Assembly (NCBI RefSeq): GCF_014202975.1
Contig: NZ_JACHHZ010000003.1
Span: 62,001 to 126,000 of the forward strand
Direction of reading: 5' to 3'
Origin: Povalibacter uvarum
GTDB lineage: Bacteria; Pseudomonadota; Gammaproteobacteria; Steroidobacterales; Steroidobacteraceae
DNA: 64,000 bases
A model generated the notes under the pieces. The model saw only the letters and a program-made list of their open reading frames with translations. It did no database searches and had not been told where the DNA came from. Made by a program: the position numbers and the translations under genes. Shown in pieces: positions 1-64,000 of the stretch (positions within the stretch are counted from its first letter, which is position 1; each line of letters opens with the position of its first letter).

Positions 1-1280
1 ACTACTTCAACGACGACGAGCGCTACTCGCACGAGCTGCGCCTCGAGGGCAATGAGCACGACGACCTGGAGTGGAACGTCGGTCTGTACTACTCGAAGGG
101 CAAGTACGATCGTTCCTACGCGATCGGAAACCCGAACCAGCCGGAGCTGGCGAATCCCGTCTATCGCTACTACAACGGCGCCGTCCAGGCCGCGCCTATT
201 GCGCCGAATCCCAATCGGGATACGTATCGTCAGCACAACCTGCTCGATGTCGAGTCCCGGGCCGTGTTCGCACAGGCGACCTACGCGCTCACTGACAAAC
301 TTCAGTTGACGGCGGGCGCGCGGTACACCGAAGACGAAAGCACGGGTACCAACGAGTACTTCAACTTCTACTGGGACACGTTCTTCACGGGTGACGTGAC
401 GCCGCTGGTGAACGGCGCGACGACGACCGTGAAAGATGAAGAGATCACCGGCCGGATTGCCGCCGACTTCCAGGCGACGGATTCAGCCAGCTTCTATCTG
501 AGTGTCGCGCGCGGCTCGAAGCCGAGCAGTTTGACGCTCGACAACATCGTTCCGGATCCGGCGCAGGGCGGAAGGAACAACGTGTCCGATCCCGAGGAGT
601 TGATCGCGTACGAGCTGGGCTGGAAGCAGTTGATGGGCAGCGAGTTCTTCGGAACGGTCGCGCTGTTCTTCAATGACTACACGGATATGCAGATTCCTCT
701 GACCGTCTACCTGCCGAACCCGATCGCCGGCCTTCCGAACATTCCGGCGACGCGCTATGACAACGTGGACACGGAGATCTATGGCGCCGAGATCGAGGGC
801 ACGTGGACGCCTACGCCGGATGTGTGGGTCAGAGCGAACTACACCTACACCCACGGCGAGTACACCGCGATGGACGGGCTGGTCATCGATCCGACCGATG
901 TCACAGCACAGCAGCAGAGCATCGTGGGGAATCAGCTTTCACGCATCCCGCGTCATAAGGCGAGCCTTGCTGGTTACTACACGTTCGACTTCACGCCGGG
1001 GTCGCTCATCCTGGGTGGCTCGGTCTACTACGCGGGTGAGCGCTACTGGTCTTACTTCAACACAGATACCTGGAAGATGAGCGACTACACGGTGGTCAAT
1101 GCCAGTGCGACGTGGCGTGCACCGGACAACCGCTACGAGGTGAACGCCGCTTGCAGCAACCTCCTCGATGACGACTACGTCACCGCCATCGGCGTCGCTG
1201 GCCCGGATCTGGGGTTGGCCCGCACCAACTATCTGGGTGCTGCGCGCTTCTACAGCCTGCAGGTTCGCGTCCGCTTCTGA
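1..1280 (+). CDS. TonB-dependent receptor, C-terminal part (5' end outside window)
   Basis: The reading frame is open from base 3 and ends at a TGA at 1278-1280, so the start codon and plug domain lie to the left of the window. What remains (about 425 residues) is the C-terminal half of an outer-membrane beta-barrel. It shows alternating Tyr/Trp/Asp-rich strands, typical receptor motifs such as ELGWK and GAEIEGTW, and a last strand ending in VRVRF with a terminal Phe, as needed for BAM insertion. TonB receptors import siderophores, B12 or oligosaccharides. The substrate is not readable here, but the neighbouring sugar genes make an oligosaccharide plausible. A strong intrinsic terminator follows directly, so this gene ends its own transcription unit. 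Confidence 0.93.
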   Translation, partial: YFNDDERYSHELRLEGNEHDDLEWNVGLYYSKGKYDRSYAIGNPNQPELANPVYRYYNGAVQAAPIAPNPNRDTYRQHNLLDVESRAVFAQATYALTDKLQLTAGARYTEDESTGTNEYFNFYWDTFFTGDVTPLVNGATTTVKDEEITGRIAADFQATDSASFYLSVARGSKPSSLTLDNIVPDPAQGGRNNVSDPEELIAYELGWKQLMGSEFFGTVALFFNDYTDMQIPLTVYLPNPIAGLPNIPATRYDNVDTEIYGAEIEGTWTPTPDVWVRANYTYTHGEYTAMDGLVIDPTDVTAQQQSIVGNQLSRIPRHKASLAGYYTFDFTPGSLILGGSVYYAGERYWSYFNTDTWKMSDYTVVNASATWRAPDNRYEVNAACSNLLDDDYVTAIGVAGPDLGLARTNYLGAARFYSLQVRVRF

Positions 1281-1299
1281 AGTCATTGGACGGAAGTCA

Positions 1300-1334
1300 G
1301 GCCGGCTCCGGAAACGGGGCCGGCCTTTTTCTTT
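1300..1334 (+). terminator. Rho-independent terminator of the first TonB receptor gene
   Basis: A 10-bp stem (GGCCGGCTCC paired with GGGGCCGGCC, one T-G pair) closes a GGAAAC loop and is followed by TTTTTCTTT. It begins about 20 bases after the receptor stop codon. Confidence 0.9.
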
Positions 1335-1396
1335 GGCAATCGCTTCCTGTGCCGCGCCGTCCTTCGGTCTAATCCGGGCCTATAGCGCCGCTGAAA

Positions 1397-1410
1397 TGTA
1401 AACGTTTTTT
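1397..1410. promoter_or_regulatory. Candidate LacI-family operator (upstream copy, TGTAAACGTTTTTT)
   Basis: The left half TGTAAACG matches the other operators in this locus exactly; the right half (TTTTTT instead of TTTACA) is degenerate. It lies 283 bp before the receptor start and may be an auxiliary site for the 1595 operator. Confidence 0.5.
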
Positions 1411-1594
1411 CTTCCAGCGAAACGAAATGTGAGCGAGTAGCCGTTGATCGGCCCGGCCTGAGCGCGTGCCTGGAAACGCCATTCTCGCCAGTTTTCAGGC
1501 CAAAAATGCCTTATTTTCGGCTCGCCGAGCGGTCCGGCCACTGCGCCTGCACCGCCGGCCTGTTTCTCATTTAGCTGCCGATCTTGACGCTGGA

Positions 1595-1610
1595 TGTAAA
1601 AACGTTTACA
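1595..1610. promoter_or_regulatory. Candidate LacI-family operator TGTAAAAACGTTTACA
   Basis: Perfect 6-bp arms TGTAAA and TTTACA are separated by four bases (AACG). The site lies 70 bp upstream of the TonB receptor start at 1680 and belongs to the shared operator set found at 9380, 10564, 10586, 17909 and 18052. Confidence 0.75.
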
Positions 1611-1679
1611 TCTGCTGCCGCCTGCAAATCGGCAATTGGCTCGCTCTGAGCCGTGAGACAGAAGAACAGGGGGGATCAG

Positions 1680-4667
1680 ATGGGTATCAGCAAGAGAAGG
1701 GCAGTGTCGGCCGTGACCGTCGGCGGGCTGGCACTGTGCGGCGTCGTGGGAGCGCAAGAGAGCGGCCGTTCGACGCCGCAACTGGCTGTAGAAGAAGTGA
1801 TCGTCACCGCGACACGCCGCGAGACGAATCTGATGGAAACGGCAGGCGCGATCAGCGTACTGGGCGGACAGGAACTGGAAGCCCGCGGCATCATCAACAT
1901 CGCGCGGCTGGATTCGATCGCACCGAACCTCAAGGTGCTCGACCAACAGAACCAGGGCATGGGCGCCGTGCAGATCGCGATGCGCGGTATCGTGAATTCG
2001 AGCTTCATCGAGATCGGCGATCCCAACGTCGGGTTCCACGTCGACGGCGTGTACATGTCGCGACCGCAGTCGTCGCTCAACCTGCTGTTCGATGCGCAGC
2101 GCATGGAAATCTCGCGTGGCCCGCAGGGCACGCTGTATGGGCGCAACTCGACGGTCGGCTCGATCAACGTCGTCAACAACCGCCCGGACACGGATGACTT
2201 CGGCGTGAGCGGCTCACTGGAGTACGGCAACTACGACAACAAGATCGTCAGCGGCGTGTTGAACGTGCCGGTGATCCAGGACGTCCTGGCGATCCGTGCT
2301 TCGGGCTTCTGGCAGGAACGCGACACGTACTACAACCTTCATGACGACGACATCCTCGTGCTGCCGGGCGGACTGACGCTCGAGGACAGCCCGTATCGCC
2401 AGCAGTGGGGCAACGGAACCGGGGATGATGGCGCGGGTGCTATCGATCAGAACGCCTGGCGCATTTCTGCGTTGCTTACGCCGCTCGAGGACCTGTCGCT
2501 GTATGCGTCCTACGAGGTATTCAACAACAAGTCGCCGATTGCGCCGAGCACCGTTCGCGGCAGCGAGTACACCGCATACCTGAGCAATCCGCACGTCACC
2601 GATCAGAAGATCGAGTCCCTCCGAGGCGAGCTGAAGTATGAAATCGCCGATGCGGTCGAGCTCAAGGCGACCTACGGCGATCAGACTTACAACCACGAGA
2701 TCCTGGTCGATCTCGACGCGGGCACTTCGCGGTACTCGCCGGAACGCGCCAATGCACTGCCGGGCGATTCGCTGACGTTCGAGCAGACGTTCTACGATCG
2801 CGACTGGACCACGGATTCGACCTCGTACGAACTCGTGGCTTCATCGACGTACGACAGCAGTGTTCAATGGCTCGTCGGCTACTTCAACTTCAAGGAAGAC
2901 ACGTTCCGCGATTTCTGGATCGACCTGCCCACGAACAACTCGGGCATCATCAATTTCAATCAGCCGAGCCGCGAAGCGACATCGGAAGCCGCATTCGGCC
3001 GCATCGACTGGAAGATCACCGGCGATGTGAAGCTCGCGGTCGGTCTGCGCCGCACGGAAGACCAGCGCACCGACACGGGCGTCAACCGCTTCAGCTCGTT
3101 CCCCGAGCCGGGGCTGATCAACGCCTTCGGGTCGCCGGTTTTCGTTGCGAACGGAGGCGCCACCGATCTGGAATTCCTGTGCAGCCAGAATCTGCCGGTC
3201 GGTCCGTGCGCAGGCGTTGGGCCGCTGCCTTCGCCGATCACGGGTGTGAACGGAGTGCCGCTGCGAGTTCCCGGGCTGAACGATGGATTCGCTGCTGCCG
3301 TCGGCTCGCCGATCGGCCAGGTGGACGCGGGCATCGCAGCTGCAACGGCGCCGGGCGCATCGGTCTTCACGAATGCGATCACCACCGACGCACAGTTGCG
3401 GGAGATCTCCCGCATTCTGTCCGCGGGGCAGGAAGTTGCGCTCGTCGGCGCGGCGGGTTCGTTCCCGCGAGTCTTCTTCACCAATCAGGAATTCAGCTAT
3501 ACGGACTGGAGCGTGGGTCTCGACTGGAGTCCGCGCGACGGCAGCCTGATGTACGGCACGGTGTCGACGGGTCACAAGGCGGGCAGCCAGGAGATTTTCT
3601 ATCACCCGCGGCTGCACCAGTTCATCAACTCCATCCTGGAACCGGAAGAGCTGATCTCCTATGAGCTGGGCTGGAAAGAGCAGTTCGAGCAGGTCGGTGA
3701 AGGCCTCAATGTCTCGGCAGCGCTCTTCTACATGGATTACAAGGACAAGCAGCAGTCCGTCTTCGTGGACGGTGGCGACCTGTTCTGCGCCGATACCTTC
3801 GGTGATTTCAACGGCGACGGCTTCCTCGAGAACTTCGTGCAGTTCCTGCAGGGCGTTCCGATCTTTGCGAGCAGCGCGGCCCTGGTGAACAGCGGCAATG
3901 CGATCCTGCGGCCCGATGTCATCGGTGTCGACGGCCAGCCCAGCTGGGAATTGAGTCCGGCGCAGATTCAGCAGGCCGTGGCCAATTGTTCGCAGGGTTC
4001 CACAGGCACGGATGCTCCGCTCGCCGATCAGCCTGGCATGCCGAACTTCCTGGAGCTGATGCAGATCAACTTCGGCGACGCGACGATTGCCGGTCTCGAG
4101 CTCGAGTACGCATGGAACATCACGACGCAGGATCGGCTGTCGGGATTCGCGACGATGAACCTGATCAACGAAGTGAAGGATCCGCGTCCGGATGCATTGC
4201 CGTTCAATCTCAACGATTCGCTCGCCTGCAGCGATCGCGTCGGGGGTTGCCCGAACATCCTCGCAACTGACGGCAATGAACTGCCCTTCGCGCCGGACTT
4301 CACGTTCCGGGCGGTGTACGAGCACGACTTCCCGATCGGCAACTCGCTGATCACGGCGGCCGTCGACTTCTCGTACAGCGGTGACTATTGGCTGTCGGTC
4401 TGGAACACCGATTGCTATCAGTCGGTGCGGCTGGGTACCGAGGTCTGCAACAACGGTGACAAGCAGGAAGCGTACGAACTCGTCGACCTCCGGCTGCGCT
4501 ATACGGGTCCGGGCGGCAAGTTCTGGATCGAAGGCTTCTCGACCAACGTGACGGGGACCAAGTACGCGACCGGCAGCATCCGGCCGACGAACGAGGACAG
4601 CGTCACTCCTTACGCCTTCAATGCACCCCGCATGTATGGCGTGAGGACCGGGTTCAATTTCTTCTGA
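1680..4667 (+). CDS. TonB-dependent receptor (about 995 residues)
   Basis: This is an outer-membrane ligand-gated transporter powered by TonB-ExbBD. An in-frame GTG lies at 1653, but the ATG at 1680 has an AGGGGGG Shine-Dalgarno sequence and starts a clean signal peptide (MGISKRRAVSAVTVGG then a hydrophobic stretch ending near AQ), so I chose it. A TonB box is visible at about residues 37-48 (VEEVIVTATRRE), followed by the plug (RGIVNSS, DGVYMSR, GPQGTLYGRN) and a large barrel ending in Phe. Length is typical of the long proteobacterial receptors tied to polysaccharide uptake. Two LacI-type operators upstream place it in the xylose/hemicellulose regulon. The exact ligand is inferred, not seen. 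Confidence 0.95.
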   Translation: MGISKRRAVSAVTVGGLALCGVVGAQESGRSTPQLAVEEVIVTATRRETNLMETAGAISVLGGQELEARGIINIARLDSIAPNLKVLDQQNQGMGAVQIAMRGIVNSSFIEIGDPNVGFHVDGVYMSRPQSSLNLLFDAQRMEISRGPQGTLYGRNSTVGSINVVNNRPDTDDFGVSGSLEYGNYDNKIVSGVLNVPVIQDVLAIRASGFWQERDTYYNLHDDDILVLPGGLTLEDSPYRQQWGNGTGDDGAGAIDQNAWRISALLTPLEDLSLYASYEVFNNKSPIAPSTVRGSEYTAYLSNPHVTDQKIESLRGELKYEIADAVELKATYGDQTYNHEILVDLDAGTSRYSPERANALPGDSLTFEQTFYDRDWTTDSTSYELVASSTYDSSVQWLVGYFNFKEDTFRDFWIDLPTNNSGIINFNQPSREATSEAAFGRIDWKITGDVKLAVGLRRTEDQRTDTGVNRFSSFPEPGLINAFGSPVFVANGGATDLEFLCSQNLPVGPCAGVGPLPSPITGVNGVPLRVPGLNDGFAAAVGSPIGQVDAGIAAATAPGASVFTNAITTDAQLREISRILSAGQEVALVGAAGSFPRVFFTNQEFSYTDWSVGLDWSPRDGSLMYGTVSTGHKAGSQEIFYHPRLHQFINSILEPEELISYELGWKEQFEQVGEGLNVSAALFYMDYKDKQQSVFVDGGDLFCADTFGDFNGDGFLENFVQFLQGVPIFASSAALVNSGNAILRPDVIGVDGQPSWELSPAQIQQAVANCSQGSTGTDAPLADQPGMPNFLELMQINFGDATIAGLELEYAWNITTQDRLSGFATMNLINEVKDPRPDALPFNLNDSLACSDRVGGCPNILATDGNELPFAPDFTFRAVYEHDFPIGNSLITAAVDFSYSGDYWLSVWNTDCYQSVRLGTEVCNNGDKQEAYELVDLRLRYTGPGGKFWIEGFSTNVTGTKYATGSIRPTNEDSVTPYAFNAPRMYGVRTGFNFF

Positions 4668-4762
4668 TCGAAAGGAGCACGCAAAGGCGTATCCTTGAGA
4701 AAGGCGGCCCCGCAGTTCCCTCAAGCTGACGGGGCCGTCACCTCACGACGGAATTCGATGGC

Positions 4763-5476
4763 ATGAACCACGAGACACTGGTGTCGACGTTCTGGCGCGA
4801 TGGCTTCCTCGTGCTGCACGACTTCTTCGATCCGGCGCTGATGGATCAGCTCGACGGCATCATCCGGCGCCGCTTCGGTGACGATCCGGCGTTCTGGCAT
4901 AACGAAGAATTCCTGACCCGAGCCCGTACCGAAGTCATTCCCTGGTTCCCTCAGACTGAAGGCATCAACGAGTTCGACGCGATCGACGACAACGAGGATC
5001 TGCGAAAGCTGAGCGACGCGATCCTCGGTCCGCAGTGGCAGCGTCTCTACTGCATGGTGATGTTCTCCAAGCAGGGAACGGCGGGACAGGCCTGGCATCA
5101 GGACTGTGCGCCCGAGCAATCGAAGGTTCACAACCTGAACCGGCTCGTCTATACGAGCGACATCAGCGCCGAGAACGGCGGGCAAACAGTCATAGTGAAG
5201 GGCTCACATCGTCACGGGTTGTTGCCGCCGGGAGATCCCGAGGGCCACTTCGATGATGAAGTCGTCCTGACGCCGCGAAAGGGTTCCCTCGTCCTGCTGC
5301 ACGGACATGCATGGCATCGCGTTCTGCCGATCGTCAAAGGCAGTCGCGTGTCGACCAACTACCGCGCCGTGCCATCCGGCACGCCCGCGGATATCACTGA
5401 TGTTTGCGTGTACCGAAACATGCGGTATCGGTTTTCTACTTCGTCGGTGATTGAAGAGCGCACGGTGGTGCGTTGA
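4763..5476 (+). CDS. Phytanoyl-CoA dioxygenase (PhyH) family protein
   Basis: This 237-residue protein is a predicted non-heme Fe(II)/2-oxoglutarate dioxygenase. The iron triad is readable as H112 and D114 (WHQD) and a distal His near 185 (GHAWHRVLP). R195 (SRVSTN) is positioned to bind the 2-oxoglutarate carboxylate. The segment SDISAENGG with VKGSHRHG is the usual PhyH core. There is no signal peptide, so it should be cytoplasmic. It follows the TonB receptor by 95 bases and may be co-transcribed with it. PhyH proteins hydroxylate diverse small molecules; the substrate cannot be told from sequence. A REP-like palindrome sits directly after the stop codon. Confidence 0.88.
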   Translation: MNHETLVSTFWRDGFLVLHDFFDPALMDQLDGIIRRRFGDDPAFWHNEEFLTRARTEVIPWFPQTEGINEFDAIDDNEDLRKLSDAILGPQWQRLYCMVMFSKQGTAGQAWHQDCAPEQSKVHNLNRLVYTSDISAENGGQTVIVKGSHRHGLLPPGDPEGHFDDEVVLTPRKGSLVLLHGHAWHRVLPIVKGSRVSTNYRAVPSGTPADITDVCVYRNMRYRFSTSSVIEERTVVR

Positions 5477-5480
5477 GGCC

Positions 5481-5546
5481 GTCATCCCCGCGAAAGCGGT
5501 GATCCATGTTTCAGCTCAGATGGATTCCCGCTTTCGCGGGAATGAC
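5481..5546. repeat. REP-like palindromic intergenic repeat, copy 1
   Basis: Two 27-base arms (5481-5507 and 5520-5546) are near-perfect inverse complements around a 12-base loop. The left arm starts GTCATCCCCGCGAAAGCGG and the right arm ends TTCGCGGGAATGAC. The same unit recurs at 16171-16245. Both copies lie between the 3' ends of convergent genes, where a hairpin could also end transcription from either side. Confidence 0.85.
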
Positions 5547-5550
5547 GAAC

Positions 5551-6525
5551 CTAGAATCTCGCTCGTATCCGCTCGATGTGGTCCTGAAACCTCAGGCTCG
5601 CCTCCCACGGCACGATCTCCGACTCCCGCTTTCCTTGCATGAGATCCGCGCCCACAGCACGCGCCTCGTACTCGAACCCCAGCGTCCGGCGACCGTCGTC
5701 GAAATGATCGATGCGCTCGTCGAGGCGATACAGCATGCATTCGCGAGCGCGCCAGAAATCGGGAATTGCGATGTAGCCCTCGTCGCCGATGATGTAAGCC
5801 CAGTTCCGCAGTTTCGCGCGAAACGATGTTCCCAACGTTGCTGTACAGGGTGTCGCAGTGCAATCGGCATAGTCGAACAACATCGAGACGTCATCCTCGA
5901 CGCCGTTCGGCGCGTGCCGGGCGACCACTTGTATCGACGCAGGATCCTGTTTCAGGAACAACCATGCGAACGCGATCGGATAGATTCCCATCTCGAGCAG
6001 GCAACCGCCTGCGAGCGTCGAGTCGTATTCGCGCCGCTTGGCGTCGAAGGGCAACAGCGGATAGCCGAAGTCGGCTTTGACGTGTCGGATGCGGCCGATC
6101 CGCCCTTCAGCGACCCAACGTTGCGCAACCTGGACAGCAGGCAGGAAGTAGGTCCACATGCCTTCCATCAGGTAGCCGTTCGTACGCTTCGCGACTGCGA
6201 TCAGAGCCTCCGCATCGGCCGCGCACGTCGTCAACGGCTTCTCGCACAGCACAGCTTTGCCGGCCTCGAGGGCTGCCGTGCTGTGAGCGAGGTGCAGGGT
6301 GTGCGGTGTCGCGACGTAGACGGCGTCGACGGCTGGGTCGGCGAAGAGTGCGTCGTAGCCGCAGTGCGCACGAGGGATGCTGTATTGCTTCGCGAATTCG
6401 TTCGCTGCGTCGCCGCTGCGTGCAGCGACGCAAACGAGTTCGGCGTTCTCGACATGAAGAAGATCCTGGGCGAACTGGTGCGCGATGCGGCCGGTGCTCA
6501 GGATTCCCCAGCGGATTCTCTTCAT
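5551..6525 (-). CDS. Gfo/Idh/MocA-family NAD(P)-dependent oxidoreductase
   Basis: This 324-residue cytoplasmic dehydrogenase has an N-terminal Rossmann fold (GILSTGRIA at residues 7-15) and the family's EKP motif at E95-K96-P97 (CEKPLTT). The C-terminal alpha/beta domain has LLEMGIYPI, where a Tyr stands in the position often held by His; that is the pattern of the dihydrodiol-dehydrogenase / NADP-D-xylose-1-dehydrogenase branch. Lying at the end of a minus-strand operon with a sugar-porter MFS and a secreted GH26-like hydrolase, it probably oxidises a sugar released by the hydrolase. Aldose or pentose 1-dehydrogenase activity is an inference from subfamily and context. Confidence 0.88.
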   Translation of the reverse strand: MKRIRWGILSTGRIAHQFAQDLLHVENAELVCVAARSGDAANEFAKQYSIPRAHCGYDALFADPAVDAVYVATPHTLHLAHSTAALEAGKAVLCEKPLTTCAADAEALIAVAKRTNGYLMEGMWTYFLPAVQVAQRWVAEGRIGRIRHVKADFGYPLLPFDAKRREYDSTLAGGCLLEMGIYPIAFAWLFLKQDPASIQVVARHAPNGVEDDVSMLFDYADCTATPCTATLGTSFRAKLRNWAYIIGDEGYIAIPDFWRARECMLYRLDERIDHFDDGRRTLGFEYEARAVGADLMQGKRESEIVPWEASLRFQDHIERIRARF

Positions 6526-6531
6526 CGGGGC

Positions 6532-8115
6532 TCAGCGCGCGGCGAAGTCCGCTTCGAGCTGCTCGAGCGTCCTGCCGCGGGTTTCAGGCAGCAGCCAGGC
6601 CATCAGTACGAGACTGACCGCGCCCAGGATGGCGTAGATCGAGAACGTCCATGCATTGCCGAGATGGGCGAGCTCCCAGGGGAACAGGAACTGGACGGCG
6701 AAGCTTGCGAGGCTGTTGAAGAAGCCGACGAACGCCATGGCGATGCCGCGAATCCGGTTCGGGAAGATTTCCGAGAACAGCACCCACATCACCGGTCCGA
6801 GCGACAACGCGAAGGAAGCGACGAATCCCAGGATGCCGGAGAGCACCAGGTAGGGATTGATCTTGATGGACGCCTGAATCAGCTGCGCCTCGTGCTTCTT
6901 AAGTTCCGCGGTGCCGATCGCGTTGCCGACCGCCTGCTTGAATGCGATGTCGTTCGAGTACTCGACGCCCACGATCGGCGCCAGCAGCTTGTGATCGATC
7001 CGTGCCGAAAGCTGCGTGACGGAGCTTTCGGTGATCTGGTAGCGCGCCTGATTGAATGCGTAGCTGCACAGCGATGTGCTGACGATGACGCCTGCAAGGC
7101 CAATCATCAGCAACGGCTTGCGGCCGAGCCGATCGATCAGCAGCATCGCGATCACGGTGAAGATGATGTTGATGATCCCGATGAGAATCGCCTGGGCGAA
7201 CGCAGCGTTGGTGCCCACGCCCGTCTGTTCAAAGATGCTCGGTGCGTAGAAGTAGACGGCGTTGATGCCCGTGACTTGCTGGGCAATTCCGATGATGAGG
7301 CCGATCGCCAGCGGCAACTTCAGTGCAGGCTTGAAGAGCTCATTGAATCGCGATCGCAGCGAGCCGACCGGTTCGGCGGCGCTCTCGGTGATCTCCGCGA
7401 GTGCCGCTTCGACACGTGCCGGCGGCCGGATGCGTTCGAGCACTGCGCGTGCTTCGTTCAAGCGGCCCTTCACGACGAGCCAGCGCGGGCTCTCCGGAAT
7501 GCCGAACAGCAGTACCCACCACACTGCGGCGGGCAGGGCGCCCACTCCGAGCATCCAGCGCCAGGTGTGACGATCGATTCCCAGCGCCTGTACCCACGCC
7601 GCGCCGTCCTGGCTCGCATGCAGCAGGAAGTAGTTTGCGAAATAGGCGGCTGAAAAGCCGATCATGATGTTGAACTGGTTGAACGACACCAGCAGCCCGC
7701 GTTTCTCGGCCGGCGCGATCTCGGCGATGTACATCGGTGCGATCCCAAGGGACGCGAACGCAAAGCCTCCGACGAAGCGCGCAGCAACGAGTGTTTCGTA
7801 GTTGGGCGCAATCGCCGCGGCGATCGACGAAACCGTGTAGAGCGCCGCCAGCGCGATCAGCACTCTCTTGCGGCCGATGTAATCGCTCAGCAGTCCGCTG
7901 CCGATGGAGGAAGCAATGCCCGCGAGCGTCGGAGCGCCGACGACCAGGCCGATCTGCCACTCGTTCAGGCCGAACTCCGGCGTGATGAAGCCGATGACGC
8001 CGGAGATCACCGAGGCGTCGAGTCCGAACAGAAAGCCACCGAGCGCAACGATGGTCGCCAGGGTGATCGTGCGGCGAGAAGCATCACGGGCGCTGGTGTC
8101 GATGGCGTGGCTCAT
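6532..8115 (-). CDS. MFS sugar porter (sugar:H+ symporter family)
   Basis: This inner-membrane transporter of 527 residues has 12 predicted helices. Sugar-porter signatures are clear: FLFGLDASVISGV in TM1, GRKRVL after TM2, PESPRWLV before the central loop, a second GRKPLL, and PETRGRTLEQLE at the C-terminus. A roughly 60-residue insertion sits between TM9 and TM10, as in XylE-type porters. The start at 8115 was chosen because its ATG overlaps the TGA of the upstream hydrolase (ATGA), which implies translational coupling; the open frame continues 52 codons upstream only inside that gene. It likely imports the sugar released by the coupled GH26-like enzyme and passes it to the Gfo/Idh/MocA oxidoreductase downstream. 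Confidence 0.93.
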   Translation of the reverse strand: MSHAIDTSARDASRRTITLATIVALGGFLFGLDASVISGVIGFITPEFGLNEWQIGLVVGAPTLAGIASSIGSGLLSDYIGRKRVLIALAALYTVSSIAAAIAPNYETLVAARFVGGFAFASLGIAPMYIAEIAPAEKRGLLVSFNQFNIMIGFSAAYFANYFLLHASQDGAAWVQALGIDRHTWRWMLGVGALPAAVWWVLLFGIPESPRWLVVKGRLNEARAVLERIRPPARVEAALAEITESAAEPVGSLRSRFNELFKPALKLPLAIGLIIGIAQQVTGINAVYFYAPSIFEQTGVGTNAAFAQAILIGIINIIFTVIAMLLIDRLGRKPLLMIGLAGVIVSTSLCSYAFNQARYQITESSVTQLSARIDHKLLAPIVGVEYSNDIAFKQAVGNAIGTAELKKHEAQLIQASIKINPYLVLSGILGFVASFALSLGPVMWVLFSEIFPNRIRGIAMAFVGFFNSLASFAVQFLFPWELAHLGNAWTFSIYAILGAVSLVLMAWLLPETRGRTLEQLEADFAAR

Positions 8116-9323
8116 CGGGGATCTCGGGATGAAGTCAGAATCTCGTACAACCGGGGCCCACCGTGCAACCACGCAGGCTTTCGGGTCTCGGTTACCCACG
8201 CCTTCTCGATCGACGGGTTCGCCTGAATGCGGGTGTCGCCCCAGTAGCCGCTCGAGTACGGTTTTGCCCACATCGGCTGAACGTCCCAGTTCGCATTGAT
8301 GTACGCGAATGCCGCGATGACGTCGCGGTTGGCATCGATGAACGAGAGCACGGGTTCATACCATTCGTGCCAGATCTGCTCGGCGCTGAGTTGCACGACG
8401 TTGCCGCCCGCGGGTCCATCCCAGAGCGGTGAGATGTTTGCGTGAGTGAGTTTGCCGAGGTCATACCCCTGCGGTGTCGACTCGGCGATCATCACCGGCT
8501 TACGCTCTGCTCGAGCGAAATCGATCACCTCGCGTGCCAGTTGCAGCTGGCCCGGCGTCTTCAGCGAATTCGCGCGACCTTTCGCGTGCGGCTTGAGGAA
8601 CCATGACAGCGCGACCCAATCGACATACGACGCACCTGGAAACCAATCGCGGATGTCTTCGCGCCGGCCCTGTTCGATGATGTCATCGAGTGGTGAAGCC
8701 GAGGCCTGCCAGACGAAGGCGACATTGTTCGCGCCGCGCGTTCTGAGTCCGTCGACGATGCGGCGAAAGGCAGTGATGTAGGTCTTGCGGTCGTCGTAGC
8801 CGAGATTCCACGTGCCGTCGAATTCGTAGCCGATTCGCAGGTATACGGGTCGCTTCGCCGCCACGAAGAAAGCGGCGAGTCGCGCAATCTTGTCGTCATG
8901 CACGCCGCGTGCGATCTCGGCGAGTCCACCGGAGCGTCGTCCGTTCGACATGTCCAACCCGATGACGAGAGCGGAATCCGGATGCTGCGTGAGCATCTTC
9001 GCGGCGCTTGTTTTGCCGGCTCCCCAATCCGCATCCGCCGCGGGATTGCCGGCGGCATCTTCGCCCAATCCGCCGAAGCCGTCCTTCGCGCTCAGCAGAT
9101 CGTAGAAGCCCAGATACGTCGTGACGCCGCCTGGAGTCGCGCAGGACTGGCAATCAGTGACGTAGTCGGCAACGGACTGCAGTTCCTGACCGATGATGAG
9201 GAGCGTCTGGCCATCGGGGGGCAGGAAACGCGCGTCGGGCCGCGTCGAAGGCGCGGCGATGCCGATGGACGACGATCCCAGCGCCAATGCACAGACCCAC
9301 GCTGCCGTATGTCGATACTTCAA
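8112..9323 (-). CDS. Secreted GH26-like glycoside hydrolase
   Basis: The 403-residue product begins with a signal peptide (MKYRHTAAWVCALALG). I chose the TTG at 9323 because GGGGGG precedes it at Shine-Dalgarno distance; an upstream GTG at 9368 has no such site. The fold looks like a clan GH-A TIM barrel related to family GH26: E167 in RIGYEFDGTWN fits the acid/base at the end of strand 4, and E281 in VMIAEST fits the nucleophile on strand 7. It is homologous to the N-terminal domain of the protein at 13957-16167. GH26 covers beta-mannanases and beta-1,3-xylanases; next to xylA/xylB, a xylan- or mannan-type substrate is inferred. An operator lies 57 bp upstream. Confidence 0.8.
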   Translation of the reverse strand: MKYRHTAAWVCALALGSSSIGIAAPSTRPDARFLPPDGQTLLIIGQELQSVADYVTDCQSCATPGGVTTYLGFYDLLSAKDGFGGLGEDAAGNPAADADWGAGKTSAAKMLTQHPDSALVIGLDMSNGRRSGGLAEIARGVHDDKIARLAAFFVAAKRPVYLRIGYEFDGTWNLGYDDRKTYITAFRRIVDGLRTRGANNVAFVWQASASPLDDIIEQGRREDIRDWFPGASYVDWVALSWFLKPHAKGRANSLKTPGQLQLAREVIDFARAERKPVMIAESTPQGYDLGKLTHANISPLWDGPAGGNVVQLSAEQIWHEWYEPVLSFIDANRDVIAAFAYINANWDVQPMWAKPYSSGYWGDTRIQANPSIEKAWVTETRKPAWLHGGPRLYEILTSSRDPR

Positions 9324-9379
9324 CAGCCCCCCTGTGTGCCCCCGAACGGGGCCGCCCGACGCGTTCACGATCGCCGGTT

Positions 9380-9395
9380 TGCGTAATCGTTTACA
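9380..9395. promoter_or_regulatory. Candidate LacI-family operator TGCGTAATCGTTTACA in divergent promoter
   Basis: The right half CGTTTACA is exact and the left half TGCGTA has two mismatches to TGTAAA; the spacing is the 16-bp class. It sits between the minus-strand hydrolase-transporter operon and the plus-strand LacI gene, so it could control both and give autoregulation. Confidence 0.65.
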
Positions 9396-9469
9396 TTCTG
9401 GCGATAATGGCGTCGGTCGGCAAGGGGGCCGTACCGGAAATCCCAGCCTGAGGGGGGCGAGGAGGGGTG

Positions 9470-10531
9470 ATGGGGCGACGTAAGCGCCGGGGGGTTGCTA
9501 CGGCGAATCTGGATGACGTGGCCCGAAGGGCCGGCGTCTCGAAGATGACGGTCTCACGGGTAGTTCGTGGAGGCGCCGACGTTTCTGAGACGACGCGGGA
9601 GCACGTTCTCCAGCACATCCGCGCGTTGCGCTATTCGCCAAGCATGCCGGCAAGACAACTGACCGCGGGTGGCGAGCTCACGATCGGGTTGATCTACGGG
9701 CCGGAGGTAGCGGCCGAGCTGGCACCGGTGCTGATCGCTGCGCAGGGCGCGACCGAAAGACTGGCAGTGCGTATTCTTCCCCTGCCGTCGGGCAAAGCGC
9801 CGATCAGATTCAATCCCGTCTACAAACGATTGGACGCCGCGATCGTTCTTGCCTCGACCTGCAACGCAGCGCGCTCACTGCTCGGACAGATCGACATCCC
9901 GCACATCCTCGTCGCCGATGCTTCGCGAGACGGCAATTCAGTAGGGATCGATGAGTCCGCCGCGTTCTGCGAAATGACTCGAAAACTGCTGGCTCTGGGC
10001 CATCGATCGTTGGCATTCGTCGGCAGTGAATCGAGCGGTTCCTGTCCGAGGCGCAAAGGATTCCAGATCGCGATCGCTGAGCAGGCACCGCGCGTCACGG
10101 CAGATTTCAGCGTATCGAATGGGCGCTCATTCGTCGCGCACCTGCGCGCATGCGAACAGTTGCTGGCGAACAAGCCGGGGATCACCGCGCTCGTTGCTGG
10201 CGACGATCTCGTCGCGGCGGCGGCAGTTTCCGCTGCCGAGCGCATCGGACTGGATGTCCCGCAACAGCTCTCCGTTGTCGGCTTCGGTGATACGCACCTT
10301 GCGCTGCGAACCTCTCCGGAACTGACCACTGTGCGCTTGCCGGTCGGTGCGATGACCTTGCATGCGCTGGAGCGAATAGCGGCTACGGTGCGCGGAAAGA
10401 CAGTAGCGACAGGCCCCACTGTGATGCCCTTCGAGATCGTCTGGCGCGACTCCGCTGCTCGCAGTCCCGTACGCCAGGCTGCATTGCGAACCCGAGAGCT
10501 TCCCGAGCTCCTCATCGAAACCGCCGTTTGA
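9470..10531 (+). CDS. LacI-family transcriptional regulator
   Basis: This 353-residue protein has an N-terminal LacI helix-turn-helix and hinge (residues about 12-32, LDDVARRAGVSKMTVSRVV, then a hinge ending in ARQLTAGG). A periplasmic-binding-protein-like sugar-sensing core follows (LTIGLIYGPEV, LAFVGSESSG, LSVVGFGDTHLA, TTVRLPVG). The ATG at 9470 was preferred over GTG 9467 because the G-rich ribosome site then has better spacing. It is divergent from the GH26-like/MFS/oxidoreductase operon, with an operator in between and a pair of operators just after its own 3' end. It is the leading candidate for the protein that binds the TGTAAACGTTTACA sites; the sugar inducer is unknown. Confidence 0.93.
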   Translation: MGRRKRRGVATANLDDVARRAGVSKMTVSRVVRGGADVSETTREHVLQHIRALRYSPSMPARQLTAGGELTIGLIYGPEVAAELAPVLIAAQGATERLAVRILPLPSGKAPIRFNPVYKRLDAAIVLASTCNAARSLLGQIDIPHILVADASRDGNSVGIDESAAFCEMTRKLLALGHRSLAFVGSESSGSCPRRKGFQIAIAEQAPRVTADFSVSNGRSFVAHLRACEQLLANKPGITALVAGDDLVAAAAVSAAERIGLDVPQQLSVVGFGDTHLALRTSPELTTVRLPVGAMTLHALERIAATVRGKTVATGPTVMPFEIVWRDSAARSPVRQAALRTRELPELLIETAV

Positions 10532-10533
10532 GG

Positions 10534-10556
10534 TGTCAACGGGCTCACCGTTGACA
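10534..10556 (+). terminator. Hairpin after the LacI gene, possible weak terminator
   Basis: A perfect 9-bp stem (TGTCAACGG / CCGTTGACA) with a GCTCA loop lies 3 bases after the stop codon. No U-run follows, so it may be a Rho-assisted end, an mRNA-stabilising hairpin or a protein site. Confidence 0.35.
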
Positions 10557-10563
10557 TGGAAAG

Positions 10564-10577
10564 CGGAAACGTTTACA
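10564..10577. promoter_or_regulatory. Candidate LacI-family operator CGGAAACGTTTACA (tandem, distal)
   Basis: This is one of two operators whose starts are exactly 22 bp apart, two helical turns, so two dimers or one tetramer could bind on the same DNA face. It lies about 76 bp before the cytochrome-module gene. Confidence 0.7.
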
Positions 10578-10585
10578 CATTCGCG

Positions 10586-10599
10586 TGTAAACGTTTACC
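10586..10599. promoter_or_regulatory. Candidate LacI-family operator TGTAAACGTTTACC (tandem, proximal)
   Basis: This site deviates by one base from the perfect palindrome TGTAAACGTTTACA and is the best match in the 14-bp class. It is 54 bp upstream of the ATG at 10653. Confidence 0.8.
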
Positions 10600-10652
10600 A
10601 ATCACGCGATGCCGACCCAATAACCACGGCACGCCTTTCGGGGGATCAAGCA

Positions 10653-13600
10653 ATGAAGCTGACTGACGATCTTCACCGTGAATCTTCGCCCCGCGCGAAA
10701 TCCCTGCTCCTCTCGCTCCTGGCCCTGTTCGCTTGCGCACCGTTTGCCGTTCAGGCTGCCCAGGGAATCGAGAAGGTCGGCAGCACGGCCACTTTGTGGT
10801 TCGACGATGGCGGCTGGACAGGCAGCTGGAATTACCTGTGTCTCGGCGAATCCTGCATCGCTGGCAGCAAGGTCGGCACGCGCTGGCAGCGGACCATCAC
10901 CGAACAGACCATCAATGTCGGCAGTACGTACTCGATCCAGCTCAAGATCCAGCACACGCCGACGGGTCAGTACATTTCGCCCGTCTATTCGGTCACTGCC
11001 ACGGGGAGCGGCGGTGGCGGCGGGGGCGCACCCGCCGTGCCGACCGGCCTTGCGGTCGGGTCTCCAACGTCCTCGAGTCTGACTGTGACCTGGAACGCTT
11101 CGAGCGGCACCGATCATTACGATGTCTATCGCGGCGGTTCGCTGGTGGGCTCTCCGACGGGAACATCGCTGGTGAACACCGGCCTCGCCGCAAGCACCAC
11201 GTACAGCTACGCCGTTCGCGCGTGCAATGCGAGCAACGTCTGTTCTGCGCAGTCGAGTGCTGTGAGCGGAACGACGAGCGCTTCGACGCCGCCCGGCGGC
11301 GGTGGCGGAGGTGCTGGCCAGTTCGGCATCGATGGCACCGGCAAGCTGTACCACGTGGATGAAGGCTGGACTGCTTCGTTCAACTACCTCTGCCTCAATG
11401 GCGCATGCTCGCCGGGTACACGGGTGAACGGACGCTTCGAGCGTTCGGTTTCGGTCACGGCAGGATCGAGCTACTCGATCGAGTTCAAGGTTCAGGACAA
11501 CACGGTCGGCCAGTGCCTGACGGGCGCACAACCGATCACGTATGTTGCCGGCGGAGCTTCGATCGCAAGCTCCTGCGCATCGCCGGATACGACTGCTCCG
11601 ACTGTGCCGACAGGTCTGCAGGCGACGGCACAGAATGGCCACGCAGTGCAGCTCACGTGGACTGCCTCGACGGATGACAAGAGCGTCGCGAAGTACGACG
11701 TGTACCGCAACGGCGGCAGCACGCCAGTTGGCTCCCCGACCGGCACGTCCTTCGTGAACACGGGCCTGACGGAACAGAGCGTCTACACGTATCGCGTTCG
11801 TGCCTGCGACGCCGCAGGCAATTGCTCGGCGCAGAGCTCGCAGGTGAGTGTCACGACGCCGGTCTTCGTTCCGGATACCACGGCACCTTCAGTGCCGACC
11901 GGCCTGCAAACGACTGCCGTCAATCCGACATCGGTTGCGCTCGCATGGACGCCATCGACCGATGCCGGTGGTGTGGTTGCGAAGTACGACGTCTATCGCA
12001 ATGGGACGCTGGCAACTTCGCCGGCGGGGCCCGCATCAACGATCACCGGGCTCAGCTCGGGCGTGACGTACAGCTTCCGCGTACGTGCATGCGACGACTC
12101 GAACAACTGCTCAGCCCAGTCCGGACCGCTCAGCGTCACGACGCCGGTTGTGCCCATCAATGTGAATACGACGTCCAACTCTTACTCGGATCACAACGTC
12201 GGACCGCCACCGCGTGCCAATCCGCCTAGTGCGCTGGCGACGCCGATCAACGGCGTTGCGCCAACCTCTCACGGATTTGCGTTCGACATCAACGGCAGCA
12301 CGCTGGCCTGGCGTTGGGGACCGCAGAACGTCGCCAATGTGGCGGGTGCTGTGCGCGCGCCGGGCGATTCCGGCCTCGAGATGCATTGCTCGATGAACAA
12401 CAATGCGACGTTCCTGAAAGTCTCGGTCGTGAACTCGACCGCGACGATTCCGTGCACGGGAACGTACACGTACTTCTTCCGCTACCTGCACCCGCAGCCG
12501 CTCAACAACAATATGGCAACGCGCTGGATCTACACCGCGCTGTTCACGACGGCAGGCGCGCGAATCAATCCGGCGGCGTACACGCCATTCGTCGACGGTT
12601 CCGCCAACTGGATGCGTCCGCGTCATCCCATCTCGCATGACGGCATCACGGCGGCGGTGATCGACAACCAGAGCAACGCGATCCGCATTCGCGACCTCGA
12701 CCGATACACGCTGTGGGTCAACGACTCGCCGGGCAATGTGGCGTTGAACTACGCCATCTCGGGAAGCGTGCTGCGAGTGGAGTCGCTGCGGAACAATGCC
12801 GGCGCGGTCAACGGCCAGAACTTCTTCGCGGTCGAGCAGAACCCTGGCTTCGGCGGCATCTACAGCTATGGCCAGGTGATCCAGTTCGAGATCACCGCGA
12901 TCGCGGGCCGCGAGAGTTCGCAGACCTACAACGACTTCATGTACTACATCGTGGGCTATGGCTGGAGCAGCTATGGCGACCCGCGCCTGAAGTCGGCCGG
13001 TAAAGCAGGCACCACCATGTTCGTATCCGACACGGGTGCCTACAGTGCGCTCGAGAAGAACGCTGTCTTCACGCAGCCAATGGTCACGGTGCATACGGAA
13101 GATCAGATCGACGACTTCCTGGTCGGCCATCACATCTTCCACGGCATCGATCCGAACAAGCGTGGCTCGACGCTCTTCGACGATCCAGACGTTCGCATCG
13201 GCGATCGCACCTGCGGCGGCTGTCATTTCCGCGACGGACGCGGCTCGGAGATCATCCAGACGTCCAAGGGCCCGCGCCTGCCTCCGCCCATCTACGGCCT
13301 GAAGCTCCTCGATGTGATGATCGGGCGACAGGCTGGCTTCACGTGGGATGGTTCCGCGACGACGATCCGGCAGCAGGTCGAGAATGCTCTGGTCGATGAT
13401 CATCACGTGCAGGTCTCGGCTGTGCCGACGCGTGCGATCGATCTGATGACGTCGTATATCGAGCTGCTCACTGTCCCGAATCGAAATCCGGGTTCGTATG
13501 ACGATCCGGCGGTCGTGCAGGGCGATGTGCTCTTCAGTCAGGTCGGCTGCGCCGGCTGCCATACGCCAGTGCAGTACACGAGCAGCACCGCGGCCACGCA

Positions 13601-13877
13601 CCTGCGGAATCTGGAGATCCGCCCGTACACGGACATGAAGGTGTGGAACGTGAATGGCGGCAGCTTCAGGACGGCTCCGCTGTGGGGACTGGGACACAAC
13701 ATCGACCTGCTGCAGAGAAACGCCCGTGTGCTGCGCTTCATGCACGATGGATCGGCGACGTCAGTCGATGGTGCGATTCAGGAACATGATGGAGCGGCGG
13801 CGACATCGAGGACGCAATACAACGCGTTGAGCGCGACGGATCGCGCTGCTCTCGTCAAGTTCGTCGAGTCGCTCTGA
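10653..13877 (+). CDS. Secreted modular di-heme oxidoreductase with FN3 and putative carbohydrate-binding modules
   Basis: The open frame extends upstream to 10533, but the ATG at 10653 has a GGGGGAT ribosome site and a proper signal peptide (cleavage near QAA, residue 36). The resulting 1074-residue exported protein has, in order: an aromatic-rich module about 37-112; an FN3 domain about 122-206; a diverged second copy of the module about 215-292; two FN3 domains about 303-485; a roughly 330-residue region I do not recognise; and a cytochrome region with two c-type heme motifs, CGGCH (854-858, followed by FRDGRG) and CAGCH (966-970). The FRDGRG...LPPPIYGLKLLD pattern matches the di-heme oxidoreductase (DHOR/DUF1111) family. 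The same module type is carried by the next gene. Delivering electrons to or from a polysaccharide-active enzyme is an inference. Confidence 0.87.
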   Translation: MKLTDDLHRESSPRAKSLLLSLLALFACAPFAVQAAQGIEKVGSTATLWFDDGGWTGSWNYLCLGESCIAGSKVGTRWQRTITEQTINVGSTYSIQLKIQHTPTGQYISPVYSVTATGSGGGGGGAPAVPTGLAVGSPTSSSLTVTWNASSGTDHYDVYRGGSLVGSPTGTSLVNTGLAASTTYSYAVRACNASNVCSAQSSAVSGTTSASTPPGGGGGGAGQFGIDGTGKLYHVDEGWTASFNYLCLNGACSPGTRVNGRFERSVSVTAGSSYSIEFKVQDNTVGQCLTGAQPITYVAGGASIASSCASPDTTAPTVPTGLQATAQNGHAVQLTWTASTDDKSVAKYDVYRNGGSTPVGSPTGTSFVNTGLTEQSVYTYRVRACDAAGNCSAQSSQVSVTTPVFVPDTTAPSVPTGLQTTAVNPTSVALAWTPSTDAGGVVAKYDVYRNGTLATSPAGPASTITGLSSGVTYSFRVRACDDSNNCSAQSGPLSVTTPVVPINVNTTSNSYSDHNVGPPPRANPPSALATPINGVAPTSHGFAFDINGSTLAWRWGPQNVANVAGAVRAPGDSGLEMHCSMNNNATFLKVSVVNSTATIPCTGTYTYFFRYLHPQPLNNNMATRWIYTALFTTAGARINPAAYTPFVDGSANWMRPRHPISHDGITAAVIDNQSNAIRIRDLDRYTLWVNDSPGNVALNYAISGSVLRVESLRNNAGAVNGQNFFAVEQNPGFGGIYSYGQVIQFEITAIAGRESSQTYNDFMYYIVGYGWSSYGDPRLKSAGKAGTTMFVSDTGAYSALEKNAVFTQPMVTVHTEDQIDDFLVGHHIFHGIDPNKRGSTLFDDPDVRIGDRTCGGCHFRDGRGSEIIQTSKGPRLPPPIYGLKLLDVMIGRQAGFTWDGSATTIRQQVENALVDDHHVQVSAVPTRAIDLMTSYIELLTVPNRNPGSYDDPAVVQGDVLFSQVGCAGCHTPVQYTSSTAATHLRNLEIRPYTDMKVWNVNGGSFRTAPLWGLGHNIDLLQRNARVLRFMHDGSATSVDGAIQEHDGAAATSRTQYNALSATDRAALVKFVESL

Positions 13878-13956
13878 GGCTTCGGCAGCAGGAGTCACCA
13901 GGCTCCTGCCGCCCTTCGAGCTCACCCATCTGATCGGGCTCATCAGGGAGAGAGAC

Positions 13957-16167
13957 ATGCGCATCCTCGTTCGCGTACGGCAACTGCTGCTGCTTTCCAT
14001 CGCGGGTCTTGGCTTTGCGGCAGGAGTTGCGAATGCAGCGACCTTTGCACCGCCTGCCGGCCAGCGTCTGCTTGTCATCGGCCAGGACACCGGGAGCATC
14101 GCCGACTACGTCAGCAGCGTAGGGGTCGTTCCGGCCGGTGTGACCGGCTACACGGGTATCGACACACTCGGCGGGCTGACGACCAACGGGGAATGGGGCG
14201 CGGGAATCAACAACGCCGCGACACTCGCGAGTACATATCCAAACAGCGTTCTCGTGCTCGGCATTTCGCTCAACGGACAGGCCAGTGCCTTCGCCAATGG
14301 CGCGTACGACGCGAATCTCGACGTTCTCATCAACACGATCAAGAACTGGAACAGACCCGTACTGCTGCGCTGGGGATACGAGGTCGAAGGCACATGGAAC
14401 GGCCATCCGCCCGCCGCCTTCAAGACCGGCTGGATCAAGGTCTGGAATCGGATTCGCGCACTGAACGCGCAGAACAACATCGCAATGGTCTGGCAGACCG
14501 CGACCTACTGCCCGGACGGCATCAGCGTGCAGCAAACACTCGATTGGTATCCGGGCGACCAGTACGTCGACTGGATGGGCATGTCGTACTTCACGCCGCA
14601 GGACTGCAGCTGGACGGAGATCAACGACATGATCTCGTTGGCGCGTGCACGCGCGAAGCCCTTGCTGATCGCGGAGGCAACGCCACAGCGATATGACATC
14701 GGCGCTTTGACCTACAGCACTGACGCTGCCTTCGGATCGAACAAGCAGAGTCGTTCGGCGCAGCAGATCTGGAATGAGTGGTTCTCGACGCTGTTCGGCA
14801 TCATCGACACCAATGCAGACGTGATTCGTGGTCTCGCGTACATCAACGCGGATTGGGACAGCCAGTGGAAGTGGAATCCCGTCGACGGCATCGGACCGGT
14901 CGAGGGCTACTGGGGCGATTCGCGCGTCCAGGCGCAGGCATTGATCAGGACGAACTGGCTGGCACAGATCAACGCGAACGGCTGGCTTGCGGGTACTCCT
15001 TCGTTGTTCGCTGCTCTTGGCTACGGGTCTGGCGGCGGCGGCGACACGCAAGCGCCGACAGTGCCCGGCAATCTTCGGACTACGAGCACGACTGCCAACC
15101 AGATCGCGCTGGCCTGGAATGCTGCGAGCGACAACATCGGCGTTGTGCGCTATGACGTCTATCGCAACAGCGTGTTCCTGGCATCGTCGACCTCCCTGAG
15201 CTATTCGGCGACAGGGCTTGCTCCATCGACGACGTACAGCTTCACCGTTCGTGCGTGCGATGCAGCCGGCAATTGCTCGGCGCAGAGCCCCGTGCTGAGT
15301 GCGACGACGAGCGCCGGGGGAGGAGGCAGCTCGCAAGGGATCGAGGTCGCCGGCGGCGTTGCGACGCTCTATTTCAACGATGCGGGATGGACCGGTGGCT
15401 GGAACTATCTCTGCCTCGCCGATCACTGCGTGTCCGGTACGAAGGTCGGCAATCGCTGGCAGCGAACGATTACCGAGCAAACCATCGCTGTGGGCGCGAC
15501 CTACCAGATTCAGATCAAGATCCAGAACACCTCGAGCAGCGGCGGCCAGTACATTTCGCCGCTGACATCAGTGGTCGCTTCCTCGGCGGGCGGCGGTGGT
15601 GGGCCTGACACGACTGCGCCTACTGTGCCCGGCAACCTGCGAGTCACTTCGACGACGAGCAACAGCATCGCGCTGACCTGGAATGCATCGACCGACAATG
15701 TCGCGGTGACTCGATACGACGTCTATCGGGCAGGTATGCTGGTGGGATCGCCAGCGACACTTTCTTTCACGAACACAGGGCTCGCTGCCAGCACGACGTA
15801 CTCCTACACGGTTCGCGCCTGCGATGGCGCGGGCAATTGTTCCGCCCAGAGCGCTGCCGTGAGCGGAACGACGAACGGCACTGGCGGAGGCGGAGGTGGC
15901 GCGCAGGGAATCGTGGTGAACTCAGGCATCGCGACGCTCTTCTTCGAAGATGCGGGCTGGAGCGGTGGCTGGAACTATCTGTGTCTCGGCGAGCATTGCG
16001 TCGCCGGAACGAAGGTCGGCACGCGCTGGCAGCGGACTATCACCGAGCAGGCGATCAGCGTTGGCAGCAGCTATCAGATCCAGATCAAGATCCAGCACAC
16101 GGCGGGCAGCGGCGGGCAGTACATCTCGCCGATGACGACGGTTGTGGCGACGGGTGGCGGTGGCTGA
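13957..16167 (+). CDS. Secreted modular GH26-like glycoside hydrolase with FN3 and putative carbohydrate-binding modules
   Basis: This 736-residue exported enzyme has an ATG at 13957 preceded by AGGGAGAGAG, with a signal peptide ending at VANA. Domains: a GH26-like TIM barrel at about 30-345 with predicted catalytic residues E142 (RWGYEVEGTWN) and E240 (LLIAEAT); an FN3 domain about 366-452; an aromatic-rich module about 460-540; a second FN3 about 548-633; and a second copy of the module about 645-733, with Gly-rich linkers between them. The catalytic domain is homologous to the protein at 8112-9323, and the modules to those of the preceding cytochrome protein. The two plus-strand genes are 79 bases apart and probably co-transcribed from the twin-operator promoter. 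The substrate is likely a xylan- or mannan-type polysaccharide (inference). Confidence 0.83.
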   Translation: MRILVRVRQLLLLSIAGLGFAAGVANAATFAPPAGQRLLVIGQDTGSIADYVSSVGVVPAGVTGYTGIDTLGGLTTNGEWGAGINNAATLASTYPNSVLVLGISLNGQASAFANGAYDANLDVLINTIKNWNRPVLLRWGYEVEGTWNGHPPAAFKTGWIKVWNRIRALNAQNNIAMVWQTATYCPDGISVQQTLDWYPGDQYVDWMGMSYFTPQDCSWTEINDMISLARARAKPLLIAEATPQRYDIGALTYSTDAAFGSNKQSRSAQQIWNEWFSTLFGIIDTNADVIRGLAYINADWDSQWKWNPVDGIGPVEGYWGDSRVQAQALIRTNWLAQINANGWLAGTPSLFAALGYGSGGGGDTQAPTVPGNLRTTSTTANQIALAWNAASDNIGVVRYDVYRNSVFLASSTSLSYSATGLAPSTTYSFTVRACDAAGNCSAQSPVLSATTSAGGGGSSQGIEVAGGVATLYFNDAGWTGGWNYLCLADHCVSGTKVGNRWQRTITEQTIAVGATYQIQIKIQNTSSSGGQYISPLTSVVASSAGGGGGPDTTAPTVPGNLRVTSTTSNSIALTWNASTDNVAVTRYDVYRAGMLVGSPATLSFTNTGLAASTTYSYTVRACDGAGNCSAQSAAVSGTTNGTGGGGGGAQGIVVNSGIATLFFEDAGWSGGWNYLCLGEHCVAGTKVGTRWQRTITEQAISVGSSYQIQIKIQHTAGSGGQYISPMTTVVATGGGG

Positions 16168-16170
16168 TTC

Positions 16171-16245
16171 GTCATCCCCGCGAAAGCGAGGATCCATCTT
16201 GGCAGATGGCGATAACAGATGGATTCCCGCCTTCGCGGGAATGAC
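16171..16245. repeat. REP-like palindromic intergenic repeat, copy 2
   Basis: Arms at 16171-16197 and 16219-16245 match those of the copy at 5481-5546 with only a few changes; the loop is longer and unrelated (21 versus 12 bases). It again sits between two convergent genes. Confidence 0.85.
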
Positions 16246-16253
16246 GAAGGGTC

Positions 16254-17873
16254 TTAGATCGCCTCTGCAGCAGCAACTTGCCGCGCACTATCCAGCGCAT
16301 CACGCGCATCGCGTTCGCGATAAGCGAAGGAGCTGAAATCCGCCGGCATCCTCTGACCGGTCAAATCCTGGCAGCACATGCCGACGAATGTGCCTGTGAA
16401 GCTTGCGCTGTCGCCCTTGCCGGTTTCGTCGGACAGCAGGCTGTGATCGAGGATCACGGGGATCGTGTGCCACGGACCCTCACCGAGCGCCCACGAGAAC
16501 AGCAGTTCGTGCTCGCGTACGCGGGCGCGCAACCGCAGCGGAGCTCCCGGCTGAACCGGAATCAATGCATCCGCGATCGGAAGGGTGCACGCGAGTGAGG
16601 GATCGGCTTCGCAGCTCATGATCCCGATGTGCTTGCCGATGCGCTCATCCCAGCTCACATAGACGTAGTGGAACTTGTGCGAGTTGTAGTAGCAGATGAG
16701 CCCCGCGGCCTGCTGGAAGTTGCTCGGTTCGAAGCGAACTTCCGTCTCGGCCTCGAAGCAGTGGTGCGTCTGGCGACGCGCGACCAGCGACTGATTGAAG
16801 AGGCTGCCCACGGACTCGCGCCCATACAGGCGCAGGCGTCCCGGTGCTGCATCGAGCGAGAACAGCGACTGCGGGTCCGGGCTCCTCAGCCACTGAAAGT
16901 CAGCCGGCAGCGTTGCAGGGGCGAACGCGTAGTCACGCTCGTAGCGCCGGCGCGGGGATTCGGGTTGTGGGACGTGTTCTGACGGATGCAGTCGAAACCA
17001 GCCATCCTCGTCGAGCGTGAGTCGGCGCAATGCAGTCTCGCGACCAAGCGTGCTGCGTCGAGTCGAGCGAAGCGGTCGACTGCACAGGTGCGTCATGTAG
17101 AAAGAACCATCTGGCGTCTGAACGATATCGCCGTGGCCCACGCGTTGCAGCTCAGCATCGGGGCTGTGGCGCGCAGTCACGATGTGCTGATCGGGATGAA
17201 GTTCATAGGGCCCGTACAGCGATTTCGATCGGGCGAGCGTGACGGCGTGGTTGTAGCCCGTGCCGCCCTCCGCGGTCAGCAGGTAGTAGTACTCGCCGAA
17301 GCGATAGAGATGAGGGCCTTCGGCCAGACCGAGATCGCTGCCGGTGAAGATCGTGCGGGTCGGGCCGACGAGGCGACGCTCTGTCGGAGAGTATTCCTGC
17401 AGCACGATGCCGCCGAACGGGCTGCGGTCCGGGCGATGGTCCCAGATCATGTTCACGAGCCACTTGCGTCCATCGACATCGTGGAACAGCGAAGGATCGA
17501 ATCCACTGCTGTTCAGGTACACGGGTGCGGACCACGGGCCATCGATATGTGTTGCCGTGGTCAAGTAGTTCGGCGTGTCCTTGAAGTTGCCGTCCAGGCG
17601 CTTGACGTCGGTATAGACCAGATGGAACAGGCCGTCATGCCAGGTGAGGCAAGGCGCCCATACGCCACCGGAGTCCGGTGCGCCGCGCATATCGAGCAGT
17701 TCCGCGCGATTCAGCGGTCGGGCAATCAACTCCCAGTCGACGAGATTTCTCGAGTGATGAATCTGCACGCCCGGATACCACTCGAAGGTCGATGTCGCGA
17801 TGTAGTAGTCATCGCCCACGCGACAGATCGACGGATCGGGGTTGAAGCCGGGGAGGATGGGATTGCGAATCAC
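16254..17873 (-). CDS. Glycoside hydrolase family 43 beta-xylosidase / alpha-L-arabinofuranosidase
   Basis: This 539-residue enzyme has no signal peptide, so it probably acts in the cytoplasm on imported oligosaccharides. The GH43 catalytic triad is readable: D13 (FNPDPSI, general base), D126 (SGFDPSLFHD, pKa modulator) and E185 (LAEGPHLY, general acid) in a five-bladed propeller. A C-terminal beta-sandwich of about 200 residues (AAGLICYYNSHKFHYVYVSWDE) is the one typical of the XynB-like GH43_11 xylosidases; total length fits that group. A LacI-type operator lies 36 bp upstream. It is divergent from xylBA, which would consume the xylose it releases. Confidence 0.94.
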   Translation of the reverse strand: MIRNPILPGFNPDPSICRVGDDYYIATSTFEWYPGVQIHHSRNLVDWELIARPLNRAELLDMRGAPDSGGVWAPCLTWHDGLFHLVYTDVKRLDGNFKDTPNYLTTATHIDGPWSAPVYLNSSGFDPSLFHDVDGRKWLVNMIWDHRPDRSPFGGIVLQEYSPTERRLVGPTRTIFTGSDLGLAEGPHLYRFGEYYYLLTAEGGTGYNHAVTLARSKSLYGPYELHPDQHIVTARHSPDAELQRVGHGDIVQTPDGSFYMTHLCSRPLRSTRRSTLGRETALRRLTLDEDGWFRLHPSEHVPQPESPRRRYERDYAFAPATLPADFQWLRSPDPQSLFSLDAAPGRLRLYGRESVGSLFNQSLVARRQTHHCFEAETEVRFEPSNFQQAAGLICYYNSHKFHYVYVSWDERIGKHIGIMSCEADPSLACTLPIADALIPVQPGAPLRLRARVREHELLFSWALGEGPWHTIPVILDHSLLSDETGKGDSASFTGTFVGMCCQDLTGQRMPADFSSFAYRERDARDALDSARQVAAAEAI

Positions 17874-17908
17874 GGATACCCGCCAAGGGAGGTTTGTCGC
17901 AGTATTTG

Positions 17909-17922
17909 TGTAAACGTTTCCA
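17909..17922. promoter_or_regulatory. Candidate LacI-family operator TGTAAACGTTTCCA
   Basis: 14-bp class site with an intact left half and one changed base in the right half. It lies 36 bp upstream of the GH43 gene on the minus strand. Confidence 0.75.
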
Positions 17923-18051
17923 AAGTCAACGCGACCCCGATGAGGATGCTCGGCCGGACAATGGAGGGCATTTTTCCCCGAGTTTTTTGAAAAGGCGGTC
18001 TGTTCTCGCTGCGGGGCTCCCGGCGGCGGGTACCCGACTCTTGGGCGTTGA

Positions 18052-18067
18052 TGTAAAATCGTTTACA
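18052..18067. promoter_or_regulatory. Candidate LacI-family operator TGTAAAATCGTTTACA
   Basis: Perfect 6-bp arms of the 16-bp spacing class, 34 bp upstream of xylB. With the 17909 site it brackets the divergent GH43/xylBA promoter region. Confidence 0.78.
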
Positions 18068-18101
18068 TTAATCCAGGCGCATCACGGCAAGAAGAACGCA
18101 C

Positions 18102-19610
18102 ATGAGCATCGTGCTGGGTATCGACCTCGGAACACAGGGGCTCAAGGTAGCAGCCTACGACCTCGAGCGGCGATCGATGGTGGAACAGTCCTCTTCGGCG
18201 CTGGAGCTGATCAGCCGCGACGACGGCAGTCGTGAACAACTTGCTTCGTGGTGGGTTGACGCGTTGCGATCGTGCGTTGCCGCCCTCTCCTCCGACGTCC
18301 GACGACGGGTCCGCGCGATCGGTGTCTCGGGCCAGCAGCATGGATTCGTGCCGGTCGGCCGCGACGGCGACGTTCTGGGGCCGGTCAAGTTGTGGTGCGA
18401 CACCTCGACGATCGTCGAGTGTGAAGAGATCACCGCAGCCGCAGGCGGCGAGCGCCGCTGCATCGAACTCACCGGCAATCCAGTCCTGCCTGGCTATACC
18501 GCATCGAAAGTTCGCTGGATGGCGCGTGCGGACGCAGCGGCGTATGCACGCCTGACAACGATTCTGCTGCCTCACGACTACATCAACTTCCATCTGACCG
18601 GCGAGCGGTTCATGGAGTGCGGCGACGCTTCGGGCACAGGCTGGTTCGATGTGCGCCAGCGTCGCTGGAATCCACAGATGCTGGCGGCGATCGATTCGCG
18701 GCGCGATCTGTCTGCGTGCCTGCCGCCACTCCTCGGCAGCGGGTCTGTCGTACCGATCTCGGGGGCTGTCGCTGATCGGCTCGATCTTCCCCGTAGCGCG
18801 GTCGTTTCCGTCGGCGGCGGAGACAACATGATGGCTGCCATCGGCACGCGCAACGTGAAGGAGGGGAGGCTCACGGTCAGTCTCGGCACTTCCGGCACCC
18901 TCTTCGCGTATGCATCACGACCTGTCGTCGATGCGCAGGGCAGAGTCGCGGCCTTCTGCTCGTCCACGGATGGATGGCTGCCACTGATCTGCACGATGAA
19001 CTGCACGGTTGCGACCGAACAGATCCGCCGTATCGCGAATATCGCGCTGCCCGATACCGACCGGCTGCTCGAGAGAACCTCGGTCGGCGCCGAAGGCATC
19101 GTCACGCTGCCTTTTTACAACGGCGAGCGCACACCGAATCTGCCGAAAGCGAAGGCCGCGGTGCTCGGTCTCGATATGCGCAACGCCACGCCCGCGAATC
19201 TGCTTCGGTCCGCGATGGAAGGCGCGACCTTCGCATTGCGCCACGGGCGAGATGTCTTCAGCGAGCTCGATCTGAAGTTCGACACTGTATGTGTCACAGG
19301 CGGAGGCGCGGCGAGCAGGGTGTGGCGCCAGATGGTGGCCGACGTGTTCGGGATTCCCGTCGTCGGTCTGCGCTACCAGGAAAGCGCGGCTCTCGGCGCC
19401 GCGCTGCAGGCGGCGCATGCGTATCAGCAATCGCGCGGCGGCAACCAGTCGCTCGCGGATCTGATCGACGAGCACGTCGCGATCGACCCGGCTCAGTGCT
19501 GCGAGCCCGATCCCGAGAACGTCCGTCGATACACCGGCATCTACGGCAGCTACCAGAATCATCTGGACCGGCTGCGCCCTTACTACATTCAACTGGAGCG
19601 TGGCGCATGA
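18102..19610 (+). CDS. xylB: Xylulokinase
   Basis: This enzyme phosphorylates D-xylulose to D-xylulose 5-phosphate with ATP, feeding the pentose phosphate pathway. The 502-residue FGGY-family protein shows the N-terminal phosphate-1 loop [11 protein letters not shown], the xylulokinase substrate signature GVSGQQHG, and the C-terminal [11 protein letters not shown] and [12 protein letters not shown] segments of the ATPase fold; length is typical. Its TGA overlaps the ATG of xylA (ATGA), so the two are translationally coupled, in the order xylB-xylA. The LacI-type operator at 18052 indicates sugar-induced expression. Confidence 0.96.
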
Positions 19611-20947
19611 GTGCTGACTACTATTGCGGCGATATCGAGTTCTTCCCTGGAATCGGCCGCATCCCCTTCGAGGGAATCGGTTCCGACAATCCACTGGCGT
19701 TCAAACACTACGATGCGGACAAGCGCGTCGGTGATCGAACGATGCGCGAGCATCTTCGTTTTGCGGTGTGCTACTGGCACACCTTTCTGGGAGCCGGTGC
19801 TGATCCGTTCGGCGTGGGCACGAGACTGTTCCCTTGGGACAAAGCAGCCAGTCCTATGGATGCCGCCGCCCTGCGGATGGATGCAGCGTTCGAAATGTTC
19901 ACGAAACTCGGCGTTCCGTACTACTGCTTCCACGATCGCGACATGGCGCCGGCCGCGGACACAGTGGCGGAGTCGGAGCGCAATCTGTCCCGGATGGTCG
20001 AACGTGCGGCGCGCCTGCAGAAGCAGACCGGCGTTCGCTTGCTATGGGGTACGGCGAACCTGTTCTCTCATCCGCGCTACATGTGCGGTGCGGCGACGAA
20101 TCCGGACTTCCATGTGCTCGCGCATGCCGGAGCGCAAGTGAAGGCGGCGCTCGATGCGACCGTTGCGCTGGGAGGCGAGAACTATGTTTTCTGGGGCGGT
20201 CGTGAAGGCTATTCGACCCTGCTGAATACAGATACCGCGCGGGAACTCGATCATATGGCTGCGTTCCTGCGTGCCGCGCGCGATTATGGCCGGAGCATTG
20301 GGTTCAAAGGGCGATTCCTGATCGAGCCGAAGCCGATGGAGCCCATGAAGCATCAGTACGACTTCGATGCAGCCAGCGTCGTCGGATTCCTTCGTCAGTA
20401 CGAGCTCGATGGTGATTTCAGTCTCAACATCGAGGCGAATCACGCGACGCTGGCCGGTCACACGTTCGCCCACGAGCTGCAGATCAGTGCGAACGCCGGT
20501 CTGCTCGGCAGCATCGATGCGAACCGGGGGGACATGCAGAACGGGTGGGACACGGACCAGTTTCCTGTCGACCTCTACGACACGACCACTGCGATGCTCG
20601 TCGTGCTGGAGCAGGGTGGGCTTGCGCCGGGCGGCCTCAACTTCGATGCGAAGGCGCGTCGCGAATCCGTGGACATGGAGGATCTCTTCATTGGCCACAT
20701 CGGCGGAATGGATGCGTTCGCACGAGGGCTCGAAGTCGCCCATGCGCTCCTCACGAAGTCACGGCTTGCGGCCGATCGGGATGCCCGCTACTCGAGCTTC
20801 GATGCAGGTCCGGGCGCAGCATTCGCGCGTGGGGAGTTCGGACTGGAGAAGCTGCGGGACTTCGCAGCGGCCCACGGCGAGCCAGCACCGGTCAGCGGCA
20901 AGCAGGAGCGTTACGAGAATCTCCTGAATCAATACCTGCTGCGATAA
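19607..20947 (+). CDS. xylA: Xylose isomerase
   Basis: This enzyme interconverts D-xylose and D-xylulose in the cytoplasm. The 446-residue TIM-barrel protein has the class II (long) length. Visible active-site elements are the catalytic His-Asp pair (FHDRD), the Glu of FWGGREGY, the metal-binding EPKPMEP with the following [17 protein letters not shown], and the second-metal DANRGD. The ATG at 19607 overlaps the xylB stop codon; the frame is open further upstream, but only inside xylB. A convergent LacI-type regulator follows after 9 bases, so the group xylB-xylA-regulator forms a compact xylose cassette. Confidence 0.97.
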
Positions 20948-20956
20948 CGCGGGTCT

Positions 20957-21964
20957 TCAGTTGCGGCGGGCGACGGTCCGCCGGATGACCAGTTCGTGCG
21001 GCACCAGTTCAGGCTCCGAGGTCAGGGTGATGCCTTCCTCGATAGCGTGACTGATGCGGTACATCGCCTTCTCGCCGATCTCCTCCGCCGGCTGCCTGAC
21101 GGTGGTCAGCGGAGGAAAGACGGCCTGCGAATAGCGAATGTCGTCGAAGCCGATGACGGAGATGTCGTCCGGCACCGTCAAGCCCGTCGACCGGATTTCA
21201 TGCAAAGCGCCGATGGCCATGTCGTCGTTGGCGCAGAGGATTGCGGTCGGTCGCATGCTGAGGTGAAGCAGGCTGCGGGTGGCTTTGACGGCTCCTTCGA
21301 TGGTGAGCTTGCCTTCGAGCACCCAACTGTCCTGCACCGGCAGCTTGGCTGCCTTCATTGCGGCGCGATAACCCGCTTCGCGGTCCTTCGTCAGGAGCGA
21401 TGTGTTCGTGCCCGAGATGAACGCGATCCGCTCGTGTCCATGCGAAATGAGAAATCTCGTCGCTTCCTTGGCGGCCGCAACGTTGTCGATGTGCACACTC
21501 GGCAGGTGCCGCACTTCGGGTTGAATGGCCTCGCAGGCGACGACGATCGGCAGCGTGCGGTGACGTTCCCGATTCAGCACTTCGATGCCTGAAGGCGGGA
21601 CCGTCGCCAGCAGGATCAGGCCATCGGCCTGGCGCGAGACCAGCAGGCTCGTGAACTCGTCGGAGTTCATCTTGGACTCGCAGAAGAGCACGTTGTAGCC
21701 CTTCTGCTGCGCGATCGACTGAATGCCCTTGACCACTCCCGCGAAGAACGGATCGCCGATCGACGGCAGCACGACCATTACGAAGTTCGTGCGGCCGCGC
21801 CGGAAATTCTGCGCGAGCGTATTCGGCGAAAAGCCGGTCTTCTCGATCGCCTGACGGACGCGCTCACGGGTTTCCTTGTTGACACGATCCTTGTTGTTGA
21901 TTGTCCGCGAGACGGTTGCAATCGAAACACCGGCGAGTTTTGCAACGTCTTTGATGGAGACCAT
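20957..21964 (-). CDS. LacI-family transcriptional regulator, xylose-cassette linked
   Basis: This 335-residue repressor has the canonical LacI size when started at the ATG at 21964; the frame is open 37 codons further upstream but those residues precede the DNA-binding domain. The HTH and hinge (residues about 2-25, VSIKDVAKLAGVSIATVSRTI) match the family closely, and the sugar-binding core follows (FISGTNTSLLTKDREAGY, ISVIGFDDIRYSQA, TTVRQPAEEIG). It is convergent with xylA and divergent from a TonB receptor at 22243. Position and type resemble the LacI-type XylR of Xanthomonas and Caulobacter, but orthology is not proven. A different LacI-like palindrome at 22075 in its own promoter region may be its site. 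Confidence 0.93.
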   Translation of the reverse strand: MVSIKDVAKLAGVSIATVSRTINNKDRVNKETRERVRQAIEKTGFSPNTLAQNFRRGRTNFVMVVLPSIGDPFFAGVVKGIQSIAQQKGYNVLFCESKMNSDEFTSLLVSRQADGLILLATVPPSGIEVLNRERHRTLPIVVACEAIQPEVRHLPSVHIDNVAAAKEATRFLISHGHERIAFISGTNTSLLTKDREAGYRAAMKAAKLPVQDSWVLEGKLTIEGAVKATRSLLHLSMRPTAILCANDDMAIGALHEIRSTGLTVPDDISVIGFDDIRYSQAVFPPLTTVRQPAEEIGEKAMYRISHAIEEGITLTSEPELVPHELVIRRTVARRN

Positions 21965-22074
21965 GGTGACTCTCTGGGGGGCGCTGCTGCGCAGTCTAAC
22001 CGGTTTCCCCGGGGAGTTTTGCCGCGGCGCGACCCCTGTCGCGAGCGCTGCCATACCCCTTGGATCGCGGCGCA

Positions 22075-22088
22075 TGAAAACGCTAACA
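22075..22088. promoter_or_regulatory. Candidate LacI-like operator TGAAAACGCTAACA between regulator and TonB receptor
   Basis: This 14-bp imperfect palindrome has the TG....CG....CA frame of LacI sites, but its right half (GCTAACA) resembles the xyl-box type described for Xanthomonas rather than the TTTACA half of the other operators here. It lies 111 bp upstream of the regulator and 155 bp upstream of the receptor. Confidence 0.45.
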
Positions 22089-22242
22089 CCCGCGGTTGCT
22101 CGTCATGCCGCCCCGATCGTCGCGGCCGGCAGGCTTGACACGCCCACGTACTGGTTCGTACATTCGCCCGCAATCAGGTCCGTGCCGGCACGCATGGGCG
22201 TGTGGGCAGAACAACAGAATCGACACCACAGGGGGCAAGTGA

Positions 22243-25143
22243 ATGCGTAACAGAACATCAGCGGTCACCCGGGCATCGCTGCTCGCGATGCTCGCGAGCA
22301 GTGCGGCGGTGGGTCAGGAGGCGCAGCCGCAATCCACGCCATCCGATTCGAAGCTCGAGGAGATCGTCGTTACCGGATCACGCATTTCCCGCGCCGACTT
22401 CTCCTCGACGAGTCCGATCGTGACTTTCGGCGAGGACGCCATCACGCAGACGGGTACCGTCAACATCGAGAGCGCGCTCAATCAGTTGCCGCAGTTCGTG
22501 CAGGGCCAGACGCAGAGCACCATCGGCGCCGTTGCGCTCGCGGGCCGTGCATCGTTGAACCTCAGAGGCCTCGGAGAGACGCGCAACCTGGTTCTTCTCG
22601 ACGGTCGCCGTCTGCCGCTGTCGAACGCGAACGCCGTGGTCGATGTGAACCTGATCCCGCAATTCATCCTGCAGGGTGTCGAGACGATCACCGGCGGTGC
22701 ATCCGCTGTTTACGGTTCAGACGCCATGTCCGGCGTGGTGAACTTCAAGAGCAAGAACGACGTCGATGGAGTTCAGCTCGATATCCGCTCCGGCATCAGC
22801 GACCGCGGCGATGCGAACACCACGGATGTCGGAATCACCGCGGGCTTCGCGATCGATGGAGGGCGTGGCAGTGTCCTGCTCTCCGCCGGCTATACGGATC
22901 GCGAAGAGCTGTTCGGCAAGGAGCGCGACTTCTATCAGCTCGGCGTGCTGTCGTCGTTCATCGCGCAGGGCACGTTCATTCCGTCGCCGACCAATCTTCC
23001 GACGCAAGCCGCTGTCAATGGCGTGTTCTCGACCTACGGCGTCGCTCCAGGCGCAGTGCTCAACTCGCGCAGCCTTGGCATCAACGACGACCGGACACTG
23101 TTCGGCCAGATCGGTGCCGTGAACTATCGCGGTCCGACGACCGAGTACTTCAGCACGACGGGCGGTACCGTCCGCCAGCCGGTGACCTATCAGGAGTACA
23201 TCGTCAATCCGATGGAGCGCAAATCGTTCTTCGGCAAGTTCGACTACGACCTGACGCAGGATCTGACGGCTTACGGCCAGTTCCTCTACAACAAAACGAC
23301 GGCGACGGGGCAGGTGGGTTGGACGCCGACACTCTACGTCGTTCCCACTGTGCCGGTGACCAATCCCTTCATTCCGGCCGACCTGCGCACGATCCTTGCG
23401 TCGCGACCGAATCCCAACGCGGACTTCACCATCAACCAGCGCTTCATGGGCCTGGAGGATCGCAAGTTCCCGTCGGACTTCACGGTCGGCCAGTACATCC
23501 TCGGCCTGCGCGGCAACCTGCCATTCAAGGACTGGCGATGGGATGTCTATGGGTCGTACGACTCCACGGACCTCGTCGAAACTCAGGACAAGGCGATCCT
23601 GAACTCGCGCATGCGCAATCTCCTGTATGCGGCGGACGGTGGCACATCGATCTGCGCTGGTGGGTTCAACCCATTCAGTCTCGCTGAATCAACGAGCGTG
23701 TCCGCGGAATGTCGCTCGTACCTGGAGGCCGAGACTCACGACTACACGCAGCTCACGCAGACGATCTTCGAGGCGAACCTCAACGGTTCGCTGTTCTCGA
23801 TGCCCGCCGGCGACGTGAAATTCGCCCTTACCCTCAGCACGCGCGACAACCAGTTCGAGTTCGATCCGGATCCGTCCCGCGAGAACCTCGACATCATCGG
23901 AACGCTGCAGACGTATCCCGCCGAAGGTTCGAGCGACGTGAAGGAAGCGGCGATCGAGTTTCTGGTTCCGCTTCTTGCGGACAAGCCGTTTGCTCACAAG
24001 CTCGATCTGAGTCTGGGCTTCAGAACGTCCGACTACGATGTCTCCGGCCGCGTGGAGACTTACAAGGCTGACGGCATCTGGGAGCCGTTCCGAGGCTTCA
24101 CCATTCGCGGCGGTTTCGAGCACGCAATCCGTGCCCCGAACATCGGCGAGCTGTACAACCAGCTCGGCGCGCAGGCGCAGATCGGTTCGCCGCCGGGACA
24201 GGGTGATCCATGCGACGTCCGGTCATCGGCGCGAAGCGGTGCGAACGCAGCCTCTGTGCGCGCACTGTGTATCGCGACGGGCATTCCGACACCGATCGCG
24301 GACACGTATCAGTACACGACGGTCGCGATTGGCGTAATCAACAGCGGCAACATCGAGCTGACGCCCGAAGAGGCCGACACCGTGACTCTCGGTGTGGTGT
24401 TCCGGCCAGAGTTCGATGCGGCGCTGGTCCGTGACATGCAGTTCTCCGTCGACTACTACGACATCGACATCACCGACGTCATCGGGCCGATCGCCGGAGG
24501 CACGGCACTCAGCAAGTGCTACAACCTCGATGGCAGCAATCCGACGTACGACGCCGGCAATGCCTACTGCCAGATGATCAATCGCAACGGCACGACTGGC
24601 GGTGTCGATACTGTCGCGACGCCGTACTTCAATCTCGGTGGGCTGCGTACCAGCGGCATAGATGCCCAGCTCGACTGGAAGATCCCCGCGGGGCCGGGCA
24701 GCCTCGATGTGAGCCTGCTGGCGAACTACACGGAGTCGTATGAAGTCCAGCTGCTCGCAGGATCGGCGTGGCAGCAGTTTGCGGGAACCATCGACGGTAC
24801 ACAGAACGGCGGCATTCCGATTCCAGACTGGAAGACGTTGCTGTCGCTCACGTATCGGCTGCCGAATTTCGAAGGCGGCATCCGCTGGCGCCATCTCCCG
24901 ACCATGGACGACATCACGTCGGTAACGCGGCCGGCGAGCCCGGCGCCCGGCGTGCCTTCCTACGATCTGTATGACGCGACACTGTCGTATCGCCTGAACG
25001 ACATGTTCCTGTTCCGGGGCGGCGTCAACAATCTGCTCGATGAGGAGCCGCCGATCGTGGGCGGGACGATTGGTCAGACTCAGCCCGGAACGTACGACAT
25101 CATCGGTCGCTACTACTACTTCGGATTGCAGATGAACTTCTAG
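22243..25143 (+). CDS. TonB-dependent receptor (966 residues)
   Basis: Outer-membrane TonB-gated transporter. The ATG at 22243 follows a GGGGG ribosome site and starts a signal peptide (MRNRTSAVTRASLLAMLASS). A TonB box is seen at about residues 38-46 (KLEEIVVTG), then plug motifs NLRGLGETRNLVLLDGRR and GGASAVYGSDAMSGVVNF, which are typical of the Xanthomonas-style receptors of 900-1000 residues, and a barrel closing with GLQMNF. It is a clear paralogue of the receptor at 39888-42785; plug motifs and many barrel segments align. Divergent from the LacI regulator at 20957, it is probably controlled with the xylose cassette and may import xylo-oligosaccharides (inference). A hairpin follows the stop codon. 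Confidence 0.95.
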   Translation: MRNRTSAVTRASLLAMLASSAAVGQEAQPQSTPSDSKLEEIVVTGSRISRADFSSTSPIVTFGEDAITQTGTVNIESALNQLPQFVQGQTQSTIGAVALAGRASLNLRGLGETRNLVLLDGRRLPLSNANAVVDVNLIPQFILQGVETITGGASAVYGSDAMSGVVNFKSKNDVDGVQLDIRSGISDRGDANTTDVGITAGFAIDGGRGSVLLSAGYTDREELFGKERDFYQLGVLSSFIAQGTFIPSPTNLPTQAAVNGVFSTYGVAPGAVLNSRSLGINDDRTLFGQIGAVNYRGPTTEYFSTTGGTVRQPVTYQEYIVNPMERKSFFGKFDYDLTQDLTAYGQFLYNKTTATGQVGWTPTLYVVPTVPVTNPFIPADLRTILASRPNPNADFTINQRFMGLEDRKFPSDFTVGQYILGLRGNLPFKDWRWDVYGSYDSTDLVETQDKAILNSRMRNLLYAADGGTSICAGGFNPFSLAESTSVSAECRSYLEAETHDYTQLTQTIFEANLNGSLFSMPAGDVKFALTLSTRDNQFEFDPDPSRENLDIIGTLQTYPAEGSSDVKEAAIEFLVPLLADKPFAHKLDLSLGFRTSDYDVSGRVETYKADGIWEPFRGFTIRGGFEHAIRAPNIGELYNQLGAQAQIGSPPGQGDPCDVRSSARSGANAASVRALCIATGIPTPIADTYQYTTVAIGVINSGNIELTPEEADTVTLGVVFRPEFDAALVRDMQFSVDYYDIDITDVIGPIAGGTALSKCYNLDGSNPTYDAGNAYCQMINRNGTTGGVDTVATPYFNLGGLRTSGIDAQLDWKIPAGPGSLDVSLLANYTESYEVQLLAGSAWQQFAGTIDGTQNGGIPIPDWKTLLSLTYRLPNFEGGIRWRHLPTMDDITSVTRPASPAPGVPSYDLYDATLSYRLNDMFLFRGGVNNLLDEEPPIVGGTIGQTQPGTYDIIGRYYYFGLQMNF

Positions 25144-25153
25144 CAGGCATTGC

Positions 25154-25183
25154 GTGCAGCCTCCCTTTGTGGGGAGGCTGCAC
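25154..25183 (+). terminator. Hairpin terminator after TonB receptor
   Basis: A perfect 12-bp stem (GTGCAGCCTCCC / GGGAGGCTGCAC) with a TTTGTG loop lies 10 bases after the stop codon. It is stable but lacks a U-tract, so termination efficiency is uncertain. It separates the receptor from the convergent small gene. Confidence 0.55.
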
Positions 25184-25211
25184 GGTCGCGCTCAGTCGCG
25201 ACCCCGCTGCT

Positions 25212-25427
25212 CTAGGTGGCCTGCCTGGTCCGCATCAGCGAAATCCCATGCATCGCTGCCTTGTTGCGGACCGCTGCGACCGATCGGCGCAGGCTCGCTG
25301 CAATCTCTTGCAACTCGACTCCACTTTCCGCCAGCTCTCGCAGGCGACGCACTTCTTCCATCGACCACAGTTTGAGTGCCTGCCGTGTCGTCTCGACGCG
25401 CGGCAGAACGAATCGGGAAGGTCGCAT
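25212..25427 (-). CDS. Small SANT/Myb-like or HTH DNA-binding-type protein
   Basis: This 71-residue ORF starts three bases after the stop of the TIM-barrel gene upstream on the same strand and is probably co-transcribed with it. The core WSMEEVRRLRELAESG, followed by LQEIAASLRRS and AAVRNKAAMHG, has the tri-helical look of small GcrA/SANT-like DNA-binding proteins, where IA..L.RS..AVR is the recognition helix. No Shine-Dalgarno sequence is obvious; translation may depend on coupling. Function is unknown, and a role in DNA binding is inferred from the helix pattern only. Confidence 0.55.
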   Translation of the reverse strand: MRPSRFVLPRVETTRQALKLWSMEEVRRLRELAESGVELQEIAASLRRSVAAVRNKAAMHGISLMRTRQAT

Positions 25428-25430
25428 CGG

Positions 25431-26312
25431 TCAGTGATGTGAGGATCGGGACGAGGGACTGCCGGCGGCCGGTGCCTGCAGCCCGGGTATCGACGCCGGA
25501 TGATGAAGCTCGCGAATGAACTTGCGCGCGGTCACGAGGGCGAGACGTGCACATTCCTGGGCCCCGATAACACGGGCGAGGGCGGTTCTGGGAATTTCCA
25601 CCGAGTAGGGGAGTTCGGGTGGAAGCGCGCCCAGAATCCCCGACAAGTCGAGGCCGCCTTCGCCCAGAAACAATCGATCGTTGCGCGCTGCGTGGATCAA
25701 CCCGTCCACGGATTCCGGCGACTGTCTCGGCGCATCGCAGACCTGCGCATACCGGAACCACTCGCGCGGTAGCTCGGCGAGCTGGGCAACGCTGCACCGT
25801 GATCTCGAGAAGTGCAGGGTGTCGATCAGAAGTCCTGCGTTCGGGCGCTGAGCTGCGCCCACGATGCGTGACGCGCGATCCAGGTCCGGCGTCTCTGTCC
25901 AGGTGACGAACTCGAGACCGATGCTCAATCCTCGCGGTCGCGCCGCGTCGCACAGTTGACCGAGGTGATCCGCCGCCCGAGAAATCTCGACGTCGGCGGC
26001 TTGCGCAATGATGTGTCGCGCGCCGAGATCGGCGCTGATGTCGAGCAGGGCATCGAAAGCCGCGACGTCAAAATCCGGAGTCAGGCGGATGAGCTCGACG
26101 TCCAGTACTCGAACGCCGCTGTCCTCGAGTCGCTTCTTCGTCTTGCGCAGAAGACTGCGATCGCTTGCCAGCGCGAACACCGGTTCCGCGTCGACGACTG
26201 GCTGCAGCCGGAGCCCTACGTAGTCGTATCCGGCGTGCCATGCGACCGTAATCATCTCCGGCGGCGCAAGACCGAAGACGGACAGATATGCCAGAGAGAA
26301 CTCGTGATGCAT
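25431..26312 (-). CDS. Sugar phosphate isomerase/epimerase-type TIM-barrel protein
   Basis: This 293-residue xylose-isomerase-like TIM-barrel protein (AP-endonuclease-2 superfamily) has metal-ligand candidates in GLEFVTW (Glu), LLIDTLHFS (Asp, His), YAQVCDA (Gln) and YSVEIPR (Glu), the same pattern as the N-terminal half of the 3-dehydroshikimate dehydratase at 35814. I chose the ATG at 26312, not the one at 26384, because the latter lies inside the TetR-type operator. It is divergent from the aldehyde dehydrogenase operon and shares the operator at 26367, so it likely acts in the same pathway as an isomerase, epimerase or dehydratase on a polyol or cyclic acid. The substrate is unknown. Confidence 0.85.
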   Translation of the reverse strand: MHHEFSLAYLSVFGLAPPEMITVAWHAGYDYVGLRLQPVVDAEPVFALASDRSLLRKTKKRLEDSGVRVLDVELIRLTPDFDVAAFDALLDISADLGARHIIAQAADVEISRAADHLGQLCDAARPRGLSIGLEFVTWTETPDLDRASRIVGAAQRPNAGLLIDTLHFSRSRCSVAQLAELPREWFRYAQVCDAPRQSPESVDGLIHAARNDRLFLGEGGLDLSGILGALPPELPYSVEIPRTALARVIGAQECARLALVTARKFIRELHHPASIPGLQAPAAGSPSSRSSHH

Positions 26313-26366
26313 TGCGGGGAATTTTCTCGCGGCCCTTCGATTCGATGAACCAGATGGTACATATGG

Positions 26367-26384
26367 ATGGACTAGTTCGTCCAT
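26367..26384. promoter_or_regulatory. Candidate TetR operator ATGGACTAGTTCGTCCAT (variant)
   Basis: Near-perfect 18-bp palindrome. Against the reverse complement of the consensus (ATGTACTAGTTCGTACAT) it differs only by a symmetric T-to-G / A-to-C pair. It lies between the divergent TIM-barrel gene and the aldehyde dehydrogenase operon. Confidence 0.65.
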
Positions 26385-26470
26385 AACCGGCTACTCTTCG
26401 CGGACGATTCCGGCGTGGGGGCGCCCGTCATGCCGGCGGGCGAGTGCGCGGATTACGTTCAGCAGGCCAC

Positions 26471-27943
26471 ATGAAGCAATACGACCACTACATCGACGGG
26501 CGAACCGCGCAGCCATCGAGCGGCGCGTACTTTCCGACGGACAACCCGTATACAGGCGAAGCCTGGGCAGAAGTGGCGCGAGGCAACAGTGAGGATGTGA
26601 ATGAAGCCGTCAGCGCGGCGAAACGAGCCTTCAGCGAAGGGGCCTGGGGGCGTCTGACTGCGAGCCAGCGCGGTGCATTGATGCGTAGGCTTGCAGACCT
26701 GATTGTCGAGCACGCTCCGCGGCTTGCGCAGATCGAGCAGCGCGATAACGGCAAGCTCGTCGCCGAGGTAAACGCGCAGGTGAAGTACATGGCGGAGTAC
26801 TTCCATTACTACGCTGGTCTCGCCGACAAAGTGGAAAGCCACGTCATCCCGACCGACAAGGCGGGCGTGTTTGCGTATACACGCTACGAGCCGAAGGGTG
26901 TGGTTGCGATCATCACACCCTGGAACTCGCCGCTGACGCTGACGAGCTGGAAGCTTGCACCGGCGCTGGCTGCCGGCTGTACGGTCGTGATCAAGCCGTC
27001 CGAGTTCACTTCGTGCGCGATTCTGGAGTTCGCGGAGTTGTTCAAGCTCGCGGGCTTCCCGGATGGCGTCGTCAACGTCGTCACTGGATTCGGTGAGGAA
27101 GTCGGCAGTCCGCTCGTCAACCACGGCGCCGTGGCGCACATCGGCTTCACGGGAGGCGAAGCCGCGGGCATTCGTGTCTACGAACAGGCCGCCCGCGGTC
27201 TCAAGACCGTCACTCTCGAGCTCGGTGGCAAATCGCCCAACATCATCTTCGACGACGCGGATCTCGATCAGGCAATCAAGGGCGTCGTTTCGGGAATCTT
27301 TGCAGCGACAGGACAAAGTTGTCAGGCGGGCTCCCGACTACTCATCCAGCGGTCGGTTCACGATGCATTCGTCGCGCGGCTCATAGAGTTCGTAAGGACG
27401 ATCAAGCTCGGCGACCCCACGCAGCCCGACACCCAGATGGGCCCAGTCGCAACGCGGCCGCAGTTCGAAAAGGTCCTCAAGTACATCGAGATCGCGAAAG
27501 CCGAAGGCGCGACATGCGCGTTCGGAGGCAAGCCTCGCTCGGATCTAGGTGGCGGACAGTTCGTCGAACCGACGATCTTCACCAACGTCGACAACCGGAT
27601 GCGCATCGCGCAGGAAGAAGTCTTCGGTCCGGTGCTCAGTGTCATTCCCTTCGAGAACGAGCAGGATGCCATTCGTATCGGCAATGACGTCCTGTACGGC
27701 CTCGCGGCAGCGGTCTGGACGCGCGATCTGCAGCGCGCCCTGCTGATGAGCGAGAAGCTGAAGGCCGGCACCGTCTGGATCAACAACTATCGCGCCACCA
27801 GCTTCACTTCGCCGTTCGGCGGCATGAAGCGTTCGGGCATCGGACGCGAATCCGGTATCGACGCCATCCGCGAGTATCTCGACACGAAGTGTGTCTGGAT
27901 GTCCGCCGGGCTCGATGTCGCCAATCCCTTCATCCGTCGCTGA
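26471..27943 (+). CDS. NAD(P)-dependent aldehyde dehydrogenase
   Basis: This enzyme oxidises an aldehyde to the acid in the cytoplasm. The 490-residue protein has the ALDH superfamily layout: PWNSPLTLTSWKLAPALAAG, the general base E250 in LELGGKSPN, the nucleophile C284 in GQSCQAGSR (34 residues later, as expected), and the C-terminal EEVFGPVLSV and SPFGGMKRSGIGRE. An in-frame GTG/ATG lies nine codons upstream, but the ATG at 26471 matches usual family N-termini. It is first of an operon with a CoA-transferase, a citryl-CoA-lyase-like protein and a ThDP decarboxylase-type enzyme, and would oxidise the aldehyde made by the last. The TetR-type operator at 26367 controls it (inference). Confidence 0.95.
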   Translation: MKQYDHYIDGRTAQPSSGAYFPTDNPYTGEAWAEVARGNSEDVNEAVSAAKRAFSEGAWGRLTASQRGALMRRLADLIVEHAPRLAQIEQRDNGKLVAEVNAQVKYMAEYFHYYAGLADKVESHVIPTDKAGVFAYTRYEPKGVVAIITPWNSPLTLTSWKLAPALAAGCTVVIKPSEFTSCAILEFAELFKLAGFPDGVVNVVTGFGEEVGSPLVNHGAVAHIGFTGGEAAGIRVYEQAARGLKTVTLELGGKSPNIIFDDADLDQAIKGVVSGIFAATGQSCQAGSRLLIQRSVHDAFVARLIEFVRTIKLGDPTQPDTQMGPVATRPQFEKVLKYIEIAKAEGATCAFGGKPRSDLGGGQFVEPTIFTNVDNRMRIAQEEVFGPVLSVIPFENEQDAIRIGNDVLYGLAAAVWTRDLQRALLMSEKLKAGTVWINNYRATSFTSPFGGMKRSGIGRESGIDAIREYLDTKCVWMSAGLDVANPFIRR

Positions 27944-27962
27944 GCGAAGGAGAGATCGTTCC

Positions 27963-29165
27963 ATGGCAGCTGTCCTTGCCGGCATCCGCGTCATCGACAT
28001 TACGAATGTGCTCGCGGGTCCGTTCTGCTCGTATCAACTGGCGCTCTCGGGCGCTGAAGTAATCAAGGTCGAAGTGCCCGGTTCCGGCGACCTCGCGCGC
28101 CAGCTTGGATCAGATGCCGATCTCAGTCGTCGTTTGATGGGCGCATCGTTCCTCGCGCAGAACGGCGGCAAGAAGTCCCTTACCGTGAATCTCAAGGAGG
28201 AGGGTGGCAAGGAGATCTTCCGCCGGCTCGTGAAGAGCGCTGACGTGGTCGTCGAGAACTTCCGCCCGGGTGTGATGGATCGTCTCGGTGTCGGCTACAA
28301 AGCGCTGTCGGCGTTTCACCCGAAGCTTGTGTACTGCGCGATCAGCGGTTTCGGCCAGGACGGACCGATGAGCGACGCTCCTGCGTACGACCAGATCGTG
28401 CAGGGCATGTCCGGTGCGATGAGCATCACCGGTGACTCCGCGACGGCGCCCTTGCGTGCCGGATACCCGGTGAGCGACAGCGTCGGCGGCATCACCGCTG
28501 CGTTCGCAATCTCGAGCGCACTCGTGGGCCGGGAGCGCACAGGCGAAGGCCGCTTCATCGACGTATCGATGCTCGATTCCACGATCGCCGCAATGGGCTG
28601 GGTCGTCTCGAACTACCTGATCGCCGGCAAGCATCCGGAGCCGATGGGGAACGAGAACTTCACCGCGGCCCCTTCCGGAACGTTCAGAACAGGCAATGGA
28701 TTGCTGAACATCGCCGCCAACACGGAAGAGCAGTTCGTGGCGCTCGCGAAGCTGATCGAGCGTCCCGACCTGCTGCGCGATCAGCGATTCCTGACGCGCG
28801 AGCTGCGGTTGCGAAATCGCGAGATGCTTACGCTGCAGATCGAGAAGGAGCTGAGCCAGCAATCGGCGAAGTATTGGGAGGACCAGCTCAATCGCGTGAA
28901 CGTTCCGGCCGGCCGGGTGCTCAGCGTCCCGCAGGCGCTCGACCTGCCGCAGATCCGGCATCGAAAGATGGTTCAAAAGGTTTCTGATGTTCCGGGCCTG
29001 CCCAAGGACATCTCTGTCGTGCAGGGCGGCTATCGGTACTCCAATGCGCCACTGCCGGAGGACCTGCGCCCGCCGGCGCTCGGCCAGCACACCGACGAGA
29101 TTCTCAAAGGTCTGGGCTACAGCGATGCCGAGATCCAGGCCTTTCATGCGAGGAGCGAAGTATGA
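27963..29165 (+). CDS. Class III CoA-transferase (CaiB/BaiF family)
   Basis: This 400-residue cytoplasmic enzyme transfers CoA between carboxylic acids. Family features: N-terminal VIDITNVLAGPFCSYQLALSGAEVIKVE, NGGKKSLTVNLK, VVENFRPGVMDRLG, and a probable catalytic Asp at residue 143 (AYDQIVQGMSG), which forms the aspartyl-acyl anhydride. The ATG at 27963 has a GAAGGAGAG ribosome site; an upstream in-frame start lies within the aldehyde dehydrogenase gene. Its TGA overlaps the ATG of the next gene (ATGA). In context it should activate the pathway acid to its CoA thioester for the lyase encoded downstream. Confidence 0.94.
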   Translation: MAAVLAGIRVIDITNVLAGPFCSYQLALSGAEVIKVEVPGSGDLARQLGSDADLSRRLMGASFLAQNGGKKSLTVNLKEEGGKEIFRRLVKSADVVVENFRPGVMDRLGVGYKALSAFHPKLVYCAISGFGQDGPMSDAPAYDQIVQGMSGAMSITGDSATAPLRAGYPVSDSVGGITAAFAISSALVGRERTGEGRFIDVSMLDSTIAAMGWVVSNYLIAGKHPEPMGNENFTAAPSGTFRTGNGLLNIAANTEEQFVALAKLIERPDLLRDQRFLTRELRLRNREMLTLQIEKELSQQSAKYWEDQLNRVNVPAGRVLSVPQALDLPQIRHRKMVQKVSDVPGLPKDISVVQGGYRYSNAPLPEDLRPPALGQHTDEILKGLGYSDAEIQAFHARSEV

Positions 29166-29992
29166 GCGACGCGCAGTCGCTGCTCGACAGCGCGAAAGCT
29201 TGGTGGTCGACGGACATCATCGACATCCATCCCGGCAAGATCGGCATACGCGGCTATCCCATCCAGGACCTCATTGGGAAGCTGACGTTCCCGCAGATGA
29301 TCTGGCTGATGGTCCGGGGCGATGTGCCTTCGAAGCAGCAGGCGCAGTTGCTGGAAGCAGCGCTGGTTGCTTCAGTGGATCACGGACCGCATGCGCCTTC
29401 GATCGCGATCGCGCGCATGGCGGTGACTTGCGGGGTTGATCTCAACAACGCGATGGCATCCGGGATCAATGTTCTCGGCGACATTCACGGCGGACCCGGC
29501 CAGCAGTGCATGGAGCTCTACGAGCAGATTGCCGCCGCTCACGATGGGACGAGGGAGCTAGCTGACGTGGCGGACGACGTGCTGGGCGGCTTCATTGGCG
29601 CGCACGGGAAGATCGTGCCGGGCTTCGGTCATCGGTTTCATCCCATCGATCCTCGCGTCGAACCGCTCCTTGGACTGGTCGCGAATGCGGCTTCCCAACA
29701 GGTCGTGTCAGGGCACTACGCAGCGATTGGCCGCGCGGTGGAAGCGGCCTTGCGACGCCGCACCAACAAGCCGATCCCGATGAACATCGATGGTGTGACC
29801 GCGGTGATCTTCTGCGAGCTCGGCTTTCCGCCGCCGATGGGACGCGGACTGTTCATCCTGTCGCGCTCGGTAGGAATTCTCGCGCACGCCTGGGAAGAGA
29901 TGCAGAACCAGCATCGCATCAAGGGACCGATGCCGAAGGAAATTCCATACACGTACACCGGTCCGCGGGATCGCAAGCTGTCGGATCAATAG
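29162..29992 (+). CDS. Citryl-CoA lyase-like / short citrate synthase family protein
   Basis: At 276 residues this is a short member of the citrate synthase superfamily (full citrate synthases have about 430 residues), the size of stand-alone citryl-CoA lyases. The catalytic triad of the superfamily can be read: H109 (GDIHGGPG), H157 (PGFGHRFHPIDPR) and D210 (MNIDGV), followed by the conserved LSRSVGILAHAWEE. Such proteins cleave a 3-carboxy-3-hydroxyacyl-CoA to acetyl-CoA and a 2-oxo acid. Translational coupling to the CoA-transferase upstream supports a CoA-thioester substrate. Whether the substrate is citryl-CoA or a substituted malyl/citramalyl-type CoA is not known. Confidence 0.88.
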   Translation: MSDAQSLLDSAKAWWSTDIIDIHPGKIGIRGYPIQDLIGKLTFPQMIWLMVRGDVPSKQQAQLLEAALVASVDHGPHAPSIAIARMAVTCGVDLNNAMASGINVLGDIHGGPGQQCMELYEQIAAAHDGTRELADVADDVLGGFIGAHGKIVPGFGHRFHPIDPRVEPLLGLVANAASQQVVSGHYAAIGRAVEAALRRRTNKPIPMNIDGVTAVIFCELGFPPPMGRGLFILSRSVGILAHAWEEMQNQHRIKGPMPKEIPYTYTGPRDRKLSDQ

Positions 29993-30005
29993 TCAGGGGT
30001 CAGCC

Positions 30006-31763
30006 ATGAAAGAGTTCGTCGCCCATCTGCTCGTGAAGTACCTCGAGGATCGAGGTGTGGAGCACATCTTCGGTCTTTGCGGACACACGAACATCGCGGT
30101 GCTCGCCGCGCTGGAGAAGAGCTCCATCAAGTTCGTGAACACCCGGCACGAGCAGATCGCGGCTCATGCGGCGGACGGTTATGCGCGCGCACGGAAGAAG
30201 ACCGGTGTCGTGCTGAGCCATCTCGGGCCGGGGCTGACGAATGCAGCGACCGGCGTGGCGAACGCCGCGCTCGATTCGGTCCCGATGGTCGTGATCGCAG
30301 GGGATGTGCCGAGTCACTACTACGGTAAGCATCCGCACCAGGAAGTGAACCTGCATGCCGATGCATCGCAGTTCGAGATCTACCGACCCTTCGTCAAGCG
30401 CGCGTGGCGAGTCGATCGGCCGGACCTGTTTCCGGAGATCATCGACAAGGCGTTTCATCTGGCGGAGAGCGGCCGGCCCGGGCCGGTGCTCGTATCGGTC
30501 CCGATGGATATCTTCTCGGCACAGATCGATCCGCGGCTCTTCGACCGGGTGAAGGTCAATGCGCAGAGCTATCAGAAGCCGTCCATCGACGATGCGACGG
30601 CACGCAAGATCGTTGCGCTGCTCACCAGCGCGAAGAAGCCGCTGCTCTACGTCGGCGGCGGCATCCTGCTGGCGGACGCGGCGAAGGAACTGCGCGACTT
30701 TGTGGACCACCTCGGCATCCCGGTTGCCCATTCGCTGATGGGGAAGGGCGCGCTCCCGGACGATCATCCGCTGACGCTGGGAATGACCGGCTTCTGGGGT
30801 ACTCAGTACATCAACGACTCCTGTCGCGGCGCCGACTACATCCTCGCCTTGGGAACACGCTTCTGCGAAGCCGACTGCAGCTCCTGGGAGGGCGTGTACA
30901 CGTTCAACATGCCGCCGACGAAGCTGATCCACATCGACATCGATCCGGCGGAGATCGGGCGCAACTATCCCGTCGAGCTGGGTGTGATCGCGGATCTGAA
31001 GCAGGCACTGTCCGTGCTCAATCGCGTTGCGCGCGCGATGCTGCCTCAGCCGCGTTGCGACGAACGTCTGGTCAACGAGATCGCGGAGTACCGTCGCACG
31101 TTCAAGGCGGGCAATGTCGCGGCGGAATCAAGCACTCAGTTCCCGATGCGACCGGAGCGCATCCTCGCGGATGTTCGTGCGGTTCTGCCGCGCGATGCCC
31201 TTATCACGACCGATGTTGGCTGGAACAAGAACGGTGTCGGCCAGCAGTTTCCGATCTATGAACCGGGATCGATTCTCACTCCCGGCGGATTCGCGACAAT
31301 GGGATTCGGCGCGCCAGCGGCACTGGGCGCGAAGATAGCTTGTCCGGATCGCGTAGTCGTTTCACTCGTCGGTGATGGCGGCTTTGGTCAGAACCCGTCG
31401 GTGCTGGCGACGGCAGCCGAGCAGGGAACTGCCGTCGTCTGGGTGATCATGAACAATCTTGCGTTCGGCACGATCGCCGGACTGGAGAAGGCTCACTACG
31501 GTACGACGTTCGGCACGGTGTTCCAGAAGGACGGCAAGCCGTATTCGCCCAACTTCGCCGCAGTTGCGCAGGCATATGGAGTCGATTCCATTCGCATCGA
31601 ATCGGCCGCGCAGTTCAAGCCTGCACTCGAGAATGCCGTGCGGTCCGGCAAGCCCTACGTCCTCGATGTGATCATGGAGAACGCGCCGGTGCCGACGACG
31701 GGACACTGGAACATCATGGATATCTACTCGCCGGGTCAGAAGCGTACGCACGTGACGGTCTGA
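30006..31763 (+). CDS. Thiamine-diphosphate-dependent enzyme (acetolactate synthase / 2-oxoacid decarboxylase family)
   Basis: This 585-residue ThDP enzyme has the three-domain layout of the POX/AHAS/benzoylformate decarboxylase group. E49 (NTRHEQIAAHAADGYAR) is the cofactor-activating Glu, and the ThDP/Mg motif is GDG at 456-458 followed by NN about 25 residues later (VWVIMNNLAFG). The middle domain (KKPLLYVGGGI, LGTRFCEADC) is normal. It begins 13 bases after the lyase gene. In this operon the likely role is non-oxidative decarboxylation of the 2-oxo acid released by the lyase, giving an aldehyde for the aldehyde dehydrogenase; a carboligase role cannot be excluded. Confidence 0.92.
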   Translation: MKEFVAHLLVKYLEDRGVEHIFGLCGHTNIAVLAALEKSSIKFVNTRHEQIAAHAADGYARARKKTGVVLSHLGPGLTNAATGVANAALDSVPMVVIAGDVPSHYYGKHPHQEVNLHADASQFEIYRPFVKRAWRVDRPDLFPEIIDKAFHLAESGRPGPVLVSVPMDIFSAQIDPRLFDRVKVNAQSYQKPSIDDATARKIVALLTSAKKPLLYVGGGILLADAAKELRDFVDHLGIPVAHSLMGKGALPDDHPLTLGMTGFWGTQYINDSCRGADYILALGTRFCEADCSSWEGVYTFNMPPTKLIHIDIDPAEIGRNYPVELGVIADLKQALSVLNRVARAMLPQPRCDERLVNEIAEYRRTFKAGNVAAESSTQFPMRPERILADVRAVLPRDALITTDVGWNKNGVGQQFPIYEPGSILTPGGFATMGFGAPAALGAKIACPDRVVVSLVGDGGFGQNPSVLATAAEQGTAVVWVIMNNLAFGTIAGLEKAHYGTTFGTVFQKDGKPYSPNFAAVAQAYGVDSIRIESAAQFKPALENAVRSGKPYVLDVIMENAPVPTTGHWNIMDIYSPGQKRTHVTV

Positions 31764-31774
31764 GAATAAAAGCA

Positions 31775-33436
31775 ATGAAATCCTGCACGCGACTCGTCTT
31801 CTCGTTCCTGGTCGGCTGTGTGTCAATGCTCGCGATGGGGGCTCTCGCACAGATCGTGGAGACGCCGATTCCGGGTGATCCAGTTGCCATCGACAGCGGT
31901 GGGATCTCCGGCAAGAAGCTGGCGTCCGGTGTGCGTGCCTACTTCGGCGTGCCGTTCGCGGCACCGCCGACAGGAGATCTGCGTTGGCGCGAACCGCAGC
32001 CTGTGACGCCGTGGAAAGGAACGTACAACGCGGATCGTTTCGCTCCGGAGTGCATCCAGATCCTGCGGCCGCACAACATCAACCACTACTTCGGTGAGGA
32101 AGCGACGAGCGAGAACTGTCTCTATCTCAATATCTGGGCGCCCGAGAACGCGAATGCAGAGGCGAGTCTGCCGGTCGTGCTGTGGCTCTACGGCGGCGGC
32201 TTGTCGATTGGCTCCGCGAGCATGGCGAACTACTCGGGTGAGAATCTCGCGAAGAAGGGCGTCGTCTATATCAGCGCCGGCTATCGGGTGGGAGCCTTCG
32301 GATTCATGGCTCATCCCGAACTCACTGCGCAGTCGCCGCATCGCGCTTCCGGCAACTATGGTTACCTCGATCAGGTGGCTGCGTTGCAATGGATTCAGCG
32401 CAATGTTCGCCAGTTCGGTGGTGATCCCGGTCGCGTCACGATCATGGGCCAGTCGGCCGGCGCGGGTTCCGTGTTCAGCCTGCAGGCATCGCCGCTTGCA
32501 AAGGGGTTGTTTCACCGCGCCATAGGAATGAGCGGAGGTGGGTTGCGTGTCGGATCAGACCCCGTCACTCAAACAGAAGCAGAGAAGTCGGGACTCGAGT
32601 TGCAGCAAGCTCTCAAGGTGGCTTCGCTCGCCGATCTGCGTAATGTCCCTGCGGATCGCATTCTCGCCGCACAAGCAGAGTTCCAGCTCGGAGGAACCGC
32701 CGGCACGGTGCGATTCCGTCCGAATCTGGACGCGCACTTCATGCCACGAACGCCGCGGGAAATTTTCGCCAATGGCGATCAGAGCGATGTGCCGCTCCTG
32801 CTCGGCTTCACGCGCGACGAAAGCTCCAATGAGCTGCGAACCGCTCGCAGCGCTGACGAATTCCGGGCGGCCGCCCAAAAGTACTTTGGTGACCGCAGTC
32901 CGGAGTTCCTGCGCCTGTATCCGGTGCATGACGATCTGCCGGCGCTGGGTGCACAAGCCGCCCGTGACGGCGGCATGGCGACGTCCATCCGGTCATGGGC
33001 CCTGGGGCAGCAGGCCCGTGGCAGGGCTCCCGTCTACATATATATGTATGCCCATCCGCACTCCTACGCCCCGGGAGCCCGGTTCGCCGACCTGAACCCT
33101 GGAACCGCCGGCGCCTATCACTCGAGCGAGATTCCCTTTTTCCTGTTGACGCAGGATGTCTACAACCGGATCCGGGAGACTAGGGCCTGGACGGAATACG
33201 ACAGGATGCTGGCACAGAGGATGTCGGATGCGATCGTGGCGTTCGCTGCGACGGGCAGTCCGGATACGAAGGAGCTGCGACTGCCGCGCTTTGACGCACG
33301 ACGTGAGCAGCTGACGGAGTTCGGCAACCCGGTGCGCACCATCGCGTTCGACAAGGCACGAATGGATTTCTTCTCGACCGTCAACGCGCCCGGCGCAGTC
33401 GGTCCCTCGGCAACACCACGCAGTCCACGAGACTGA
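31775..33436 (+). CDS. Secreted carboxylesterase type B
   Basis: This 553-residue alpha/beta hydrolase begins with a signal peptide (MKSCTRLVFSFLVGCVSMLAMG, cleavage near ALA), so it acts in the periplasm or outside. The nucleophile S227 lies in GQSAGAGS, the oxyanion region is WLYGGGLSIGS, the acid is probably the Glu of RDESSNE, and the catalytic His is in AYHSSEIPFF. ENCLYLNIWAP is the classic type B signature. It is the last gene of the operon and convergent with the MFS gene (7 bases apart). It probably hydrolyses an ester of the compound taken up and degraded by the neighbouring genes. Confidence 0.92.
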   Translation: MKSCTRLVFSFLVGCVSMLAMGALAQIVETPIPGDPVAIDSGGISGKKLASGVRAYFGVPFAAPPTGDLRWREPQPVTPWKGTYNADRFAPECIQILRPHNINHYFGEEATSENCLYLNIWAPENANAEASLPVVLWLYGGGLSIGSASMANYSGENLAKKGVVYISAGYRVGAFGFMAHPELTAQSPHRASGNYGYLDQVAALQWIQRNVRQFGGDPGRVTIMGQSAGAGSVFSLQASPLAKGLFHRAIGMSGGGLRVGSDPVTQTEAEKSGLELQQALKVASLADLRNVPADRILAAQAEFQLGGTAGTVRFRPNLDAHFMPRTPREIFANGDQSDVPLLLGFTRDESSNELRTARSADEFRAAAQKYFGDRSPEFLRLYPVHDDLPALGAQAARDGGMATSIRSWALGQQARGRAPVYIYMYAHPHSYAPGARFADLNPGTAGAYHSSEIPFFLLTQDVYNRIRETRAWTEYDRMLAQRMSDAIVAFAATGSPDTKELRLPRFDARREQLTEFGNPVRTIAFDKARMDFFSTVNAPGAVGPSATPRSPRD

Positions 33437-33443
33437 TTCGCGA

Positions 33444-34760
33444 TCAGTCTTCGTGCACTTCGACGCGGCGCACTTCACCAACGATGAAGATGTAGGAGAG
33501 TGCACCGATCGCTGCGATGACACCGATGTAGGCGAGGGCACCGAAGAAAGAACCGGTCGAGCCAACGATGACTCCGATGACGATCGGCGTCACGATCCCG
33601 GCGAGGTTCGCGCAGAGATTGAAGACGCCGCCCGTCAACCCGATGAGATTCTTGGGCGCGACGTCGGTGATGAGCGTCCAGCCCAGATTGACCATGCCCT
33701 GTCCGAAGAACGCGACCGACAGGATCGCGATGACTACGTCGTTGCTGTCGACGAAGTTGGCGCCCACGATGGTGGAAGCGAGCAGCAGGCCGGTGAGGAT
33801 CGGCAGCTTGCGTCCGAGCGTCGCCGAGCCCGTCTTCTTGATGATCATGTCCGAGATCCAGCCGCCGCTCAGTACGCCGATCGACGCAGCGATGAAGGGG
33901 AGCACGGCGTAGAAGCCGACTTTGAGAAACTCCATCTGCCGCTCGGTAGCGAGGTAAGTGGGGAACCAGGTGAGGAAGAACACCAGCGTGGAGTTGCCGG
34001 CGAACTGGCCGATCGATGCGCCGAGGATCTGACGATGCCGGAGCAGCTTGCCGATGTTGCGCCAGGCGAAGGGTGTGGCGGGTCCCTTGTATCCGAGTCC
34101 GCCGCCCGCCTCGATGTAATCGAGCTCCGCTTGATTGACGCTCTTGCTCTCATGCGGTTCGCGATACAGCCGCAGCCAGATGCCGGCGAACACGATGCCC
34201 GCGAGTCCGGCAATGATGAACAGTGCGCGCCATCCCATCGTCTGCACGACGAAGAACAGCACGGGGCTCAGGAACGCGAGGCCGAAGTACTGGCCAATCG
34301 AGTACACGCCAGTGGCTCGTGCGCGCTCCTGCTGCGGAAACCACGTGCTGAGAATGCGGCTGTTCGAGGGGAAGCAGGGCGCTTCCGCGACGCCGAGGCC
34401 CAGGCGGAACGTGAGCAGTGACGCGAGACCGGCCGCGAAGCCCTGGAGCAACGTAAACAGCGACCAGATGGAAACCGACCAGAAGTAGGCGAGGCGGGCG
34501 CCTACCCTGTCGAGGAATGCGCCGCCGGGAATCTGCGCTGCGGCATAGGTCCAGGAGAACGCCGAGAACACGATTCCCATCACGACCGCGTCCAGCCCGA
34601 GTTCCTGGGTCATGGAAGGGGCGGCGACACCGAGAACGGCCCGGTCCAGGTAGTTGAGCATCGTGCCGACGCTGATCAGGGCCAGAACGGTCAAGCGGGC
34701 CCTGGTCCGCCTGGCTGTCTGTGCGACCGGAGTGGCCGCTACCGATGCTGCATTCTCCAT
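33444..34760 (-). CDS. MFS transporter, anion:cation symporter (ACS) type
   Basis: This 438-residue inner-membrane permease has 12 predicted helices. The N-terminal NYLDRAVLGVAAPSM and the following FSAFSWTYAAAQIPGGAFLDRVGAR are typical of the ACS family (galactonate, glucarate, phthalate and similar organic-anion symporters), as are AEAPCFPSNSRILSTWFP and ERARATG. The ATG at 34760 follows GGGGGAT at good spacing, so I prefer it to the ATG ten codons upstream. It is divergent from the TetR gene, with the best palindromic operator between them. It likely imports the organic acid (quinate, shikimate or hydroxy-acid) released by the secreted esterases. Confidence 0.93.
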   Translation of the reverse strand: MENAASVAATPVAQTARRTRARLTVLALISVGTMLNYLDRAVLGVAAPSMTQELGLDAVVMGIVFSAFSWTYAAAQIPGGAFLDRVGARLAYFWSVSIWSLFTLLQGFAAGLASLLTFRLGLGVAEAPCFPSNSRILSTWFPQQERARATGVYSIGQYFGLAFLSPVLFFVVQTMGWRALFIIAGLAGIVFAGIWLRLYREPHESKSVNQAELDYIEAGGGLGYKGPATPFAWRNIGKLLRHRQILGASIGQFAGNSTLVFFLTWFPTYLATERQMEFLKVGFYAVLPFIAASIGVLSGGWISDMIIKKTGSATLGRKLPILTGLLLASTIVGANFVDSNDVVIAILSVAFFGQGMVNLGWTLITDVAPKNLIGLTGGVFNLCANLAGIVTPIVIGVIVGSTGSFFGALAYIGVIAAIGALSYIFIVGEVRRVEVHED

Positions 34761-34819
34761 CCATCCCCCGGAAACGATCTTCGATGTCATGGCGGCCGGC
34801 AGTGCCGGTGCGATTCACT

Positions 34820-34837
34820 ATGTACTAACTAGTACAT
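34820..34837. promoter_or_regulatory. Candidate TetR operator ATGTACTAACTAGTACAT
   Basis: 18-bp palindrome with perfect 8-bp arms (ATGTACTA/TAGTACAT) around AC, in the divergent MFS/TetR promoter, 60 bp from the MFS start. It is the most symmetrical of five related sites. Confidence 0.82.
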
Positions 34838-35026
34838 GAGTGTCAATTTCACGCCCGGTTGCGTACCGGCTTTCTTCACTTGGGACCCGGAATCATTCCG
34901 CTCGCGCACGCAGTGGGGCGCAGGTGATACCGGGTGTTCCGGTGTGATATTTTTTGCGCTGCGTCTGACCCGCCAGGGGCTGGGTTGGCCCAAGGCTGGC
35001 TTAGCCAGCGGACTGGAGAACGTTCG

Positions 35027-35701
35027 ATGCTGAAGAAAACGACGAAGAAGACGACCGAAGAAGAGTCGTCGACGCCGCGCGATGCGGATCGCTCGATGCA
35101 GGACATTCTCGCGATCGCGACCGAGGAGTTCGCCGTCAACGGTCTGAGCGGCGCGCGCGTGGATCAGATCGCGGAACGCACCCGCACGTCCAAGCGGATG
35201 ATCTACTACTATTTCAACGGCAAGGAAGGCCTGTATCAGGCCGTGCTCGAGAAGGCTTACATGGACATCCGCTCCCTCGAGGAGCGGTCCAAGCTGCTGG
35301 ACATGGAACCGCTGGCCGCGATGCGCAAGCTGATCGAGCTCACATTCGACTACGACGAGACGCATCCGCAGTTCATCAGCCTGGTGAGCGTCGAGAACAT
35401 CCACCAGGGCAAGCACATGAAGAACGTCCAGGCGATCAAGGACGTCAATGCCAGCGTCATCCGGACGCTGAGCACGATTCTCGAGCGCGGACGCAAGGAA
35501 GGCGTATTCCGGGCTGATCTGGATCCCGTCGACGTGCACCTGCTGATCAGCGCGTTCTGTTTCTTCCGGGTCTCGAACCGCCACACGTTCGGGGCCATCT
35601 TCGATCGCGACCTGTCCGATCCGAAGCTGCGCAAGCGGCACAAGAAGCTCATCACCGAAACCATCGAGCGCATGCTCGAAGTCAGGCCGAAGAAAGCCTG
35701 A
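35027..35701 (+). CDS. TetR/AcrR-family transcriptional regulator
   Basis: This 224-residue repressor has a Lys/Glu-rich N-terminal tail (about 25 residues), then the TetR DNA-binding domain: MQDILAIATEEFAVNGLSGARVDQIAERT with the recognition helix TSKRMIYYYFNGKEGLYQAV. The C-terminal half is an all-helical ligand-binding domain. The ATG at 35027 has a GGAGA ribosome site; the open frame upstream lies in promoter DNA. A perfect-arm palindrome in its divergent promoter and four related copies before neighbouring operons make it the probable local regulator of the quinate/shikimate and CoA-transferase genes. The inducer is unknown. Confidence 0.94.
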   Translation: MLKKTTKKTTEEESSTPRDADRSMQDILAIATEEFAVNGLSGARVDQIAERTRTSKRMIYYYFNGKEGLYQAVLEKAYMDIRSLEERSKLLDMEPLAAMRKLIELTFDYDETHPQFISLVSVENIHQGKHMKNVQAIKDVNASVIRTLSTILERGRKEGVFRADLDPVDVHLLISAFCFFRVSNRHTFGAIFDRDLSDPKLRKRHKKLITETIERMLEVRPKKA

Positions 35702-35755
35702 CTTCCCGTGTCGGCCATCCGGAGGATGGCGCGGCTCCCGTTCCGCGGGTACAGT

Positions 35756-35773
35756 ATGTACGAACTAGTGCGC
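35756..35773. promoter_or_regulatory. Candidate TetR operator ATGTACGAACTAGTGCGC
   Basis: The core TGTACGAACTAGT is identical to the 37728 site; the outer right arm is degenerate. It lies 41 bp upstream of the 3-dehydroshikimate dehydratase start. Confidence 0.7.
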
Positions 35774-35813
35774 ACGCACTGCCGCGACGCTGGGCGACAT
35801 TCGGAGGGGCACG

Positions 35814-37685
35814 GTGTTCACATCCATTGCGACGGTCTCCATCAGCGGCAGCCTGGACACGAAGCTGCGCGCCATCGCCGAAGCCGGATTCGACGGCGTG
35901 GAAATCTTCGAGAACGATCTGCTCACCTATGACGGGGGCGATGCGAGAGACGTCGGCCGTCTGCTGCGAGAGCTCGGACTGACCTGCACTGCGTTTCAGC
36001 CGTTCAGGGATTTCGAAGGCATGCCGGAGCCGCTGCGGGCGAGGGTCTTCGATCGCATCGAGCGCAAGTTCGATGTGATGGAAGAGCTTGGCGCAAACCT
36101 GCTCCTCGTGTGCTCCAACGTTTCGCCGTCATCCTCGGGAGAGCGGGCGAGGATCATCGAGGACTTCCAGGAATTGGGAACACGGGCCGCAGCGCGCGGA
36201 CTGCGCGTCGGCTATGAAGCGCTGTCCTGGGGACGTCATGTGTTCGATCATCGCGATGCGTGGTCGATCGTCCGCGACACGCAGCACCCCGCGATCGGCC
36301 TGATCCTCGACAGCTTTCATTCCCTGGCGCGCAAGGTACCGATCGAAAGCCTGCCGGATATCGATCCGGCGAAGGTCTTCCTTGTCCAGCTCGCGGATGC
36401 ACCCCTGCTCGAGATGGACCTGCTCTCATGGAGCCGTCACTTTCGCAGTCTTCCCGGGCAGGGCGACCTGCCGATCGTTCCGTACGTGTCGGCACTGCGC
36501 TCACGCGGATTCGACGGCATCTGGTCGCTGGAGATCTTCAACGACCGATTCCGTGCAAGCCCGGCCACGACAACCGCTGTCGATGGCATGCGATCGCTGC
36601 GGCTCCTCGAGGATCAGGTCGTCCGCCGGCTGACACCGAACAAGCCGGCACCGTTGCCGCCGCGAGTTCAATGTCGCGGGTTCGAGTTCGTCGAGTTCGC
36701 GGCCAACGAAGAGGAAGTCGAGCCGTTGGGGCGCATGTTCGCCGCGCTGGGATTCTCACAGGTCGGGAGGCATCGCTCGAAGGATGTGACGCGCTGGAAC
36801 CAGCACGGCATCAACTTCGTCATCAACAGCGAACCTGAAAGCTTCGCGCGAGCTTACGACAGCGTGCATGGCGCATCGGTCTGCGCACTCGGTGTCAGTG
36901 TCGAGAATGTCGATGCAGCCATGCAGCGCGCGCAGTCGCTGCAGATCGGGAGCTTCACGCAACCTGTAGGTCCGGGTGAGATGCAGATCCCATCCGTACG
37001 TGGTGTCGGCGGCAGTCTCGTCTACTTCATGCAAGCAGGGAACGAGCGCAATGTCTGGGAGCACGAGTTCGTCGCGCTGCCTGTGAAGGAGCCACGCGAC
37101 GCCGGTCTGCTGCGGGTCGACTATGTTGCCCAGACCATGCAGTACGAAGAAATGCTGTCGTGGTTGCTGTACTACCTGTCGCTCTTCGACGTGGCGAAGA
37201 CCCCGCAGATCGAAATCGCTGATCCTCTGGGGCTCGTCTACAGCCAGGCCGTCGAATCGCCCGATCGCGCGTTCCGCATGACGCTGGCCAGTTCAGCGGC
37301 AGCGCAGACACTGTCGTCGCGATTCCTGCAGGGATTCATGGGGGCAGGTGTGCAGCACATTGCCCTGGAGACGAGCGACATCGTCGCCGCCGCACGGCGA
37401 CTGCGCGAATACGGGCTCGAGATCCTGCCCATTCCGCCGAACTACTACGAGGATCTCCAGGCTCGCTTCGGCCTCGAGCCGGCACTCGCTGATCAGCTCG
37501 CCGAATTCAACATCCTCTACGACAGGGATGGGGAAGGGGAATTCTTCCAGCTCTACTCGCGGGCATTCGCCAAGCGCTTCTTCTTCGAGATCGTCGAGCG
37601 CCGCAGCTATCGCGCCTACGGCCTGGCAAATGCACCCATTCGACTCGCTGCGCAATCGCGCTACCGGACCGATCGCGCCGTCTAG
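35814..37685 (+). CDS. quiC: 3-dehydroshikimate dehydratase fused to HPPD-like domain (QuiC/QsuB type)
   Basis: This enzyme converts 3-dehydroshikimate to protocatechuate. The 623-residue protein has an N-terminal sugar-phosphate-isomerase TIM barrel (about 1-275) with metal ligands E135 (GYEALSWG), D166 (LILDSFHS), Q192 (VQLADAP) and E240 (WSLEIFND), and a C-terminal 4-hydroxyphenylpyruvate-dioxygenase-like domain (about 290-610). Size and layout match the fused bacterial QuiC enzymes. GTG start with GGAGGGG upstream. In the C-terminal domain the first iron His of true HPPD appears to be Tyr437 (RVDYVAQTM), while GVQHIAL and FFEIVER keep the other two ligands, so dioxygenase activity is unlikely. 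Next to a secreted esterase and shikimate/quinate dehydrogenase; operator 41 bp upstream. Confidence 0.93.
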   Translation: MFTSIATVSISGSLDTKLRAIAEAGFDGVEIFENDLLTYDGGDARDVGRLLRELGLTCTAFQPFRDFEGMPEPLRARVFDRIERKFDVMEELGANLLLVCSNVSPSSSGERARIIEDFQELGTRAAARGLRVGYEALSWGRHVFDHRDAWSIVRDTQHPAIGLILDSFHSLARKVPIESLPDIDPAKVFLVQLADAPLLEMDLLSWSRHFRSLPGQGDLPIVPYVSALRSRGFDGIWSLEIFNDRFRASPATTTAVDGMRSLRLLEDQVVRRLTPNKPAPLPPRVQCRGFEFVEFAANEEEVEPLGRMFAALGFSQVGRHRSKDVTRWNQHGINFVINSEPESFARAYDSVHGASVCALGVSVENVDAAMQRAQSLQIGSFTQPVGPGEMQIPSVRGVGGSLVYFMQAGNERNVWEHEFVALPVKEPRDAGLLRVDYVAQTMQYEEMLSWLLYYLSLFDVAKTPQIEIADPLGLVYSQAVESPDRAFRMTLASSAAAQTLSSRFLQGFMGAGVQHIALETSDIVAAARRLREYGLEILPIPPNYYEDLQARFGLEPALADQLAEFNILYDRDGEGEFFQLYSRAFAKRFFFEIVERRSYRAYGLANAPIRLAAQSRYRTDRAV

Positions 37686-37727
37686 AAAGTATGCAGGGCT
37701 TGCAATCCTCCCGCGGTCGCATGCACT

Positions 37728-37745
37728 ATGTACGAACTAGTACAA
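37728..37745. promoter_or_regulatory. Candidate TetR operator ATGTACGAACTAGTACAA
   Basis: Near-perfect copy of the 18-bp palindrome, 54 bp upstream of the secreted esterase gene. Confidence 0.8.
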
Positions 37746-37798
37746 ACATAGCTGCCGACGTATCGACCAGCGATGCAAATGTCTGACCGGGGGTATCG

Positions 37799-38839
37799 AT
37801 GAAGGTTGGGTTCCTGAGCACGGTGCTGATCGGCGCCGCCGTCGCGACGCTCGCCGCGCGAGCAGAAGCGCCCGCGGTGGATGCTGCCGTCGCTGCGGCT
37901 CCAGTGCTCGATGATCGCTATCCGCGTGTCGCTGCTGAGTTTGCAGGCGACGTCGAAAGCTTTCCCGATCTGGTCTACTCCGTTCTGCCGGGATACCGGC
38001 CTCTGCGACTCGATCTCTACAAGCCGAAGCGCTCAGCCGCGAGCGCTGCCGGCTTTCCGTTGGTGGTCTACATTCACGGTGGTGGCTGGCAGAGCGGACA
38101 TACGCGTCACTCGGGCGCATTCGCGAACTGGCCGGCGGTGCTGGCGAAACTCTCATCGAAGGGCTATGTCGTCGTTTCCGTGGAGTACCGATTGAGCTCC
38201 GAAGCGCGATTTCCGGCGGCGCTGCAGGACGTGAAAACCGCGATTCGCTGGTTGCGCGCCAGGAGCATTGACTACTCGATCGACAGGGCGAAGGCCGTGG
38301 TCTGGGGCGGTTCCGCGGGCGGACAACTCGCTGCGCTCGCAGCTACATCATGCGGCATCGAGGAGCTCGCGCCGAAGTTCACGAAGGATGGCAAACCTGA
38401 CACGACATCGGTGCTGGCGGCGCAGTCAGATTGCGTGCAAGGCCTCGTTGCCTGGTATGGCGTGTTCGACTTCGCTGCACAGCCGCTGGCGAATCAGCGC
38501 CCGGAAAGCGCCGACTCGCCGGTTGGCAAGTACCTCGGATGCAATCCCGCGGACTGCGGACCCACTGCGGCACTCGCGAGTCCGATCACTCATGTGGAAG
38601 CGCGCGATCCGCCTGCGCTCCTGATTCATGGTGAAATCGACAAGGTCGTACCGGCTGCTCAGTCGAAGGCGTTCAATGCAGCGCTTCGAGCGAGGAATGT
38701 GCCCGTGGAGCTGATGATCATTCCCGGCGTCGATCACAGCTTCATTGGATCGAGCGAGGGTCAGACGCGCGAAGCCAGCCTTGCCGCGCTGTCGAAGACC
38801 TTTGCGTTCATCGATGCGACGATCGGAGGAAAGCCGTGA
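37799..38839 (+). CDS. Secreted alpha/beta hydrolase (BD-FAE / hormone-sensitive lipase-like esterase)
   Basis: This 346-residue hydrolase begins with a signal peptide (MKVGFLSTVLIGAAVATLAARA), so it is exported. The oxyanion motif is YIHGGGWQSG, the nucleophile Ser is in GGSAGGQ, the acid is probably the Asp of HGEIDKVVP and the His lies in GVDHSF. GGGGGTATCG precedes the ATG. Its TGA overlaps the GTG of the shikimate dehydrogenase gene, so they are coupled. The coupling suggests an esterase for acylated quinate or shikimate (for instance hydroxycinnamoyl or galloyl esters), releasing the cyclic acid for the pathway. This substrate assignment is inference. Confidence 0.88.
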   Translation: MKVGFLSTVLIGAAVATLAARAEAPAVDAAVAAAPVLDDRYPRVAAEFAGDVESFPDLVYSVLPGYRPLRLDLYKPKRSAASAAGFPLVVYIHGGGWQSGHTRHSGAFANWPAVLAKLSSKGYVVVSVEYRLSSEARFPAALQDVKTAIRWLRARSIDYSIDRAKAVVWGGSAGGQLAALAATSCGIEELAPKFTKDGKPDTTSVLAAQSDCVQGLVAWYGVFDFAAQPLANQRPESADSPVGKYLGCNPADCGPTAALASPITHVEARDPPALLIHGEIDKVVPAAQSKAFNAALRARNVPVELMIIPGVDHSFIGSSEGQTREASLAALSKTFAFIDATIGGKP

Positions 38840-39723
38840 GCGCGACGGATCATCGTCGCGTCCTCGCGGGTCTCATCGGCTCGCACATCCAGGCTTCGCT
38901 CACGCCTGCCTTGCACATGCACGAAGGCGCGGAGCAGGGCATGCAGTATCGATACGAGCTCTTCGATCTCGATCGGACGACCGGTGGTCCGCTCGCTCTC
39001 AGTTCCCTGATCGCGTCCGCCCAGGAGCAGGGCTATGCCGGTCTCAACATCACGCATCCATGCAAGCAGACGGTTCTGCCGTTGCTCGACGAGCTGAGCG
39101 TGGATGCGAAGGCGCTCGGTGCGGTGAACACCGTCGTCCTCGCAGGGGGACGAAGGGTGGGCCACAACACCGACTGGTGGGGCTTCGCGGAGAGCTTCAA
39201 GCGCGGCCTGCCCGACGTTCCGATGGGTCATGTCGTTCAACTCGGCGCCGGCGGTGCGGGTGCTGCCGTCGGCTACGCAATGCTGAAACTCGGTGCGGCA
39301 TCACTCAGCATTCTGGATATCGACAAGGACAGGATGCACGCGCTCGTCGAAACGCTGAGCAAGCTTTTTCCCTCTCAGCGCGTGCAGGCAATCAGCGATC
39401 TACCCGGCGCGATGGCAACAGCCGATGGCCTCGTGCATGCCACTACCACCGGGATGGCGAAGAATCCAGGACTGCCGCTGCCGCGGGAGCTGCTGGGTGC
39501 GCGTCACTGGATCGTCGAAATCGTCTACTTCCCGCTCGAAACAGAGCTGCTGAAGACCGCCCGCGCAATCGGTTGTCGCACGCTCGATGGCGGCGGCATG
39601 GCGATCTTCCAGGCTGTGGGTGCATTCCGCCTGTTCACCGGCATCGAGCCTGACGCCGACCGGATGGCACGCCATTTCGATTCGCTCGCGCGGCGACCCG
39701 CCGCATTCGCGACCGCTGAATAG
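38836..39723 (+). CDS. Shikimate/quinate dehydrogenase (AroE/YdiB family)
   Basis: This 295-residue enzyme oxidises shikimate or quinate to the 3-dehydro acid. The catalytic pair is K77 (NITHPCKQ) and D113 (HNTDWWG); the dinucleotide loop GAGGAGAA lies in LGAGGAGAAVGYA; MAIFQAVGAFRLFTG is the usual C-terminal helix. GTG start overlaps the upstream esterase stop codon (GTGA). In this catabolic setting, with QuiC and no other aro genes, it is more likely a catabolic quinate/shikimate dehydrogenase than the biosynthetic AroE. The residue after the NADP loop (ILDIDKDR, Asp rather than the Asn-Arg-Thr of AroE) hints at NAD preference. Confidence 0.92.
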   Translation: MSATDHRRVLAGLIGSHIQASLTPALHMHEGAEQGMQYRYELFDLDRTTGGPLALSSLIASAQEQGYAGLNITHPCKQTVLPLLDELSVDAKALGAVNTVVLAGGRRVGHNTDWWGFAESFKRGLPDVPMGHVVQLGAGGAGAAVGYAMLKLGAASLSILDIDKDRMHALVETLSKLFPSQRVQAISDLPGAMATADGLVHATTTGMAKNPGLPLPRELLGARHWIVEIVYFPLETELLKTARAIGCRTLDGGGMAIFQAVGAFRLFTGIEPDADRMARHFDSLARRPAAFATAE

Positions 39724-39760
39724 CTTCGAAGGAAACCGTATCGCCATTCACGCCTGAAGA

Positions 39761-39778
39761 ATGTACGAACCAGTGCGG
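39761..39778. promoter_or_regulatory. Candidate TetR operator ATGTACGAACCAGTGCGG
   Basis: The weakest of the five related sites (left half exact, right half degenerate), placed 110 bp upstream of the TonB receptor start at 39888. Confidence 0.55.
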
Positions 39779-39887
39779 GATTGGCGCTGGAGGACGACTG
39801 GCCACGGAGGGACGAACGGGCAAAGAACCCGTGAATCGATCGATGTGCACCGAGGGTGCATGCGTAGAACTTTGACTGGGGGATAAC

Positions 39888-42785
39888 ATGATCAACTTGC
39901 ACTACGGGCGTCGCGCCCGCGGCACTTCCAGCGCCGCGCTTGCGATGACGATCGCCGCCATCCTGAATGCTTCCGCTGCCGGCGCACAGGAAGCCAAGCC
40001 GGGCACACTCGAAGAGGTGATCGTCACGGGGACGCTCATCTCCGATCCGAACCATGTCGCGCCGAGCCCGATCGTCATCGCCTCGGCCGAGGAGCTGAGG
40101 CAGACGGGTGCGGTGACGCTGGAAGCCTCGCTCAATCAGTTGCCGCAATTCTCGCCAGCCGGCACCGCCGGCAACGGCGGACAGGGAACCGGTGGTCATG
40201 CGACGGTGAACCTGCGCGGCCTCGGTTCGAACCGCAACCTGGTGCTGCTCGACGGCCGTCGACTCCCACTGGCCGACATTTCCGGCAACGTGGATATCAA
40301 CCTGATTCCGGATTCCGTGCTTGCCAGCGTGCAAACGATCACGGGCGGCGCCTCCGCCGTGTACGGCTCGGACGCTATGTCGGGCGTGGTGAACTTCATC
40401 ACGCTCGGTCACTTCGAAGGCATCACCGCCGACGTCCAGTACGGGAACTCCGAGCGGGGCGACTATGAGCAGGTCACGGCCTCGTCGGCTTTCGGCACGA
40501 GCTTCGCCGACGGCAAGGGAAACGCGTTGATTGCCGCAGGCTACTCGACACGCGAAGGGTTGTCGGGCGCGAAGCGCGAGTTCTTCGAGTTCGTCACGCC
40601 CTCATCCTTCATCGGGCAGGGCACGTTCGTGCCCTCGGCGACCAACTTGCCCAATCAGGCGGCGGTCAACACGCTGTTCGCGAGTTACGGCGCCGTCACA
40701 CCGGTGAGCAACACCCTGAACCTCGGGTTCAATGACAACGGAACACTGTTTACGCAGACCGGCGCCAAGAACTACCAGGGCCCCACTACGGACGGCTACG
40801 CGATCATCGCGGGCAACGTGCGCATGCCCGTCGGTCCGCAGACGATGATCATGAATCCGCTCGACCGGACATCCGTCTTCAGCAAGTTCGACTACGAGTT
40901 CAGTCCGGATCTCACACTGTACGGGCAGTTCATGTATGTCGATTCCGAGGTCCACACGAGCAGCGGCGGCAGCCTCACGCAGTTTGGCACGTTGACGACG
41001 ATTCCAATCACCAATCCCTTCATTCCGAACGACCTGCGCACGTTGCTCGCCTCGCGCCCGAATCCGAACGCGCCCTTCACCTGGAACGGTCGCTACGTCG
41101 GGATTCCCGCGAAGGCGTGGGATGAGTCGTACACCACAGCCCAGTACCTGGCGGGACTCAAGGGCTCGCTGCCCTGGAAAAACTGGACCTGGGATGTCTA
41201 CGGTGCGTATGACACGACTGATCACGTTCAGTCGAACTATCACGCGGTGCTGAAGAGCCGCGTCCAGGCGCTGTTGAATGCACCCGACGGAGGCAATTCC
41301 ATCTGCGCGGGCGGATTCAATCCATTCTCGCTTGCGAACAGCAGGAACATCTCGGATGCGTGCGAAGCGTACATGACGACGACTGCGACGAGCACGGAAG
41401 CCTTGTCGCAAACGAACTTCCAGGGCGTCGTGCAAGGCAGTCTGTTCTCTCTGCCGGCCGGCGACATGAAGCTCGCACTGCTGGGGTCGTATCGCGAGAA
41501 CACCTATCGCTCGAACCCCGACTCGCAACTCGCCGCGCAGAACATCGAAGCGGTCATCGCCTCACAGGCGTCCATCGGTGAATACGACGTCACCGAGTTC
41601 GCCGGGCAGATCGACATCCCGGTCCTCAGTGGATTGCCGCTGATCGAGCAGTTGAATATCGGCGCCGCGTTCCGTCGCTCCGACTACTCGACGTCGGGAA
41701 GCGTGGACAGCTACGAGGGGGACATCAAGTGGACACCGGTTCCGGGCCTGCTGATTCGCGGCGGCTATCAACGTGCGGTGCGCGCACCGAACATCGGCGA
41801 GTTGTTCGCGGCGGATACGGGCGGCCAGATTGCGTTCGGTACGCCACCGGCAGCGATCGGCGATCCCTGCGATATCCGTTCAACAGCACGCACGGGAGCC
41901 GGAGGCAGTGACGTGCGATCGCTGTGTCTTGCGCAGGGTATTCCGGCCAGCGTCATCGACACGTACACGTTCCCAACGACTGCGACCGCCAGCCTGACTC
42001 ACGGCAATCCAGCGCTCGCTCCCGAGACCGCCAATACCTACAACATCGGGTTCTCGTGGAACTCGCGGGCCGAGTCGCCGTGGCTGAGCAACATGTCCGT
42101 TTCGCTCGACTACTACAGCATCGACATCGAAGACGTGATTTCCGTGGTACCGGGGCTCACTGCATTGAGCAAGTGCTATAACCTCGATGGCTCCAATCCT
42201 TCGTACGCAGTGAACAACCCGTTCTGCACGCTGCTGACGCGCGATTCGAACGGACTGCTGCAACTCATCGAAACGCCGTATCTGAATCTCGGCGGCTTGC
42301 GTACCAGCGGCGTCGACCTGCAGCTCTCGTGGAGTGCGGACGTAGGGCCCGGCAATCTCTACTTCAGCACCGGCGTCGGCTACTCGGAGGAGTTCGCCGT
42401 CCAGACGCTGCCCGGAACGCAGTTCCAGGACTACGGCGGCACGAACACGATCGGCTCCAGTCATCCCGAGCTGAAGGCACTGACGACGCTCGGATACGGA
42501 TTCGGCGGTGCAACGGTCGCTGTTCGCTGGCGTTTCCAGGATGCGATGGCTGATGTGACGTCCGTGACGACGCCGACCAATCCCGGCGTCGGTGTGCCCA
42601 CCTACAATCTGTACGATCTCGTGGCCACCTACGAGCTGAACGATCAGTGGCAGTTCCGCGCGGGCGTGACGAACCTGACGGATGAGGAATCCGTGTTCGT
42701 GTCGAGCTCACAGACGAGCACTGACACGAGTGTGTTCGATCCCGTCGGCCGCTCGTACTATTTCGGCGTGAAGTTCTCGATGTAG
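39888..42785 (+). CDS. TonB-dependent receptor (965 residues)
   Basis: Outer-membrane TonB-gated transporter, paralogous to the receptor at 22243-25143. The ATG at 39888 follows GGGGGAT; a signal peptide ends near GAQ. TonB box at about residues 41-49 (LEEVIVTGT), plug motifs NLRGLGSNRNLVLLDGRR and GGASAVYGSDAMSGVVNF, and a barrel ending VKFSM. It belongs to the TetR-type regulon by its upstream palindrome, so it probably imports the ester or glycoside attacked by the two secreted esterases. The paralogue sits in the xylose regulon, suggesting duplication followed by divergence of ligand and regulator. Confidence 0.95.
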   Translation: MINLHYGRRARGTSSAALAMTIAAILNASAAGAQEAKPGTLEEVIVTGTLISDPNHVAPSPIVIASAEELRQTGAVTLEASLNQLPQFSPAGTAGNGGQGTGGHATVNLRGLGSNRNLVLLDGRRLPLADISGNVDINLIPDSVLASVQTITGGASAVYGSDAMSGVVNFITLGHFEGITADVQYGNSERGDYEQVTASSAFGTSFADGKGNALIAAGYSTREGLSGAKREFFEFVTPSSFIGQGTFVPSATNLPNQAAVNTLFASYGAVTPVSNTLNLGFNDNGTLFTQTGAKNYQGPTTDGYAIIAGNVRMPVGPQTMIMNPLDRTSVFSKFDYEFSPDLTLYGQFMYVDSEVHTSSGGSLTQFGTLTTIPITNPFIPNDLRTLLASRPNPNAPFTWNGRYVGIPAKAWDESYTTAQYLAGLKGSLPWKNWTWDVYGAYDTTDHVQSNYHAVLKSRVQALLNAPDGGNSICAGGFNPFSLANSRNISDACEAYMTTTATSTEALSQTNFQGVVQGSLFSLPAGDMKLALLGSYRENTYRSNPDSQLAAQNIEAVIASQASIGEYDVTEFAGQIDIPVLSGLPLIEQLNIGAAFRRSDYSTSGSVDSYEGDIKWTPVPGLLIRGGYQRAVRAPNIGELFAADTGGQIAFGTPPAAIGDPCDIRSTARTGAGGSDVRSLCLAQGIPASVIDTYTFPTTATASLTHGNPALAPETANTYNIGFSWNSRAESPWLSNMSVSLDYYSIDIEDVISVVPGLTALSKCYNLDGSNPSYAVNNPFCTLLTRDSNGLLQLIETPYLNLGGLRTSGVDLQLSWSADVGPGNLYFSTGVGYSEEFAVQTLPGTQFQDYGGTNTIGSSHPELKALTTLGYGFGGATVAVRWRFQDAMADVTSVTTPTNPGVGVPTYNLYDLVATYELNDQWQFRAGVTNLTDEESVFVSSSQTSTDTSVFDPVGRSYYFGVKFSM

Positions 42786-42793
42786 ATGCAAAG

Positions 42794-42815
42794 GGGAGGG
42801 GCACGAGCCCCTCCC
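42794..42815 (+). terminator. Hairpin between TonB receptor and beta-propeller gene
   Basis: A 9-bp GC-rich stem (GGGAGGGGC / GCCCCTCCC) with an ACGA loop lies right after the receptor stop codon. It is followed by TTCCCG, not a U-run, and by the next start codon 8 bases later. It could be a terminator, attenuator or translation-modulating hairpin. Confidence 0.5.
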
Positions 42816-42823
42816 TTCCCGTC

Positions 42824-43924
42824 ATGTCGAAGCCAGTTCGCGCCGCGCTTCTTATCCTGCTGTGCGTCGCGTCGCCGGTCGGCGTGTCACGCAGCATCGC
42901 ACAGCCCGCGTCGAGTGCCGGTTGTGCCGCTGCAAACGGACTCGAGTTCATCTGCGGCGCGGAGAGACCCGAAGATCTCGCACGCATTCCCAACACGCGC
43001 TGGATCATCGCCAGCGGATTCGCCAACGGCGCCGGCCTCAAGCTCATCGATAGCGACGTTCGATCGATGCGGCACTGGTATTCGGGTACAGCTCAACAGC
43101 AAGCACTGGATGCTCAACGCTTTCCTGATTGTCATTCCGCACCGGATGCGTCCATCTTCAATGCGCAGGGAGTCAGCCTGCGGCCCGGCAAGGACTCGCG
43201 CCATACGCTGTATGTCGTGAATCATGGTGGGCGTGAAGCAATCGAGATATTCACGGTCGACGCAACAGCCGGTGAGCCTGCGCTGATCTGGAATGGCTGT
43301 GCGCTGATGCCCGAAGGGTTCGCCGCGAACAGCGTCGCCAGCTACTCGGACGGCACGATTCTCGCGAGTGTGCTCACGCGTCCCGGAAAGACGATCACGG
43401 ATTTCTGGCGGGGCGAGATCACCGGTGGAGTCTATGAATGGCGACTGGGGCGTCGGGGATTTCAGCTGCTGCCTGGCACCGAGTTGCCGGGGAACAATGG
43501 GATCGAGACCTCGCGCGATGACAGGGCGTTCTACGTCGTCGCTTTCGGATGGCGCGCTGTCGTGGTCTTCGACCGTGCGAATCCCGCGAGTTCGGCGCGC
43601 CGCCTGCAGGCGCCCGGATTCATGCCTGACAACATTCACTGGGACGGCGATCGATTGTTGCTCGCCGGAATGCAGTACGACGAGCCGGCTTGCGGAGGAA
43701 TCCGAAAGATCATCGACGGCAAGGCCGACGACATGCGATGTCATCGCGGCTACACGGTTGCGGAGCTCGATCCGACGGCTCTGGCCTTCCGAATCGTCGC
43801 GTACTCGGAGCCGAATCCGGCGTTCAACGGCGTCTCCGCAGCCGTCGTCGTCGGAAAATCGCTCTGGCTCGCGTCGTATCAGGCGGATCGAGTCGCCGTC
43901 CGAGGACTTCCCCGACCCGAATGA
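42824..43924 (+). CDS. Exported SMP-30/gluconolactonase- or paraoxonase-like beta-propeller protein
   Basis: This 366-residue protein has a signal peptide (MSKPVRAALLILLCVASPVGV) and a repeated-blade pattern of a six-bladed calcium propeller. PEDLARIPNTRWIIASG opens it, with LYVVNHGGREAIEIF, PGNNGIETSRDDRAFYVV and FMPDNIHWDGDRLLLAG as blade or calcium-site segments (Asn/Asp-rich). This matches the SMP-30/gluconolactonase/paraoxonase/strictosidine-synthase-like group, whose members hydrolyse lactones or esters. It follows the receptor within 40 bases and is probably in the same unit, so a periplasmic lactonase or esterase step on the imported compound is possible. No Shine-Dalgarno sequence is evident before the ATG. 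Confidence 0.78.
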   Translation: MSKPVRAALLILLCVASPVGVSRSIAQPASSAGCAAANGLEFICGAERPEDLARIPNTRWIIASGFANGAGLKLIDSDVRSMRHWYSGTAQQQALDAQRFPDCHSAPDASIFNAQGVSLRPGKDSRHTLYVVNHGGREAIEIFTVDATAGEPALIWNGCALMPEGFAANSVASYSDGTILASVLTRPGKTITDFWRGEITGGVYEWRLGRRGFQLLPGTELPGNNGIETSRDDRAFYVVAFGWRAVVVFDRANPASSARRLQAPGFMPDNIHWDGDRLLLAGMQYDEPACGGIRKIIDGKADDMRCHRGYTVAELDPTALAFRIVAYSEPNPAFNGVSAAVVVGKSLWLASYQADRVAVRGLPRPE

Positions 43925-44051
43925 CTCGGCCTCCGCGGGCCGGGTCGACAGAAAGTCTTCGACATCCTGCAATTGACGTTGACGCGGGAGTCCCCTCAGC
44001 ATCCGACCGGAACGGCAGGACGGCGCCGTTGGTCGTGTGAGGGAGGTTGCC

Positions 44052-46298
44052 ATGGGGTTGATCAGGTTCCCGCGTGCTGTTGTGGGAGGGTTGCTTGCGC
44101 TGACGTTCAGCGTCACAGCAGCGGGCGCCGGGCAGGAGCGGATCGGGCTCGTGCTCGGCGGCGGCGGTGCCCGGGGCGGGGCGCACATCGGGGTGCTGAA
44201 AGTGCTCGAGCGCGAACGCATTCCCATTCACGCGATCGCCGGGACGAGCGTGGGATCGATCATCGGTGGGCTGTACGCGGCGGGGTACTCCCCGGAAGAG
44301 ATCGAGGTGATCATCCGCTCGATCGACTGGATCGACATCTTCCACGACAACACCGATCGTCGGGACGAGCCGATGCGCCAGAAGGAAACCGATCTCGGCC
44401 GGCTCGCAAACCTGGAAATCGGGCTGGCCGAAGATGGCAGCCTCACTATCCCCACCACGCTCATTCGCGGCCAGAAGCTTGGGTTGCTGCTGCGGCGCAT
44501 GTTCCTTGGCCGGGCCAACATCAGCACGTTCGACCAGCTGCCGATTCCGTTTCGTTGTGTTGCCACGGACATCGGCGTCGTCAAACCGGTAGTGTTCGAT
44601 TCTGGCGATCTCGCGCTCGCGATACGGGCGAGCATGGCGGTGCCAGGTGCGTTCGCGCCAGTGAAGCACGACGGCAAAGTGCTGGTGGACGGCGGCGTCG
44701 TCGACAATGTGCCGATCGATGTCGCGCGCCAGATGGGGGTCGATCGCCTGATCGTCGTCGACGTAGGACAGCCGCTCGCGCCAGCCGAAACGGTGCATTC
44801 GGGCTTCAGCATCATGCTGCAGATGATCAGCGGAATGATGCGTGACCGCACCGATGAGCGGCTCGCGACGTTGAACGAGGACGACATATTCATCCGCCCG
44901 ACGCTTCACGGCATCACCACTGCCAGCTTCCCGCGTGCTGCCGACGGCATCGATCCGGGCGAGCAGGCTGCGCTTGCGGTCGTCGAGAAGTTGCGGTCGT
45001 TCTCCGTGTCGGAGGATGAGTACCGGGCGTGGCAGAAGACACAACGATACGAATACCCCTCGCATCCAGAAATTTCGTATGTGCACGTGGATGCCAGCCA
45101 GAGTCGCACGTCGGAGTTCGTGCACGATCGGATCAGCCAGCAGCCGGGCGAGAAGTTCGACCCGGACAGGGTCGAAAGCGACATTCGCGGCGCCTACGGC
45201 CGCGGAACGTACGATTCGATTTCGTATCACCTCTCGACGAACGAACAAGGTCAGACCGGCCTCGAGGTGCTGCCGGTGGATTCCGCGCTCGGTCGCACCG
45301 TGTTCCGGCTCGGGCTGCAGATCAGCGATGACTTCGAAGGCAATGACGACTACCAGCTGAACATCGAGAGTCGCGTGACGAGCCTGAATGAAAAGGGTGC
45401 GGAATGGCGGACTTTCGTCGGCCTCGGTCGAGTCACCGCGGCAGAGACGGATTTCTACCTGCCGTTCTCCGAGCGTGGCAACTGGTTCTTCTCGCCGCTC
45501 GCTGCGTACTACGCGCTCAATCAGCCTGTTATCGCCGACGATGGCTCGTTCAGCGAGGACCTGGCGCTCGCGCAGTATCGAGTCGAGAGCTGGTACGGAG
45601 AGCTCCGGATCGGTCGCGACTTTGGTGATCGCTTGCGGATTTCCGCCGCGGCATTGCGTGGCCAGGATCATGCTGATCTGACGATCGGCCTGCCCAACAT
45701 ATTTCCCACAACTGACCTCGCCGACGTCGGAGGATTCAACGCGACGATTCTCTGGGACAGCCTGGACAACGTGAGATTTCCGAGACGTGGCATGCGGGCC
45801 GAAGTCAGCTACACGTCGTATGACACGCACATGGGATCGGACGAAGACGGCAACCTGCTGCGCGTGAGCATCGACAAGGCACTCAGCTTCGGACGCAACA
45901 CATTCCTGCTCGGCGGCCGCGCTTCATTGGCGAAGGATTCGGTCGATGCACAGCAGTCGGGCGCGACGCTGGGCGGACTCACTTATCTGTCGGGCCTGCG
46001 CGATCGCCAGCTCTTCGGCGATCAGATGCTGCTGGTGAGGTCGATCTACTATCACCGACTGACGCAGCAGGGCCTGCTCTTCGACGTCCCGATGTATCTC
46101 GCGGGCAGCGTCGAAGGCGGCAATGTGTGGGAAGACTATGATGATGTGTCGTTCAACGACCTGATCGGCGCCGCCAGCATTTTCTTCGGCATCGACCTGC
46201 CGATCGGCCCGCTGCAGCTCGGCTACGGCCAGACGTTCGACGGCCGCAGCGCGATCTACCTGACGTTCGGGTCGCTGGTGTTGCCGGACTATAGATGA
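44052..46298 (+). CDS. Patatin-like phospholipase autotransporter (type Vd, PlpD-like)
   Basis: This 748-residue exported protein has a signal peptide (MGLIRFPRAVVGGLLALTFSVTAAGAG). An N-terminal patatin lipase domain (about 28-330) has GGGGARGGAHIG as the oxyanion loop, nucleophile S66 in GTSVGS and catalytic D213 in VDGGVVDN. One POTRA-like domain follows (about 338-410), then a 16-strand Omp85-type barrel (about 413-748) ending in LVLPDYR. This lipase-POTRA-barrel order is that of type Vd autotransporters. The ATG at 44052 with GGGAGG upstream was preferred to GTG 44037. It is convergent with the TamB-TamA fusion gene (14 bases apart), another Omp85-superfamily protein. The role may be lipid hydrolysis at the cell surface. 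Confidence 0.93.
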   Translation: MGLIRFPRAVVGGLLALTFSVTAAGAGQERIGLVLGGGGARGGAHIGVLKVLERERIPIHAIAGTSVGSIIGGLYAAGYSPEEIEVIIRSIDWIDIFHDNTDRRDEPMRQKETDLGRLANLEIGLAEDGSLTIPTTLIRGQKLGLLLRRMFLGRANISTFDQLPIPFRCVATDIGVVKPVVFDSGDLALAIRASMAVPGAFAPVKHDGKVLVDGGVVDNVPIDVARQMGVDRLIVVDVGQPLAPAETVHSGFSIMLQMISGMMRDRTDERLATLNEDDIFIRPTLHGITTASFPRAADGIDPGEQAALAVVEKLRSFSVSEDEYRAWQKTQRYEYPSHPEISYVHVDASQSRTSEFVHDRISQQPGEKFDPDRVESDIRGAYGRGTYDSISYHLSTNEQGQTGLEVLPVDSALGRTVFRLGLQISDDFEGNDDYQLNIESRVTSLNEKGAEWRTFVGLGRVTAAETDFYLPFSERGNWFFSPLAAYYALNQPVIADDGSFSEDLALAQYRVESWYGELRIGRDFGDRLRISAAALRGQDHADLTIGLPNIFPTTDLADVGGFNATILWDSLDNVRFPRRGMRAEVSYTSYDTHMGSDEDGNLLRVSIDKALSFGRNTFLLGGRASLAKDSVDAQQSGATLGGLTYLSGLRDRQLFGDQMLLVRSIYYHRLTQQGLLFDVPMYLAGSVEGGNVWEDYDDVSFNDLIGAASIFFGIDLPIGPLQLGYGQTFDGRSAIYLTFGSLVLPDYR

Positions 46299-46312
46299 CC
46301 AGCCGGCTGTTC

Positions 46313-49300
46313 TCAGAACATCTGCCCCACCGAAAAATGCACATGCACCTTCTCATCCCCGAAACCGGTCGTCAGCGGATAGCCGAAATCGAGTCGCAGC
46401 GGCGCCAGTGGCGTGCGAATGCGAAGGCCAATGCCCGCGCCCACTGCGAGATCGTTGAAGGCGATGTCTTCGAAACGTGCGAACGTGTTGCCGGCATCGA
46501 CGAACGCGACACCGCTGACCGGCCCCCAGATCGGGAACCGGGCTTCGGTATTGAGCACGACGAGCTGAGTTCCACCGAGCTCGAGCTCTCCGACGCTCAC
46601 CGCGGAGAGCGAGCCTTCGGAGTAGCCGCGAACCGAATTCGTGCCGCCAGCCGTGAAGAACAGATCGATTGCCGAAAGCGGCGCCGTGCCCGAATAGCCG
46701 TGGACGGTACCGAATCGGGTGCCGGCCGCGAACGTCACCGGTCCCCATGAGAAGAGCTGCGATTGCCGCCACAGAAACCGGTAGTAGCCGAGATCGGATC
46801 CCAGCCACTCCGTGCCCAGCTGAAGACTCAAGCTGCTGTACCAGCCGCGCGTTGCGTCGAACGCACTGTCGCGATGATCGATGATCGCGGCGATCGACGG
46901 GCCGGCGAGGTTGCCCGAGGTATTCAACTCGGTGGTGCCGTCGGAAAAGTGCACGTCGTCGTAGTTGTAGTCATACGCCCAGGTGAGCTCGATGTTCGGT
47001 GTCCACTGCCAGCGCTGTTCGATGGAGAAGTCGTGTTGAAGATGATCGAGCGTAATGCCTTGCGAATGCGCGCTCTCATCGCGACCGCTGAGATAGATGC
47101 TGGTGCGAATGGGCCAGCCGAACGAGCGGGGAGCGGAGAACAGCGCTGACAACGCACCGAGATCGGGTGTCCATTGGCCACCCAGGCTCGCTTCCATCGC
47201 GCGACCCAGGAAGTTCCGATCGGTCAGGTCCGCCGACACACCATAGGACAAGGTGTCGTCGCTGACGCCGGCGATTTCCGCGCCGGTGGACACTTCGAGA
47301 CCGTATCTGAACTGGTATCGGCGCGGCTCTTCAGTGCGCACCCACGCAAGCACGGATTGCTGGTTGCCTGCGTGATCGACGCTCGACGGTTCGAAGTCGA
47401 CGCTGACCTGCCGGAACGAGCCGATGTCGTACAGGTTCTGCCGCGTCTTCTCCAGGGCATCCTGTCCGGCGATATCACCCGCTTTCAGAGTCACCGCCTG
47501 CGTCACGAGCTTCGACGATGTGGTCTCCGCGCCGACGATGCGGACATCCTCGATGACCTGCTGCGCACCTTCTTTGACGATGACGTTGAGTGCGACCCGC
47601 GAGTTCGGCTTGTCGTGTGCCGTCTTTATATCGACAGTCGCGTCGCGATAGCCCAGCCGCATGTAGTAGCGCTTGAGCCGTTGACGGCCTTCGTTCACGG
47701 CGGCCGAACCAAACGGAGCACCGACTGGAAGATTCAGCGCCGCCAATGCGGCGTCGCGGCGTGCTGGATCGGCTCCCTTGATTTCAACCCTAGACACGAG
47801 CGTCTGCGGGCCTTCCACGATTTCGATCGGCAATACGGCCGAACTGCCGTCGAAAGTCGGTTTGCCCGCTTTCACTTTCGTATCGAGATACCCGAGTCGT
47901 GCGTATCGGCCTCGCACGATTCGCAACACCGAGTCGGGATCGACCCAGACGCTCGTCGGACCGGTCTGCGTGTCGGCGAGCGCATTCAGATCGGCGCTGG
48001 AAACGGCCTCGTTGCCTTGCCAGTTCAGCCGCAGCTTCGAGGTCTGCGGTCCTCTCTCGATGCGGACGATGGCCTTGGCGAGATCGGGAGTGTCGGAAAC
48101 GATTTCGACGTCCACCTTCGCCTGAAGGTAGTTGCGCTCGGCGAACTGCTGGCGTGCTGTTCGCGCGAACTGGTCTTTCAGGATCTGCGCGACCGGAATA
48201 CTGCGCCACACGTTGTTCATGGCTTCCATGCCGGCCTTCGGCAGCTTGTCCGCCGGGAACTCCAGCACCGTCAGTGGACCGCGCTGGATCTGGTAGTCGA
48301 GGGCGACATTCGACGCACCATCGCCCGCGACGGTTTCCTTCCGCGTGGGAATGATGCGAACGCGCTGGTAGCTGCGATCGCGATAGAACGTTTCGAGATG
48401 CGAACGATCCTCGGTCCAGCGCCGGACGTCGAATGTGCTGCCGGATTTCAGCTTCAGGCCGCGGCTCAGTTCTTCGACGGGAAAGCCGGGAGTGCCGCCG
48501 AACGTGACGTCACTGACCTTGCGTTGCCGTGTCGAGGTTCGTGACGCCGTCGCCGTCGGCGCCCGTCCGCCAGGACCGAACAGAACCGTGCGCCGGAATT
48601 CGAGGCTGCGTTCCGTGTCTTCGACCGAGGCCGCGCGGAACTGATAGTTGGGCCACGGCTTCCAGTCGAGCACCCACGTCAGTGCGCCGGTCTCGAGATT
48701 GTCGGAAAGGATCAGGGTGAATGTGCGCCCGAGCGATTTCGAGACCGTGACATGCTGCGCGGAGTCCAGGTTCTTGGAAACGAGATCGAGGTCCGCCGTG
48801 CCGATGCTCACTGAGTCGAGGCCGACGAACTTGCCCGCGAAGCCGAGGATGTCGTTGGATGCTGCCGCGAGCGCGAATTGATTGGAGTCTTCGACACCAC
48901 CCCGCGTCGATTCCACCGAACCCGTGACGATCAGCGATTTCAGGTCCCGTTCGCTGAGCGGCGGCGATGAGCTGTAGGACGTCTCGATCCGGCCGGCCGT
49001 ACCGCTGATGCGCAACGTCACGTCGTACTTGTCGATCTTGGTTTCGCCTATGACATCGAGCGTCGGCTGCAGACCCTCCGCGGGCGAGAAGTGCAGGGAG
49101 CTGGCGCGCAATTCGTACGAGCGGCCGCCCAGGCGAATGCGTCCGCCATCGAGCGTATCGATTCGCCCTGTCAGCGCTGGCGCCTCGATCGTGCCGACGA
49201 GGCGCAGATCGGGAATCAGCTCGATATCGCCAGCGCTGTTGTCGATGACGACCGGATCGGTCGTCTGGACGCCGACGTCCAGTCGCGTGGCTGCGAACCA

Positions 49301-52300
49301 TTCGGGCAGGGTGGATTCGTCGGAGTAGTCTTCGGTGGTGAGCGCGTCGACCATTTCGAGGATGCGCGTGATCGGCTCGGTGTAGCGATTCGCGGTGATC
49401 GTCGCATTGCCGGCAATGGTCGATACGCCGTCGACTGGCTGCCAGACCAGGGAGGTCGAGGTCTGGCTGTAGAGTCCGCGCGGATAGTCGAGCATCACAT
49501 CCTGTGCATCGAGACTGATGCGCCCTTTGGGTGTCTGGCTGGACAGATCGATGCGGCCGTCGATCTTCACTGCACCGCCGTTGAGGTTTCCCGCGAGCTG
49601 ATCGATCTCCAGGTTCCGGTCGCCCAGGCGCAAATGTCCGGACCAATCGGACAGCATCAGCCGCGATTCGGGAATCGCCCAGTCGGCATCGTCGAGAGCG
49701 ATGTTGGCCGTCAGGCGCGGATCGGCTGCAGAACCATTGAGCGCGACGCGGCCCGAGACGCGGCCGGTCATTCCGCGGCTCGCGATCGCCTCGAGCAGAC
49801 TGAGATCCGCCTGCAGATCCAGCGTCAGATCGTGAGTGCCGTCCGGCGTGAGTGCGACGCGGCCGTGACCAGTGACTTCGTTGCCGGTGCCTTGCCATCG
49901 AAGCTGTTGCAGTGTCGCTTCGCCACCGGCGATTCGCACGATGGTCGGTTCCGCCTGCACGAGTTCTTCGCTGCGACTCGCGATGCGACCGCTCTCGATC
50001 CGGACTTCTCCCTGCAGCGCCTGCAGTGACGGCTGCAATGCAACGAGATGCGCCGCCACGTCCACGTTGGCGCTCGAACGAACCTGCTCTTTGGTCTCGT
50101 CGTCGGAAGCGGGCGCCCATGCGAGAGCGGCTCTGGCGTCGAGCGTTGCGGGTTCGTTCGAACCGTCCGCGACGAACTTCCAGCCTGCCGGCAACCAGTC
50201 GTTCGCCCAGCTCAGAGGAATGCGGCCCGTGGCATGAGCTTCGCCATCGTTCGTCGTACCGCGAAATTCCGTGATCGCGGCGCGCGATCCAGTGAAGTCC
50301 ACTCGCAACTCTGCGTCTCTCAGGAGGGCGGCATCTTTGTGCGAGATTGCCAGCTCGGGCGCCGACAGGTTGCCTCGCAAGGCCAGTCCGGACGACGATC
50401 GCTGCAATTGCATTGCGCTCGAGATGCGGCCATCGACAGTGAATGGATCGTGCCCTTGCGCGGCCGAGGCGATGGGTCGCAGCGATGCAAGATCACCCTC
50501 GAGCGTCAGCGATGCATGGCCGTCCGGCTTGCGTAGCCCGAAATCGGCGGACATGCGCATTGCGACGTCACCGATCTTCGCGGTCGCCTCGTCCAGTTGC
50601 AGCCGTGCGTTGTCGAGCCGCGCACGAAGCGGCGATTCGACATGGATCGGAACGCCTTCCAGCGATGCATCCGACAGCGAAGCCTCGACGCCTACGGATG
50701 TCGCAAGAAGGTCGTCGGCCGCGCCACGGAATGAGATGTCACCGTCGACCTGACCGGCGACGTCAGCAGGCACACCGGCCGCAGCGAGCATCCCGGCGAT
50801 CGACGCTCTCCGGACCCGGCCCTGGCCATTGAACGCGTAGGGTTCGCGCGTTGCGATCTGGCCATCGACATTCAATCCAAAGGTGGACTCGCGCAGGTGA
50901 AGGTTCACGATGCGATCCGACAGGTCGACGTTCGCATGCAGCGGGCCGACTCGCTGACTGCGCAGCTCGGCGCTGCTGATCGTCAGTGATGCGATTCCTT
51001 TCGGGCGATCGAGCGTGCCATCGATATCGATGCGCAGCGACGTGTCGTTGATCCGCGCGACGCCACCGTCGTCCGCGACCCAGCGAGCCGTGAGGTTCTC
51101 TCCCGAGCCCCGGAGCGACAGTTCCTTCGAGGCGAACGTGTACCGAGCGGATGCGTCGAGGCGACCTCCCTGCGGCTGCACGAGCTGCAATCGCTCGACA
51201 TCGATGCTCTCTTTCGAGAAGCGGGCGTCGAAAGATGCGTTTCCGATGGGGTTACCGTCGAAGGCGAGTCGCTGTCCCCGCATCGCAATGCGGCCCTTGG
51301 GCGCCGCGATGGGTCCGGCCCAGCTCGCTGATGCAATCAGGTCACCTTGCACGCCAGCCTGTTTCGCAGCGGACAGCGCGGAGTTCAGTCGAAGCGTGCC
51401 GGTTGACGTTGCATCGCCCAGATTCGCGGCGAACTGTGCTTCCAGATCGGCGTTTGGCCACGGGTCGACCCGCAGCCCCGGGGCTTTGAGGTGGCCGTCG
51501 ATCTGCAACGCACCGAGCGTTCCGTTCAGCGTTCCCTCGAGCCTGGCGGTGCCGGACGTTGTCGAGGCATCGACAGGATCGAGCGGAATGCCCCAGGCCT
51601 GAATTCGCTCGAGGGCTGCCCCAACATCCGTAACGTTCAACGCCACTCGCCCGTGAACCGGAGCGTCGCGCCACGCATTGGCCTCCGCGCCGAGAGCCTT
51701 CATTCCGAGTTCTGCCGTGAGCTTCGCGTTCCAGGCACTCTCGCTGCTCGCCGTCAGCGCGATATCTGTCAGCGAGCCTCGCGGCACGGCATCGATGTCG
51801 ATGTCGACGACTTCGCCTGCTGCACCGGCTGCGGCGTCCAGCCGCAGGTGTATTTGCGGCGGCTCTCCCGCAGTGGCCGCTGTCCATCGAAGCTCTGCTG
51901 TTCCGGTGCTCGGCAACGGGCGGCGTTCGCCGTGCGTTGCGATGAGCTGTCGAAGATCCAGCGTCTTCCATTCGGTACTGACGCGGCTCGTTGCGCCCGT
52001 ATCGATTGACCCGGTCGCCTGCAACTCGCCTCCTGCGATTCGTACCCGCAGGCGTTCCACCTCAACCGTTCCCGAATGCCATGCGCCGGCGAGTTCCGCC
52101 TCGCTCGCCGCGTAATGCGCCCATGTGAGATCGCGACCGGACCCATGGAGCTCGGCAGCGGGGTCGACGAGCGCACCGCGCACCCGGCCAGATAGTGTCA
52201 GCACGCCGGCCAGCGGTTCAGGTGTCTTATCTGTCCTCCAGGTCGCAAGATCGCTCGTCCCCTCGAGGCGCAGATCGAGTTCGGGATGATCGCCTGCGAC

Positions 52301-53029
52301 TTCGGCGAAGCCGTTGCCGGTCAGATGAGTCCCCGCGCCGATGGCGCGAAACTGGGCGATCGAAAGCTTCGTACCATCGAATGTCAGGTCGGCTTCGACG
52401 GACGTCAGATCCTGGCGCAGAGTCTCGAGATCGACGACCAAGCCACCCCGCGCTTCGATTCGTCCGGTGGCTTCCCGGCCGCCTTCGTGCGCTGTCACAG
52501 CGAGCCGGACGCCTCGTACCTCGTAGCGATGAGACTCGCGTTCGATGACAACGTCGAGCCCTTCGATATCGAGCGTGGGAATCCAGAGATCGCCTTTCTC
52601 ATCCGCGCTCTCCCCGAACCTGGGGAGGTTGGTCGACCCGTTGCGTTCGTGAATCGAAAGCGTCGGTAGTCGCAGCGCGACCTCGCGAATGCGCACTTCG
52701 CCGAGAAGGATCTGAGGGCCCAGGCCGACAGAGACGCGTTCAGTGCTGAAGAAGGGCTCGTCGGGCGTAGCAACACCGGCGATGGAGAGGTTTTCCAGAG
52801 TCCCTGACAACGTAAGCACGTTGTATGTCAGAGCGCTGGCTCGCAGTATCAGGCCATGGGCGCGCGCGATGTCGACGATCTGCGCGAGAACATATGCACG
52901 CATCGGCGGAAGGTGCGCGATGGCGAGTGTTGCCAGAAGGATCGCGCCGATCCCGAGCACGACCCAGCCGACGGTTCGCCGCACAGGTCGCGGCGATCGC
53001 GGCAGAGGATCGCGATCGACTCCCTTCAT
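46313..53029 (-). CDS. Giant TamB-TamA fusion: AsmA/TamB-like translocation protein joined to Omp85 barrel
   Basis: A single 2238-residue ORF. Residues about 19-42 form one inner-membrane anchor (TVGWVVLGIGAILLATLAIA). A body of about 1,400 residues of short amphipathic beta strands follows, typical of TamB beta-taco proteins, closing with the DUF490 end at about 1150-1480 (YSSSPPLSERDLKSLIVTG, VSIGTADLDLVSK). After a short Ser/Thr/Arg linker (about 1480-1500) come POTRA domains (about 1505-1900, starting VTFGGTPGFPVEELSRGL) and an Omp85 barrel (about 1905-2238) with the lid motif SVRGYSEG and a C-terminal Phe. In most proteobacteria TamA and TamB are separate partners that move lipids and proteins between membranes. 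Here one chain would span inner membrane, periplasm and outer membrane. Confidence 0.93.
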   Translation of the reverse strand: MKGVDRDPLPRSPRPVRRTVGWVVLGIGAILLATLAIAHLPPMRAYVLAQIVDIARAHGLILRASALTYNVLTLSGTLENLSIAGVATPDEPFFSTERVSVGLGPQILLGEVRIREVALRLPTLSIHERNGSTNLPRFGESADEKGDLWIPTLDIEGLDVVIERESHRYEVRGVRLAVTAHEGGREATGRIEARGGLVVDLETLRQDLTSVEADLTFDGTKLSIAQFRAIGAGTHLTGNGFAEVAGDHPELDLRLEGTSDLATWRTDKTPEPLAGVLTLSGRVRGALVDPAAELHGSGRDLTWAHYAASEAELAGAWHSGTVEVERLRVRIAGGELQATGSIDTGATSRVSTEWKTLDLRQLIATHGERRPLPSTGTAELRWTAATAGEPPQIHLRLDAAAGAAGEVVDIDIDAVPRGSLTDIALTASSESAWNAKLTAELGMKALGAEANAWRDAPVHGRVALNVTDVGAALERIQAWGIPLDPVDASTTSGTARLEGTLNGTLGALQIDGHLKAPGLRVDPWPNADLEAQFAANLGDATSTGTLRLNSALSAAKQAGVQGDLIASASWAGPIAAPKGRIAMRGQRLAFDGNPIGNASFDARFSKESIDVERLQLVQPQGGRLDASARYTFASKELSLRGSGENLTARWVADDGGVARINDTSLRIDIDGTLDRPKGIASLTISSAELRSQRVGPLHANVDLSDRIVNLHLRESTFGLNVDGQIATREPYAFNGQGRVRRASIAGMLAAAGVPADVAGQVDGDISFRGAADDLLATSVGVEASLSDASLEGVPIHVESPLRARLDNARLQLDEATAKIGDVAMRMSADFGLRKPDGHASLTLEGDLASLRPIASAAQGHDPFTVDGRISSAMQLQRSSSGLALRGNLSAPELAISHKDAALLRDAELRVDFTGSRAAITEFRGTTNDGEAHATGRIPLSWANDWLPAGWKFVADGSNEPATLDARAALAWAPASDDETKEQVRSSANVDVAAHLVALQPSLQALQGEVRIESGRIASRSEELVQAEPTIVRIAGGEATLQQLRWQGTGNEVTGHGRVALTPDGTHDLTLDLQADLSLLEAIASRGMTGRVSGRVALNGSAADPRLTANIALDDADWAIPESRLMLSDWSGHLRLGDRNLEIDQLAGNLNGGAVKIDGRIDLSSQTPKGRISLDAQDVMLDYPRGLYSQTSTSLVWQPVDGVSTIAGNATITANRYTEPITRILEMVDALTTEDYSDESTLPEWFAATRLDVGVQTTDPVVIDNSAGDIELIPDLRLVGTIEAPALTGRIDTLDGGRIRLGGRSYELRASSLHFSPAEGLQPTLDVIGETKIDKYDVTLRISGTAGRIETSYSSSPPLSERDLKSLIVTGSVESTRGGVEDSNQFALAAASNDILGFAGKFVGLDSVSIGTADLDLVSKNLDSAQHVTVSKSLGRTFTLILSDNLETGALTWVLDWKPWPNYQFRAASVEDTERSLEFRRTVLFGPGGRAPTATASRTSTRQRKVSDVTFGGTPGFPVEELSRGLKLKSGSTFDVRRWTEDRSHLETFYRDRSYQRVRIIPTRKETVAGDGASNVALDYQIQRGPLTVLEFPADKLPKAGMEAMNNVWRSIPVAQILKDQFARTARQQFAERNYLQAKVDVEIVSDTPDLAKAIVRIERGPQTSKLRLNWQGNEAVSSADLNALADTQTGPTSVWVDPDSVLRIVRGRYARLGYLDTKVKAGKPTFDGSSAVLPIEIVEGPQTLVSRVEIKGADPARRDAALAALNLPVGAPFGSAAVNEGRQRLKRYYMRLGYRDATVDIKTAHDKPNSRVALNVIVKEGAQQVIEDVRIVGAETTSSKLVTQAVTLKAGDIAGQDALEKTRQNLYDIGSFRQVSVDFEPSSVDHAGNQQSVLAWVRTEEPRRYQFRYGLEVSTGAEIAGVSDDTLSYGVSADLTDRNFLGRAMEASLGGQWTPDLGALSALFSAPRSFGWPIRTSIYLSGRDESAHSQGITLDHLQHDFSIEQRWQWTPNIELTWAYDYNYDDVHFSDGTTELNTSGNLAGPSIAAIIDHRDSAFDATRGWYSSLSLQLGTEWLGSDLGYYRFLWRQSQLFSWGPVTFAAGTRFGTVHGYSGTAPLSAIDLFFTAGGTNSVRGYSEGSLSAVSVGELELGGTQLVVLNTEARFPIWGPVSGVAFVDAGNTFARFEDIAFNDLAVGAGIGLRIRTPLAPLRLDFGYPLTTGFGDEKVHVHFSVGQMF

Positions 53030-53220
53030 GACTTCGGTCCGCTGAACGATGAGCGGTGGAACTGTTGTCTTATGGGCCAGCCGCCAGCTGAACGGAGGCC
53101 TCTCGATCAGTCATATACCGCGTGCGCGGGCCGTGCGCCATTCGCAACGCCCGTGCGGTCGAACTGACTATTCTTCCAGCCCTTCGAGCGGGCGCCGGAG
53201 GGCGATCTGGCGCCCAAGGT

Positions 53221-53240
53221 CTTGCCCGGTCTTGCCCGGG
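53221..53240. repeat. Tandem 10-bp direct repeat
   Basis: CTTGCCCGGT is followed directly by CTTGCCCGGG in the 233-base gap between the TamB-TamA start and the small lipoprotein gene. No function is apparent. Confidence 0.4.
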
Positions 53241-53262
53241 GTCCTGGTCTTATCGATTCAGG

Positions 53263-53496
53263 CTAGTTGTTTGGGGCAGTGTTTTCTGCCTCTTCCCGGT
53301 TCATGCGGGCGAGCCGCTGTTCAGCCTGGCGCGCCGCCTTCATCTCATCCGGAGATCGCTTTTCGGTCGGTGCGAATGAGTACACGCCCACCGCGCCGAT
53401 CGGAGTAATCAGTGCTTTGGTGCTCGGGGTGCTCACACATCCACCGAGCGCGACAGCAGCGGCAAGGAAAATGAAAGTGTGTCGTAGCGACTTCAT
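53263..53496 (-). CDS. Small lipoprotein
   Basis: A 77-residue protein with a lipoprotein signal: positive MKSLRHTF, a hydrophobic core, and the lipobox LGGC with Cys at residue 20. The mature part is about 58 residues, polar and partly helical (SPDEMKAARQAEQRLARMN). A GGAG ribosome site lies about 10 bases before the ATG. It should be anchored in the periplasmic leaflet of a membrane. I do not recognise a family. It lies upstream of the TamB-TamA gene on the same strand, 233 bases away, so co-expression is possible but not shown. Confidence 0.75.
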   Translation of the reverse strand: MKSLRHTFIFLAAAVALGGCVSTPSTKALITPIGAVGVYSFAPTEKRSPDEMKAARQAEQRLARMNREEAENTAPNN

Positions 53497-53876
53497 GCAG
53501 GAATATCTCCGTCACGATTTCCTGCTGTGTAAACGCACGAGACCGCCTGGAGGTTGAGTCGAAAGCGTTGCTTTTGCGCCGCGCTTCGCTCATCGGCGAC
53601 GTCCATCGATCGACCACCTGCGTTAAAGAGTTCCCCTCCCGACTGACAAATTCGGTCACGTTGGCGATATTTCGGTGCGGCCGCGCCGCTGCGGTTTAAC
53701 AGTTGTCGTTCACGCATTCAGGGAACCGATGCAATCGCATGAACGGCTTGTGACGGCGCGCACTGTCCGGGATGAACTGTGATGCCGTTCTCGCTGTGCA
53801 TTCCGCGTCGCTGCGTAGAGTGCCGCTCGGCTCGCGATTCGCGAGACGTCTATCAAGAAAGCAAGGAGTGACAGGT
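53497..53876. other. 380-base intergenic region before the bactofilins
   Basis: This is a divergent promoter region between the lipoprotein and bactofilin genes. I see no convincing gene. It holds a short palindrome at 53831-53845. An isolated TGTAAACG half-site near 53528 lacks its second half. Confidence 0.5.
53831..53845. promoter_or_regulatory. Perfect palindrome CTCGCGATTCGCGAG before bactofilin genes
   Basis: Seven-base arms CTCGCGA/TCGCGAG around a single T, 31 bp upstream of the first bactofilin start. It could be a protein-binding site or an mRNA hairpin; the role is unproven. Confidence 0.3.
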
Positions 53877-54269
53877 ATGAGCAATCCATACGATACCGCT
53901 TCCGAGCGGATGTCGATCCTGCCGCGCAGCCTGAAGTTCAAGGGCGAACTCTCGGCTGACGAGGATCTGTTGATTCAAGGCTCCATCGAAGGAACGATTC
54001 ATCACACCCAGCGCGTGACGATCGGCACTGAAGGCAACGTCAAAGCCAGCATCAGCGCGCAGATCATCAAGGTCGAAGGAACCGTCGAGGGTGACCTGCA
54101 GGCAGGCAAGTCTGTGTACGTCGATCAGTCCGGCAATCTCCGCGGCAACATCCGCGCGCCGTCCGTGTGCCTCGTGGAAGGTTCGAACTTCAACGGCGCC
54201 GTGGACATGGGTTCTCGCGCGGCCCAGGCCAATCCGCGCGCCACGCGCACAGGGACGAACGGCGGCTAA
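53877..54269 (+). CDS. Bactofilin (first of two)
   Basis: This 130-residue bactofilin is a cytoskeletal protein that polymerises into filaments and scaffolds cell-wall or polar structures. The ATG at 53877 follows AAGGAG. The central bactofilin domain is a right-handed beta-helix with repeating turns: FKGELSADEDLLIQGSIEG, VTIGTEGNVKASI, KVEGTVEGDLQAG and VYVDQSGNLRGNI. The short disordered tails are rich in Ser/Asn and Arg/Thr. It is tandem with a second bactofilin 54 bases downstream; paired bactofilins often co-assemble. Confidence 0.95.
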   Translation: MSNPYDTASERMSILPRSLKFKGELSADEDLLIQGSIEGTIHHTQRVTIGTEGNVKASISAQIIKVEGTVEGDLQAGKSVYVDQSGNLRGNIRAPSVCLVEGSNFNGAVDMGSRAAQANPRATRTGTNGG

Positions 54270-54323
54270 ACAAGCTGCAGGACGAGCGTGTCACTCTTTG
54301 ACCGGATACTGAGGAGAAATAGC

Positions 54324-54824
54324 ATGCGCAATCTGATTCTGGACACCCGCGCCGACAACGAGGCGACGCGGATCCAGCCGCAACCTTCCTTCGCCGTCCC
54401 GCCGCCGCGGCAGAGCGAACAGAAGGCGATCGCCGTTCTCGGCCCGACGCTGCGTTTCAAGGGCGAACTGAGCGCGGAAGAAGACTTCATCCTGCAGGGC
54501 CAGCTCGAGGGCTCGATCAATCACACGCAGAGCGTCACGATCGGCACCGACGGCTCCGTGGTCGGCAACATCCACGCCCGCCACATCACGATCGACGGCA
54601 AAGTGGAAGGCGACCTGCATGCGACCGAGGCGGTCGTCGTGCACGCCACCGGCGAGCTGACCGGCAACATCTTTGCTCCGAAGGTCGGCATCGTCGAAGG
54701 TGCTTTCTTCAACGGACGCGTCGAGATGGGCGAAGCCCGTGCATCAGGCCGCCGGCCCAATGCGCGACCCGGCGTGCCCCTTTCTTCGGAAGAGACGGAG
54801 CGAATGCTGTCGGAGGGCGATTGA
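54324..54824 (+). CDS. Bactofilin (second of two)
   Basis: This 166-residue bactofilin is homologous to the preceding one; its core FKGELSAEEDFILQGQLEG and VTIGTDGSVVGNI align turn by turn. The N-terminal tail is longer (about 45 residues, Pro-rich) and the C-terminal tail ends LSSEETERMLSEGD. The ATG at 54324 is preceded by GAGGAGA; a GTG twelve codons upstream lacks a ribosome site. The gene pair ends in a strong bidirectional terminator. Functions of bactofilins vary (stalk, polarity, peptidoglycan hydrolase placement), so no specific role is claimed. Confidence 0.95.
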   Translation: MRNLILDTRADNEATRIQPQPSFAVPPPRQSEQKAIAVLGPTLRFKGELSAEEDFILQGQLEGSINHTQSVTIGTDGSVVGNIHARHITIDGKVEGDLHATEAVVVHATGELTGNIFAPKVGIVEGAFFNGRVEMGEARASGRRPNARPGVPLSSEETERMLSEGD

Positions 54825-54851
54825 TTTCGTCGGACGAACGTCGATGAAATG

Positions 54852-54885
54852 AAAAGGGCTCACTTCATGTGAGCCCTTTTTCTTT
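54852..54885. terminator. Bidirectional Rho-independent terminator
   Basis: A perfect 12-bp stem (AAAAGGGCTCAC / GTGAGCCCTTTT) with a TTCAT loop is followed by TCTTT on the plus strand and flanked by A's, so it has a U-run in both directions. It serves the bactofilin pair and the convergent hydrolase gene. Confidence 0.92.
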
Positions 54886-54906
54886 GTGCGATGAGAAAGC
54901 GTGGAT

Positions 54907-55737
54907 TCAGGTCGCGAGCTTCTCTTCGATGCCCGCGATGAGCGGGCGGTCATCGTGCTCCCAGGGATGGAACCCGGGGCGATAGAAACTCATGTACGCA
55001 CCGAAGATCTTGCGCAGCATGCCCGGCTTCACGAAGTGGAATTTCAGGACGCGCCACCAGGTGCCCGGCTTGTTGATGCCGTCCTGGCGGAAGAAGTCCG
55101 CCATGTGACGGCGATTCGAACTCCAGAACTGGATGCTGATCAGCAGCATCACCTTGCAGCGGATGAAGTAGCGGCGCCAGGCCGGCATGTTCTTCGTCAC
55201 GGCGAGATAAGTGTCGTAAGCGACGCTCTTATGTTCGATTTCCTCGATCGCATGCCATTGCCACAGCTTGCGTACGTCCGCGGGCGCGCCCGGCAGGGGA
55301 TCGCGGTCGACGAGCAGCGAATGCGCCATGATCGCGGTGAAGTGCTCCAGGGCCACCGTCATCGCGAGCTGCCCGATCGGGTGCCGCGTACGGGCCAGAT
55401 CCAGCCGCATCCGGGTGTGTGCGTCCATCGCGGTGGTGTCGTAGCCCGCGCCTTTGACGAGCTTGTTGAAGACCACGTGCTCGCGCGTATGCATGGCTTC
55501 CTGCTGCACGAACGCGTTGATCTGCTCCTTCAGGACGGGATCGACTTCATCGCGATAACGGCGCACCGCCTCGATGAAGAACGTTTCTCCTTGCGGGAAC
55601 GTCACTGAAAGCGCATTGAAGAAGGCGGTCGCCACCGGATCGCCGCCGTGCCACCAGCGGGGATTGGTACCATCGCGCTCCACGTTCAGTTTGCGGGGCG
55701 TGATCGTGAGATCGGCGGGTGTGGTTGCACTTGCCAT
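54907..55737 (-). CDS. Metal-dependent hydrolase family protein (COG3687 / PF10118-type)
   Basis: This 276-residue cytoplasmic protein is helical with many His/Glu pairs of a ferritin-like or metal-dependent fold: FVQQEAMHTREH, ALEHFTAIMAHS and WHAIEEIEHKSVAYD. These match the predicted metal-dependent hydrolase family (COG3687), common in proteobacteria next to TetR regulators and lipid or steroid genes. Enzymatic activity in this family is poorly defined. The gene is divergent from a TetR regulator; the palindrome at 55793 lies between them, so it is the probable target of that regulator. Confidence 0.85.
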   Translation of the reverse strand: MASATTPADLTITPRKLNVERDGTNPRWWHGGDPVATAFFNALSVTFPQGETFFIEAVRRYRDEVDPVLKEQINAFVQQEAMHTREHVVFNKLVKGAGYDTTAMDAHTRMRLDLARTRHPIGQLAMTVALEHFTAIMAHSLLVDRDPLPGAPADVRKLWQWHAIEEIEHKSVAYDTYLAVTKNMPAWRRYFIRCKVMLLISIQFWSSNRRHMADFFRQDGINKPGTWWRVLKFHFVKPGMLRKIFGAYMSFYRPGFHPWEHDDRPLIAGIEEKLAT

Positions 55738-55792
55738 AAACGAGCCTCGGGCGGGGATCGGAAGCGATGCGGACCGCAGGCATCTAAATTCT

Positions 55793-55812
55793 TATTGAGA
55801 TTGTTGTCAATA
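55793..55812. promoter_or_regulatory. Candidate operator of the 55813 TetR regulator
   Basis: Inverted repeat TATTGA (8 bases) TCAATA that abuts the GTG start codon of the TetR gene and lies about 55 bp upstream of the divergent hydrolase start. Position suggests autoregulation of both genes. Confidence 0.5.
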
Positions 55813-56436
55813 GTGGCTACCCAGAAAAAGCAGCTCACGAAACGCATCCGCCGGACCCCCGAGGAAGCCCGGGCCCTGGCGCTGGAATCAGCGCGACGTC
55901 TGCTGATCGCGGAAGGCCCTGATGCCATTACGCTTCAGGCCGTCGCCGCCGACCTGGGCATGAGCCACACCAACCTGATCCACCATTTCGGATCGGCCGG
56001 CGGCCTGCAATCCGCCCTGATGGGGGAAATGGTCCGGGAGCTCACATCGGTCCTGGAGAAGGCCGTCGAGCGCTTTCGGGCCGGCGAGGGCAGCGAGCAG
56101 GATTTCGTCGACATCGTCTTCGAGGTCTTCGACAAGGGCGGAGCGGGACGCCTGGCGGCGTGGATCGTGCTCTCGGGGGAATCGGACAAGCTCGAGCCCG
56201 TCGGCGAAGTCGTGCGGACCTATATCCGCAATGTCGAACGGGGTGCGGACGATGCCCACGGCGACGTGCATGAACGCATCACCTCAGCCTCGTTGCTGGT
56301 GACCCTGGCTGCGTTCGGCGATGCAGTGATCGGCGACAGCATCGGTTCGATGATGGGCCGCGAACGCAAAGCGATGCGCCGCATCATTGCCGAGCTGCTA
56401 CCGATGGTGCTGATGCCCCCCAAGAGGGGGAAGTAA
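55813..56436 (+). CDS. TetR-family transcriptional regulator
   Basis: This 207-residue regulator has an N-terminal Lys/Arg-rich arm (QKKQLTKRIRR) and the TetR HTH (ALALESARRLLIAEGPDAITLQAVAADL with recognition helix MSHTNLIHHFG). The C-terminal ligand domain is helical. I chose the GTG at 55813, which directly follows the inverted repeat; upstream in-frame codons lie in the divergent promoter. If transcription starts close to the repeat, the mRNA may have almost no leader. It is divergent from the metal-dependent hydrolase gene, its likely target. Confidence 0.88.
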   Translation: MATQKKQLTKRIRRTPEEARALALESARRLLIAEGPDAITLQAVAADLGMSHTNLIHHFGSAGGLQSALMGEMVRELTSVLEKAVERFRAGEGSEQDFVDIVFEVFDKGGAGRLAAWIVLSGESDKLEPVGEVVRTYIRNVERGADDAHGDVHERITSASLLVTLAAFGDAVIGDSIGSMMGRERKAMRRIIAELLPMVLMPPKRGK

Positions 56437-56450
56437 GAGGAGACAGAAGA

Positions 56451-56544
56451 TTTTCCACGGGGAGCACGCGGCACCACGGGGTCAGAAAGAGTTCTTTCAA
56501 AGAAATTGTCTTTCCCCGTGTTCCCCCGTGCTCCCCGTGGAAAA
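56451..56544. repeat. 94-bp nested palindrome between convergent genes
   Basis: Perfect 18-base outer arms (56451-56468 and 56527-56544; TTTTCCACGGGGAGCACG and its complement) enclose a second pair (CACGGGG / CCCCGTG) and a small central palindrome TTCTTTCAAAGAA. It sits between the 3' ends of a TetR gene and a convergent gene and can fold into one long hairpin. This looks like a dispersed intergenic repeat or a two-way terminator. Confidence 0.8.
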
Positions 56545-56576
56545 TCCGGGCTCCGTTCCGGCTCCGGCTACGTGCC

Positions 56577-57113
56577 TCAGCCCGCGTCCTCGATCTGCAC
56601 GCCGAACGTGTTCAGCGCCATCGACACCATCGTGTACTGGCCGACGGTGAAGACGAGGTCGATGACCTGTTTCTCGTTGTAATGCTTCACCAGCGCTGAC
56701 CACGTTGCGTCGGTGATGAATGAATCCCCATGCAGCTCATCGGTCGCTTGCAGGAGCGTGCGCTCAGCATCTGTCCATCCTTCCGCCGCTGCCCCGATCT
56801 TCGTTTTCTCGATCTCTGCGTCCGAGAGACCTGCCGCCTTGCCGACGCGGGTGTGCTGATGGAATTCATAGCCGGATCGACACAGATGCCCGACGCGAAG
56901 AATCGCGATCTCGCGATCCCGCGCCGGCAGCGATGACTTGAACAGGATGTGATTGCCGAACGGCGTCCAGCGCTTGTAGAGATCCGGATGCCGGACGAGC
57001 GTCTTGAAAATGTTCAGCACGCGCGCCGGATTGCCGCGAGTGAGCAGCTCGCGCTGCTCATCACTCCATTCCTGTTCCGCCAGCGGCGCAATCCGGGGCG
57101 CGTTCAGACGCAT
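56577..57113 (-). CDS. Carboxymuconolactone decarboxylase (CMD)/AhpD-like family protein
   Basis: This 178-residue all-helical protein has the CMD core: SLPARDREIAILRVGHLCRSGYEFHQHTRVGKAAGLSDAEI in which the usual AhpD CxxC pair is absent (a single Cys in HLCRSGYE, with EFHQH where the motif normally lies), so it is not a thiol peroxidase of the standard type. Such proteins are often lactone decarboxylase-like or unassigned. It lies 60 bases downstream of the molybdenum hydroxylase genes on the same strand and is probably in their operon. A short heptamer repeat occupies the gap. Function unknown. Confidence 0.85.
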   Translation of the reverse strand: MRLNAPRIAPLAEQEWSDEQRELLTRGNPARVLNIFKTLVRHPDLYKRWTPFGNHILFKSSLPARDREIAILRVGHLCRSGYEFHQHTRVGKAAGLSDAEIEKTKIGAAAEGWTDAERTLLQATDELHGDSFITDATWSALVKHYNEKQVIDLVFTVGQYTMVSMALNTFGVQIEDAG

Positions 57114-57140
57114 CGTGATCAGTGTCCTTGTCCGCTCTGA

Positions 57141-57161
57141 CTAACCGCTAACCGCCAACCG
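57141..57161. repeat. Three tandem 7-bp repeats (CTAACCG)
   Basis: CTAACCG, CTAACCG and CCAACCG stand in tandem in the 60-base gap between the molybdenum hydroxylase gene and the CMD-like gene. Likely a simple-sequence element; no function seen. Confidence 0.5.
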
Positions 57162-57173
57162 CTATTCACTTCT

Positions 57174-59423
57174 TCAGACACTGAATCCTTCCTTCGACAG
57201 CGGCAGCGTCCGCACGCGATGCCCGGTCGCCGCGAAGATCGCGTTGCAGATCGCCGGTGCGACAGGCGGCAAGGCCGGCTCGCCAACACCCGTGGGCGAG
57301 TAATCGCTCTGGATGAAATGCGTTTCGACCTTCGGCGCCTTGGCAATTCGCAGCAGCGGGTAACTGTCGAAATTGTTCTGCTGAATGCGGCCGTTCTCGA
57401 TCGAGATCTCGAGGCCCATCGTGCTGAAGCCGTCGATGACGGAGCCTTCGACCTGGTTCTCCGCGCCGCTCATGTTGACGATCGGACCGACGTCTCCCGC
57501 CACCGTCACTCGATGCACGGTCAGCTTGCGATTCGCATCGACGCTCACTTCCGCAACTTCCGCGAAGTGGCCGGCATGACTGAAATGGAAAGCGAGGCCG
57601 AGGCCGCTGCCTTTGGGCATCTTCCTGCCCCAGCCGCCTTTCTGCGCAGCCAGCTTGATCACAGCCACTGCCCGTTCGGTGTTCAACGCAAACTCGTTCT
57701 TCGGTGCGAGCCAGCGCGGTTCGCCCATGAGATCGATCAGGAACTGCAGGTGATCGCGCTTGGCCGAGACCGAGCACTCGTGCAGGAACGACTGGATCGC
57801 AAACGCGAGCGCGCACGATCCCGGGGCGCGCCACCAGCCAGTTGGCGTCGCGAGCGGCAGCTTCGACTGGGTGATGCGAACGTTCGGCACGAGCAACGAC
57901 GGGAATTCATCACCCGACATCTGTCCGGCGAGCGCGGGCTTTTCGCCATCCTGCGTGAACGTGATGAAGTGATCCTGCCACGCGACGAGCTTGCCGTCGG
58001 AATCAACACCGCCCTTGAAGGAGTGGAAGCCGCCGACGCGATAGAAGTCGTGATGCATGTCGTCTTCGCGCGTCCACTGCAGCTTGACCGGAACGCCGGC
58101 CTGTCTCGAGATCCACGCGGCTTCACAGACGTAGTCGTTCATCAGGCGCCGACCGAAGCCGCCGCCGACGCGAGTCTGATGAATCGTCACCTTCTCGACG
58201 GGGATGCCCAACGTTCCAGCGACGAGGCGCAACGCTGCATCGGCCGTCTGCGAAGGAGCCCAGATCTCGACCGCGCCGTCCTTGAAGGACGCCGTGCAGT
58301 TCTGAGGCTCGAGCGGTGCATGCGACACGAACGGATAGGTGTAGAAGCCTTCGGCAACGCTTGCGTTCGCCAGCGCCTTGTCGAAATCGCCGACAGCCTT
58401 CAGGGATTCCGGTCCCTGCGAGCTCGCGAGCTTCTTCGCGTCCTCGACCGACTTGCTCCAGCTGTCCTTCGACGCGCTGGATTCGTCCCATGTGATTTTC
58501 AGCTGACGCTTCGCGCTGAAAGCGGCCCAGGTGGAGCTCGCGAGAATCGCAACGCCGGGCATCACTTCGGTGGGCTTGCCGTTGCCTTCGACGATGAACG
58601 CATTGGTGACGCCGGGCAGCTTCTTGATCTCATCGAGATTCGCCGACTGCACTTTGCCGCCCACCGCCGGGCACTTCTCGAACACGGCGATCTGCATGCC
58701 AGGGACGACCTGGTCGATACCGAAGAGCGGCTTGCCGGTCACGACCTCGACGTTCTCGACGCCGGTGATGCGCTTGCCGAGCAGTTTGAAATCCTTGCGG
58801 TCTTTCAGTTTGAGGGCCTTCGCATCCGGCACCGGCAGGTCGGCTGCCTTGCCGGCGAGATCACCATAGCCGAGCGAACGATTGCTCGCGGCATGCGATG
58901 CAACGCTGCTCGAAGTCGTGATTTCCGATTCGGGAACGCCCCATTCTTTCGCGGCTGCGGCGACGAGCATCGCGCGTGCCGTGGCGCCCGCACGGCGCAG
59001 CTGATCCCACGCCATCGGAATCGAGCGCGAACCGCCGGCACTCTGGCGACCGAAGACTGTCGGGTTGACCGCAGCCTGTTCGACTTTGACTCGCGCCCAA
59101 TCGGCGTCCAGTTCCTCGGCAACGATCATCGGGAACGCAGTCTTGATGCCCTGCCCGATCTCCGGTCCCTTGGAGTAGATGACGATCGTCCCATCCGGCG
59201 CGATACGCACGAAGGCGTTCGGTACGAAGCCCTTCGGCGCGCCATTGGCGAGCGCTTCGCTGCCGACGTGGAAAGCGAGCAGCAGACCGCCGCCGGCCAT
59301 GCCCGAAATCTTGAGGAAGGATCTGCGATCCAGCGACGGCAGCGCACCGGCGCGCTGCTCCGCGGCTTGCATGAGTTCGCGGGACGGGCTGTCGGCGAGA
59401 ACCGATTGTTCGACTGCGCTCAT
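57174..59423 (-). CDS. Molybdenum hydroxylase large subunit (isoquinoline 1-oxidoreductase beta / aldehyde oxidase type)
   Basis: This 749-residue molybdopterin-binding subunit belongs to the xanthine-oxidase family. A twin-arginine-like signal RRSFLK at residues 33-38 is followed by a hydrophobic stretch, so export to the periplasm by Tat with its partner is likely. Mo-site features include [34 protein letters not shown] and the catalytic Glu715 in GVGEPALPP. Length matches the IorB branch, which works with a small 2Fe-2S subunit and passes electrons to a cytochrome, not FAD. ATG 59423 with GAGGTG was chosen over GTG 59435. It lies 8 bases after the iron-sulfur subunit gene. The substrate (aldehyde or N-heterocycle) is unknown. 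Confidence 0.93.
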
Positions 59424-59431
59424 GATGCACC

Positions 59432-59893
59432 TCACTCGTGCGTGTTGCCGGCCGCGGCGTGAATGGCTTTACGAATCCGCTGGTACGTGCCGCAGCGGCA
59501 GATGTTGCCGCTCATCGCGGCATCGATATCGGCGTCGGTCGGCTTCGGATTGCGATTGAGCAGCGCGGTGGCCGACATGATCTGGCCGGCCTGGCAGTAA
59601 CCGCACTGAGCGACGTCATGTTCGACCCAGGCTGCCTGCACCGCAGTGAGCTTGCCGCCGGCGGCGAGTCCTTCGATGGTGGTCACTTTCTGACCAGCGA
59701 CCGCGGAGACCGGCAGCACGCACGAACGCGTGGGTGCGCCGTTGAGGTGCACGGTGCAGGCTCCGCACTGCGCGACGCCACAGCCGTACTTTGTGCCAAC
59801 CAGGTTCAGCTGATCCCGGAGCACCCACAGCAGCGGGGTCGTTTCATCGATGTTGCCGAGGTCAAGGTCTTTGCCGTTTACATTGAGGCGCAT
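59432..59893 (-). CDS. (2Fe-2S) small subunit of molybdenum hydroxylase (IorA-like)
   Basis: This 153-residue subunit has two iron-sulfur clusters. The N-terminal plant-ferredoxin-type cluster is in [17 protein letters not shown] plus SCVLPVS, and the C-terminal cluster in [10 protein letters not shown] and [10 protein letters not shown]. Length is typical of IorA/CoxS. The ATG at 59893 starts [12 protein letters not shown], the usual family N-terminus; the open frame upstream is not needed. It transfers electrons from the molybdenum site of the large subunit encoded immediately downstream. No FAD subunit or XdhC-type maturation factor is visible in the window. Confidence 0.95.
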
Positions 59894-60101
59894 GGCGGGA
59901 TCTCGCTGCAAAGAAGGGGGAATGTCGTCGTGGGCAATGCGCCCGATTGTTCCACGGTCGCGGGGCCCGAACAACGCTGGCGGTCGAGCGCCACGTGCGT
60001 CCCGTCGCACGCGCAGTGAGCGGGGTTTCCCTGCATTTCTCCCCCGGAACCCGGTGAGGGGTCCGGGCATTTTTCAGTACCTGTCTTTGTGGAGAATTGT
60101 T

Positions 60102-60380
60102 ATGCGAATGTTCCTGGTCTGCGTTGGAATCGCCGCATGGCTCATGGCGCTCGCGGTGCTGCTGGTCTTTGCCGACAACGGTGGCGCTTTGGTTGCCATT
60201 GCTGCAGGTGTGTTCGCGGTCGTCGCCGTCGTGGCGCTCGGCTGTGAAAGGATCATCAAGACGCTGGAAGAAATCCGCGATGGACGCGTGGTCCTGACAG
60301 CGAAGCCGACGACCGGGAAACCAGTGAGCGTGCTGAAGACGGGAGTTCCGGCGGGGGCGGGGACCGCGGCGACGGTGTGA
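60102..60380 (+). CDS. Small two-helix membrane protein
   Basis: A 92-residue protein with ATG at 60102 and GGAG ribosome site. Residues about 3-22 (FLVCVGIAAWLMALAVLLVF) and 27-48 (ALVAIAAGVFAVVAVVALGC) are two closely spaced membrane helices, followed by a basic, soluble tail of about 40 residues (CERIIKTLEEIRDGRVVL). No family is recognised. It is convergent with the GGDEF/EAL gene and divergent from the molybdenum hydroxylase genes, so its partners are unclear. Confidence 0.7.
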   Translation: MRMFLVCVGIAAWLMALAVLLVFADNGGALVAIAAGVFAVVAVVALGCERIIKTLEEIRDGRVVLTAKPTTGKPVSVLKTGVPAGAGTAATV

Positions 60381-60392
60381 CTAGCGCGCCAG

Positions 60393-60665
60393 TCACCCGG
60401 CTCGGCGCGCCGCCGAGAGCGGCGTGACGGAGCCCATATTGAAGTCGTTCATCCAATCGCGACACGCATCCGCGGCGAGAGCGGGGCTGTAGAAATAGCC
60501 CTGCGCGTAGTCGTAGCCCGCGGCGGCGAGCGCGACGGCGTGCTCCCGCGTCTCGACGCCCTCCGCTACGACTTGCAGGCGCAGCGCATGCGCCATCTGC
60601 ACCGTGGAGTCGACGATGATCCGATCACGATCGCGGTCCAGCATGTGCATGACGAACGACTTGTC
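60393..60665 (-). pseudogene. Severed C-terminal end of the EAL domain (frameshift remnant)
   Basis: This frame continues the EAL domain of the upstream gene in a different register. From 60665 it reads DKSFVMHMLDRDRD, then VVAEGVETREHA and DYAQGYFYSPAL, the standard end of EAL phosphodiesterases. Restoring one G in AAACTGACAAG (to AAACTGGACAAG) would rejoin it to the upstream frame after LPVHALKL. It could be a true one-base deletion or a sequencing error. Confidence 0.85.
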
Positions 60666-63145
60666 AGTTTGAGCGCATGCACGGGCAGGTCACGCAGGTA
60701 GCCGAGCGATGAGAACCCGGTACCGAAATCATCGACCGACATCATCACGCCGAGTTCTCGCAGCTCGCGGATGACCTTCAGCGCACGGTCTGTATCCGCC
60801 ATCATCGCGCTTTCGGTGATCTCCAGTTCGAGCAGGCGCGGCTCTGCACGGTGCGCATGCAAGAGTGCTTTCAGCTGCCCTGGAAAGTCATGATCCTGAA
60901 GCAGACGCGCCGAGAGGTTCACGGCGATACGCGTACTGAACTGTTGTGCCTGCCACTTCGCAGCCTGGGTCAGCGCCTCACGCAACGTCCAGTACGTCAG
61001 CGGCTTGATGAGGTCGGTCGCTTCCGCAACGCCGATGAACTCCGCGGGACTCACCGGGCCGAGCTGTGGATGACGCCATCGCAGCAGTGCTTCTACGCTG
61101 TCAGCGTGTCCGCTGCGCAGATTGATCTGCGGCTGGTAGTGAAGGCTGAGCTGACCTGTTTCGATGGCCTGGCGCAGTTCGCTGACCATCGTGAGCCGGC
61201 GAACGCTGTGCTGGTCGAGCGTCGGATCGTACAGCTCGAACGCGCTGCCATGACGCTTGCACGCGTACATCGCGACATCCGCATTCTTGAGCAGCGCATC
61301 GCTGGTGTCGGCGTGCTGGGGGAACAGCGCAATCCCGATGCTGACGCCCACGTCGATCGCGATGCCATTGACATGGATGGGCGAGCGCAGGCAATCGTTC
61401 AATGCGAGCGCCGTTCGGGTGATCTCGCCGATGTCGCCGATCCGATCGAAGACCAGCGTGAACTCGTCGCCGCCGATGCGTGCGATGAATCCGCTGGAGC
61501 TTACGCTTTCGAAGCGCCGTGCCACCTCGCTGAGTACCTGGTCACCGACGGCGTGGCCGAGCGTGTCGTTCACTTCCTTGAAGCGGCTCAGGTCGAGCAT
61601 CAGCAGAGCCACTGATTCATCTGAGCGGGTGCGCTGCAACGCTGCACTCAGGTAGGAGCTCAGCGCCGTGCGGTTGGGCAGCGACGTCAGGGGATCGTGC
61701 GTCGCCTGGTACTGCAGCGCCCGCTGTTGTACCTGGCGCTCGGTGACATCCCGGACGATTGCGGTGAAGAGCGCTTCGTCCGGGAAATCGAGTGGGCTGA
61801 TCGATACTTCGATGGCGAAGGGATGGCCATCGCGCTGCGCTTCGATCTCCAGCAGTCGTCGCGGCTGCAGTTCGCCGCTGGATTGCGTCGGCAGCGACGG
61901 AATGAACCGGCGCAGGCTCTGATCGATCAGGTCCTGTGGGTTGCGGCCGAAGAGCTGGGCTGCCGCCGCGTTGGCAGTGCGAATCGTACCCCGCCGATCA
62001 ATACACAGGATTCCCTCCGCCGAAGACTCGACCACGCTGCGAAGCAGCGCATCGCGACGCTTGAGCCCGAGTGAATAGATCATCGCGCGCCACGTTTCCC
62101 GATCGAGACTGCGCAGGGTGATCACCGCGAACGTCACCACTGCAATCAACGCAAGCGGTACGAACTCGATCGAGAGACCGGTGCCGGCGGACAGCCAAGT
62201 CCACGCAAGCGCTGCAACCAGCAGTCCACCTGCGAGCGCGATGAGATTGTGACGCCATCGATGCGCGGCGAAGTACGCGGCGCTGCCCGTGGCCACCAGG
62301 GCGAGCACGAGCAATTCAACCCAGGCGGGAGTGGAGATCGGCACGCCGCTGCGCACCGACTGAATGGCGAGCGCCTGAACGACAACGCCGGGCAACGACC
62401 GGTACACAGGGACCGGGACCATGTCGTTCAATTCGACCGCGGTTGCGCCAACGAGCACGGTCTTGTCCTTCAGCGCGGAGGCAGGTACGCGTCCCGCGAG
62501 CAGATCGACGTATGAGATGAACTCGAAGGAGGAGGGCGAGAGCGAGAAGTCGATCGGGATCGTGCTCTGCGGGGGCAGATCGACATTCGCCATGAATGCG
62601 ACGGCGGAAGGCACTTCGCTATCCAGCATCGACCAGGTTGTCTTCACTCCGCGAACGAGACTGTCGGCACCCGGTTCCGCGAGATTGACTCCCGCCAGTG
62701 TCGCGTGACGCGAGAATCGCTCGAGCGGTGTCGTGATCGCGAGCGTGTCGTCGTCAGCTGTGCGCTGAATGAAGGTGGGCAGCACGATGTGCCGCTTGTC
62801 GAACCGCGAGAGCGCGGCTTCGAGCAGAGCGTCGTCTTCGGGATCCGAGTGGGCGCTGAAGTCGATGTCGATGAATACCGCCTTCGGCTGCGCGTCAGCG
62901 ATGCGCTCCAGTAGCCGCGCGTGATAGCGCCGCGGCCAGGGCCACTGCTGCAGATCGGCGAGGCTCTCTGGATCGATGCCGACGACGACGATGTCAGAGT
63001 CGACTTCGTGCTGCAGGACCTGCGAGCGCGCGTCCCGGGCGGCATTCTCCAGCGGCTCCAGGTAACCGCTGGCTCGCAGCAGCAGTACGGCTGCGAGAAC
63101 CACAGGGGCGATCAGCCACCAGCCGTGTTCCCGCAGACGGTTCAT
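60566..63145 (-). CDS. CHASE2-PAS-GGDEF-EAL cyclic-di-GMP protein, frameshifted in the EAL domain
   Basis: As written, 859 residues. An N-terminal helix and a periplasmic CHASE2 sensor (about 25-280) are followed by three membrane helices (about 280-350), a PAS domain (about 365-480), a GGDEF domain with an intact active motif IGGDEF near residue 557, and an EAL domain beginning EALLRWRH near residue 685. After LPVHALKL (near residue 826) the frame shifts at about 60666 and 33 unrelated residues precede a stop. The lost part holds the conserved DKSF, AEGVE and QGY segments, so phosphodiesterase activity should be lost while diguanylate cyclase activity may remain. The start overlaps the stop of the repetitive protein upstream (TGATG). 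Confidence 0.9.
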   Translation of the reverse strand: MNRLREHGWWLIAPVVLAAVLLLRASGYLEPLENAARDARSQVLQHEVDSDIVVVGIDPESLADLQQWPWPRRYHARLLERIADAQPKAVFIDIDFSAHSDPEDDALLEAALSRFDKRHIVLPTFIQRTADDDTLAITTPLERFSRHATLAGVNLAEPGADSLVRGVKTTWSMLDSEVPSAVAFMANVDLPPQSTIPIDFSLSPSSFEFISYVDLLAGRVPASALKDKTVLVGATAVELNDMVPVPVYRSLPGVVVQALAIQSVRSGVPISTPAWVELLVLALVATGSAAYFAAHRWRHNLIALAGGLLVAALAWTWLSAGTGLSIEFVPLALIAVVTFAVITLRSLDRETWRAMIYSLGLKRRDALLRSVVESSAEGILCIDRRGTIRTANAAAAQLFGRNPQDLIDQSLRRFIPSLPTQSSGELQPRRLLEIEAQRDGHPFAIEVSISPLDFPDEALFTAIVRDVTERQVQQRALQYQATHDPLTSLPNRTALSSYLSAALQRTRSDESVALLMLDLSRFKEVNDTLGHAVGDQVLSEVARRFESVSSSGFIARIGGDEFTLVFDRIGDIGEITRTALALNDCLRSPIHVNGIAIDVGVSIGIALFPQHADTSDALLKNADVAMYACKRHGSAFELYDPTLDQHSVRRLTMVSELRQAIETGQLSLHYQPQINLRSGHADSVEALLRWRHPQLGPVSPAEFIGVAEATDLIKPLTYWTLREALTQAAKWQAQQFSTRIAVNLSARLLQDHDFPGQLKALLHAHRAEPRLLELEITESAMMADTDRALKVIRELRELGVMMSVDDFGTGFSSLGYLRDLPVHALKLTSRSSCTCWTAIVIGSSSTPRCRWRMRCACKS

Positions 63146-64000
63146 CAGTTCTTGCCGCGGTTGAGCAAGCCGTTGAGAAGGCCGCCGCCCGTGTCGCCGC
63201 CTCCGATATCGAGGTCAATCGTGCCAGTGCCGAGATCGACACCGACGTCGACTACGCCGCCGACGTCGACGTCAACGCCCACGTCGCCCGCACCGACATC
63301 GACAGTCGCGCCCGCATCGACGATTGCAGTATCGATGCTCGTGTCGACACCGACGGATGTGTCAGGGCCCGCGGCGGCGTCGAGTCCGAGGGAGACGTCA
63401 GAGCCGGCCGCTGCAACGCCAGAATCGAGGCTGACGCCTGCACCGCCGCTGTCGAGGCCGACGTCAGTTGCAAGGCCAACATCCGTTGCGCCGGGTCCCT
63501 GCGCGCCGATATCAATCGCAGCGCTCGCACCGGATGTGGCGCTGAGATCGATGGCTGCGCCGGCGGAAGCAACGGTGTCCACAACTGGCAGTGCAGTGCT
63601 CGTTTCAACTGTCGCAGCGACGCTGCCGCTACCGAGATCAACTGCCGCGCCGATATTCGCGCCTGCTTCGATTCCGCCGAGACTTACACTGGCGTCCACA
63701 GCCGCTGAAGCGTTCCCGCCGCCGAGACCCACGTCGGCACCGACGGAGGCGGTTGCGCCGCCCGCAGTGAGTTCAACACTCGTGCCGGCTGCAACGGCGT
63801 TGCCGACATCGATTCCCGCAGAGACTTCGGCGGTGACTGCTTTGCCCGCACCAACAGCCACTGTCGCATCGACAGCACTGCTCCCCTTGCTGCCCGAATC
63901 CCCGAGGGCGGGAATTTCAGTTGAATCGCTGCCAGCTCCGTCGGCCGTTGCGGATGAAGGCAGGGACGACACAATGTCGACCGTACCCGCGGCGCCAGAT
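63145..64000 (-). CDS. Highly repetitive Gly/Ala/Val/Asp-rich protein, partial (runs off right edge)
   Basis: At least 285 residues, open to the window edge, so the N-terminus is missing; a GTG at 63972 is internal. The sequence is a long, irregular repeat of alternating small residues such as VGADVGLGGGNASA, VDASVSLGG and VDVGAGDVGVDVDVGG, with Asp enriched toward the C-terminus and almost no aromatic, Cys or Lys residues. It ends GGGLLNGLLNRGKN. The pattern suggests an extended beta-roll or surface/matrix protein; Asp-rich stretches could bind calcium. It is translationally coupled to a c-di-GMP enzyme gene, which fits a biofilm or adhesion role. No family recognised; function is inference. 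Confidence 0.82.
   Translation of the reverse strand, partial: SGAAGTVDIVSSLPSSATADGAGSDSTEIPALGDSGSKGSSAVDATVAVGAGKAVTAEVSAGIDVGNAVAAGTSVELTAGGATASVGADVGLGGGNASAAVDASVSLGGIEAGANIGAAVDLGSGSVAATVETSTALPVVDTVASAGAAIDLSATSGASAAIDIGAQGPGATDVGLATDVGLDSGGAGVSLDSGVAAAGSDVSLGLDAAAGPDTSVGVDTSIDTAIVDAGATVDVGAGDVGVDVDVGGVVDVGVDLGTGTIDLDIGGGDTGGGLLNGLLNRGKN

Follow-up and report, generated by a model that had tools for sequence, protein, structure and literature searches.

The 64,000-nucleotide stretch of DNA analysed here (the window) carries a single reading frame in which a TamB protein, from its signal anchor to its terminal strand, is followed by a short linker and an Omp85 protein without a signal peptide. 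From its sequence, the product is likely to be a one-chain TAM-like bridge that arose from tandem tamB and omp85 genes and stands beside the normal TAM and BAM of the cell. The first-pass annotation had described one frame with an anchor, a TamB body, POTRA domains and an Omp85 barrel with SVRGY, and had called it a natural fusion; the open reading frame, Pfam matches and hydropathy bore out both statements. The features are listed in Table 1.

Table 1. Features of the fusion gene and its surroundings (positions in the window)
Feature	Position	Strand	Basis or remark
Whole fusion ORF	46313..53029	-	ATG start, 2238 aa + stop, no internal stop
Signal anchor / inner-membrane helix, residues 20-38, preceded by basic N-terminus	52916..52972	-	Hydropathy
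TamB-like beta-rich body, residues 39-1484	48578..52915	-	Profile matches
PF04357 (DUF490/TamB) core, residues 1047-1440	48710..49891	-	Pfam
Last TamB strand, residues 1475-1484	48578..48607	-	Junction sequence reading; putative role by homology (PMC12800296)
Linker, 19 residues (1485-1503)	48521..48577	-	Site of TamB stop and Omp85 signal peptide in split pairs
POTRA region, residues 1504-1935	47225..48520	-	Pfam PF07244
Omp85 barrel domain, residues 1939-2238 (family: 16 strands)	46316..47215	-	Pfam PF01103
SVRGY lid motif, residues 2132-2136	46622..46636	-	Sequence reading
Convergent neighbour, patatin-like phospholipase	44037..46298	+	C-terminal part matches Omp85 weakly (15.1 bits; cut-off 24)
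Extra segment: fusion gene, two bactofilins, metal-dependent hydrolase, TetR, CMD gene	46299..57173	.	Congener G002 lacks it between the corresponding flanks

The three Pfam domains expected of such a fusion all scored above their cut-offs. PF04357 reached 95.3 bits (cut-off 22.4), with its best stretch at residues 1146-1438 and a second at 1047-1116, while PF07244 gave 107.6 bits over four stretches and PF01103 gave 144.8 bits up to the last residue; AsmA was matched as well (40 bits, cut-off 29.8). Three POTRA repeats were individually above the cut-off (1505-1583, 1745-1821 and 1825-1881), and further signals were seen at 1671-1739 (below the cut-off) and around 1622-1648 (very weak). The distance from the linker to the barrel match is 435 residues (1504-1938), and the POTRA domains are probably five in number. 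Hydropathy revealed one hydrophobic segment, at the N-terminus, and past residue 60 no 19-residue stretch had a mean above 1.6. The N-terminal half thus has the C-terminal PF04357 domain and the predicted N-terminal signal anchor of a TamB, and the C-terminal half belongs to the Omp85 superfamily by its barrel, POTRA domains and lid motif.

Membership of the C-terminal half in the TamA family, as proposed in the first-pass annotation, was not supported. TamA has three POTRA domains (PMC4104836), compared with the probable five found here, and the fusion scored 99 bits against the NCBIfam TamA model NF047950 (cut-off 625), a threshold that the split TamA of the same genome likewise misses (379.5 bits). 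The BamA score was higher, at 220.8 bits against TIGR03303, but was also below its cut-off (297.15); the canonical BamA is encoded elsewhere in the genome (G000:C1:715791; 757 bits for L004). TamL was not supported either: residues 1441-1560 have no cysteine for a lipobox, there is no signal-peptide-like stretch, and the TamL model gave 70.1 bits (cut-off 400). In the Omp85 tree, this half was tentatively placed outside the TamA clade, on a long branch. The TamB half scored 51.9 bits against the equivalog NF047952 (cut-off 825), a model presumably built on proteobacterial TamB, and a PDB sequence search with this part gave no credible match.

The separate BamA means that the fusion is not the canonical outer-membrane protein insertase of the cell, and the genome also holds a split tamA-then-tamB pair (locus L078). 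This pair lies outside the window and was therefore invisible to the first-pass annotation. Since the fusion would work beside a normal TAM and BAM, it may be regarded as an added, specialised bridge and not as a replacement. Among the 13 congeners searched, none had a homologue of the whole fusion gene, and no close homologue of the protein was found in the genomes searched. The patatin-like neighbour, which we take to be PlpD-like, is kept in several congeners without the fusion, and codon usage gave no clear mark of recent import.

Wider searches for fused matches were negative among 97 other relatives (E<=1e-3), 368 other genomes of the class (E<=1e-20) and 397 other genomes of the phylum (E<=1e-22), which we take to be Pseudomonadota because genomes of the class clustered with Advenella and Pelistega in a tree; these overlapping samples comprise 839 other genomes in total, with 2-3 first-look candidates scored per genome, so that a divergent fusion could be missed, and with phyla such as Acidobacteriota and Myxococcota outside the search. 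With the TamB part as sole query (E<=1e-6), 43 of the 397 phylum genomes gave matches. The longest frames among these (2069, 1960 and 1618 aa) were fetched as candidate fusions and proved to be tamA-then-tamB pairs, a check that covered all matches with frames of 1600 aa or more. Another candidate, a 1557-aa frame in G018, turned out to be a TamA preceded by an open frame. In G291:C64, an Omp85 frame cut short by the end of the contig is possibly another fusion. Genome contigs searched with the whole fusion protein gave no match, and the same search with alignment A3 gave 14 Omp85/BamA-like loci. Scanned viral contigs had no match, and none of the 56 matching plasmid records contained a single place covering 80% of the query (coverage <=32% in the 15 listed).

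Two more TamB-POTRA-Omp85 fusions, L089 (1844 aa) and L090 (1968 aa), were found in the Kiritimatiellae-containing phylum, both with PF04357, POTRA and Omp85 above the cut-offs. Their TamB part ends where TamB of split relatives ends, and their Omp85 part starts just past the signal peptide of those relatives; the linkers comprise 24 and 26 residues (hand count), and linker sequence differs among all three fusions. Among the matches listed, those that scored highest against the Omp85 half also came from this phylum (E 2e-51, ~30% identity). The proposed survey of fused and split genes has given no fusion gene in the 13 congeners and two in another phylum. The earlier statement that no natural fusion has been characterised stood for the literature searched, where none was found in print, and now has to be read beside these two uncharacterised examples.

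Split genes in the Kiritimatiellae-containing phylum frequently occur in the order of the fusion. TamB lay directly 5' of Omp85 in 16 of the 19 split TamB loci fetched, 12 of the 19 having been picked because adjacent matches had already been seen, and loci L115 and L116, which are among the three exceptions, end 0.6-0.9 kb past TamB. Measured from the earliest possible start, the two genes abut or overlap in 14 of the 16 tandems; those of L109 abut in frame. The Omp85 partner in L118, the only tandem scored, was below both cut-offs (BamA 201, TamA 85 bits).

Phylogenetic analysis of both halves placed the fusions apart. L089 paired with the split L118 (SH-aLRT 95 for Omp85, 99/96 for TamB), and L090 was nested in a clade with five split tandems (support 100 and 100/99), its nearest neighbour L108 being less strongly supported (89 and 94/93). 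An alignment that included Treponema TamB rows misplaced them and was left aside. The window fusion fell outside the clade of split TamB-Omp85 tandems in the Omp85 tree, and the branches leading to its two halves are long, at 1.89 and 2.69 changes per column. A single clade for the three fusions was rejected (p-AU 1.6e-58 for Omp85, 1.0e-45 for TamB), as was one for L089 and L090 with Omp85 (p-AU 1.5e-6), in tests that share the long-branch pull of the model and were run after the trees had been seen. With this long-branch caveat, the sequences lead us to reject a single common origin, and the window fusion is best read as a convergent one-chain TamB-Omp85 bridge. The Kiritimatiellae-containing phylum was also considered as a donor; the window protein joins neither its best-scoring Omp85s nor the Omp85 partners of TamB in the tree, and therefore no transfer from it is claimed.

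A joining of two genes by sequencing or assembly has to be considered for a genome assembled in 11 contigs, but is very improbable here. No signal-peptide-like stretch precedes POTRA1 in three-frame hydropathy of the junction, so no separate exported Omp85 gene is hidden there; GC3 (0.69 to 0.80 in 300-codon steps) passes the junction without a break, codon usage differs little between the two halves, and two similar fusions exist elsewhere. A real frame could still encode an extra copy that is decaying or marginal and has no particular role, as the absence of the whole gene from the congeners searched, the long branches, and the split TAM and BamA in the same genome might suggest. We find this improbable as well, given that 2238 codons have stayed open (p ~1e-17 by chance under the gene's own position-specific base composition), codon-position bias is maintained along the full gene, codon usage stays inside the range spanned by 13 other genes of the window, with the TamB half close to its low end, and the glycines invariant in Omp85 are retained together with the GG..SVRGY lid.

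The chain could also be a polyprotein, cleaved in the linker after export to give an ordinary TamB and Omp85, which would assemble as a TAM-like complex. Both halves appear complete, the short, flexible-looking linker abounds in Gly, Pro, Ala, Thr, Ser and Arg, and the L089 and L090 linkers are Pro- and charge-rich too; the junction, however, has no signal-peptide-like hydrophobic segment and the three linkers are unlike one another, and we regard processing of this kind as unlikely, if less so than decay. A single chain implies 1:1 bridging as long as its linker stays intact; a cut after export could occur and would abolish the one-chain property.

In the preferred one-chain bridge, the N-terminal helix would remain in the inner membrane, with the TamB groove crossing the periplasm and carrying phospholipid or unfolded beta-strands, and BAM would insert the C-terminal barrel into the outer membrane. 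One polypeptide would then be integral to both membranes, as is probable from the sequence, with a fixed 1:1 stoichiometry. The last TamB strands may make in cis the contact with barrel strand 1 that is known from E. coli TamAB, while the linker, at most ~65-70 A when stretched, would tether the last strand to POTRA1 and so restrict the duration or completeness of a hybrid barrel. The gene probably originated by loss of the stop between tandem tamB and omp85, an order reversed in the genome's own tamA-tamB pair, and the trees suggest the same kind of event at least two more times elsewhere. We lean, with some reserve, towards the broader view that one polypeptide can be both an inner-membrane alpha-helical and an outer-membrane beta-barrel integral protein, forming a self-contained lipid/protein bridge, and that TamB-Omp85 pairs have collapsed in this way at least three times.

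The halves had been described as joined exactly where TamB and TamA are in contact, which applies only in part. According to a 2026 cryo-EM study of the E. coli proteins, TamB residues 892-994 contact POTRA1, 1001-1011 mainly POTRA2 and 1153-1167 POTRA3, whereas the last strand (1251-1259) pairs with barrel strand 1 and not with POTRA1 (PMC12800296). The junction is therefore not simply the known contact, and with the TamB C-terminus at the barrel the fusion chain would have to turn back to POTRA1. The direct evidence for this geometry that the first-pass annotation saw in the fusion would need a structural model. By this analogy, the short linker should limit the possible folding of the chain.

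The fusions bear on the handover of lipid or protein from TamB to Omp85, on its stoichiometry and on how long the partners stay joined. One-chain versions have apparently arisen in nature three times independently. They serve as ready-made constructs with a fixed stoichiometry, and by binding the last TamB strand to POTRA1 through ~19-26 residues they may show which geometries of contact a functional protein allows. If our reading is true, POTRA1 can be kept tied to that strand in a permanent, workable 1:1 cis complex. The fusion also offers a single protein for structure work, and a biogenesis puzzle, as the chain would already be fixed in the inner membrane by its N-terminus when BAM inserts its barrel.

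The fusion resembles TamA-TamB (TAM) of E. coli and other Pseudomonadota in its TamB anchor, beta-rich body, PF04357 terminus, and POTRA and Omp85 barrel, and both would be expected to bridge the two membranes. TAM, however, consists of two proteins encoded as tamA then tamB (own genome and Pseudomonadota loci checked for order) and its TamA has three POTRA domains, against a probable five here; the fusion is one chain with TamB first and does not reach the TamA and TamB equivalog cut-offs. The TamB-BamA pairs of spirochaetes (Treponema, Borrelia) share the TamB-then-Omp85 order, found here in five Treponema/Spirochaetaceae loci, and probably the five-POTRA partner, and a hybrid barrel has been predicted for Borrelia (PMC13382580). 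They are two proteins; the Omp85 half of the fusion is below the BamA cut-off in a genome with a separate BamA. TamL-TamB of Bacteroidota, also with a predicted hybrid barrel (PMC12045153), similarly combines TamB with a non-BamA Omp85 partner, but TamL is a separate lipoprotein. Omp85-WD40 proteins, described as reminiscent of a BamA-BamB fusion, likewise join Omp85 to a partner-like domain; the partner differs, and the passage describing them mentions no inner-membrane anchor (PMC4104836). The tandems of the Kiritimatiellae-containing phylum (L101-L114, L117 and L118) have the same order and tight spacing, but are two genes and form a clade without the window fusion. L089 and L090 share its whole layout of TamB, linker and Omp85 without a signal peptide in one frame, and differ in having fewer Pfam-recognised POTRA domains and, according to the trees and AU tests, separate origins.

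The frame at 46313-53029 on the minus strand was found to be a single ORF of 2238 codons without a stop, a run with a chance probability of ~1e-17 given the gene's own base composition. TamB (PF04357), POTRA and Omp85 matches lie in this one open frame (see table), bearing out the natural fusion proposed in the first-pass annotation. By hydropathy, no signal-peptide-like stretch was observed before POTRA1 in the three frames. GC3 varied between 0.69 and 0.80 along the gene and was unbroken across the junction, and codon usage differed little between the TamB and Omp85 halves. An artefact is very unlikely because of the open frame, the domain matches, the junction lacking a signal-peptide-like stretch, and the even GC3 and codon usage. 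A piecewise Pfam scan placed three POTRAs above the cut-off (21.3 bits) and the others at 17.5 and 13 bits; our reading is of five POTRAs in all, with weak support for two.

Features of the fusion protein and of the segment carrying its gene
Feature	Position	Length or score	Source
Single hydrophobic helix	residues 20-38		
TamB (PF04357)		95 bits	Pfam
AsmA	overlaps PF04357 match	40 bits	Pfam
Last TamB strand	residues 1475-1484		sequence reading
Linker	between last TamB strand and POTRA1	19 residues	
POTRA1	match from residue 1505		Pfam
POTRA	four stretches	108 bits	Pfam
Omp85	residues 1939-2238	145 bits	Pfam
Segment with fusion, two bactofilins, hydrolase, TetR and CMD gene	window 46299-57173	~10.9 kb	

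The Omp85 half had been called TamA, a name that was not sustained: with NCBIfam it scored 99 bits for TamA (cut-off 625), 221 for BamA (cut-off 297) and 70 for TamL (cut-off 400). In trees it sat on a long branch, uncertain in position, apart from the clades of proteobacterial TamA and BamA. Scores under both the BamA and TamA cut-offs were also obtained for two further fusions, L089 (217 and 113 bits) and L090 (192 and 67), and for L118, the partner of a split TamB (201 and 85). Since some proteobacterial TamA-type proteins share this profile, e.g. L029 (204 and 194), the scores alone do not place the window half, and "TamB-Omp85 fusion" is the safe name.

The same genome encodes a split pair, in the order tamA then tamB, and a canonical BamA (757 bits), so that the fusion is an addition beside both. 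Across the 13 congener genomes, with a completeness of 75-100%, only two pieces of the fusion gene's DNA, 42 and 70 bases, were found, and the whole protein had no match. Several congeners keep the convergent neighbouring gene, which encodes a patatin protein whose Omp85 match is weak. In one of these genomes, G002, the patatin-gene match is separated by just 9 bases from a match to window 57174-59957, and the segment between the patatin and xanthine-dehydrogenase-like genes is absent; it is therefore either extra in Povalibacter uvarum or lost in G002. Two adjacent bactofilin genes (window 53772-54824) are divergent from the fusion gene, and their matches in congeners G001, G003 and G011 lie on contigs other than that of the patatin gene. 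An element of ~100 bases at window 56430-56557, which we take to be REP-like, matches itself on both strands and has many copies in this genome and G002. In G011 (L072, 2981-3535), the match to window 44466-44797 adjoins that to 46076-46292, and its patatin-Omp85 gene seems to have undergone internal deletion or divergence. Between the TonB-dependent receptor and patatin genes, window 42945-43902 is ~70% conserved in G001, G003 and G011; the plus-strand ORF tested there had no match in Pfam or NCBIfam.

In the survey of fused and split forms suggested in the first-pass annotation, no fusion was seen in congeners or other Pseudomonadota, and L089 and L090 were found elsewhere. The Pseudomonadota result covers sampled genomes, with two or three first-look candidates for each in large searches. 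Both further fusions come from the Kiritimatiellae-containing phylum, presumably Verrucomicrobiota in GTDB. There, 196 of 288 genomes had matches at E<=1e-14, and among the matches listed were frames of 1849 and 1970 codons, which proved to be the TamB-POTRA-Omp85 fusions L089 and L090. A TamB survey of the phylum detected PF04357 in 79 of 387 genomes, with frames >=1800 in these two loci only; a third long frame, of 1796 in G1133, yielded TamB alone, on a contig that continues for 0.9 kb past it. An Omp85 frame in L077 (4805-6505; G291:C64) leaves the contig end and may be another fusion cut by assembly. Omp85 proteins of 1196-1209 aa in L091 (2069-5695), L092 (2061-5687) and L093 (2952-6539) are extended by ~450 residues at the N-terminus; L091 was the one scanned, and Pfam assigned it POTRA and Omp85 domains only.

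Omp85 lay directly 3' of TamB in 16 of 19 split loci of this phylum (L099 and L101-L118), 12 of the 19 having been chosen since adjacent matches were already seen; the exceptions were L099, whose TamB strand has no Omp85 match, and L115 and L116, both ending shortly past TamB. The two genes abut or overlap in 14 of the 16 tandems, counted from the first possible start, and in L109 they abut in the same frame. In L089 and L090, the TamB end coincides with that of split TamBs, and Omp85 begins right past the position of the split proteins' signal peptide, leaving linkers of 24 and 26 residues (L108 does not align there, its start being called too early).

Omp85 and TamB trees agreed on the placement of these fusions, which are firmly nested among different split relatives: L089 grouped with L118 (support 95 for Omp85, 99/96 for TamB), and L090 fell within a clade that also includes five split tandems (100; 100/99), its closest neighbour there being L108 at weaker support (89; 94/93). 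Grouping all three fusions was rejected (p-AU 1.6e-58 for Omp85, 1.0e-45 for TamB), as was L089 with L090 for Omp85 (1.5e-6), although the exact values are not trustworthy because the groups, defined by architecture, were tested after the trees had been seen and the window rows are long-branched. These results are best read as three or more origins. Simple stop loss from tamA-tamB cannot give the order TamB then Omp85.

Passages of PMC12800296 on E. coli TamAB describe POTRA1, 2 and 3 contacted in turn along the TamB chain, two states, in one of which the last TamB strand pairs with strand 1 of the barrel, and phospholipid transport within the TamB cavity; a Borrelia BamA-TamB model is described in part of PMC13382580 as resembling E. 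coli TamAB. Because of this homology, the fused chain would be expected to make such contacts in cis, and we infer a topology across both membranes and a role in transport. What the sequences themselves establish is the anatomy, its recurrence and its co-occurrence with a split TAM. The proposal that the halves join exactly at the contact site is too simple: in E. coli the last TamB strand pairs with barrel strand 1, whereas here the TamB C-terminus is tied by 19 residues, reaching ~65-70 A at most, to POTRA1 at the distal end of the POTRA chain. The tether would draw POTRA1 membrane-ward or else restrict the hybrid state.

No natural TamB-TamA or TamB-BamA fusion was found among the titles and abstract beginnings listed from open-licence literature, and the words "fused" and "fusion" are absent from the main texts of PMC4494059, PMC11014939, PMC12045153, PMC12800296 and PMC13382580. 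PMC4827864 devotes a section to fusions among outer-membrane pore proteins; of 20 passages, the 12 listed do not concern TamB. Part of PMC4494059 gives the order TamB-BamA for Spirochaetes and BamA-TamB for Acidobacteria; TamB preceded BamA in five spirochaete loci, the same order as the fusion halves. Without being a new type of system, the window fusion is a genuine, recurring one-chain form of a two-protein machine already known, and it is of interest for structure and biogenesis.
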